A stretch of DNA of 38,229 bases from a virus: the IMG/VR virus record IMGVR_UViG_3300043773_002207, positions 1-38,229 of that record; one strand, 5' to 3'. Below the pieces are notes generated by a model that was not told the origin of the DNA, searched no databases, and saw only the letters and a list, made by a program, of their open reading frames with translations. Below are positions 1 through 38,229 of this stretch, in pieces. The position numbers and the translations under genes were made by a program. Within the stretch, counting starts at the first letter, position 1. Every line of letters begins with the position of its first letter.

Positions 1-898
1 CTCTTAAACACCACACTCTTTCATTGGCTACCTCATCAACTTCTATGCTTTCTTTTTTAAGTCCAGCAAAAGCGTTTTTAGTAATATTCAACTTCCAATG
101 ATTAGGTCTATATTCTTTTTCTTTAGCAGAATATCCATTCATGGTTAGAACAATCTGCAACTGATCTCTTAATGTTTTTCTAGAGCAATATAATGTCATG
201 GAGCTACCATTCGGATATGTCCCATCGCAGTATATTAATTCTTGTAAAAAGATATCAAACTGACGTTGCGAAAGTGAGTATACCCAATCAGGAAGAACAT
301 TTTTATCGGACACCAAGTTAGATAGATAGGCATTACCATCTAATCCACCAGTAACATGAAGTTCATGTTGCGGCTTAGTAGATAGAAGCACCTTCCCCTC
401 GATACTTTCTATATTTCTATCTCTTTGTGTAAAAGTAAAAGAAATAGAATTTGCTTCTAGCAAGTTTTTGATTTCATTTACTTTATCTCCAGACTGATAG
501 AAGTGCCAGTATCCATTTTTATCTCTATGAGAATCTGTCAAACACCACGCGGCTAGCTTAATCATCGAATCAGTATATGAAATATTATCAATATTATTAT
601 TTTGGGCAGAGCTAAATACTCTTGTTCTCCACATCGCATCAGCAGGATTTGAAACAATCCACTCATCCTTGTCGGGATGGTAGCCAACTATTCTATGATC
701 TTCTGTGACCGAAAAGGCCAAATTATTTGAGTCATAACTATAAAGTTTACCAGTATAGCTATAGTCAACTATATCTTCAATATTAACCCATTGATAATTT
801 CCATCATCATCAACACTCAATACTTTATCTCTTAAAGAGATTTCATCAATCGATTTGAATCCATCTTCTGTTAAAGCTAAAGTATCAACTGTATGACA
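1..898 (-). other. Intein with LAGLIDADG-type homing endonuclease motifs (C-terminus outside the window)
   Basis: The insertion begins at Cys253 of the host protein, directly after the GNHG active-site motif. Visible splicing motifs are block A (CHTVDTLALTEDGFKSIDEI) and block B (FSVTEDHRIVGY, with the TxxH residues Thr317 and His320). Two LAGLIDADG-like helices follow: MIKLAAWCLTDS with Asp374 and FLQELIYCDGT with Asp477. They are about 100 residues apart, as in single-chain two-motif endonucleases. The last visible residues, ERVWCLR, look like the start of block F. The terminal His-Asn and the +1 Cys/Ser/Thr lie beyond base 1. About 299 intein residues are visible, consistent with a full-size bifunctional intein. 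Splicing would restore the phosphoesterase. The acidic residues of both helices are present, so endonuclease activity is plausible but not shown. Confidence 0.9.
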
Positions 899-1654
899 AC
901 CATGATTACCTATCACACCAGTAATATGGATTCGATCAAATGATTCAAGTGCTCTATTTAAGAATCTAGAAATTATTTCTGGACCGTTCACACCAACTTG
1001 ACGGTATAGGCCTGAATCGATTAAGAAACTTTGACCTGGAAAGATTTCTTCACCTTCAACGATGTCACCTAAAAACCACACATGTAAATCAGTAACTGGG
1101 TGATGCGCTCTTTGTATTTCTACTATTTCGAGCATTTTATCTGTATATAAATCGATTCTTGCGGCAAGTACTTCAGAATTATAATCTGGAGTTACCTTAC
1201 CTAATTGCCAGTCTCCAAAAACTGCCACAGCAACTTCTTCTGAAGCATAGCTTGTGACTTTTTTAACTTTATTTGGTTGAGTTTTAGGAAACTCGAAACC
1301 TGCAAAAGAATCAAACGCAGCGGCATACACGGCTCGGACAGCTTCATCTTTTACGTTCTTGTACCTATCAGCCAGTCTAGCTAAACGCTTATTTTCTGCT
1401 CTTAGAAAATCTGGATGAGAACCTGCAAAATGCAAATTTTCATAATCATGAGTTTCACTATCATAAAATTCTTCTACAATATCATTCTCATACATTTTAT
1501 TATCAAAACTTGGGTTAACAGCATCTTCTTGAACTGTTACTTTGTCACCTAACACTTCACCAAAGCCTTGATTGCCAGAAACTAACTTTTTAGCTTCTTC
1601 CATATTTGGAGCACGAACGACAGATTTTTTGACTACATGATAAACTTTTGACAT
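1..1654 (-). CDS. Calcineurin-like metallophosphoesterase interrupted by an intein (3' end outside the window)
   Basis: The frame opens at an ATG at 1654, preceded by an AGGTGA-type ribosome binding site, and stays open to base 1 (551 complete codons), so it is truncated by the window edge. Residues 1-252 are the N-extein. From about residue 140 they carry metallophosphoesterase metal-site motifs: GDWQLG (Asp148), GDIVEG (Asp197, Glu200) and GNHG (Asn250, His251). The usual DxH of the first motif reads DWQ, so a histidine ligand is replaced by Gln150. The family hydrolyses phosphodiesters or phosphomonoesters with two metals; the substrate here is unknown, and an SbcD/Mre11-like nuclease is one possibility. 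From Cys253 the sequence is intein. The gene starts 19 bases after the J-like baseplate gene, so it may be the last cistron of the tail operon. Residues 1-130 are charged and not recognised. Confidence is high for the family and low for the substrate. Confidence 0.85.
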   Translation of the reverse strand, partial: MSKVYHVVKKSVVRAPNMEEAKKLVSGNQGFGEVLGDKVTVQEDAVNPSFDNKMYENDIVEEFYDSETHDYENLHFAGSHPDFLRAENKRLARLADRYKNVKDEAVRAVYAAAFDSFAGFEFPKTQPNKVKKVTSYASEEVAVAVFGDWQLGKVTPDYNSEVLAARIDLYTDKMLEIVEIQRAHHPVTDLHVWFLGDIVEGEEIFPGQSFLIDSGLYRQVGVNGPEIISRFLNRALESFDRIHITGVIGNHGCHTVDTLALTEDGFKSIDEISLRDKVLSVDDDGNYQWVNIEDIVDYSYTGKLYSYDSNNLAFSVTEDHRIVGYHPDKDEWIVSNPADAMWRTRVFSSAQNNNIDNISYTDSMIKLAAWCLTDSHRDKNGYWHFYQSGDKVNEIKNLLEANSISFTFTQRDRNIESIEGKVLLSTKPQHELHVTGGLDGNAYLSNLVSDKNVLPDWVYSLSQRQFDIFLQELIYCDGTYPNGSSMTLYCSRKTLRDQLQIVLTMNGYSAKEKEYRPNHWKLNITKNAFAGLKKESIEVDEVANERVWCLR

Positions 1655-1673
1655 TTTTCACCTAACTTTAGGT

Positions 1674-2843
1674 TTAGTAATTTGAATTACCTATTATAAC
1701 AGAATATATATTTATATTTCCAGCTGCTGGATATTCTTTAACACTATTTTGAACATAATCCTGCAAAGGTAATTCGCTACCATTAGCAGAAAAACCATTA
1801 AAAGTTACACCTCTAATTAAATCAGAAGATCTTTTAATCTCCTGCTCGATTGCCGATAACGAAACTATATCACCAATAGTCAAAGAATTAATATACCTTC
1901 TGACAAAAAGTGCTGCTTGATTTCTAATACCTGCAATTGCATTATCAGAATTACCAACAGGTATCGTGATCGTTGCACTTAAATTAAAGACTACTTTTTC
2001 TGCTATTCTTACATTCATTCTAACACCAACTGGTTTTACAGTATTTACTGCAGCTAAAATTGCTTCAGGGAGAGATTTTACTGCCGAAGAAACTTCGGGG
2101 ACTACAATAACATCACATGAACCAATCCCATAAGAAGCTTCTCTAATCCTAACATCTCTAACACCCTTAATTGCTAGCGCTGCAAATCTTAAAGATTCAG
2201 CTGTACCACTAGCTTTAGTTTTCATGCCAGCTATAATTCTTCTTCTATAGTTATCATCTGATTCAGAAGTTAGATTTGCGTATACCTCTTTTGGATTTGT
2301 ACAAAAAAGAATTACTGAAGCAGGTGCTATGTAATTATGTTTAGTTAAGGAACCACGAGGCGCAACATATGTGTTATCGGTAAAGTTTGGCTCAACTCGT
2401 CCGTAAGCCTTAGTTGATCCAGCTGGAATAATTACATCACCAGCCAACTTATAGCTATATTGTTTCATGATGAAATTTGAAACATCATTATATACCAAAG
2501 TATCTTTAGGAACCGTTACCACTGTGCTATGAGGTTTATCTAAATAGAATTCAATATTAAAAGACTGTCTTTCATCTGCGACAAAATTAGTTATACTTTT
2601 ACGTGAGATTCCATAAAGATCTCCAATAAGATCTAAATTTCTACCTGATGCAGTTGAAAGATTGCTTTGATTGACAGTAAATCTAAATGCTTCATAAAGA
2701 TCAGATACTTCAGAGCTAAAAGCTTCGGCAAATGCCCTGGCGACAGAACCTGGATACACTGCGCTGATACCAGCATTTTTTTCTAGTGCATTTAAAATTG
2801 AAACTACAATTTCAGATTTATCTTTAATACCATAAATAGTCAT
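1674..2843 (-). CDS. Baseplate J-like protein (T4 gp6 / P2 gpJ family)
   Basis: The 389-residue protein has the layout of the Baseplate_J family. The helical N-terminus (about residues 10-80) contains VYPGSVARAFAEAFSSEVSDLYEA and ends in SGRNLDLIGDLYGISR. A beta-rich middle follows, then the diagnostic region DDNYRRRIIAGMKTKASGT and AALAIKGVRDVRI at about residues 195-235, and a C-terminal sheet and helix. Family members form the wedge ring that links the central hub to the periphery and changes conformation on contraction. The ATG follows the stop of the gp25-like gene directly and uses an AGGAG inside that gene's last codons, so translation is probably coupled. The gene pair gp25-like plus J-like is standard in contractile tails, which supports both calls. 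The length is ordinary for P2-type homologues. Confidence 0.9.
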   Translation of the reverse strand: MTIYGIKDKSEIVVSILNALEKNAGISAVYPGSVARAFAEAFSSEVSDLYEAFRFTVNQSNLSTASGRNLDLIGDLYGISRKSITNFVADERQSFNIEFYLDKPHSTVVTVPKDTLVYNDVSNFIMKQYSYKLAGDVIIPAGSTKAYGRVEPNFTDNTYVAPRGSLTKHNYIAPASVILFCTNPKEVYANLTSESDDNYRRRIIAGMKTKASGTAESLRFAALAIKGVRDVRIREASYGIGSCDVIVVPEVSSAVKSLPEAILAAVNTVKPVGVRMNVRIAEKVVFNLSATITIPVGNSDNAIAGIRNQAALFVRRYINSLTIGDIVSLSAIEQEIKRSSDLIRGVTFNGFSANGSELPLQDYVQNSVKEYPAAGNINIYSVIIGNSNY

Positions 2844-3224
2844 TTACACTCCTAGACCTTGACTTATAGATAATATAACTGGCTGATCTGTATCTGAAAC
2901 AATATGAATATCAAATCTAATTGTGTCTGGACCAGTAGGGACTGCATTAATCTTTATATTGCGTCCTTTAAAAAGCCCCTCGCGCTGAATTCCTTCTCTA
3001 ATTAAACGCTTACCGAATTCACCAGTAGTTGGAGTTTGCGGCATACCGTATAGTTTGGACAAATCAATTCCCAAACTTGGATATACATGAAAGTCGCCTG
3101 GTTCAGTCATTAATCTAATATATACCTGCTGCACATCTGCCTGTAAAGGAGAGTTAACTTTGGATATATCTTTACCGCCATTAATTACGAGATCTCCATC
3201 TAACCCAAAAAATAAATCACTCAT
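2844..3224 (-). CDS. gp25-like baseplate wedge protein
   Basis: This 126-residue protein matches the T4 gp25 / P2 gpW pattern in size and motif order. A short hydrophobic start (DLFFGLDGDLVINGGKDI) is followed by the core TEPGDFHVYPSLGIDLSKLYG at about residues 40-61, which corresponds to the family's conserved 'E-P-G ... P-x-x-G' region. The C-terminal half, with alternating beta strands (INAVPTGPDTIRFDIHIV), fits the same fold. In contractile tails this protein joins the wedge to the first sheath ring and starts sheath polymerisation. The start overlaps the end of the upstream gene by 8 bases (ATGAGTGA) and has an AAGGGA-like ribosome binding site. Position next to the J-like gene supports the call. 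Confidence 0.85.
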   Translation of the reverse strand: MSDLFFGLDGDLVINGGKDISKVNSPLQADVQQVYIRLMTEPGDFHVYPSLGIDLSKLYGMPQTPTTGEFGKRLIREGIQREGLFKGRNIKINAVPTGPDTIRFDIHIVSDTDQPVILSISQGLGV

Positions 3225-3876
3225 TTACTTCCCTTAAAGCTTTCTGATGAGCCTGTTGAAATTCATAGCCCTCTTTCAAATATTTAATTATTAAAGAGAT
3301 ATGATTTTCAGAATATTGTGTTGAATAAGCCTCAATTAAACCAATCTGTTCCATTGTCAAATCATCATAATTATTATCCGAAAAAGTTTTTTGCTCTGGA
3401 TAAGTACTTTTCTCTTTAAATGATGACTCTGCCTTAATAGTAACAAAATTATTTAATTCTTGTTCTTCTTGTTCAATTTCAGAATAAGTATCAAGGAAAT
3501 GATAAACACCATTAATTGCAGAGTGCACAGATTTCATATTAAGTTTAACTAAAGTTGGTTCAGAAAATTTAGATGCGGAATAATTAAAATTATAACTATT
3601 CCACCGTAATCCATCTTCTTTACTAAAGAATCTAATTGAGTCCGCAAAAAGAGAGATACTTTTAGATCTTCCACTTATTACAATTCCAACACCTGGTGCA
3701 GCAAAAATTTCAATATCACCTTGATCATTTAATCTTAAGAAGCTATCTAAATCAGGATGAGTTAAGCCGACTTCTCTATCTGAATATTGTCTTCTTTTAG
3801 AAATTTCTTTTTCAATAGGAAAAGATACCTTTTGCTGTGATCTTTTATTTTTTTCTTCAATACTCAAATTTTTCAT
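3217..3876 (-). CDS. Unrecognised baseplate-region protein
   Basis: I do not recognise this 219-residue protein with certainty. The N-terminus (about 1-40) is highly charged and lysine-rich. Residues about 45-110 form a beta-rich stretch (LRLNDQGDIEIFAAPGVGIV and following) with an aromatic, glycine-containing pattern. Residues about 130-165 are Glu-rich and polar, and the C-terminus (about 170-219) is predicted helical. There is no signal peptide or membrane segment. It lies between the OB-fold spike gene and the gp25-like gene and shares a TAATG stop-start overlap with the former, so a structural role in the baseplate, such as a hub-wedge adaptor, is inferred from context only. Confidence 0.5.
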   Translation of the reverse strand: MKNLSIEEKNKRSQQKVSFPIEKEISKRRQYSDREVGLTHPDLDSFLRLNDQGDIEIFAAPGVGIVISGRSKSISLFADSIRFFSKEDGLRWNSYNFNYSASKFSEPTLVKLNMKSVHSAINGVYHFLDTYSEIEQEEQELNNFVTIKAESSFKEKSTYPEQKTFSDNNYDDLTMEQIGLIEAYSTQYSENHISLIIKYLKEGYEFQQAHQKALREVNE

Positions 3877-4244
3877 TAGTGCACCATGAACCTAGGTATT
3901 CCAGTTTTAACTGTATAGTTTCTTATACTAGATGGATTAACTGTAGTGTCCTCAAAAAAACTCAAAATATATGGGCTAGATTCATTCGAATCACGGAAAG
4001 CTACTAAACAACGAGTCCCAATTGTTGGGGCAACTGACTGAACACCCTTAACAAGCGGACATGGGACACTCCTTACAACACTACCCATCGTTTCTGTATC
4101 ATGCCCATCTAATATCACGGTTGCAGTGTTGTTTACCGAGTCAAAAGACATAACAATACCAGGTCTTGTCTTTTGTTTTTGAGACAGTGTTAAATCTATC
4201 TGATCTTGTATTTTTTTGTCAAATTTAGGATAATTTACTGGCAT
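3876..4244 (-). CDS. OB-fold baseplate spike / gpV-like protein
   Basis: At 122 residues the protein is about the size of the OB domain of T4 gp5 or P2 gpV without the long beta-helix. Residues about 28-100 show the pattern of that domain: RPGIVMSFDSVNNTATVILD, then SVPCPLVKGVQSVAPTIGTR, then CLVAFRDSNESSPYILSFF. The five strands and the 'P-x-x-G-x-x-x-L-V' turn fit the family. In contractile tails this domain trimerises below the hub and holds the tip. No PAAR motif or beta-helix repeat is visible, so the piercing tip, if any, must be encoded elsewhere. The start overlaps the stop of the murein-hydrolase gene (TAATG), suggesting translational coupling. Confidence 0.75.
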   Translation of the reverse strand: MPVNYPKFDKKIQDQIDLTLSQKQKTRPGIVMSFDSVNNTATVILDGHDTETMGSVVRSVPCPLVKGVQSVAPTIGTRCLVAFRDSNESSPYILSFFEDTTVNPSSIRNYTVKTGIPRFMVH

Positions 4245-6979
4245 TACGCATCAACCCTTTTTCTAGCAATCACCCTTTCAGGTTTTAATGGACCTATTGT
4301 CACACCATTTTTAGCAGTAGCTTCGATAACATTAATAGTACCGTCTGAATTTCTGCTATGAAACATTACCACATGCCCTACGTTGGTAGCGCTAGGTTTA
4401 TAAACTATGATATCCAATGGTTGCAAGTCTGCCTCTTCAACATCTTGTAAAGATGGATTATTAAATTGGTCTGAACGCCAAATTTGATACTTAGTGACAA
4501 AATCAATACCCTTCTTTTTATAAACTGCTATAACAAATCCAGAACAGTCGTAGACAAGTGTTCCTGGCGAGAAAGTATATGCATCTCCTCTAAATCCTTT
4601 AATTGTAGCGCCAGCGCCAGCGCCATTTGAAGGCCATGGAGGATCGCCATCTCTGTAGTCTGCAACAGCTGCATAAGGTGCTCCAATTTGAGACTCTGCC
4701 CAAGCGAACGCCGCTGCCGTACTAGCTGGCAGATTTGGTGTTACGCCAGGTGTACGAATTGGATTAATATTATAATTACCATCTGGAAGTCCTGCATAGA
4801 TGTCTCCAGATGGTTCTTTGGGACTTTCTGTGATCCATTTTCTATTTTTATAACTAACAGGAAACACTGTTCCATTCACCCATTTATTCGCATACTGCAC
4901 TGATTTAGATTTTGTTCCAGATGTTCTAAACATCTGCAAAGTCCAATCTCTTAATGCCTTTGGATTTTTTCCAGTGGTTTTATATATATTAATAGCATCA
5001 ACAAATTTAACATTTGAAATAAATCCGTAAGGAGGACCACCACCATAATCTCCCCAGTGCCAAAATATATATCCGGTTTCTGGGGTTGCGCCTAATTTTT
5101 GGGCTGCTGTCATTGTGGAAGGTGCTGGAACGTTAGCTATCACAGTATAAACTAAATATGCTTGATTGTAAGGAATCCAAAGTATTGGATCAACTAAATC
5201 AAAACATTGACTTTTACTTAAATTTTTAAAAGCCCAAGTTGCCATTGAATTAAAATTATCTTGACTAATTACAGTTTGATTATATTGATTAAATTTTGAT
5301 TGAACAATACCAAGTTGCCAACCTTTTCTAGTTATGGGCCTTTCGGCTGGCCCAATCGGCATGAAAAAATCTTTGCCACCATGAGCCTTAGTTAATAAGT
5401 TGCATTGGAATAAACCTACAGACCAGTCACCGCCACCTGTATCTGGATTTAGACTTGCAGGCTTAGTTCCACTTTCTCTAACTGCCACTGCACAAAATAT
5501 TGCCGCTGCCTCATCTGACATAATTGTGCTTCTTAAAAGATCAAATATTTCCTTTTTTTCCAGCTGTCCATTTCTATCATTTACAAAGTTCTTTTTCATA
5601 TTTGTAGTTATAGTGGGCAACGCTCCGGTGCCACCTGGATTTTGAAAACTGCCACCAGGAACTGTTGTGACAAAAGTTCCAGTAGGTCCTAATGCACCGC
5701 CTGGACCAACATATTGACCTGATCTTTGTGAACTGAAACTAAGATGAATATGACTTCTATGATTTGGATCAGAATTAAAATTAACATATTTAAGATTTGG
5801 ATACTTTGTTTTAATAGGAGAATCAATTGGTTCATTACCTGAGACAATGCCGTACTCAGCATTTAGATCTGGGCTAATCACTATTAAATCTGGCATAAGA
5901 TGTCTGGGTGCCCCATTTAATATATCTAGAAAAACGGTAAGACCTTCTCTATATTTAGAGACATCAGTTCCTTGAGATCCGAAATCTACAGCAACAGCCT
6001 TTGTACCTGGTTTTGAACCAATATAGCTAATATCAAAAGCTCTACCAAAAATATGATCACTAACACTATTTCCACTAGTAATAGGAGTTAGATTTGGTCC
6101 CATCGTACTGCCATCCGAGGCTCGAAATACTCCTAATCCACCTTTTAATTCCATTTTAGAACTTAGATAATAAAGCAGCTCGATAACTGCAGGGCAGATA
6201 TATCCTTTTTCTGAGTTTAATTTTATAATTGAATCTTCTACATTTTGATTTTTTTGAACACCTTCATAAAAAGAATCTGTTTGAGTTAAATTTGAAACAC
6301 TGTTTGGGATATCAAAGTTAAAACCAGAAACTAAATAACTTGAATCACTCACAATCCCTAACTCTTTAACAAGTCTTCCGCGTTCGATAATCCAATTTTT
6401 TTCCTCTGGACTAAGATTACTATCAAGCGCCACAGTCCTACTGCCAGAAGTAACATAAGATGGATCAGTGATGTAGTCTACAGAACCATGAGGCTTACCA
6501 TTAATGTAATCACTTGTTGTCGATGCATTTGACATTTCAATTGAAGCCAGTGTAGATGATCTGGAAACAAAATCCATTCCACCCTGAAGACCAACTGCGC
6601 TTTGCGCAATTATCCGATTAAATGCTGCGCCGCCGCTAATGGTGGTTGATTCAGAATCTTCACCACTACTTTCTGGATTAGCTATATTAATTAAGGACGG
6701 AGAATTGAAAACAGATTCCGAACCATGAGTAATTAAAGAATTCAAAGAGCTACCAACAATTTTATTATAAAAAGTTTGTGCGAATTTAGGACTTCTATAA
6801 AGTGAATCTCCAGATAAGGAATCTGATAAAGTCCTACTAGTTAAAGTCCTTCCATAAACACCATCTTTACTACTGCTAGTATTTTTAACTACCATCCTTC
6901 CCGCAGGATAGTAGTTATCAAAAATTGCCTTAGTAAAATCTGCTGAAGTTCTTAATGAGCTACTCGTCAAACCGTCCAT
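4244..6979 (-). CDS. Tail-associated murein hydrolase with M15-like, lysozyme-like and NlpC/P60 domains
   Basis: The 911-residue protein carries three separate cell-wall enzyme modules. Residues about 250-425 resemble a zinc M15-type peptidase: SDHIFGRAFDI gives His309 and Asp316, and HIHLSF gives His410 and His412. Residues about 470-660 resemble a lytic transglycosylase/lysozyme fold, with the likely catalytic Glu502 in VAVRESG followed by DWSVGLFQCN. Residues about 755-905 are an NlpC/P60 cysteine peptidase with Cys812 in YDCSGFV and His869 in VGHVVMF. A Gly/Pro/Thr-rich linker near residues 425-465 separates the first two. The Ser-rich N-terminal 200 residues are unrecognised and may dock on the baseplate. 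No signal peptide is seen, as expected for a virion enzyme. It probably opens the murein locally during DNA entry. An AGGGAG ribosome binding site lies in the end of the giant hub gene. The NlpC/P60 call is the strongest and the M15 call the weakest. Confidence 0.88.
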   Translation of the reverse strand: MDGLTSSSLRTSADFTKAIFDNYYPAGRMVVKNTSSSKDGVYGRTLTSRTLSDSLSGDSLYRSPKFAQTFYNKIVGSSLNSLITHGSESVFNSPSLINIANPESSGEDSESTTISGGAAFNRIIAQSAVGLQGGMDFVSRSSTLASIEMSNASTTSDYINGKPHGSVDYITDPSYVTSGSRTVALDSNLSPEEKNWIIERGRLVKELGIVSDSSYLVSGFNFDIPNSVSNLTQTDSFYEGVQKNQNVEDSIIKLNSEKGYICPAVIELLYYLSSKMELKGGLGVFRASDGSTMGPNLTPITSGNSVSDHIFGRAFDISYIGSKPGTKAVAVDFGSQGTDVSKYREGLTVFLDILNGAPRHLMPDLIVISPDLNAEYGIVSGNEPIDSPIKTKYPNLKYVNFNSDPNHRSHIHLSFSSQRSGQYVGPGGALGPTGTFVTTVPGGSFQNPGGTGALPTITTNMKKNFVNDRNGQLEKKEIFDLLRSTIMSDEAAAIFCAVAVRESGTKPASLNPDTGGGDWSVGLFQCNLLTKAHGGKDFFMPIGPAERPITRKGWQLGIVQSKFNQYNQTVISQDNFNSMATWAFKNLSKSQCFDLVDPILWIPYNQAYLVYTVIANVPAPSTMTAAQKLGATPETGYIFWHWGDYGGGPPYGFISNVKFVDAINIYKTTGKNPKALRDWTLQMFRTSGTKSKSVQYANKWVNGTVFPVSYKNRKWITESPKEPSGDIYAGLPDGNYNINPIRTPGVTPNLPASTAAAFAWAESQIGAPYAAVADYRDGDPPWPSNGAGAGATIKGFRGDAYTFSPGTLVYDCSGFVIAVYKKKGIDFVTKYQIWRSDQFNNPSLQDVEEADLQPLDIIVYKPSATNVGHVVMFHSRNSDGTINVIEATAKNGVTIGPLKPERVIARKRVDA

Positions 6980-6981
6980 AA

Positions 6982-9900
6982 TTAACTCCCTAAACTATAA
7001 GGTATCGCTGCAAGCTCATTTGCATCTTGTACTGATTCAGAATCGGTCATAAGATTCTTAACATAAACTTGCGCCAAATTATTTACTACAAGTTCCCAAT
7101 TCAATGTGACTGGATAACCATTCTCCCAATATTCATCCCAGCTCACCATTGGCCATTCAGAAGCTTTTTCATAAATTCTTTCCAACATCTTGAGATAAAC
7201 TAAATTATTAAATACTTTACGATGAGCTTCAGGCAATGTTGACATTATATCGCCTGGGTTAGAGTAGTCAAAGAATTCATAAACAACAGTATCATTAATA
7301 TGATTATAAATTGTTTCAAACTTTATAAAAAATGGAGACTTATCATAGAGTGTTGCTTTAACAAATTCTTTGGCTTCATCAATACTAATATAATTAATAA
7401 TAGTATATGGAGTTGTATTAAATCCAAATTCATCATCAAAACTTTTTTTACTCATTTTACTTCTAAATATTTGAGCAGTTTCGTCTTTGATTTTACTTAT
7501 AATATCTGGTGGTAAATAATAGAAAATTGTTCCGATAGTTCTATCAAAATTATCTACTTGATATGATGTTTTCATATTTGGAGAAGCACCCGGTTCATAG
7601 TCTGTATCTAAAACGGCGGTTGTTCCTGCAGGACTTGGTGCAACTCTTACAACAAAAAGCTTATCTTTTAATGCTTCACGAGTGTAAACTTTTGCACGTC
7701 CGGCTGGAGTAGAAATATCATAAAGTTTAATTTTACCAGTAACATCATATAAGTCATCAGTATCTGGGAAATCTATATTCTGTTCAATAGCATTTAATTC
7801 CGCTGTGTTAATACCATCAAAACGGATTGTGAATTTATTAGATTCAGTTAAGCAGTCTTGTACTTCGATAGTATCACCGTCAAGAACTCTTGAAAGCTTA
7901 CATACAACTCTAAAATGAGATTGTAGAGAAGCTTTTTCAGGCCCAAGTCCAGCAAGTTTTAATACCCTTGCATGAACAAGTGCATTTTCATAACTAACAT
8001 ATCTCACTAAATCTTTAATCTCTTTTTCTTGCCAACCAAGACTCTTAAAAAGATCATCAGATCTAATATATGTATTCCCCTCAGCTGATCTAACCTTAGT
8101 TCTAACGCCAAGTATTCCAGGCAGTAGCGCTTTACTATGAGGTTTTCCTACAACCATACCCTGATTATAAGAAAGTCCTGCGTCCATTGGTTGGCCATTC
8201 TTATTCAAATATTGTACATATGCGCCATGCTGATCTAGAAGATTATCGCGAACCCATTTCCAACCTTTCCAAGCCAACTGCCCAACAACGGGAACTACCG
8301 AAACTAACGCACCTGATATTGCCTGGAAAGCAGAAATTCCTTGACCTTGAGCTGAGGCCTCAGCGACAATCTGGTCTCTAGAACCAGGCAGAGATACTGC
8401 CATTTGATTAGCAATCAAGTCTTTAACTAAAGCAGAAGATCCATGAGTATATTGGATCCCACCCATCATTTGAGGATTTAAAGCTTCACCTAGGGCATCC
8501 ATTGAAATAGTCCCACCAATATTAATTCCAGAATTAGCTGATCTAATACTATCTAAATACATTCTAGTATCGTTCCTAATTGCTTGTACGTTAAACCATG
8601 AATCTAACCAGGAAGAAATAAACCATCTAGAAGGATCGTTAACCGTCACGAAAGCATTAGGTGTTATAGCTGTAACGAAACCCAGTTCTGGAGTGAAGTG
8701 ATGTACTACTTTCTCAACTACAAAAATGCCGTACATTCTTTCATATACATCAGCAATATAAACAATGTCATGAGGGCGAATATCTGGATTTCCAACCACC
8801 ATTAGTTCGCCACCGTAAATATCTTTAATAGATTCTTTAAGGTGGGCTAACGCAACTCTACGTGCGCTAAGTTCATCTGGAGCACCTTGAATATTTTTTG
8901 CTACGCCTCTTGCAGTTTCTAGAGGATGGAAGAATGGATGTAAGAATCCAGTGAATCCAGATCCAACTAGATTGTCCCAATAGATTCCAGTTTCAACAGT
9001 TTTTTCTACCTGTCTTTCTGCAGGTGCCCCTTTGTCTAGAGCGACTGTAACTGGATATTTTCCATCAGAGATAGCGGTAACTACAGTGGTAACATTATTT
9101 ATATTTTCTTGAATTTGATTACTTAAAATATGTGAGAATGAACTAATGTAGTGGACTCTTTGGAAAGATTCACGTATTTCAATAACTGGTTCACCATACT
9201 CTCTAGTGAATGGATTATCTACAGCCCTTAATAAAGAACCCGGCCTTCCTAAAGAATAATAGATCGAATCATTTAAAGCTTTATTTAAAATATTTGCTTG
9301 CCTGCTAAAATTACCAACTTCAGAAAGTGCATATCCCATTTGTTGCATATTCAATTTAAACATGTTCAATAGGCCAGAAAGACCGTTTGAAATAGCGTTA
9401 AAGATTGGAGCAATATTACTTTCAAAGAAATTACCTACGCCATCAATAGCATCGATAATGATGTCAGTACTACTATTCCCTTCGCCTTTAGTTGCCATTA
9501 AAAGTTGTAGGAATTTTTGCTTTTTAGAAGACTTACCATAGTCGTTATAGGGATTGATGAATTCTCTAAATACTTTGTCAACAGATTTAAAAGACCAAAC
9601 TCCATCTTCTTCACCGCCGCCTCCCAAACCAATAAAGCCTCGCTTTCTATCAGCTTTAAGAACTAACCAAGCCCTAGCATATGGATCCTCCCATAGTCTT
9701 TGTCTAAAGATTCCAACTAATAATAAGAACAATTGTCTTGGACTTTTAATCATTGTTGAATATGATTCCTTATCAACAGTTTGCGTACCACTAGACTGTG
9801 TAGATACTGTTTCATCTGTATCCTGATTCAAATTATCAAAAGGAGACGCATTCACAGTCCCGGCAACTTCTGTAAGAATTTCAAACTTTAAGAAATTTTC

Positions 9901-12900
9901 ATAAACCTTTTTTAATTGAACAGAAATCAAATTGTTGAAATATTCGATCAATCCCCCTTGCGAAGCTGGAGCATCAATATAGTTACGTCTCGCAAATTCA
10001 ATAGCCTCTTTAAATTCCTGTGACCCACTTCCATCCCTTCTTGAAGTGGGAATGTTATCTATATAGTCTGAACCTAATAATATTGCGAATTCATCGAGTG
10101 CTGTTTCTCCAGAGTCACCGAACTTATCAAGTAGTGTATCTCTAGTTGATTTTCCATTTATAATAGCTTCAATATATGGAGGGAATATTTCTTCTGAATC
10201 TGGATCTAAACCATAGATATCAACAAAAACTTTTTTCACACTGTCATAAGTATGGTATAAGAATCTGAATTCATTCCAAATATTATCGGCATCATACCTA
10301 CTTCTACCGTCTCCGGCAATAACTGAAACTGAAGGATCATATGCCTCCTCATAGAAAGATCTAGCCTGAACTCCAATCAAATCAGTTGGACTCCAAACTG
10401 GAACAAATGCAGTTCTCATTAACGGATCATTAGATACTTCCTTTTCGCCAAGAAGCACATTATATAAACTTAACCTTGACAAAGATGAGATATCCTCTTC
10501 TTGACCTGAAATCACTGCTTCAAAATATGTTTTTCCTAAACCATTATCTAATGGATTGCCGCCAAATTTAACTGTTTCTGAAGTATCTACAAATTTAGAA
10601 TCATATGGTGTATACATTCCTAATGAATTATTAATTCTAGAATCTCTCTCATATGAAGAACCGCTTGCAACTTCATATGCTAATCCTGATGAGTCTGAAG
10701 TCGTATCTAGTTTTCCAAAACCAATTAAGTACTGCTCATCCCTGTCAACGGCTTCTCCAGTAGCGCTACTCAATTTAAAGTTTGATATTGGGGCAACAGC
10801 TGTAGCAACAACGCCAACAGGAACATAATCTGGTACAAAACCCACATAACACTCTTGTAGTTTCGGAATCCGCCTAAAGCCATAATCAAATTCAGTCGCA
10901 ACAGCAGATACATCCCCAACGTCTAATGGGTCATCAGATTCAGTTTGTGTAATAATTCCTAAATAATACGCAGCATCAGGCGATACGCGACCATCAATCT
11001 CAATTTCATTACCTACTCCACCATATCCAGGACCATTTTTAATTTTTGAATTACCCCATAAAAAGTATGCTGGACGACAAACAACTGCTCTTTGATTTAC
11101 TGGATTATATATTAAAACTTTACGAGATTTATAATCTGCTGCTGAACCGTATAGTTCTTCAAATTGATACTCATTTTTAAATAAATCAACAACATCTTTA
11201 TTTGGTGGAGTATATGGCCATTTCATGGCAATATAAAACTGTTCATCTTGAACAGATGTTGGAGCGCCCCATTCGGTATATGTTAATTTACCATAAACTG
11301 AACTTTGATATTCAAAACCAAAATCGTCACTGACCTGTTCGGATTGGACAATTGGTACCTCTCCTGAATTTAGCTCACTATATATATCTCCAACATTAGG
11401 GTATGGCATCCTTACAATAGAAGGTAACGCAAATTGGCCAGTATCTAATGGTTTTAAATTAAGCGGTGTGTCTAAAATTAATTCATTATCAATTTTTAAT
11501 GATAAATTATTTTCTTTAAAATAAGTTTTTTCTAATTCTAGAAGCTGATTATAGTTATTATCCGCTTCACTATTGCCTGCAACAAACTCTTCTACTTCAT
11601 TAGAGTTTTGAATAATTACATCTTCAGTTATTGAAAAAAATGGGAATCCAAATCTTGGAGGAAGACTAGAAATTTGTTTATGAGGTATAGCTAACTGATT
11701 TGCTACAGTATCAAATACTTTACCGTTATCTACTACAGGCAAATGAAAACCTAAACCGAGGGTTGCTTTAGATTTAGGAATCTTAGCAACTACTTTACTA
11801 TTATTATCTTTATACGAAATTGCAGGTTGTGAAAAGAAATTCATTATCTTTCCATTTAACCTACTCGTGGGCGCATAGATACCATTTGATGAAGTCATAT
11901 CTTGAGACAGTGTTTGAAATGTCTCATTTGGTTCAAAAGCTTGGAAATACGCTGCATAGTCTGACAAAGGATTTGAATCCTTATTTAGTCTATCCAAGAT
12001 GCTGAGTAAGTCCATATCAGGATCTCGTATAGCAGGTGCTTTAACACCCAGTTCATTTTGTTTATCCTCTCCAGGGAAACCGGTAGTAACCGGAATTACG
12101 CCAGAAGTATAAAGCCAATGAGGTTTGCCATAAAAAACAGTTGATCTATCCTCAAAAGGTCTTACTGCAACAATATAATTTGGTAGAAGTCTTGCACATG
12201 TTTGGAACAGGTCCCATACAGTGCGCATATATGTTTGCGCTCTAAAGGAAACCTCATCAAAACCAGGAAGATCATCATCGCTATTAGGGGCAATAATTCC
12301 CATAGTTTTAAATATATTTGTTCCACCTCTACCAGACAGAATCCCAAGAAGACCTGCACCTGCAAAAGCTAAACCAAATCCGCCACCTGTAACTATACCC
12401 AAGCCTACTGCAGCTGCTCCGAAAGCACCTTTGACTAATCCACCTCTATTGCTAGAAACTAACGCATTACCGCTAGTCAAATTATCTATAGCTTCACTAG
12501 CACCTGGAACCTCATTGTCATAATTTTCTAAAACCTTATTCCAACTTACATCAGTTAGTCGACTTAGATGACCCTCCATCCTTTCATTATATGAATCTTT
12601 TTCAGTTAAGGAAGCGGCAGTCAACCACCCATCATCTATATCTCCACCTAAGAATTGAGCAATGCCTGTGCCATTTCCAGGATATATATTTCGTTTAAAT
12701 AATTCTAAATCTACTTCTGCACTAAAGTTAGACCAAAGTTGGCCAATTGCGCTTAACGTATTGCCTCTAGTATTCATTGAGAAACCTGAAGTTACGTCTA
12801 ATACCTTGCTACCAAAGCCGCTATTTCCACCAACTGCTTCAAAAGCGGAGGCAATATTTTGCCTAATAGCACTGTTCTTTTCCTGTTCTTCTTTATTCAA

Positions 12901-15900
12901 AGGCTCGTATAACATAGAACCAAAATGCCTGATACCAAATCTATTCTCAGAAAAGACAGTACCTCTAGTGGCTCGCGAAATGGCTTCCCGAGTTCTAGAT
13001 GCCCCCATTGACAGTAGTCTAACCATTAAGTCTCTTGGCTCTGAAAGCCATAGGCCTGTATCGATACCACCATCTATCTTTCCGCTATCACCCTTTTTAT
13101 CTGTAGAGTTAACAATTGCACCTAATTCAATTGCATCTGATTGAGCTGTAATCGTAACAATTTCACCCTGTTCAACATTGGTAATGATTCCATTAAAAAG
13201 AGTTTGCAGAGAATTAGGATTTGAACCATATCCAGCTCTTAAATGAACCCTGACACCAGGCTTCAATCTAATATTGGCAATATCCACAATGTATTCATTT
13301 CGCATATGCGACATTATATTTCTAGATATATTTAGAGTTCTATCAATAATATTAGTTAAACCATCTGATAGAGATAACTCATCTGGATTACTTTGTTCAA
13401 AATTAGGATTGAAGATTGATGAAGATTCTTTAGTTGTCAACTTGGAATACATATTTGAAACTCTAAGGATAAGAGTATCGCCAAGCAAATCTTCTGATGA
13501 AACAACAGAAAAATCGATTACAGACTGCAATCCATAGAAGTTATCAAATAATTTTACTCCGGCAAAGTATCCACCTTCATCAATTAACCACAGCATATAT
13601 GTAGGGAAAGCTCTCAACATGCGCCCTGAAATATCACGATAGTTTGCATCAACCATCATTTTTTCTAAATGAGAATATATACCACCGTCGTATGCGTTTT
13701 GATATTCTGATAGGGCCTTTACGCCTGGGACTCCAGTATTCGCAACAGTATTTCCATATTCTGGAATTTGAGTATCAACCATCAAATTTGAAGTTAGGCT
13801 TTTACTTCCAGAATTAGGATCCTTTTTAACATTAGTTCCATTATTTGTTAAATAGAACCTACCATTTTCCTTATTGATATAACCAAAATATGTTCCAATT
13901 GCAGTTATGCAAGTTGCAGGGATATTGCCCTTTCCTAGATCATCATCATCAGCTGCAGGATAGGCGTGAATAATTTTGTGGAAATCAACTTCATCTGGAT
14001 CAAAACTAACAAACTCTTCAGAAGGTGGACTATATTCTCCAGCTAACATTGCATTAACCGCGGAGAGTAATTCGTAACTGTTCGGGGATATATCACCCTG
14101 TCTAAAAGGCGCTGATGGTGGATTTAGTAGATATGGATTATCTTCATCAGTGACTGCTAACTCAATAAAATTAGTCAGCAATTTAGATTTAAGTGAAGTA
14201 GAATATCCATCAGTAGGTGTTGAAACAAGACTACTAAAAATTGAAATGAATCTATTTTGATCAATTCGATTTTGATTAAGATAATCAACCATAGATTGTA
14301 TCAATTGTTGTAATGTAATATTTCCACTACCTGCCGGACCGGAATCACGAAGACCTAACTGAGAATATAGCCGTAAGAATTCTAAAATCTTATTTGATAC
14401 CTCCGCAACAAGTCCGATATCCCCAACGTCTAATGGGTCATCAAAAATAAAATCTTGAACTTTTGGAGTTTGGGTAGTAACGCTATTTATAACATCTCTA
14501 TCAAACATTTCAAAACTACGGAAATAAAAATCTGGGTCTAAGTGTCCAACAGTATTTCCGGAACTATCTCTAACCTGAAGAGGAAAATCTGGATAGGCAT
14601 TAAATGTATCCCAAAGTTGTTTCATTCTCAAAAATGGATTGCGCTTAGTAGAAAATTCTTCAACTAAAGCCTTCTGCATAGCGCTACTAAGTTGCTCTCT
14701 CTTTTGTTGAAAAATATCAAAATCAACTAAACTTAATTCTACTGAATAAACGTGAGGATAATTTGGAACTGTATTAACTCTATAATTTAATGGTAGAACG
14801 TATTTTATTCCACATAGAGCGGTAACCACATTTTTGATACCCAAGAAACCAATTACGCCTGTTGCATGTTCTAACCGAGCTAAACCAGAAATGTGATCAA
14901 AAAGATTTTTAAACTTAATAAGTTCTTTTTCGCCTATAATTGTCATTGAAACATTGATATAGCTATCGCGGCCACCAATATGTTGATAAGAAGGCTCATC
15001 CTGCATTTGAATTTGCATCTTTGCAAAATTATTTCCCAAAGAAACACTTAATCCATTTACAATAACAGAACTTCTATCAAACTCAACTTTAATCATTGGC
15101 ACTTCCCATTCATTAAATTGGAAAGCCCCCTCTTTTTCGCGAGCCGCTTCCATTAAAGATTGAATAGGACCACTCTTGAAAACTCTTTCATATAGAGTCG
15201 CCACAAAAGCGCGTTTAACGTCATCTTTAACAACACTTCTATCGGGAGCTGCACCAGTTCGATACGTAATGTCGTTATATTTTTCATCTACAATAAAATC
15301 TAAATAATTTTTAGGATTCCGAGATATTGATTTAAACGTTGCTTTAATTGAATTTAAAGAAATACCTTTTGAATCTTCTCCACTTAAAAATAGTGATTGG
15401 AAAATATAAGTATTTTTTGCAGGATAACTAGTTATATCTGAATCGTAATCTTTTAACCAATTTTTTTCATCTTTAGTCAGTTTGTTGGTATTTTGCTGAA
15501 TAAAAGATTCAACTAGATATAAATAAATTTTTTCAGTATCATTATCAGTATTTACACCAGCAACCATTAAATTAATAACATCTAGAATAATATTTTTAGA
15601 AGATTTAGAATAAGCACCGGATCTAGAAAGCTCTACAGCTTCAGCAAAGTCTACACTATAATCCAAATCTACAACAGGATCGATACCCAACCAAGCTAAA
15701 GCGCCATCCCAAACGCTTCTGCCAACATCTGTATAAATTTTCTCTTGTTCAGATCTGAAAGAAGCAGTGTCTGGTAAAAAGATTTTTGTTTGACTTTCAG
15801 CAGGTGCGTATAGAACAATGTGATTACCGTCTTCCCATTCTTGACCAATATTAAACTTTAATACATCGTTCTGATATATTGAATTAGCCAAAGTTGAGTT

Positions 15901-17874
15901 GTTCTCTTCGATAGCTGTGCCTGAATCAGAATATGATTCAGTATCACCAGTTGTTTGACTTAAACTATTTTCTAAAACATCTACATTCGAATCTTTTGAA
16001 GAAGATGTCTTTATTAGAAATTGCTCATTAACATATCTGTGCAAACTTCCTGCTGCTTTGCCCATATATTGCCGATACTTACCCCAGTGAACTGCTTGAT
16101 TAAAATCCTTCAACATAGGTAAGAATGGGGCATGATTAAAGTTTAATAACTCTATATCTACCGCTAACGCAAAGGGGAAATTAGGAATAGTAGAAACACT
16201 CATAGACGATAGAGCTACACCAGTAATTCCATGAACTGTATTAAGATATTGGTTCTTTACAGGTAAGATAGGAGAATACTTGAATGCTGCAACCAATCCG
16301 CGTAAACTAGATAAAAATTTATCAATCTTTATTTCAGAGGCACCGTTGTTTTTAAAGTCTAATTCAAAAGCTTCATTAATATTAATTTCAGATGCATCGT
16401 CTATTGATATGCCCCAAATTTCTTCATAGTTAGGGAAAAACAATCTTAATCTAACTGAAGTCTCTTTATATCCAGAGTTAAATTTAGGACTATTCTTTTG
16501 TCTAATAGCACCGCCAGTTAAACTGCCAGTTTTAAATGAAGAGTTGACATCTATAGAAATTGGTGGAACATAGAAATTTGATGCACCTAATCTTAGGTGA
16601 AAGATATCAGGATTTTGTGGTGCAATATTCTTTCTAAATGGGGACTCTGATAAAACTTTGTTAATCCTTTGAGAAGTTGTCATGCTCCTGAAAGCCATTT
16701 TAAAAACAGCTTCACCATTAGAGTTTACACCAAAAGCCTTTTCTAAAGTATTGATAAATGCATCTGGATCACTGTCATCCCCACCTTTACCCTGATTAGT
16801 ATAGTCACCGACTGCGGCTATTGCATCAAGTAAGAAAGTTGTTAAACTTGGAAAATAGTAAACTATACTAGCAAAACTAATTGGATCAAATCTAAGCTTT
16901 TGTATTACCTCACCTAAAAGTATAATCCACGGTAAATCTTTTTGCTGATTAACAACAGATCCGCCTTCTGAATCTGGATCAGTTATACCTTTTTGTAATT
17001 GTTCTTTATTTCTAAATCTTTTTTTAGCAAACTCGCCAATCTCATACGCATACGAAGCGAGTTCTAGCAATCCTGAATCTTCTAATTTAGAAAAAATAGA
17101 TGTAATAGCCACATTAGATCTATTTTCAGAAAGAGAATTTATGCCATCTAGATTAATATTTGAAAATGCTCTATCAAAACTATTTGTATACTTAAATGAA
17201 TCTTGAGCATAATAGTTTACATTTCTTTTAGAAAAGAGTTTATATATATACTGGGCGTAGGTGACATTGCCATTCGCACTAAATGCCCAAATATCTTCTA
17301 ATTGATTAACACCATCAATGATTCCATTTTCGGAACCATCCCTTTCTTCTTCTCCAGGAAAATCAATTCCATCATTAGGACTCTTATTGTATAGTTCAAT
17401 TCTAGTTTTAATACCAGCCAGAAAAGCTTTATATACAGGAAAGTAAAATAGTCGAAAATCTTCATTATAGAAATGAAGTCTTGTTTGAGCAAAAGTAGTT
17501 GATGGAGCTAAACCTGCTGTTACTTTATAGTCTTCAATATCTTGATCAGAATATGATATTACTGTTGCAAATTTATTCCAAGATACTAAAGTTTTGTTCC
17601 ATATATCAACTGCAAATTTATCAGCTTCATCTAACACTAGAAAGTCTAGACCAGTTAAATTATAATCTTCAATACTTGTTATAGAATTATCGGGTACTTT
17701 CTTAAATAACCCTACGCCGTCAAAGATGAGTCGCTCTGCTCTAGTTGAGCTAATAGAATCAGCCTCAGTTGCTGGAGGATTAATACAGCTTTCTAAATAC
17801 GCAATAAAACCAGTTATTATCCCGGCATCTTTAATCTTTTTTAATGCAGCAAAACTCTGTGAATTAGTTGCCAT
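6982..17874 (-). CDS. Giant baseplate hub-like protein with a C-terminal staphylococcal-nuclease-like domain
   Basis: This single uninterrupted frame encodes 3630 residues and takes up 28% of the window. Two beta-rich modules at about 421-590 and 924-1055 resemble each other (VSTIPNFPFALAVDIEL against VNTVPNYPHVYSVELSL). Residues about 1530-1592 look like a gpD/gp27 hub barrel (LFNGIITNVEQGEIVTITAQ). Residues about 1810-1850 form a Gly/Ala-rich hydrophobic stretch. Residues about 3009-3080 have hub-type motifs (IYGGELMVVGNPDIRPHDIV, VVHHFTPELGFVTAITP). From about 3325 to the end a SNase-like domain appears: Asp3332, Asp3334, Thr3335, Arg3351, Glu3359 and Arg3445 align with staphylococcal nuclease Asp19, Asp21, Thr22, Arg35, Glu43 and Arg87, but the Asp40 equivalent is Asn3356. 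It sits between the tape-measure region and the spike gene, as expected for a hub. Most of the middle (about 1900-2900) is unrecognised. Hub role is likely; nuclease activity is unproven. Confidence 0.75.
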   Translation of the reverse strand: MATNSQSFAALKKIKDAGIITGFIAYLESCINPPATEADSISSTRAERLIFDGVGLFKKVPDNSITSIEDYNLTGLDFLVLDEADKFAVDIWNKTLVSWNKFATVISYSDQDIEDYKVTAGLAPSTTFAQTRLHFYNEDFRLFYFPVYKAFLAGIKTRIELYNKSPNDGIDFPGEEERDGSENGIIDGVNQLEDIWAFSANGNVTYAQYIYKLFSKRNVNYYAQDSFKYTNSFDRAFSNINLDGINSLSENRSNVAITSIFSKLEDSGLLELASYAYEIGEFAKKRFRNKEQLQKGITDPDSEGGSVVNQQKDLPWIILLGEVIQKLRFDPISFASIVYYFPSLTTFLLDAIAAVGDYTNQGKGGDDSDPDAFINTLEKAFGVNSNGEAVFKMAFRSMTTSQRINKVLSESPFRKNIAPQNPDIFHLRLGASNFYVPPISIDVNSSFKTGSLTGGAIRQKNSPKFNSGYKETSVRLRLFFPNYEEIWGISIDDASEININEAFELDFKNNGASEIKIDKFLSSLRGLVAAFKYSPILPVKNQYLNTVHGITGVALSSMSVSTIPNFPFALAVDIELLNFNHAPFLPMLKDFNQAVHWGKYRQYMGKAAGSLHRYVNEQFLIKTSSSKDSNVDVLENSLSQTTGDTESYSDSGTAIEENNSTLANSIYQNDVLKFNIGQEWEDGNHIVLYAPAESQTKIFLPDTASFRSEQEKIYTDVGRSVWDGALAWLGIDPVVDLDYSVDFAEAVELSRSGAYSKSSKNIILDVINLMVAGVNTDNDTEKIYLYLVESFIQQNTNKLTKDEKNWLKDYDSDITSYPAKNTYIFQSLFLSGEDSKGISLNSIKATFKSISRNPKNYLDFIVDEKYNDITYRTGAAPDRSVVKDDVKRAFVATLYERVFKSGPIQSLMEAAREKEGAFQFNEWEVPMIKVEFDRSSVIVNGLSVSLGNNFAKMQIQMQDEPSYQHIGGRDSYINVSMTIIGEKELIKFKNLFDHISGLARLEHATGVIGFLGIKNVVTALCGIKYVLPLNYRVNTVPNYPHVYSVELSLVDFDIFQQKREQLSSAMQKALVEEFSTKRNPFLRMKQLWDTFNAYPDFPLQVRDSSGNTVGHLDPDFYFRSFEMFDRDVINSVTTQTPKVQDFIFDDPLDVGDIGLVAEVSNKILEFLRLYSQLGLRDSGPAGSGNITLQQLIQSMVDYLNQNRIDQNRFISIFSSLVSTPTDGYSTSLKSKLLTNFIELAVTDEDNPYLLNPPSAPFRQGDISPNSYELLSAVNAMLAGEYSPPSEEFVSFDPDEVDFHKIIHAYPAADDDDLGKGNIPATCITAIGTYFGYINKENGRFYLTNNGTNVKKDPNSGSKSLTSNLMVDTQIPEYGNTVANTGVPGVKALSEYQNAYDGGIYSHLEKMMVDANYRDISGRMLRAFPTYMLWLIDEGGYFAGVKLFDNFYGLQSVIDFSVVSSEDLLGDTLILRVSNMYSKLTTKESSSIFNPNFEQSNPDELSLSDGLTNIIDRTLNISRNIMSHMRNEYIVDIANIRLKPGVRVHLRAGYGSNPNSLQTLFNGIITNVEQGEIVTITAQSDAIELGAIVNSTDKKGDSGKIDGGIDTGLWLSEPRDLMVRLLSMGASRTREAISRATRGTVFSENRFGIRHFGSMLYEPLNKEEQEKNSAIRQNIASAFEAVGGNSGFGSKVLDVTSGFSMNTRGNTLSAIGQLWSNFSAEVDLELFKRNIYPGNGTGIAQFLGGDIDDGWLTAASLTEKDSYNERMEGHLSRLTDVSWNKVLENYDNEVPGASEAIDNLTSGNALVSSNRGGLVKGAFGAAAVGLGIVTGGGFGLAFAGAGLLGILSGRGGTNIFKTMGIIAPNSDDDLPGFDEVSFRAQTYMRTVWDLFQTCARLLPNYIVAVRPFEDRSTVFYGKPHWLYTSGVIPVTTGFPGEDKQNELGVKAPAIRDPDMDLLSILDRLNKDSNPLSDYAAYFQAFEPNETFQTLSQDMTSSNGIYAPTSRLNGKIMNFFSQPAISYKDNNSKVVAKIPKSKATLGLGFHLPVVDNGKVFDTVANQLAIPHKQISSLPPRFGFPFFSITEDVIIQNSNEVEEFVAGNSEADNNYNQLLELEKTYFKENNLSLKIDNELILDTPLNLKPLDTGQFALPSIVRMPYPNVGDIYSELNSGEVPIVQSEQVSDDFGFEYQSSVYGKLTYTEWGAPTSVQDEQFYIAMKWPYTPPNKDVVDLFKNEYQFEELYGSAADYKSRKVLIYNPVNQRAVVCRPAYFLWGNSKIKNGPGYGGVGNEIEIDGRVSPDAAYYLGIITQTESDDPLDVGDVSAVATEFDYGFRRIPKLQECYVGFVPDYVPVGVVATAVAPISNFKLSSATGEAVDRDEQYLIGFGKLDTTSDSSGLAYEVASGSSYERDSRINNSLGMYTPYDSKFVDTSETVKFGGNPLDNGLGKTYFEAVISGQEEDISSLSRLSLYNVLLGEKEVSNDPLMRTAFVPVWSPTDLIGVQARSFYEEAYDPSVSVIAGDGRSRYDADNIWNEFRFLYHTYDSVKKVFVDIYGLDPDSEEIFPPYIEAIINGKSTRDTLLDKFGDSGETALDEFAILLGSDYIDNIPTSRRDGSGSQEFKEAIEFARRNYIDAPASQGGLIEYFNNLISVQLKKVYENFLKFEILTEVAGTVNASPFDNLNQDTDETVSTQSSGTQTVDKESYSTMIKSPRQLFLLLVGIFRQRLWEDPYARAWLVLKADRKRGFIGLGGGGEEDGVWSFKSVDKVFREFINPYNDYGKSSKKQKFLQLLMATKGEGNSSTDIIIDAIDGVGNFFESNIAPIFNAISNGLSGLLNMFKLNMQQMGYALSEVGNFSRQANILNKALNDSIYYSLGRPGSLLRAVDNPFTREYGEPVIEIRESFQRVHYISSFSHILSNQIQENINNVTTVVTAISDGKYPVTVALDKGAPAERQVEKTVETGIYWDNLVGSGFTGFLHPFFHPLETARGVAKNIQGAPDELSARRVALAHLKESIKDIYGGELMVVGNPDIRPHDIVYIADVYERMYGIFVVEKVVHHFTPELGFVTAITPNAFVTVNDPSRWFISSWLDSWFNVQAIRNDTRMYLDSIRSANSGINIGGTISMDALGEALNPQMMGGIQYTHGSSALVKDLIANQMAVSLPGSRDQIVAEASAQGQGISAFQAISGALVSVVPVVGQLAWKGWKWVRDNLLDQHGAYVQYLNKNGQPMDAGLSYNQGMVVGKPHSKALLPGILGVRTKVRSAEGNTYIRSDDLFKSLGWQEKEIKDLVRYVSYENALVHARVLKLAGLGPEKASLQSHFRVVCKLSRVLDGDTIEVQDCLTESNKFTIRFDGINTAELNAIEQNIDFPDTDDLYDVTGKIKLYDISTPAGRAKVYTREALKDKLFVVRVAPSPAGTTAVLDTDYEPGASPNMKTSYQVDNFDRTIGTIFYYLPPDIISKIKDETAQIFRSKMSKKSFDDEFGFNTTPYTIINYISIDEAKEFVKATLYDKSPFFIKFETIYNHINDTVVYEFFDYSNPGDIMSTLPEAHRKVFNNLVYLKMLERIYEKASEWPMVSWDEYWENGYPVTLNWELVVNNLAQVYVKNLMTDSESVQDANELAAIPYSLGS
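10912..10936. repeat. 25-bp exact direct repeat, copy 1, inside the giant hub gene
   Basis: An exact 25-base match to 14419-14443 in the same orientation and reading frame. On the coding strand it encodes the DDPLDVGD motif near residue 2315. The flanks diverge after a few residues, so it is either a short conserved motif with unusually uniform codons or a recent copy. Confidence 0.8.
14419..14443. repeat. 25-bp exact direct repeat, copy 2, inside the giant hub gene
   Basis: Second copy of the 25-base sequence at 10912-10936, about 3.5 kb away in the same gene. It encodes DDPLDVGD near residue 1146. It lies about 90 residues after the second duplicated beta module. Confidence 0.8.
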
Positions 17875-17879
17875 TTTAC

Positions 17880-18323
17880 CTACTTAAACATCATATTAGC
17901 TCTCACCACAGCGTTCAATCTATAACTAGATGAATCTTTAGCTGTAGTAGATGATAGATTATTCATTATACTATAACTAGTAGAATTATTATTTAATTTA
18001 AAAGAAAAATTTGCTTTATTTAATGATGCAAAATCTTTATTATACCGAGCTTTTTGCAAAGAAGGATTATCATAACCTACTTTATTTTGTTGCAAAACAG
18101 TACTTGCACTATGCATTAACCCTTCGTAAGATCCCTGCATTTTTTTTGTATTTGATTTATCAAAATTTACAATAGACTGTTTTTCATCTTTATTAACACT
18201 AGTCTTGCTACCAGAAATCTTAGCGGAATACTCATTTGACTTTGCTAATCTAGGCGAAGTATCCTTTGGATTTGATGCCGCATTCCGTAGAGTCTTATTC
18301 TGGTTTCCAATACTATTTAACAT
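17880..18323 (-). CDS. Small basic, Ser/Asn/Lys-rich protein of unknown function
   Basis: I do not recognise this 147-residue protein. It is rich in Ser, Asn and Lys, has few hydrophobic clusters and no membrane segment, and looks largely disordered, with a slightly more ordered end (SYRLNAVVRANMMFK). The start at 18323 is favoured by a GAGGTG ribosome binding site overlapping the upstream stop; an ATG seven bases earlier is out of frame and soon closed. It is placed between the 1536-residue protein and the giant hub, with gaps of 12 and 5 bases. A role at the tape-measure/hub junction or as an assembly factor is a guess from position. The ribosome binding site and tight packing argue that it is real. 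Confidence 0.6.
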   Translation of the reverse strand: MLNSIGNQNKTLRNAASNPKDTSPRLAKSNEYSAKISGSKTSVNKDEKQSIVNFDKSNTKKMQGSYEGLMHSASTVLQQNKVGYDNPSLQKARYNKDFASLNKANFSFKLNNNSTSYSIMNNLSSTTAKDSSSYRLNAVVRANMMFK

Positions 18324-18335
18324 TATTCATTCACC

Positions 18336-21300
18336 TCAAAAACTTTGACCCATCGACGCATAAGGATCGTTAGAAATCTTCGGAATCCCATTATATATAG
18401 TAGTGTTCATATTGCCGTTAACTAAGCCTCGTGCAGCATTATTAAACTTTTCAATCTGACCTTGATCACCTGATAAAGACACTTTATATGAATTTCCCAT
18501 TGAGTATCCAAAAGAATCAAAGGTTCCGATTTCTGGCAATCTAAATGGAACATTTTTTTCATAAGGATTGCCGCCAGGTAACAATGGCGGACCGGTAATA
18601 TCGTCAGTAGTTCTATCTCTAATTGCTGAATATGTCAAACTTCCCAAAGCCAAAGCACCTACCGCGATAGTTCCTCTTCTGAAGAGCTTATTATCAAACA
18701 TTTCTTTTAATTTAGAAATACTTAACCTTTCATACGGTACCTTTTTAACTGCCGTAGAATCATCTTCACCTAAAGATTTTAAAATTTCTGGGATAATATC
18801 TGCAGCGTCTTGAGGGACGATATCATCAGATATAGAACCTAAAGCTCTGAGATTATCTAATTCATCTGCTCCTAATTGATCATTTAAAAAAACTTCATTG
18901 ATAATTCTTACCTGATTTTCAGCTTCAGCTGCTGTAACTGGATCTATTTCAATAAGACTGGCAGAAAGATCGTCAGCAATCTCGGTACCAAGAAGCTTTC
19001 TATATATAGCCCCTTCTAGATTGTCAGATTGACCGCCTTCAATAAGCTCTCTTAAAGCTACTTCAGCCTTTTCTTTAACATTAGCCTTAGTAACAGCGTC
19101 CTCTGCCCCTAAAATATCCAAAATACTCTTTGCTGTATCATCGTTAAACTTTTCATAATATTTAGCATTCCTAAGCCGTGTTAACTTATTAAAATTTTCC
19201 CTCATCTCCAATAAACTATCTGAAACATCAGTATCCAAAGGAAAAGCTAAAGATCTAATATCTTTTTTTGTACCAAAAGTCAATTGATCAATCGCATTAA
19301 CAAGATACTCCATACTGACATTTTGTATTTTAACAGCCTCATTCATTTCAGAATAGATTTTTGTGCCAAGATAGTTTTGTAAAACATTTCTAGCTGCTTT
19401 TTCAGTTTCAGTTAAATCTTTAATCCCACCTCTATTTAATTCAATTAACTGATTAAATAAAGACTCATTTCTTTTCAAAATAGTTTGTGCTGCGGCAATA
19501 GATTCCCTATTGGTTTCGGCAGATAAAACTGCTTCATTAATACCAATATAGTTTTTCGCTTTTTTAAGTGCAGTTTCAAACATCATCTTAGCAGTAGCGC
19601 CTGCCTTATTTAATCTTGTTAAAGCTGCAGCCTGATTAGATGCATCTAAACTATAACCATTAATAAGAGCTTCTCTTAATTTTTGCGGATCTTTCTTTAC
19701 AAGTAATTGACTTAATGTTTCGGCTTCCTTAATAACATCTTCTGGAGAGATAGCAAAATTCTGAGCTACAGCGTCATTTAAACCTTGAGTAATTCCTCTA
19801 ATAAGAACTTCAGAATCAAGTTTTCCGAGCCTTTTACCCTCAAGCATCAGTTTATCAATACCTATGTCTGATCCAGTAGCTCTTGCAAAACCGATAACTT
19901 TACCAATACCTTCTATCATTCCCTCGCCAAGAGAATCAAGAGTCACATCTTTAGCAGACTTACCTAAAAACTTTGCAAGTTTTTCCTCATCTACATTTAA
20001 AGAATTATTTATTCGGTTTATTAACTCGATATTAAATTCTTTAACACCAGAGAAATCGACCGAAAGGTCAATACCTTGCTCTTGGGCAATCAGTAAAAGT
20101 TTCTGATTTTCAGTCATATACTTTTTCATACGATTATCAGTAATACCAGCTAATATATCTTCATATTGAGAAAGTATATTTCCAGCAAACATCGACCTGT
20201 TAACAAACACACCAAGAATACCGCCAGTTTGTTTAGTCTTACTCTCAACAGCAATTTCATAGGCCGTTGTAAGGATTGCTCTCCTTGTAGGATCCGCCTC
20301 ATATCCTTTACCAAGAATCGCCATCATCTCTTCAAAATTTGAAGCTTTAGATAATTGATCTACTAAAGCTCCCGTAACTCCATGAGTTTCCACAGCCTTC
20401 ATAATCTGCTTACTAAGATCAAACGCACCTGAATCCAATACAGCTTTTATAGCTAAAGGATTACTATATCGAGGAATAATTTTTTCATAATTTAATCCAA
20501 GAGTACGAGATAGTTCCGGAGTTATTTGTAAAGAAGAAGAACCATGTTTTCTAATAAAATCAATTTCACCTCTAGTTAATGACGCAATGTTTCTATTTGA
20601 TTTCTCATAAATGTCAACTAGAGTTGCCTCAAGATCATCTGATTTTAAAAATCCTGGACCAATAGCTTTTCCATCCAAAATGCCTTGAATCATTCCAAAA
20701 TTTCGGCGCTGTTTTGGATCTAAATTACCTGATAACAATCCCTGGTTAAGTGATTTTCTAAAATATGAATTATCAAATAGTGATTGAATAGTCTCATAAT
20801 CTAAATCTGGCCGTATAAACATGAATTCTTCAGGACCTGAAGGTTGACGGAACAGATAGTAGCCTAATCGCTTCTTTCCTTGATTGTCTACATATGTTCT
20901 AACTCTGGGAACACCTTTATCATCTAAGTCGAAACCGCCCAAAGAGTGTCTAAATTCCCCAATTGCTTGTGCAGAAAATAGTAACTTATGATCTTTTACT
21001 CTAAATTTTAGAATATCTTTATCGATATCAATGACATTACCTTCATGCATGATTCCAGCTAATTTTTCAAAACCAGTACCTAAAGATGGGATACCATTTT
21101 TTTGACCACCTAAAATAGCTTCTGTGTCCAAAGCAAATCTGTAGGCATCAGGCATGACTGCTTGAATGAATCCACCCTTTTCTCTATATGCCTCAGTGGC
21201 CAATAACGAACTTAATGCATTAAGCATCTCCGGAGCTTGATTTGGCTTAACCCCACTCTGGTATAACTCCAAAACCTTTTGAGCATACTGTCTGTTTCGC

Positions 21301-22946
21301 ATAGCTGAATAACGCATTTCTGATGGAACTAAATCTATATCCATTTCCGAAGTGCGTTTTAACTGCTTTAAAATCTTATTCGGTAGTTCATTACTTTCAA
21401 TAATTGCTTCGAACTCTGAAACTGTTTCGCGTGCACGCTGTCCAATCATAGCCAAAGTTTGATCGTCGCCAAACAATTTTGGATGAAATGCTGCCATTAC
21501 CTCATCGACAAATACTCTCTCGCGAGTATCGCCAATACCACTCAAAAGTAAAGATTCGACACCTCCAGCTAAATTTGATTCACCCTTCAGCCCAAATTTA
21601 CTAACAATCATTGAATAACGATCTAGTGCGTTATCAAAACCTGCTACTTGAAAAGCAGTCTTGATATTTCCAACTCCAGGAATATTACCTCTACCTGTAA
21701 TTTGATATAAAGAGTTATTTTCAATATTTTTAATTTGAGAACTTATTTCACTCATCCTGATTTTTGCTTCATCAGTATTTAAATTCTTTAATTTTTTAAG
21801 TTCTTTTCTTAAAGTACCGACATACTTTTTAAGATTTTTTTCATTCAATAAATCTGAACCATCATATCCATATTCAATACTTTGGAAAATATTATCTACT
21901 AATAATTGCCTTCCTGCATCTCCTCTAGCAAAATTATTCTTCAAATGCTTTGCTAGAGCGTTTGATTTCCATTCGCCAGCCGCAACGCCTGTAGAATCAA
22001 AAGTAGAAATAGTAGCTTTAAGTTCTTGAACAAGTTTTGGATCTGCATCATCAATAATTCTTCCAAAGAAAGATGATGGATCAAGATTTTTGTAAACCGC
22101 TCTTAGATCATTGTCTAACATATCAAATTTCCCAGCATACTTCATCAACAGTTCGTACTGTGGATCTAATATGAGGGCGGATTGTCTCAATGATTTTTGG
22201 CCACCCATAAACTTTTTTAATTCAGACCCAGCCAAAGAAATATCACGATCAGAAATAAAACCTCTTTCACGTTTACCGACTTTGGCAAGTTTATCAATTA
22301 ATTTTTTAGAATCTCCAGTTCTTAATATCTCACCAAAAACTCCTGGACTCAGTTGATCATGTCCGGCAGTGGCTAAAAGCAGATTTGCCTGATATTTATT
22401 TAAAGTTTGTTTACCAGTCCTAAACTGCAGCACTCTGGCACCGTCATCAGAAAGAATACTGATACCATTAATCAAACCATTCTCTCTCATCTTTTCTATA
22501 CTCTCAACAAGAGTAGCCATTCCGCCTTGACTTTTTCCCATCATTAAAATATCTAATTTTAGATCTTTTAGTTCTGGAATACTAATTCCTGCGGATTCAA
22601 AAAGTTGCCTATCTCTACTATTTAAGTTTTGGACTTTATTATAAATAGATTCATAAATAGAAGCTGGAGTATTTACTTTAGATCCAGCTCTAATTAAATC
22701 TGGTGCCATCTGAAATTCAAAAATTTGACTGACATGCGTCGAAGCAGCTTCGCCAATTGCTTCGTTTAAACTTTCAAAACTTTTACCAATAATAGGAACT
22801 TGAAATTTAACTTTTTGACCATCTAAAACAACTTTAATAACACCGCCTCTACCGAATGAAGTAGATCTAACTGCAGATTTAGCTGCAGATAGTCTTTCAC
22901 CGACAGTTGCGTACATGTTATTATCAAAAATTAAAGATTCAAACAT
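18336..22946 (-). CDS. Large tail-interior or tape-measure-region protein, function unknown
   Basis: The 1536-residue protein is mostly predicted helical, with charged heptad-like stretches such as those near residues 375-410 (TLRKELKKLKNLNTDEAKIR). One clear hydrophobic segment, TIAVGALALGSLTYSAI at about residues 1422-1438, lies near the C-terminus and is followed by a Pro/Gly-rich tail. No enzyme family is evident. It starts directly after the stop of the 2170-residue gene and uses a GGGAG ribosome binding site inside that gene's end, so the two are probably coupled. It could be a second tape-measure subunit, an ejected internal protein, or a hub-proximal plug that enters the membrane. The helical content and late hydrophobic segment are common in tape-measure proteins, but that does not decide between these options. 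Confidence 0.6.
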   Translation of the reverse strand: MFESLIFDNNMYATVGERLSAAKSAVRSTSFGRGGVIKVVLDGQKVKFQVPIIGKSFESLNEAIGEAASTHVSQIFEFQMAPDLIRAGSKVNTPASIYESIYNKVQNLNSRDRQLFESAGISIPELKDLKLDILMMGKSQGGMATLVESIEKMRENGLINGISILSDDGARVLQFRTGKQTLNKYQANLLLATAGHDQLSPGVFGEILRTGDSKKLIDKLAKVGKRERGFISDRDISLAGSELKKFMGGQKSLRQSALILDPQYELLMKYAGKFDMLDNDLRAVYKNLDPSSFFGRIIDDADPKLVQELKATISTFDSTGVAAGEWKSNALAKHLKNNFARGDAGRQLLVDNIFQSIEYGYDGSDLLNEKNLKKYVGTLRKELKKLKNLNTDEAKIRMSEISSQIKNIENNSLYQITGRGNIPGVGNIKTAFQVAGFDNALDRYSMIVSKFGLKGESNLAGGVESLLLSGIGDTRERVFVDEVMAAFHPKLFGDDQTLAMIGQRARETVSEFEAIIESNELPNKILKQLKRTSEMDIDLVPSEMRYSAMRNRQYAQKVLELYQSGVKPNQAPEMLNALSSLLATEAYREKGGFIQAVMPDAYRFALDTEAILGGQKNGIPSLGTGFEKLAGIMHEGNVIDIDKDILKFRVKDHKLLFSAQAIGEFRHSLGGFDLDDKGVPRVRTYVDNQGKKRLGYYLFRQPSGPEEFMFIRPDLDYETIQSLFDNSYFRKSLNQGLLSGNLDPKQRRNFGMIQGILDGKAIGPGFLKSDDLEATLVDIYEKSNRNIASLTRGEIDFIRKHGSSSLQITPELSRTLGLNYEKIIPRYSNPLAIKAVLDSGAFDLSKQIMKAVETHGVTGALVDQLSKASNFEEMMAILGKGYEADPTRRAILTTAYEIAVESKTKQTGGILGVFVNRSMFAGNILSQYEDILAGITDNRMKKYMTENQKLLLIAQEQGIDLSVDFSGVKEFNIELINRINNSLNVDEEKLAKFLGKSAKDVTLDSLGEGMIEGIGKVIGFARATGSDIGIDKLMLEGKRLGKLDSEVLIRGITQGLNDAVAQNFAISPEDVIKEAETLSQLLVKKDPQKLREALINGYSLDASNQAAALTRLNKAGATAKMMFETALKKAKNYIGINEAVLSAETNRESIAAAQTILKRNESLFNQLIELNRGGIKDLTETEKAARNVLQNYLGTKIYSEMNEAVKIQNVSMEYLVNAIDQLTFGTKKDIRSLAFPLDTDVSDSLLEMRENFNKLTRLRNAKYYEKFNDDTAKSILDILGAEDAVTKANVKEKAEVALRELIEGGQSDNLEGAIYRKLLGTEIADDLSASLIEIDPVTAAEAENQVRIINEVFLNDQLGADELDNLRALGSISDDIVPQDAADIIPEILKSLGEDDSTAVKKVPYERLSISKLKEMFDNKLFRRGTIAVGALALGSLTYSAIRDRTTDDITGPPLLPGGNPYEKNVPFRLPEIGTFDSFGYSMGNSYKVSLSGDQGQIEKFNNAARGLVNGNMNTTIYNGIPKISNDPYASMGQSF

Positions 22947-25900
22947 TTATTGAACTCCCGCAAAAACATCAATTTGCTGACTACCAAAAGGATTAATAAC
23001 TGGAGTTACAGTACCAGATATACCCATACCAGACATTAAAGATCTTAACCTAGTAGTAACATCTGTTCTATCTGACTGCATATTAAATGTAGGATAACTC
23101 GGATTTACTAAATTAGCTTCTTTTATCTGTTGCGGATAATATCCCATTTGAGACATTTGCAATCCCATAGATTGACCAATCTTAATTTTTACACTATCAA
23201 TATTAGTATTTGGAAGCCACCCTTCCCAAGAAGCGTCGGGCAATTCGTGTCTACTGAAATAATCCGCTAACTCTGGTCGCTTTTCTATATTCATCCCCCA
23301 CGCAGCCTGATATAACCTTCTTTCAAGCCTTCCAGAAGTGGACAATATCTTTTCTCTATCTTCACCAGTTGCATTAATCATGGCTTTGAAATGTTCCCTT
23401 TTTCTTTTAGGAACAGCTAAAGAAACCATATCCATTCTAGCTCTATCGCCTTGGAGCCTACTTAAATCCATACCATACATTGTTCTGCCCGCTGCAGATG
23501 CAAATTCTGCCGCAGCGCCAGAATCCCCAGCTTCTTTTGCTTGTGCTGCAAGCCTGCTATTTTTAACATAATTTAAAATATCAGTATACTCTTCAAGAGC
23601 TAACTGCTTTTTTCTTTCTAAAGGAATAAATCTTTCACCAGTAACAGCTTCAGAAACTTGACTAGCTATACTTGAACTTAAACCTGTCACAGTACCGAGT
23701 GTAGACCCAAAAAGTTTAGCTCTAGGAGTTCTGCCAAACATGCCACCAATGACAGCTAAAGATGCTGCTGCTGTAATTGGATTTGATTGACTTGCTTCAT
23801 AAACCATAGGTTTAATATAGCTTTCAAAAGGCCGTTGCCACTCAGGAAACGTTGAACCGTAAATATTGTTCCGCTCCCAGTCTTCAAGAGCTGTTTTTTT
23901 ACCAAATAATTTATTGGCAACGAAGTTATCAGAGTGGGCGATTAGTTCGCCAGCTCTTTTAAGCTGGAACATAGCTGGCCTCATACCCAATTCTTCAGCA
24001 GAAGAGTTCTTATACTTATAGTCTGAAAACTCATATTTCTGAGTTGTCTTTTCAACTTGATCTCGTATCTCTTTGATCTTCAATCGTTCTTCTGCAGAAA
24101 GATTTCTTTGATTCAAAGTTGCATTGACATTCTTATATTGCTGTGAATAAGGGGCGACATCTCCAAGTATTTCTAGCTGATTTATTAAACCATATCTACC
24201 TGTTTCATCAGATGTGATTTTATTAAATCTTTCATATCCAACACCAGGTAATCTAATTTCACCTTCTTGTATTTTTGTAAATGGATCGCCTCTAGTAAAA
24301 TCTGTGAAATACTCAGCACCAGGTAAAAATGGATACTGCTTACCCATTAAGTTCTGTATTGGGTTAATATAATCAATACCAGTTCTTTCCTTTGGAATGA
24401 ATCTACGTACGATTTCCGAAAATTCAACATTACCAATACCGGTTTGACTTGGCAAAGGTATGTCGCCTAAACCGCCAAGATTCAAATCCCAAAAAGCCCT
24501 GCCAGAACCATAGGCTTTGCTGGCAGATTGTAATACTGATCTTTGTGGCTCAAAATCGCTTTGACCGAAACCAAAAGATTCTCTTAGTGCACCAAATGCA
24601 AATCCATAAATACCTAACATTTCTTGAACCCTATACGCAGTTTCAGATGATTGAGCATAGGTAGATCCTGGCATTATTGGCGATCCTGCGGCAATAATTT
24701 CTGGATTCATAACACCTCTGACTTTAGGCGGTCCAAACTGGTACGCCGACAAGTAGTTGCTATTTATGTTTGAAATACTTTGTGTTACCATTCCGCCAGC
24801 CATATTAGTACTACCTGCTCTAGCGGCAAGATTTGAGTTTGCAGCTGAAATAGTTGAAGCGACCTGACCAGATGAACCGCCTCTATAAGATCCAATGCCT
24901 CCACCAAAACCTTGACCATATCCTCCATAGCTAATTTTGCGAGGATCATATCCAGGACTAGAATAACCTACTGAACTATATGCGCCAGACTGTCCAACTG
25001 GCAAATAAGAAGCTAGACCTTCAGAAACTTCTTGCTCATGCATTAGAACTTGTGGCTTTAAAACTCTTCCCACAGTGGCGTTTAAGATAGGCGTTATTGG
25101 GCCAAACGGACCAGTAAAATACTCACCACTTACTGGGTAGGGTCTTTCATTGTAATGTTTTCTTTCAAATCGATATGGATCAAACGGTCTAAGTGGCGAA
25201 ATGTCATTATAGAATAAAAACTTTTCAGCGGGACTACCATATGTGTCGCTGGTAAACATAGCTCCGCCTTGAAGCTTTCTATACCAAGATGGCCTATAGT
25301 ACATTACTTTTCCACCAACGAATGGCTGATTACCTAAAGGCCAAAAACGACCCTGTCTAATAGGAACTTTCCCTTCGACAAGTTGCTCTTTCTTTTCTTC
25401 GTAAGTCATTCCGCCAGGAGTCAAGCCAGCACCTAACGCCTGAGCCTCAACCGCGCCTCTAGCAACTGCCCCCAACATTAAAGGTGAATAAACTCTTTCA
25501 CCGCGATCATCTCTATCATTAACCATACCACCAAGAGTTCTGTCAACAGTTAAAGCTGTAGTGCCCGCTGCGTACAGCGGTAAAACTCTTTTCATAACCA
25601 TGCCTCTGGCAAATAGATCTAAAGGCCCTTTAAAATCTGTAACATTAAGTTGCAAACCAACTGAACCAAAATACCTATTTAAGCGTTCAACGCCTTGAGA
25701 TGCAGCAATGCTTAATCCGGAGAAACCTTCTGGATCAGAATAGGTAGTCAAACCTAATGCGCTCTTAGTTGCTGCATAAGGATTTCTTCCAAAGACTGTG
25801 CCAAATGTCGGCACAGCGGTGACTGATTGACCAGAACCTAAAGGATCAATTGCTAGATCACTGGTTTGGTACTTTGCAAACTCATACCTTCTTGCAAAAG

Positions 25901-28900
25901 GTGCAATAAGAGGAGAAAATTTTCTACTCATAGTTCCAGATACTTGGCCAATAGTGCCATTAACAAAAGGATCAAATAGACTCTCTAATCCTTTGCGACT
26001 ATTTGAAAACGCAGTGGCTGCCGCTTTAGCGCTAGTAAAAACATCTACTTTATTAGAATAAGTTTTAAACGCGGAATAGTTCATGAGCGATGCTAAACCA
26101 GCAGCTTGCGCCTCAATCATTTGTGACTTACTGATCACACCACTCTTTTGTAATTTATTTACAGCATTTATGACTTCAATAAAAATATCATTGCCCTGTA
26201 AATTTTGTGTAGCCTGATTAACTGTTCCAATATATCTAAAGATTTCCTCTCTTAACTCATCCAATCTAGTTGTGATAGTTGGTGAAGTTTTAGAAAGTTG
26301 AGAAACACTATCTAAATTAGATTGATCTAACAAGTTACTAATTCTAGATTTTGCTGTCTTAATTACTTTTGGATCAATATTCTGCGCTCTTAAGTTTTTT
26401 TCAATTGAGGTGCTTGCTTGCAAAATCTGCTCAGCGAATTCAACAGCTTCTTTTGAAGAAGTTATTGATGATGCTCCACGTCCTAAAAGTTGAAAAAGTT
26501 GTGGATTCTGCTTTTCTAATTCAGCCATCACTTTAGGTGAAGTACCAAATTTAGAAACAGTATCAAAAAATTCACTATATGATTTTAAGAATTGAGGATC
26601 GTTAACATCAAAATTTTGAGATTGCAATCGTTTTGCAATGTTAATTAGATTGTTAGGATCTTTTCGTCTTTGCGAGAATCTCTTAAGAGCACCGAATAAA
26701 GAGTTTGGCTGTTCAGGATCAACACTTAAATGCTTTCTTAGACCACGAAACTTCTTATCGATACCTCCACCAATTTCATCAGTAGTAAAACCTTGTTCAC
26801 CACTTGCATATCGTGTATGCCTAGTCAAAAGATCTGCACTATTACTTGGCATCGCTCGATAAAGTCCAGGTAACGTTGTTCCATAGACTTGATCTGCTCC
26901 AGGCATTCCTTCAAATCTAATTAATTTACCTTTAGTTCCTTTAGATTTCGCCCAAAGATAAAAATCTGCTCTTGTTTGATTCTTTTCCGCACCTAAAAAT
27001 GGTTGTACAGATCTAGAAGAAATATATTGCACTGGAGATCTTTTGGACATCTCGGCAAAAGAATTATAACCAAAAAGGTCAGTTGGATTAAAGCCTAAGA
27101 TTGGGATTTTAAACTCACTAGCAAAAAAATTAGCTGCACGAGTAAAGGTAGATTTTATAGAGGTAAAGTCGACAATTTCGCCAGCTTTAGTTTTATAAAC
27201 GCCATCTAGTCTGGAGATTACAGCAGAGATGCCTATTGGTTCATCCATGCTTTGTCTACCAGCTAGAGCGCCAATTATTTTTCTTTCATCTTCTCTCATG
27301 TGAGAGAAGCGTCCCTTATCAAAGGCTTCAGAAATACTTAATGGTTGAAGGCCAAAAAGGTTATATCCACCACCAAAAACACCTGATGTCATTTTTTTAT
27401 TTCTAATTAAAAATGCTCTTAAATCAGTAAAGTTATTTGGATCAATACCGCGACTTGCTAACTGCTTATTAATCAAACTATCAGCAAAAGCTAAGCCATC
27501 ATCATCTGCTAATTTAATACCAAGAGTTTGTGCTGTTTTTCTTTGTAAGAAGTTTTGTTTTGCATAAGTATTTGGTTGAATATAATCTTGGAATAAAGCT
27601 TTTTTAGGCTTTAAAACACCTTCACCGATATTTAACAAATCGGATCTATACATCTTATTCCACTGGCTAGCAGTTTTATTTCTTAAAGTTTTTTGAAATT
27701 CTCTTGTAACAAAAATATCTCTAGCATCATCAATAGATTGTTTTAAAACATTTGGTTGCAGAGACTCAGATAAACTTTTACCATTTCGGATGCCCCCATA
27801 CCTTTTTAGTACTTGCCCGAAAAAATCATCTGATGCGCTAGCTGCCGAATTAGCTGACGGGTAAATTTTAGTTTTACCAATTGTAAAAATAGTTGTAGAA
27901 TCAGCACCGGAAGTTGGTATACGAACTTTTGCATTATTAACAAATTTATTAATTTCAGCAGGATCAATTCCTAAATTTTTTGAAATTAATTGCTTTTCAA
28001 TTAGATCTTTAAAAGCTGTTTGTTGCTGACCTAGAAAGAATTCAGATCTTTTGAAAGAAGAGTTATCAGGACCGCCACCACCAAGAATTCTCATCCCTTC
28101 AGCAAAAGAAGAAAGTCTACTTGAATGCATAGACTGTATTCTGTTAATTGCTTTACTTAAAGAGTCTTCAGTAACTGAAATTCTTTTAGTATTCGAAATT
28201 ACCTTATTAAATGCAATAGAGCTTTCCATTGCATCATATGCTTTACCTATAAGTCGGAATTCATCTCTGCCAGCCTTAACTGCACCAGGCATACCTTTAA
28301 ATGAGGGTGCGAGTTCAAAAATTGAAGCGTACTTCATTGAACCGTCATCATATCCGCCAAATATCGATTTAAAAGTAGTTTTAGCTATTTCCATTCTACT
28401 AGACGTTTGCGCTCTAGTTTTATTGATTGCAGATCCAACACCGCTTCTTAGTTGTGAAAGATTTTGGACAAACTCATTTTGGTTTTTATACGCATCCGTT
28501 GCAGCAGATAGTGCGCTAGAGGTTTGTGCAGATTTTTTTAGAAACTTATTAGTTACACTAGCAAAATCTTGACCGACTTCTGAAAGAATATCAGATAAAT
28601 CAGTAAAACCTTTATAGGCGGCTTTTTGATATGGGGTTATCCTCCTCATATCATTTACAGCATACTTTAACGAGTGCAAAGAATTTTTTGCCTGATTTGC
28701 AGTTGCTCCCGCGAATTCAAATGGCAGCATCATAGTAGCAATATTTGTTAAAGAGGTTTTAGTAAAATCAGCTACAACGTCAACAGGATTATACCAATTT
28801 ACTTTACGCTTTGATTCGTCTCTATTTCCAAATAGTGGATCGGTTACGACCCTCTGCACACCATACATCGCCGGAAGCTCATACGGGAGCCTCCTACCGG

Positions 28901-29459
28901 CTCTAATTAACCTCTGCTGAAGCTCATCTCTATAAGACCAAACTGCTGCAGACGTTTCCTGTAAAAAATCCGCACCAGCATCTTGAATATCTTGATTCGT
29001 AAAAAACTTATATCCATGGATCTCATCCACACTGCCAGTGGTTAAAGTCGGTCCATGTTTTCCAGGAAGTTCAAAAACGATTTTACTATAAGGATCTTCT
29101 GTTCCAACAGATCTACTTAAACCCTGTAATTCATCTAAATGTCTACGTATATCAGTAACAGATTTAACAATAGATGTAGAAAAATTAGACTCACCTAACT
29201 TAGCTGCATTATCAGCGCCATCTTGTAAATATTTAGCGAGTTTTAATCCACCCTTTTTAACAACTTTAGAGGCAACCATCGTTCCTGCCATAGTCGCAGC
29301 AGAAACCGCAAAGAAGCGCATGATTGGGTGTCCATTTAAAGCACTGGCAATATAGCCAGAGTTAGGGGCTACGCCCTCTTTTTCGCCCTCATTTGTAGGG
29401 ACATCTCTAGATGTTACACTAAAGCCTAAACTATGATTTGGACCAGGATCACGCAACAT
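22947..29459 (-). CDS. Tape-measure protein candidate
   Basis: At 2170 residues this is the second-largest protein and follows two assembly chaperones, the usual place for the tail tape measure. The N-terminus has a hydrophobic segment (about 45-67, FFAVSAATMAGTMVASKVV). Long helical, Lys/Ser/Ala-rich stretches fill about 80-1250. A more globular, aromatic region follows at about 1340-1480 (motifs such as ERKHYNERPYPVSGEYF). A Gly/Tyr/Ser-rich low-complexity stretch occupies about 1487-1533, and two Gly/Ala-rich hydrophobic segments lie at about 1890-1943. By the rule of thumb of about 0.15 nm per residue, the full length would span roughly 325 nm if fully extended. The globular part argues that only some of it is a ruler. 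The start has a GGAG ribosome binding site. Tape-measure assignment rests mainly on position, size and helicity. Confidence 0.65.
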   Translation of the reverse strand: MLRDPGPNHSLGFSVTSRDVPTNEGEKEGVAPNSGYIASALNGHPIMRFFAVSAATMAGTMVASKVVKKGGLKLAKYLQDGADNAAKLGESNFSTSIVKSVTDIRRHLDELQGLSRSVGTEDPYSKIVFELPGKHGPTLTTGSVDEIHGYKFFTNQDIQDAGADFLQETSAAVWSYRDELQQRLIRAGRRLPYELPAMYGVQRVVTDPLFGNRDESKRKVNWYNPVDVVADFTKTSLTNIATMMLPFEFAGATANQAKNSLHSLKYAVNDMRRITPYQKAAYKGFTDLSDILSEVGQDFASVTNKFLKKSAQTSSALSAATDAYKNQNEFVQNLSQLRSGVGSAINKTRAQTSSRMEIAKTTFKSIFGGYDDGSMKYASIFELAPSFKGMPGAVKAGRDEFRLIGKAYDAMESSIAFNKVISNTKRISVTEDSLSKAINRIQSMHSSRLSSFAEGMRILGGGGPDNSSFKRSEFFLGQQQTAFKDLIEKQLISKNLGIDPAEINKFVNNAKVRIPTSGADSTTIFTIGKTKIYPSANSAASASDDFFGQVLKRYGGIRNGKSLSESLQPNVLKQSIDDARDIFVTREFQKTLRNKTASQWNKMYRSDLLNIGEGVLKPKKALFQDYIQPNTYAKQNFLQRKTAQTLGIKLADDDGLAFADSLINKQLASRGIDPNNFTDLRAFLIRNKKMTSGVFGGGYNLFGLQPLSISEAFDKGRFSHMREDERKIIGALAGRQSMDEPIGISAVISRLDGVYKTKAGEIVDFTSIKSTFTRAANFFASEFKIPILGFNPTDLFGYNSFAEMSKRSPVQYISSRSVQPFLGAEKNQTRADFYLWAKSKGTKGKLIRFEGMPGADQVYGTTLPGLYRAMPSNSADLLTRHTRYASGEQGFTTDEIGGGIDKKFRGLRKHLSVDPEQPNSLFGALKRFSQRRKDPNNLINIAKRLQSQNFDVNDPQFLKSYSEFFDTVSKFGTSPKVMAELEKQNPQLFQLLGRGASSITSSKEAVEFAEQILQASTSIEKNLRAQNIDPKVIKTAKSRISNLLDQSNLDSVSQLSKTSPTITTRLDELREEIFRYIGTVNQATQNLQGNDIFIEVINAVNKLQKSGVISKSQMIEAQAAGLASLMNYSAFKTYSNKVDVFTSAKAAATAFSNSRKGLESLFDPFVNGTIGQVSGTMSRKFSPLIAPFARRYEFAKYQTSDLAIDPLGSGQSVTAVPTFGTVFGRNPYAATKSALGLTTYSDPEGFSGLSIAASQGVERLNRYFGSVGLQLNVTDFKGPLDLFARGMVMKRVLPLYAAGTTALTVDRTLGGMVNDRDDRGERVYSPLMLGAVARGAVEAQALGAGLTPGGMTYEEKKEQLVEGKVPIRQGRFWPLGNQPFVGGKVMYYRPSWYRKLQGGAMFTSDTYGSPAEKFLFYNDISPLRPFDPYRFERKHYNERPYPVSGEYFTGPFGPITPILNATVGRVLKPQVLMHEQEVSEGLASYLPVGQSGAYSSVGYSSPGYDPRKISYGGYGQGFGGGIGSYRGGSSGQVASTISAANSNLAARAGSTNMAGGMVTQSISNINSNYLSAYQFGPPKVRGVMNPEIIAAGSPIMPGSTYAQSSETAYRVQEMLGIYGFAFGALRESFGFGQSDFEPQRSVLQSASKAYGSGRAFWDLNLGGLGDIPLPSQTGIGNVEFSEIVRRFIPKERTGIDYINPIQNLMGKQYPFLPGAEYFTDFTRGDPFTKIQEGEIRLPGVGYERFNKITSDETGRYGLINQLEILGDVAPYSQQYKNVNATLNQRNLSAEERLKIKEIRDQVEKTTQKYEFSDYKYKNSSAEELGMRPAMFQLKRAGELIAHSDNFVANKLFGKKTALEDWERNNIYGSTFPEWQRPFESYIKPMVYEASQSNPITAAASLAVIGGMFGRTPRAKLFGSTLGTVTGLSSSIASQVSEAVTGERFIPLERKKQLALEEYTDILNYVKNSRLAAQAKEAGDSGAAAEFASAAGRTMYGMDLSRLQGDRARMDMVSLAVPKRKREHFKAMINATGEDREKILSTSGRLERRLYQAAWGMNIEKRPELADYFSRHELPDASWEGWLPNTNIDSVKIKIGQSMGLQMSQMGYYPQQIKEANLVNPSYPTFNMQSDRTDVTTRLRSLMSGMGISGTVTPVINPFGSQQIDVFAGVQ

Positions 29460-29474
29460 TTAAATCTCCAAAAA

Positions 29475-30104
29475 TTACTTCATGCCCCACAGCTTTTGAG
29501 CAATAGGATCATCATAAACTGCCTCGCCCGGCATCTTCGATAGATTATGTCTTGCGGCGGATCTCTTCTTTTCCTCTTCTTGTTCATCTGGATCAATTAA
29601 TTGCAGTGATACATTATTTGGCTCAATACCATTAATTGCTTGTTGGATTTCAATAATTTTCTCTGATAACGCCACTTTTTCTGCCAATTCGCTAAAAGTC
29701 ATGGCCTCTAAATCTTCAGGATTATATGAACTAATAGTAGCGAGAACAAAAGCTTTCATAAGATTTTTTACTTCATTTGCTTCAATTCTTTTTTCTTCTA
29801 AAATTCTTTTAGCCAACTTGACTGATGTAATACCGGAAATATCCAATACTTTTTCAGCCAATGCAGAAACATTGCCAGGAGGAATCTTATTAATATCAAA
29901 ATCCTCAGGATAGACAACGCTATACTGCAAAATATAGTCTTCAATGTCGGCAGATGAATAATCGTATAAATCCTTTAAATAAAGGATCTTTTTATACTCG
30001 TAAAAAGTTAGTTCTCGAAAAACTACTTCAATACCTTTGATTTCTGCACTATAAACATTGCCATATTTTTCTTTAAAAGAAAAAATTAGATTAGAGTCTT
30101 CCAT
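29475..30104 (-). CDS. Tail assembly chaperone, second of two paralogues
   Basis: The 209-residue protein lies directly upstream of the tape-measure candidate. Its first 100 residues resemble the upstream neighbour: KEKYGNVYSAEIKGIEVVFR with LTFYEYKKI here against KKQFGDIYVTSISFDKHVVW with LNRNEYKQI there, then a shared PEDFD/PKFDK region and AEKVLDISGI against AQEVLEASGF. The C-terminal half adds a Glu/Lys-rich helical part (about 110-175) and a positively charged tail absent from the neighbour. Proteins at this position in long-tailed phages (the G/GT type) bind the tape measure and recruit tube subunits. Here the two proteins are separate genes three bases apart rather than a frameshifted pair. 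Function is inferred from position and paralogy. Confidence 0.75.
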   Translation of the reverse strand: MEDSNLIFSFKEKYGNVYSAEIKGIEVVFRELTFYEYKKILYLKDLYDYSSADIEDYILQYSVVYPEDFDINKIPPGNVSALAEKVLDISGITSVKLAKRILEEKRIEANEVKNLMKAFVLATISSYNPEDLEAMTFSELAEKVALSEKIIEIQQAINGIEPNNVSLQLIDPDEQEEEKKRSAARHNLSKMPGEAVYDDPIAQKLWGMK

Positions 30105-30107
30105 AAA

Positions 30108-30683
30108 TTACAATTGTCTAACCTCAAGTGCCACGAAACCAGAGGCTTCAAGAACTTCTTGAGCAATCAGAGAAGGCATCCCGGCCATCGCACCTGAAAG
30201 AGATTTCTTATCAAACTTTGGGAAAAGAATACATAGCTCAGCGATGGTTTCTTCGTTCCACATATTTGCTTCAGCGGATGTAAGACTACCTGCTTGGACT
30301 AGTTGCTCCATTTTTTTAACAATCTGCTTGTATTCGTTTCTATTTAAAACGCGCCAAACAACATGCTTATCAAAAGAAATAGAAGTAACATAAATATCAC
30401 CAAATTGCTTCTTCCATTCCTTAATTTGACCAGCTACAGGACCATCTTCCCAAATAGGCTCGTTATCATCTAAATCTTCAACGGGGCGAAAATCTTCTTC
30501 ATCTTCTTCAGTGGTTTGATTGAATTGAATAGGATCTTCAGCTCTTACATCTACAGCATCGTCGTCTTCAGTAATTTCTAATGTTAGAAAATCCTCAACA
30601 ATTACATTATCTTCAAGTGCTAAATCTCTCACTTCAGCATCCTGTGCAGGCTGTGTAACTACAACTTTTCTTTGATTACTCAT
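30108..30683 (-). CDS. Tail assembly chaperone, first of two paralogues
   Basis: The 191-residue protein starts with about 80 very acidic residues (many Asp and Glu, for example EITEDDDAVDVRAEDPIQFN) and ends with a compact domain from about residue 85 (EWKKQFGDIYVTSISFDKHV) that is related to the downstream protein. The acidic half is probably disordered. A GGAG ribosome binding site precedes the start, and a 36-base gap separates it from the upstream tube-like gene. It is likely a structural-assembly chaperone for the tape measure and not part of the mature virion. The acidic extension could mimic a charged surface or keep the partner soluble; that is a guess. Confidence 0.75.
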   Translation of the reverse strand: MSNQRKVVVTQPAQDAEVRDLALEDNVIVEDFLTLEITEDDDAVDVRAEDPIQFNQTTEEDEEDFRPVEDLDDNEPIWEDGPVAGQIKEWKKQFGDIYVTSISFDKHVVWRVLNRNEYKQIVKKMEQLVQAGSLTSAEANMWNEETIAELCILFPKFDKKSLSGAMAGMPSLIAQEVLEASGFVALEVRQL

Positions 30684-30719
30684 TTTAATTCTCCTAAACT
30701 AATGAACATATTTTTATAT

Positions 30720-31643
30720 TTACTGACGGTAACTTGTACTTGCAGAAGATGTATAACTCTCGCTTGTATCGTTATCAGACTCATTAACAGTGATGAGATT
30801 TCTAACAAAACTTAAATCAGTAGAAGTATGATAGAAATCTCTAGCAATAAACTGATAAACTTCAGCTAGTGGTTGACCACCAGGACTGAATGAAGTTGTC
30901 ATATTCATTAAGTTAACTTGCTGAATAATAGTTTTCATTGGACTCGCCATATTATCGACTCTAACAGTCCGTTGATTAACATCAGAATAAATCATTCTAT
31001 CTAAATTATCCGAAATAGCTACTTCTTCTTTACCTGCTGCCATAAATGGTGTTAGGGCAGTTTCTTCTACATTATATAATATCACAAAATTAAATGGTGG
31101 ATGTGCGCTAAAAATATTTTTATCAGAAATACCTGGATCAGATGTGATTCTATCTAATTGACTATATGCCCAGTATTTTTGAACGTTTTTTTCGTCTTCC
31201 GCAGTAAATCCTTCTGGAGTTAACTTAGATATAATACTGGAATATTCACTTGGTACTTGATCTTTTTGTCTATTTTTGGCTGCCAATGCCCTATTCTTGG
31301 CTGCTGCTTCTAATAACTCAGTCATTCTACGAGGATGTCTTGTAAAGACAGCAATTTCGCCTGAAATGATTCTTGTACCAAACATAACAGCATCATGATT
31401 ATATGACCAAAAACCATATAAAGGTTGCTTTTCTTGACGAACTGAGTACGCAAAAGAAGCTATATCTAACTCATCCTGTGGATCAAATAATCCATCAATA
31501 AAAATTTTTACATCTTCACCACTAAAATAGTAATCATAATAATTATTAAACCTATTAGAAGTATCTGAGGCATTTCCAGCCCAAATTCTATCTATATTAT
31601 TATCAAGTGGATCAAAAGAATTATTATTGGGAATATTAGGCAT
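30720..31643 (-). CDS. Divergent tail-tube-family protein (third paralogue)
   Basis: The 307-residue protein keeps the tube-family outline seen in the two genes upstream. Its sequence FSGEDVKIFIDG, then ASFAYSVRQEKQPLYGFWSY (about residues 62-81) and FGTRIISGEIAVFTRH matches FSGADIVATFGG, SFSVTREKAPIY and GIAGSLIFTVFD of the major tube. HPPFNFVILYNVE corresponds to IPPFDITITFVNE. An insertion with Ala/Lys-rich helix (about 110-165) and an extended C-terminus (SFSPGGQPLAEVYQFIARDF) set it apart. Contractile tails often use tube-fold proteins as tube initiators or at the ends, so a cap or baseplate-tube adaptor is plausible. The ribosome binding site is weak, in contrast to the major tube, which agrees with a minor component. 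Confidence 0.7.
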   Translation of the reverse strand: MPNIPNNNSFDPLDNNIDRIWAGNASDTSNRFNNYYDYYFSGEDVKIFIDGLFDPQDELDIASFAYSVRQEKQPLYGFWSYNHDAVMFGTRIISGEIAVFTRHPRRMTELLEAAAKNRALAAKNRQKDQVPSEYSSIISKLTPEGFTAEDEKNVQKYWAYSQLDRITSDPGISDKNIFSAHPPFNFVILYNVEETALTPFMAAGKEEVAISDNLDRMIYSDVNQRTVRVDNMASPMKTIIQQVNLMNMTTSFSPGGQPLAEVYQFIARDFYHTSTDLSFVRNLITVNESDNDTSESYTSSASTSYRQ

Positions 31644-31655
31644 GTGAAAATCCGT

Positions 31656-32414
31656 TTACGGTTTAAAGGTAATTACTCTATCAACCATATTAGACTGATA
31701 AAGTTTTGCTAAATTATCTACAACAGTATCTCCAAAAATATTATTTGAAATAGAAATATCTCTTGCAACTAATTCAGGATCGCGAGTAGAGTTTGGAACC
31801 TCTGTAGTTAATTTAACCATTGGCTGAATTCCTCTAGCCATAAAAGTATAAGTTTGCTCTACAATTAGGTCATCAATAGATATTGTTTGACCTTCATCTA
31901 CAATAGTAACACCAAATATCTTCATTTTTGAACCCTGACCATACTCATTGAAAAAGGTTAAAATAATATCAAATGGTGGCAACATATCTGCTAAAGGGGC
32001 AAAGAATCCATTTTTTCTTTCCAAAAAATCTCTATATTGTTTTATTCTATAAAAAACATATTCATTAAAAACTGTGAAAATTAAACTACCTGCGATAGTC
32101 CTGGATCCTTTGACAAAGCCTCTAGGATTAACATGTCCTAGTGTTCTTACTGGCGAATTTTCTCTGTGTATAGAATAAGAGATAGTTTGTATTTCACCAA
32201 GTTCAATCACATCACCATTACTTACAACTTTTCCATTCTCTCCAATAACAGGAACTAATATAGTAGCTACAGCGTCTGCTCCGGAAAAGGCGATATTCTC
32301 CATAGTGTATGAAGAGTCGTAATTACCTTTATAAATTTTAGGATCTTCAGATTCAGTTACTGGAGGTTTAACAATCTTAATTGGATTAGCTTCATAAATA
32401 CCATCGCTAGCCAT
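31656..32414 (-). CDS. Minor tail-tube paralogue (second tube-family protein)
   Basis: The 252-residue protein is clearly related to the 225-residue tube protein upstream: FSGADAVATILVP, then ISYSIHRENSPVRTLGHVNP, GSRTIAGSLIFTVFNEYVFY, MLPPFDIILTFFNEYGQG, IFGVTIVDEGQTISIDDLIV and EQTYTFMARGIQPM match the corresponding stretches in order. It has a longer N-terminus (about 30 residues) and a Pro/Val-containing loop near residues 50-60. The gene begins after the hairpin that follows the major tube and has only a weak ribosome binding site, so it is probably made in smaller amounts. Its likely place is an end ring of the tube or the tube-baseplate junction, by inference. Confidence 0.8.
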   Translation of the reverse strand: MASDGIYEANPIKIVKPPVTESEDPKIYKGNYDSSYTMENIAFSGADAVATILVPVIGENGKVVSNGDVIELGEIQTISYSIHRENSPVRTLGHVNPRGFVKGSRTIAGSLIFTVFNEYVFYRIKQYRDFLERKNGFFAPLADMLPPFDIILTFFNEYGQGSKMKIFGVTIVDEGQTISIDDLIVEQTYTFMARGIQPMVKLTTEVPNSTRDPELVARDISISNNIFGDTVVDNLAKLYQSNMVDRVITFKP

Positions 32415-32439
32415 TGTTCACAACACTTTCTTGAATATA

Positions 32440-32473
32440 GGTATGCGCACGGAATAGTTCCCGTGCGCATACC
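32440..32473 (-). promoter_or_regulatory. Perfect 13-bp intergenic hairpin after the major tube gene
   Basis: GGTATGCGCACGG at 32440-32452 and CCGTGCGCATACC at 32461-32473 are perfect reverse complements around an 8-base loop. The stem is GC-rich in an AT-rich region and lies in the 84-base gap between the major tube gene and its paralogue. No run of U follows on the minus strand, so it is not a standard intrinsic terminator. Attenuation, RNA processing or 3'-end protection of the sheath/tube message would all fit. Confidence 0.8.
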
Positions 32474-32498
32474 AATCCGAACATTAGTTTAATACCTA

Positions 32499-33176
32499 TC
32501 AGCCGCCGAAGCGAATAATATCAGATTCTAAGCCTTCTGGTCTAATGCCAACTAGGTTGGCTGGATCAGCTTCCACTAGAGCATCTCTGTTGATGGTATA
32601 CATTGGGCCAAGTTCTCTTGCGACATAGGTCATTGTTTCTTCAATCACGATATCATCCATTGATGCGCCTGAACCCTCATTGAGTAGCTCTACACCAAAG
32701 ATTGACCGAACTGCTGATTGACCATACTCGTTTACGAAAGTAATTGTAATGTCGAAAGGAGGGATTTGATCCGCATAGTGTGGAACCTTTGATGTTACGC
32801 CAATACCGTAACGATCTGACTCAACAATACCAAATTTATGATCGGCATCCCCGGGTAGAGTATTGTGGTTTCTTGTCCAGAATACTTGAGTTGGGTTACC
32901 GCCTTCACGGTTCTTATCTAGCATTGTGTATAGAGCTGGCCGATCAAAGACTGTGAATATCAATGATCCTGCGATGCCTCTTTTTCCACGTGAGAAAGAA
33001 CGAGGATTAGGTGAACCCATGGTATAAATCGGTGCTTTTTCTCTGGTTACTGAGAAAGTAATACCTGAAAGTGCACCTATCTCTACACCACCAAAGGTAG
33101 CCACAATATCTGCCCCAGAGAAAGTAGTGTAAGTATTAAGGTATTTGTTAACTGCTGTATAATTTTCAGCTGCCAT
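32499..33176 (-). CDS. Major tail tube protein
   Basis: The 225-residue protein has the outline of contractile-tail tube subunits: FSGADIVATFGGVEIGALSG at the start, TREKAPIYTMGSPNPRSFSR, then GIAGSLIFTVFD, a loop around residues 80-110, PPFDITITFVNEYGQSA, and IEETMTYVARELGPMY near residue 195. A strong GGAGG ribosome binding site sits 10 bases before the start, and the gene follows the sheath gene by 28 bases. Together with the less AT-rich coding sequence this marks it as the abundant tube. It would stack as hexameric rings inside the sheath. Two paralogues follow downstream. The assignment relies on family pattern, order and expression signals. Confidence 0.85.
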   Translation of the reverse strand: MAAENYTAVNKYLNTYTTFSGADIVATFGGVEIGALSGITFSVTREKAPIYTMGSPNPRSFSRGKRGIAGSLIFTVFDRPALYTMLDKNREGGNPTQVFWTRNHNTLPGDADHKFGIVESDRYGIGVTSKVPHYADQIPPFDITITFVNEYGQSAVRSIFGVELLNEGSGASMDDIVIEETMTYVARELGPMYTINRDALVEADPANLVGIRPEGLESDIIRFGG

Positions 33177-33186
33177 TTTATATTAT

Positions 33187-33191
33187 CCTCC
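33187..33191 (-). promoter_or_regulatory. Strong ribosome binding site of the major tube gene
   Basis: A GGAGG on the coding strand lies 10 bases before the ATG at 33176, stronger than the sites of the two tube paralogues. It supports the choice of this gene as the abundant tube subunit. Confidence 0.7.
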
Positions 33192-33204
33192 GTTCGGCTT
33201 TCAA

Positions 33205-34452
33205 TTATATATTAATAGAGATTTGAATCTCAATTGACTTCAGTTCAAAAGCGGGAGTCAAGACAAGATCAACTATTGCTTTATTCTGATTTGGAATATA
33301 TGTGACAGCAAAATCGCTTGCCAACAGAGCGCCTACTATTTGCATACCACGAAGAGCTGAAGTAATAGCTGTTTCCATTGCATTTCTAACTTGAATATTG
33401 GAAGGCTCTCCCACAAACTTTTGGCAAACTTGACGGACAACTAGGGCAGCCTCGTCAATAATTCTTTTAGTTGATAACCGAGTATAATCAGAGGTTGACT
33501 GTGCAAAAGTTACACCTTCGCCAAATACAGGTATCTTATTAAAGTTGATGACTACCGAGTTAATACCTTTACCACCAAGAGTATCTTGCTGAGTGCGCGT
33601 GGGTGCATATCTTAGTGCTTCAACGTTATAAATTGACTTATTAACAATTGAGCTGAAAGAAGGTAGGCGGCTCATTGTTGCTGCTAGGAACGCTGCACCA
33701 TTACTGTAGCCAAAGTTGCTAGGAGTCGCGCCAGTTGAGTTGTAGTTAGTTGGCTTAAGTTCTGCTGCAACTATTGTTACATATGGGCCAACATCTTTAA
33801 ATAGAGTGCCAGCATTGCGATCAGGTAGACCAGGAAGCGCAAGGTGTGCGGCAATCTGTGATGGAGTCATTTTCTCAGTAGTGCTTAGATACGGTTTAAT
33901 ACCCATTACTGCAACGCAGGGATTCGTATTCTGGGAGATATCTTTTACTGCACTAGCAACTTTATATGCCCAGTTTGAAGTAATAGTTGTTGTATTATCT
34001 GCATGGAAACCAAACTCTGGATCGTCACCGGGTGTTGCGGGCGACTGCCAATCCAGAGGATGCCCACCACGACCCCATGGAACAATGATGTCAGGTATTG
34101 CAGCTTCTGCTGCTGCGAATGCTGCTGCGAAAACATCACTACCACCACTGGTTAGAGTGCCTGTATTATGAGCAAATACAGTGTTGCTTGGCAGCGGCAC
34201 TAGAAATAGTCTTTCTGCGCCAGCGGTCACAAGTTCAACAAATGCTCTATGTATATCCGAGCCATTACCAAAAGCGGTGATTACATCAGCTTCGTTAGTA
34301 GCTCTATAAACATCTAAATCGGGAATCCCGCCAGTATTATCAGCAGTTGACCGCTTCGCAATGGCAACAACTCTTGGACCAATAGGCGAATCCTGTCTAG
34401 ACACGCTATAGAAACGATCCTTAATTAATGTAGTTACTCCTGGTATAGCCAT
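33205..34452 (-). CDS. Major tail sheath protein
   Basis: The 415-residue protein opens with the sheath-type MAIPGVTTLIKDRF and has the alternating alpha/beta pattern of sheath proteins: TNEADVITAFGNGSDIHRAF then AGAERLFLVPLP (about residues 50-85), a variable insertion with an Ala-rich helix (about 100-115), and VVINFNKIPVFGEGVTF followed by RIIDEAALVVRQVCQKFVGE (about 325-345) in the conserved C-terminal domain. The last strands (VDLVLTPAFELKSIEIQISI) would weave subunits together. An unusually strong GGAGGT ribosome binding site and a 96-base leader precede the start. It is shorter than T4 gp18 but normal for compact sheaths. Contraction of this polymer drives the tube into the host. Confidence 0.9.
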   Translation of the reverse strand: MAIPGVTTLIKDRFYSVSRQDSPIGPRVVAIAKRSTADNTGGIPDLDVYRATNEADVITAFGNGSDIHRAFVELVTAGAERLFLVPLPSNTVFAHNTGTLTSGGSDVFAAAFAAAEAAIPDIIVPWGRGGHPLDWQSPATPGDDPEFGFHADNTTTITSNWAYKVASAVKDISQNTNPCVAVMGIKPYLSTTEKMTPSQIAAHLALPGLPDRNAGTLFKDVGPYVTIVAAELKPTNYNSTGATPSNFGYSNGAAFLAATMSRLPSFSSIVNKSIYNVEALRYAPTRTQQDTLGGKGINSVVINFNKIPVFGEGVTFAQSTSDYTRLSTKRIIDEAALVVRQVCQKFVGEPSNIQVRNAMETAITSALRGMQIVGALLASDFAVTYIPNQNKAIVDLVLTPAFELKSIEIQISINI

Positions 34453-34463
34453 CTTTTTTCTAG

Positions 34464-34469
34464 ACCTCC
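34464..34469 (-). promoter_or_regulatory. Strong ribosome binding site of the sheath gene
   Basis: A complete GGAGGT on the coding strand lies 11 bases before the ATG at 34452. It is the best match to the anti-Shine-Dalgarno sequence that I saw in the window and fits a highly expressed sheath. Confidence 0.75.
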
Positions 34470-34493
34470 AAATATGGATTTTTAAAATCTTTG

Positions 34494-34540
34494 ATTATAG
34501 TAATGGAAACCGTATAAAAATAAACTAACAATGAATTATA
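34494..34540 (-). promoter_or_regulatory. Candidate late promoter region upstream of the sheath gene
   Basis: Two exact TATAAT hexamers occur on the minus strand, at 34494-34499 and 34535-34540, inside the 96-base gap before the sheath gene. No convincing -35 box is present at 16-18 bases. TATAAT is easy to find by chance in AT-rich DNA, so this rests on placement in the longest intergenic gap and the strong downstream ribosome binding site. Confidence 0.35.
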
Positions 34541-34548
34541 CGATTAAT

Positions 34549-35415
34549 CTATATATTTGGAGTTGACTGATCTAAATCAATAATTTGGACTTCGACATCC
34601 TCATAATTTGGAGTAGCCAACTCTCTGGTATCGGTAGACCTAGAGCCAAGCCAGGTTCTGATATCAATTCTAATTTTTTCAATTCTTTCATTTTTAATTG
34701 CAAAAGTTTTTTCAGTTGTTAACATATATGTAACAGTTCTTTTATGAATATTCTTATTCTTTCTATTCACTTCAGAATCTGAAAGTCTCCGAGAGTAAAC
34801 TAAATCTGATGCACCCGCTGCTTTAAAAATTGGAGTATATTCCAACATAAAATCTTCAAATGATTCAATAATCTGATCACATAAAATAGCTGTATCTAAA
34901 TCATCTTTAACAGATTTAGGATTATCCCCCTGCAAAGTATTGGCTTTGCTCATAACTGTAAACGCAACTATATTCTGAAACTTTTGACCATAAACTGTAA
35001 TTGAATTACTCATAACATTTTGTCTCATACGAGGTTTTGGTTCCATTGTATGAGATTTTCTTAATTCTAAAGAATAACCAATAATTGCTGGATACTCGTC
35101 AAAAACGTCTGCACTCATTGGTTCTGGGACAGAAGTTATATTCCCTATTTCATCTTCAGAATCAACATCTGTAAAAGAAGAAAAGCTCTCTCTATTAATT
35201 CCAGTTGGAAGAATCGGAATTAAAGGATGGCTTTCTTCCCATACTTTTTTAACTAAACTAATAAATTCCAAATAATTTAATGATCCAGAATATATCTCTT
35301 CCACACCTTCAATCTCTAATCTGACTCCTGGAGACTGAAGCACGCCACTTCTTAATGGATTTTGAAATCTTTCTGAAGTAGAAACAGCAGGAAATTCTCT
35401 ATTAACATAAACCAT
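34549..35415 (-). CDS. Neck / tail-terminator-like protein
   Basis: The 288-residue protein is a mixed alpha/beta protein without membrane segments. The part from about residue 190 (IIESFEDFMLEYTPIFKAAG) continues with SRRLSDSEVNRKNKNIHKRT and VTYMLTTEKTFAIKNERIEK before a strand-rich end. The arginine-rich, strand-containing region resembles neck or terminator proteins of large myoviruses in general character, but I cannot name a family with confidence. It starts one base after the stop of the upstream sheath-like gene and uses a GGAGG located in that gene's last codons, so the two are translated together. Position between neck genes and the major sheath supports a tail-terminator or collar role. 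Confidence 0.55.
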   Translation of the reverse strand: MVYVNREFPAVSTSERFQNPLRSGVLQSPGVRLEIEGVEEIYSGSLNYLEFISLVKKVWEESHPLIPILPTGINRESFSSFTDVDSEDEIGNITSVPEPMSADVFDEYPAIIGYSLELRKSHTMEPKPRMRQNVMSNSITVYGQKFQNIVAFTVMSKANTLQGDNPKSVKDDLDTAILCDQIIESFEDFMLEYTPIFKAAGASDLVYSRRLSDSEVNRKNKNIHKRTVTYMLTTEKTFAIKNERIEKIRIDIRTWLGSRSTDTRELATPNYEDVEVQIIDLDQSTPNI

Positions 35416-35416
35416 T

Positions 35417-37012
35417 TTATGCCTCCGGTCCAGCAGCTAATGAAAAGTTAATCCTTTTAAGACCAAGAGCTGACAGTACAGATATATGGAAAACTAACTT
35501 CCCTCTATCACTTGGATCTACTTCAATATTAAAAGAGTAGTCGATAATTATATTATTACTTTTCATTTGCATTAACATTTTATAAACAGTATCAGAAACT
35601 CTATCGTAACCGAACTTACCTATTGCCTCTAACGCAACAGATTTTATTCTAGATACTAAAGACGCAATTAGTCTCATCTGTGCAGCTTTAGATAGAGTTG
35701 AATTTTTATTCGCTAAGGTATATTCGTTACTCGTATAAACCTCATAGGGTACTGATCTTTTAGTTTTCTTACCTCTATATACAGTATTAATTCCAAGATT
35801 ATCTAATTCTTGTAGCTCGTATTGAGTTAGATCGCTTCCAAATACTGAAAGTGCTCCTGGAATTCTCGATCTAATTAATCCCATATTTAACGGCATAGCC
35901 GCAAACAGTCCTGCAAAACTAGCTGCAAGCGTTGAGGTGTACGATATTTTTAGCTGATCATGTTTAGATACCACTTCTCCATAAATCGGAACAATGAATC
36001 TGCCATTATCGCTTAATATAGAGCCATTTAAATTATAGGATGTCAATTTATTTACTAAAACCGAATTAGCTTTAATTTCATTAATGTCTTCAGATTTTAC
36101 TCCACCAGATCTTGAACCAATAATGCCGATCTGAATAAAGCCAGTAGTGTTATGAAAATCTGCACAATAACTAGCCAACTGGGTTACAAAATCAACTCCA
36201 CCTGTTTTAATAATTGAAGCCTCTAAAGGAACAACATAATCAATATAGTCTAATTCTTTCAAAATATTATACGTAACAGCTAATCTATCATAGTATCGTT
36301 GATAAAAAGTTATACTGTTTGGTGTAGCCATATTAAGATTAAAAATAGTTGAAGAAACTAATCTGTCCTCATATTTATCTACATATTCACTCATTGGCGC
36401 AGCGGCCATTATAAATATATCTCTAGCCCCAGCTGCATACGCGTCAAATACACCTCTTAATAATGGACTACCTAAATCTGCCCCAAGTAAATCTACCGCA
36501 CTTTGAATTGACCTAATCTTATAAATATCATTCAATGCAATACCATCAGCGTGTCCGATTAATAGAACGGTATTAGTATTTGATCTATTAAGATCTTCAT
36601 AGGTAGCTTTATAATTTACGATAGAAGTGCTGTTATTTGAAATAACAATAGGATTTAATGTTACTGCATCAGTTTTAACTACAAAAGAAGAACTGACTGA
36701 AATTGGAATTTCATTGCTAGAGGTCTGTGCAAAAACTGTATAGACACCTTCATGTAATGAAGAAGGGATTTTATACCTAAATCTGTATTGACCCCTTCCA
36801 GTTCTTGTGATAGAAACTTTATCAGAAATATCTGAATTATTTCTTAAAAAAGAAAAAGGTCCGTCTACAATTGGCCCAGAATTATAATCGCCTCTTCTAA
36901 CTGAAAAGTAAATATCTACTGGAGTGGCTAAAATTGCTGGATCATAAACGTTGTTTTCCGCAACAAAAATAAAATCAAAGTTAATAAACTGACCTCTAAC
37001 ACCTGGAATCAT
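35417..37012 (-). CDS. Second sheath-family protein with an N-terminal Ig-like domain
   Basis: The 531-residue protein starts MIPGV, like the major sheath, but then has a beta-sandwich of about 110 residues (VDIYFSVRRGDYNSGPIVDG, GQYRFRYKIPSSLHEGVYTV) of Ig-like character. From about residue 140 sheath-type patterns appear: NTVLLIGHADGIALND, SAVDLLGADLGSPLLRGVFD, YAAGARDIFIMAAAP, and a C-terminal domain with QMRLIASLVSRIKSVALEAI and closing strands (GKLVFHISVLSALGLKRINF). It lies in the neck region ahead of the terminator-like gene and away from the major sheath. It may form the first ring at the collar, or a sheath decorated by its Ig domain. Sheath kinship is fairly clear; the location in the virion is inferred. 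Confidence 0.75.
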   Translation of the reverse strand: MIPGVRGQFINFDFIFVAENNVYDPAILATPVDIYFSVRRGDYNSGPIVDGPFSFLRNNSDISDKVSITRTGRGQYRFRYKIPSSLHEGVYTVFAQTSSNEIPISVSSSFVVKTDAVTLNPIVISNNSTSIVNYKATYEDLNRSNTNTVLLIGHADGIALNDIYKIRSIQSAVDLLGADLGSPLLRGVFDAYAAGARDIFIMAAAPMSEYVDKYEDRLVSSTIFNLNMATPNSITFYQRYYDRLAVTYNILKELDYIDYVVPLEASIIKTGGVDFVTQLASYCADFHNTTGFIQIGIIGSRSGGVKSEDINEIKANSVLVNKLTSYNLNGSILSDNGRFIVPIYGEVVSKHDQLKISYTSTLAASFAGLFAAMPLNMGLIRSRIPGALSVFGSDLTQYELQELDNLGINTVYRGKKTKRSVPYEVYTSNEYTLANKNSTLSKAAQMRLIASLVSRIKSVALEAIGKFGYDRVSDTVYKMLMQMKSNNIIIDYSFNIEVDPSDRGKLVFHISVLSALGLKRINFSLAAGPEA

Positions 37013-37014
37013 AA

Positions 37015-37386
37015 CTACTTCTCTCTACTTGCTCCAGCAATCCAGTACACTATTTTTCCAAACTTACCTCTTACTGGTGTCACTGCTTGAATTGTAAATA
37101 TCGAATACGAACGACTATTTTTCATAGTCATATCTTCATAAATTCTGTCTCCCTCTTTGGGATTTACGCTTCCTTCAAAATAATATACAAATTCAAAATT
37201 TGTACTAATACCTTCATCGTATTGATCGGAAGATTTGGCATTCATTGAACCAGACTGACCAACCTGTCTTGTGGTAACTTTTTCAAATTCATTATTATGA
37301 TTACCATTAGCTAGCATTCTTTGCAAATGAACGTCATGACCCCAATCTCTTAATATCTTTCTAAAAGACTTAGCTGCATCAATCAT
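37015..37386 (-). CDS. Head-closure / neck-like protein
   Basis: The 123-residue protein begins with an amphipathic helix followed by WGHDVHLQRML and then turns into a compact beta-rich body (NFEFVYYFEGSVNPKEGDRI, SYSIFTIQAVTPVRGKFGKI). The pattern, in particular strands around 'K-E-G-D-R-I' and the length, fits small head-closure (stopper) proteins that sit between connector and tail. The start overlaps the end of the upstream gene by 8 bases (ATGATTGA), a sign of coupled translation. Next-door location to a connector-like protein and a sheath-like protein agrees with this. Family assignment is from pattern and position. Confidence 0.6.
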   Translation of the reverse strand: MIDAAKSFRKILRDWGHDVHLQRMLANGNHNNEFEKVTTRQVGQSGSMNAKSSDQYDEGISTNFEFVYYFEGSVNPKEGDRIYEDMTMKNSRSYSIFTIQAVTPVRGKFGKIVYWIAGASREK

Positions 37387-38229
37387 AGTTTCTTAACTTT
37401 CGCGAAGGCATTGGATCAGATCTTGAAGTTATCTCTTGCCCTTGACCATATATATCTTTATCTGTAGGATATACATCTCTGCCAAGTTGGGTTACACTAT
37501 ATTCTGTTGGTAAACCTTTTGGAGTCATTGTTGCAGCTCTGACCTTGTTTGCCAAAAGCTCTTTACGCAAAGCGGCAGCAATCTGACACCACGAAGATGC
37601 GTTATCTCTTGATACTGAATTTCTAGGAGTGACCCTATTTTCTATAGTTAAATCACCTAATCTCAGCATCACGTTATCATCAGCGCCATACGCATATGTT
37701 CTACTTAGTTCACATGCTACAGCAGCTCTAATATACTCAATAGCTTTAAAATTTAAAGCTGCGTCATCTGCTGATAATCCTAAAATTGTTTTAACTTCAA
37801 GTGAAAAGTTATAAACTATCTCACCAATCTCTAGTAAAGATGCATCTGGAAATAAGGATAGCAAACTTTCAGGATCTATATATAACGGACTTAACTCGGT
37901 ACCAAATATAATAATTTCATCATTTTTAAGAGTTGCAGTTGGTTTCCTAGAAGCTGATGAAGAGCTTACATAGACCTTTTGCTGAATTATAAATGGAGGA
38001 CTATTCAAAATATACACAGTAAAGATTGAAGTGTATTCTCCAATTTCATTTGGAGTAAAGTCATAAAAATATATATCATCACCAGAAGTAAGTGCTAATT
38101 GATTATCAATTATAATTATATCATTATCTTTTTTAACTGTTAATCTTACTTCATCAGGATTTACACCAACTAACTGACCAGTTTCGTCGGTATACTTTAA
38201 AGTAATATTTACTCTTACTTCATCACCTA
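37379..38229 (-). CDS. Head-tail connector-like protein with N-terminal Ig-like domain (5' end outside the window)
   Basis: The frame is open to the right window edge, with 282 residues visible, so the true start lies outside. A GTG at 38017 would give a shorter protein, but the frame upstream of it reads as good coding sequence (ITLKYTDETGQLVGVNPDEV, then LTVKKDNDII and DIYFYDFTPNEIGEYTSIFT) and forms a beta-sandwich of Ig-like type. After a Ser-rich linker the C-terminal part (about 120-230 of the visible portion; SLLSLFPDASLLEIGEIVYN, AIEYIRAAVACELSRTYAYG) is helical, as in head-tail connector proteins. The ending is polar. It is the first cistron visible and probably belongs to the neck. 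The Ig part resembles that of the neighbouring sheath-like protein. Confidence 0.65.
   Translation of the reverse strand, partial: GDEVRVNITLKYTDETGQLVGVNPDEVRLTVKKDNDIIIIDNQLALTSGDDIYFYDFTPNEIGEYTSIFTVYILNSPPFIIQQKVYVSSSSASRKPTATLKNDEIIIFGTELSPLYIDPESLLSLFPDASLLEIGEIVYNFSLEVKTILGLSADDAALNFKAIEYIRAAVACELSRTYAYGADDNVMLRLGDLTIENRVTPRNSVSRDNASSWCQIAAALRKELLANKVRAATMTPKGLPTEYSVTQLGRDVYPTDKDIYGQGQEITSRSDPMPSRKLRNYD

What the first reader, a model, noticed from the sequence alone, without database searches (positions are those of the whole stretch)
33205..37012. Two sheath-family proteins, one decorated with an Ig-like domain
Both the 415- and 531-residue proteins begin with an IPGV motif and have sheath-type C-terminal domains, but they lie on either side of the terminator-like gene. 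The longer one carries an Ig-like module. Either the sheath is made of two subunits, or the neck has its own sheath-like ring.
Basis: partly seen in the sequence, partly recalled or inferred. Interest (0 to 1): 0.55.

Follow-up and report, generated by a model that had tools for sequence, protein, structure and literature searches.

The report
Second sheath protein in phage neck
This large phage and its relatives carry two contractile-sheath proteins, and the one with the Ig-like domain looks like a scarce part of the neck, perhaps a ring that ties the spring-like tail sheath to the head, rather than half of the sheath itself.

Summary
Both proteins are real sheath-family proteins: models of the 531-aa protein (A) and the 415-aa protein (B) match solved sheaths at Z about 30 and 29. 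A adds an N-terminal Ig-like beta-sandwich on a disordered linker. One detail is wrong: 'IPGV' is the conserved sheath arm in B, but a chance string in A (1 of 73 relatives). The order stopper-like > A > terminator-like > B held in 88 of 88 distinct viral-contig regions; sheath > terminator-like > sheath also occurs in isolated phages MTATph1 and KLEB27-3. B and tube1 form their own cassette: promoter-like leader, covarying hairpin, shared codon bias, slow evolution. A is packed among neck genes and evolves fastest; its arm is its least conserved part, B's arm is B's most conserved. Best reading: B and tube1 are the contractile tail; A is a low-copy, probably head-proximal sheath-fold ring anchoring the sheath to the neck and displaying Ig modules. 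Position and copy number are inferred, not shown. Two-component sheaths (PaBG) and end-specific sheath rings (injection systems) are known, so this is a new variant of a known kind.

The parts
35417..37012 (-). Sheath A, 531 aa: Ig-like domain + linker/arm + sheath-fold core
   Evidence: phrog_279 tail sheath E 2e-9; AF2 pLDDT 83.7; VIA Z up to 30.1 against solved sheaths
36674..37012 (-). Ig-like beta-sandwich of A (residues 1-113); its 'MIPGV' start is not conserved in relatives
   Evidence: strands in the model; 1 of 73 A proteins has PG in its first 40 residues; the enlarged A proteins inspected carry their insertions in this domain or the following linker
36575..36673 (-). Linker and sheath N-arm of A (residues 114-146), least conserved part of A
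   Evidence: pLDDT <50 at residues 117-145; mean pairwise identity 0.285
35420..36574 (-). Sheath core of A (residues 147-531)
34549..35415 (-). Tail-terminator-like protein, 288 aa, with conserved C-terminal tail ATPN..NIIDL.Q.ATPN
   Evidence: phrog_20284 E 5e-13; shared with MTATph1 and KLEB27-3; identity by position, not confirmed by PDB profile search
34453..34548 (-). Leader of B; conserved promoter-like element at 34496-34524
33205..34452 (-). Sheath B, 415 aa, probable main contractile sheath
   Evidence: phrog_16991 E 6.5e-24; AF2 pLDDT 81.1; VIA Z up to 28.9; PGV arm invariant
32499..33176 (-). Tube1, probable main tail tube protein
   Evidence: phrog_9206 E 5.7e-51 (labelled major head protein; its KLEB27-3 relatives are annotated tail tube); slowest evolving of the seven genes
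32440..32473 (-). Hairpin between tube1 and tube2 (terminator or attenuator-like)
   Evidence: strong fold in 74 of 74 loci; 11 of 15 pairs with compensatory changes in 16 sequences
31656..32414 (-). Tube2, tube paralogue of a distinct conserved type
   Evidence: phrog_9206 E 2.8e-43; same type in MTATph1 and KLEB27-3
30720..31643 (-). Tube3, distant tube-like protein
   Evidence: phrog_33096 3.7e-8, phrog_9206 0.0034; relatives in MTATph1 and KLEB27-3
37015..37386 (-). Stopper-like neck protein, 123 aa
   Evidence: phrog_38102 E 0.0057 (weak); MTATph1 homologue 6.4e-9 with the family profile; directly before A in 88 of 88 regions
37379..38227 (-). Adaptor-like neck protein with an N-terminal strand-rich domain (ORF runs off the window end)
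   Evidence: ORF; homologues in 222 ORFs of the fetched loci; its first domain is not detectably related to the Ig-like domain of A

Best explanation
SHOWN: the phage encodes two sheath-fold proteins, in an order conserved across its relatives. INFERRED from anatomy: B with tube1 is the bulk contractile sheath and tube. A is a low-copy component whose sheath domain forms a specialised ring, probably the head-proximal one, between the neck/terminator and the first ring of B. It would present the same kind of beta-strand joint that sheath subunits offer one another, so that the top of the sheath stays anchored to the neck during contraction. Its Ig-like domain, sometimes enlarged by extra modules, points outward as a neck decoration that may touch host surfaces or stabilise the collar. 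The location, the ring and the strand-exchange step are inference. The fold, the gene order and the separate expression signals are computed results.
For: Sheath fold of A over residues ~145-518: Z 27-30 against sheaths of T4-like, phi812, pyocin, AFP/PVC and Listeria entries. Order stopper-like>A>terminator-like>B in 88 of 88 distinct regions; no B-anchored locus from the viral contigs lacked A. Sheath > terminator-like > sheath also in MTATph1 and KLEB27-3, whose two upstream copies form a clade (99/91). In these three lineages the downstream sheath has a PG arm and the upstream one lacks it. Packing: stop-A -23 nt and A-term +1 nt median, against 102 nt before B. Promoter-like element before B in 63 of 74 loci with at most 3 mismatches and nowhere else in the same loci, a looser form readable in the other 11. 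Hairpin after tube1 in 74 of 74, mean -29.9 against -11.6 and -10.9 kcal/mol at two control places; 11 of 15 pairs covary. GC3: B .316, tube1 .336, A .222. Identity at matched B divergence of 0.55-0.65: tube1 .76, B .61, A .43. Arm conservation: B .756, A .285. Extra sequence lies before the A core in 7 of 7 enlarged A proteins inspected, while B stays at 392-445 aa. Known logic of the joint: the tail terminator's C-terminal arm augments the top sheath ring in Milano and phiCD508 (passages).
Against: No virion, proteomic or structural data on A in any member. Gene order is only a proxy for position. If the terminator-like protein already caps the top ring of B, as in Milano and phiCD508, A is not needed there. 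The best structural matches of A include chains from baseplate entries of PVC and AFP, tied with many others. Codon and divergence contrasts come from related genomes and are not independent. Orthology of A with the upstream sheaths of MTATph1 and KLEB27-3 is unresolved: the free tree puts A outside the B+up+down clade, and A+up as one clade is merely not rejected (p-AU 0.27).
Confidence: 0.55

Rival explanations
1. Two-component contractile sheath: A and B co-assemble throughout the tail, as proposed for phage PaBG, with A adding an Ig-like layer on the outside.
For: PaBG has two tail sheath proteins of 38% identity, both found in its virion (passages and table). A keeps the whole sheath core.
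Against: A lacks B's promoter-like leader, shares neither its codon bias nor its rate, and its arm is not conserved. A and B are far more diverged than the PaBG pair: profile methods are needed to align them (20% identity over 333 columns).
Confidence: 0.12
2. Baseplate-proximal ring: A is the first sheath ring laid on the baseplate, like the minor sheath proteins of extracellular injection systems.
For: Chains from PVC and AFP baseplate entries are among the best structural matches of A (6j0n_V, 9qgl_4A, 6rao_E). Minor sheath proteins at one end are a known design (recalled for AFP and PVC).
Against: Those matches are tied within 1 Z with ordinary sheaths and appear for B as well. A lies among neck genes in 88 of 88 regions.
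Confidence: 0.14
3. Neck sleeve or collar: A forms sheath-like rings around the neck that are not stacked on the contractile sheath, comparable in role to the Milano collar.
For: A lies between stopper-like and terminator-like genes and carries variable outward modules. Milano shows that a multi-ring collar can link sheath and neck (passages).
Against: The Milano collar protein was not compared here, and nothing shows that A surrounds neck proteins. The sheath core of A is well conserved, which suits stacking on a sheath.
Confidence: 0.13

Closest known systems
Moorella phage MTATph1 (OR602862) and Bacillus phage vB_BauM_KLEB27-3 (OM634661)
   Same: Sheath > terminator-like > sheath > tube paralogues in this order; both sheaths already annotated as tail sheath by the depositors
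   Different: Upstream copies are 357 and 621 aa and no Ig-like part was shown in them; sequence identity to A is very low; no paper on either was found under its name
PaBG two-component tail sheath (PMC7412058)
   Same: Two sheath paralogues in one phage
   Different: 38% identical, genes far apart (gp76 and gp213), a late duplication (passages); gp76 is flanked by a tube gene and a hypothetical gene
Extracellular injection systems (AFP, PVC; Bacteroidales BIS with two sheath and two tube proteins, PMC7394362)
   Same: Several sheath and tube paralogues in one machine
   Different: No head or neck; extra sheaths sit next to the main sheath gene (AFP/PVC order recalled)
Agrobacterium phage Milano gp13 collar (PMC10491603)
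   Same: A protein linking the top of the sheath to the neck
   Different: Described as a 15-mer collar of four rings; no sheath homology tested here
Phage G (PMC8570332)
   Same: Large Bacillus phage with two tube candidates
   Different: One sheath described, gp178; no hit to the A or B profile in the two fetched stretches; its sheath often detaches from the neck, and the authors propose a missing upper anchor (section)

Membership tests
Phage tail sheath fold (A) | sheath core fold | tested here: met
   VIA Z up to 30.1; the ten best rows align 306-341 residues at rmsd 2.7-5.2 A, list filled with sheath chains; Foldseek E down to 1.4e-15
Phage tail sheath fold (A) | sequence match to sheath families | tested here: met
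   phrog_279 tail sheath 2e-9; Pfam sheath models below cut-off
Contractile sheath subunit (A) | conserved N-terminal arm of the inter-subunit mesh | tested here: not met
   PG arm motif absent in 40 of 40 arms located out of 73 proteins; arm region is the least conserved part (0.285). Some accepted sheaths (Mu L, phage K) also lack PG near the start, so the motif alone is not decisive
Contractile sheath subunit (A) | high copy number along the tail | not testable with these tools
   indirect expression signals only
Contractile sheath subunit (B) | sheath fold, conserved arms, high-expression signals | tested here: met
   expression itself not measured
Ig-like domain (A, residues 1-113) | beta-sandwich of about 7-8 strands | tested here: met
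   eight strands in the model, pLDDT by ten-residue block 74-90 over residues 1-110
Ig-like domain (A, residues 1-113) | match to a known Ig family or structure | tested here: inconclusive
   no Pfam hit; weak cellulosomal scaffoldin hits E 0.2-0.3; domain not folded or searched alone
PaBG-type two-component sheath | both proteins abundant in the virion | not testable with these tools
   no proteomics
Tail terminator (34549-35415) | terminator fold or homology to a solved terminator | tested here: inconclusive
   PDB profile search gave only unrelated weak hits; phrog_20284 virion structural protein

The most novel reading that the evidence does not exclude
A widespread lineage of large contractile phages has kept, since before its members diverged, a dedicated neck sheath: a second sheath-fold protein encoded between stopper and terminator that caps the contractile sheath, anchors it to the head, and serves as a platform for Ig-like and other outward modules.
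Probability: 0.5. Interest if true: 0.65.

Novelty: new variant of a known kind. Interest (0 to 1): 0.5.

Why it matters
How the top of a contractile sheath is held to the head is an open point: phage G loses this hold and its authors call for work on the anchor. A dedicated sheath-fold protein among neck genes, conserved in many viral contigs and with counterparts in isolated phages of Moorella and Bacillus, would make that question directly testable. It would also show that sheath paralogues in phages can specialise by position, as in injection systems, and that the neck can act as a display site.

Tried and rejected
Shared IPGV motif: rejected for A. Homology between the Ig-like domain of A and the N-terminal domain of the adaptor-like neighbour: not supported (hhalign probability 1.6%, score 17.9; one of 30 shuffles scored higher). 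Orthology of A with the upstream sheaths of MTATph1 and KLEB27-3: unresolved; trees of so diverged C-terminal domains carry long branches. Search for A in one genome per prokaryote species: 8 pattern matches, no relative confirmed; viral-contig scans with the MTATph1 and KLEB27-3 upstream sheaths: no relative confirmed. Phage 0305phi8-36: second and fifth hits of A in the viral structure library are A7KUR1 (530 aa) and A7KUR3 (717 aa), unnamed by the tool; I recall these accessions as 0305phi8-36, which would be another sheath-X-sheath case, but its record was not in the collection, so it is not used as evidence. Generic promoter and terminator scans of the window were no better than shuffles; the signals came from comparison of relatives. 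Pfam and PDB did not identify the long insert of the L018 protein. Literature: searches for KLEB27-3, MTATph1, 'two tail sheath', 'two tail sheath proteins', neck plus sheath-like terms, sheath terminator, sheath paralogue and second-sheath phrases showed, in their listings, no description of a neck-encoded second sheath; subscription papers, including the PaBG sheath paper of 2018 (seen only as a reference), were not seen.
Full report
WHAT IS THERE. The window is a 38-kb virus record. All genes in question are on the minus strand, in the order adaptor-like (38227-37379, runs off the end), stopper-like (37386-37015), sheath A (37012-35417), terminator-like (35415-34549), sheath B (34452-33205), tube1, tube2, tube3, two chaperone-like genes, then long tail genes. 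PHROGs calls B tail sheath (6.5e-24) and A tail sheath (phrog_279, 2e-9); Pfam sheath models stay below their cut-offs for both.

FOLD. With alignments of 47 and 36 sequences, AlphaFold2 gave models of pLDDT 83.7 (A) and 81.1 (B). Against solved structures, A matched sheath proteins (Foldseek best E 1.4e-15, phage 812 neck-tail junction; VIA-align Z up to 30.1), and B likewise (Z up to 28.9). A begins with eight strands (1-113), then a disordered stretch (117-145), then the sheath core. Profile comparison aligns A with B over 333 columns, score 64.4; 40 shuffled controls reached at most 24.8.

'IPGV' is the conserved sheath arm in B (PGV in 36 of 36 in the alignment; PG near the start in 72 of 73, the exception not inspected). 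In A it is seen in 1 of 73 proteins, the contig identical to the window. A's own arm sits behind the Ig-like domain and has no PG in the 40 arms I could locate by pattern out of 73.

CONSERVED ORDER. Viral-contig scans with A, B and their alignments (the last two returned the best 80 of 193 and of 185) gave loci that reduce to 88 distinct A-to-B regions. All 88 have stopper-like > A > terminator-like > B. Of 224 sources with a hit, 215 have one A and one B; seven hold A only and the other two are the named phages. The seven A-only loci were brought in by A and are 7 to 11.5 kb long, with little sequence after A. Two isolated phages show the same plan: MTATph1 (sheath 357 aa, terminator-like, sheath 769 aa) and KLEB27-3 (sheath 621 aa, terminator-like, sheath 502 aa). 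In all three lineages the downstream sheath has a PG arm and the upstream one lacks it. PG is not universal in sheaths: T4 gp18 and phage G gp178 have it, Mu L, phage K and PaBG gp76 do not. The upstream copies of MTATph1 and KLEB27-3 group together (99/91), so their duplication appears older than their split; A falls outside in the free tree, and joining it to them costs 7.3 log units, p-AU 0.27. Orthology is therefore open, although the position is shared.

SEPARATE EXPRESSION SIGNALS. Median gaps are -23 nt before A, +1 after A, 102 before B, 27 between B and tube1, 76 between tube1 and tube2. A 29-base bipartite element, promoter-like, lies in the leader of B in 63 of 74 loci (at most 3 mismatches) and nowhere else on either strand of those loci (1.29 Mb), with none in letter-shuffled copies of 40 of them. 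The other 11 show a looser TTTGTTTT / TTACTATA-like form on reading. After tube1, 74 of 74 loci fold a strong hairpin (mean -29.9 kcal/mol, against -11.6 after B and -10.9 after the terminator-like gene). In 16 aligned examples chosen from 45 distinct hairpins, 11 of 15 pairs show changes on both sides. B and tube1 also share higher GC3 (.316.336; the other five genes .222 to .265), and B is closer to tube1 codon use than A in 60 of 73 loci. These loci are related, so the counts are not independent.

RATES AND DECORATION. Where B is 55-65% identical (1779 pairs), mean identities are tube1 .76, B .61, tube2 .565, terminator-like .504, tube3 .494, stopper-like .479, A .43. Within B the arm (.756) and the hairpin with C-arm (.736) are the most conserved parts; within A the arm region is the least (.285) and the N-terminal half of the core the most (.532). 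Seven enlarged A proteins were inspected, and in 7 of 7 the extra sequence lies at window residues 1-140, before the core. The largest, 1205 aa on one contig (L018), has about 660 extra residues with three stretches matching phrog_5313. B stays at 392-445 aa.

MECHANISM. In Milano the tail terminator's C-terminal arm adds a strand to the top sheath ring, and in phiCD508 the neck-proximal sheath stays attached to the terminator after contraction (passages). A sheath-fold protein encoded next to the terminator could extend this joint: its own sheet could receive the terminator arm and its C-arm could enter the first B ring. The conserved C-terminal tail of the terminator-like protein is compatible with this but does not prove it. 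Arms that are poorly conserved, fast change and outward modules suit a scarce end piece better than a lattice subunit. Phage G, with one sheath described and no hit to our profiles in the fetched stretches, often loses the sheath-neck link, and its authors suggest a missing upper anchor (passages and section). T4 keeps its sheath at the neck without a known second sheath, so A is not a general requirement.

COMPARISON AND NOVELTY. Two sheath proteins in a phage are known from PaBG (passages), two sheath and two tube proteins from Bacteroidales injection systems (passages), and minor end sheaths from AFP and PVC (recalled). What I did not find described is a second, decorated sheath-fold protein fixed between stopper-like and terminator-like genes. 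I rate it a new variant of a known kind, with the ring position at 0.55.

Noticed in passing
window 34496-34524 (minus strand) and leaders of B in relatives: A 29-base promoter-like bipartite element conserved before the main sheath gene, absent elsewhere in the fetched loci; possibly a late promoter of this lineage.
   Followed up: partly
window 32440-32473 (minus strand): Strong covarying hairpin after tube1 in all 74 loci examined; likely terminator or attenuator that separates the main tube gene from its paralogues.
   Followed up: yes
window 30720-33176: Three tube-like genes; tube1 and tube2 types are each recognisable in MTATph1 and KLEB27-3, so tube paralogues may be as old as the sheath pair.
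   Followed up: partly
window 29475-30683: Two tandem genes share a phrog_29362 segment, resembling the two-gene, no-frameshift tail chaperone form described for 0305phi8-36 gp143/gp144 (passages of PMC2147016).
   Followed up: no
L018 3410-7027: Sheath A of 1205 aa with about 660 extra residues, three stretches of which match phrog_5313 (unknown function), inserted in the Ig-like domain.
   Followed up: partly
window 6982-17874, 18336-22946, 22947-29459: Very long ORFs (3630, 1536 and 2170 aa) downstream of the tube genes; the 2170-aa one is in the tape-measure position.
   Followed up: no
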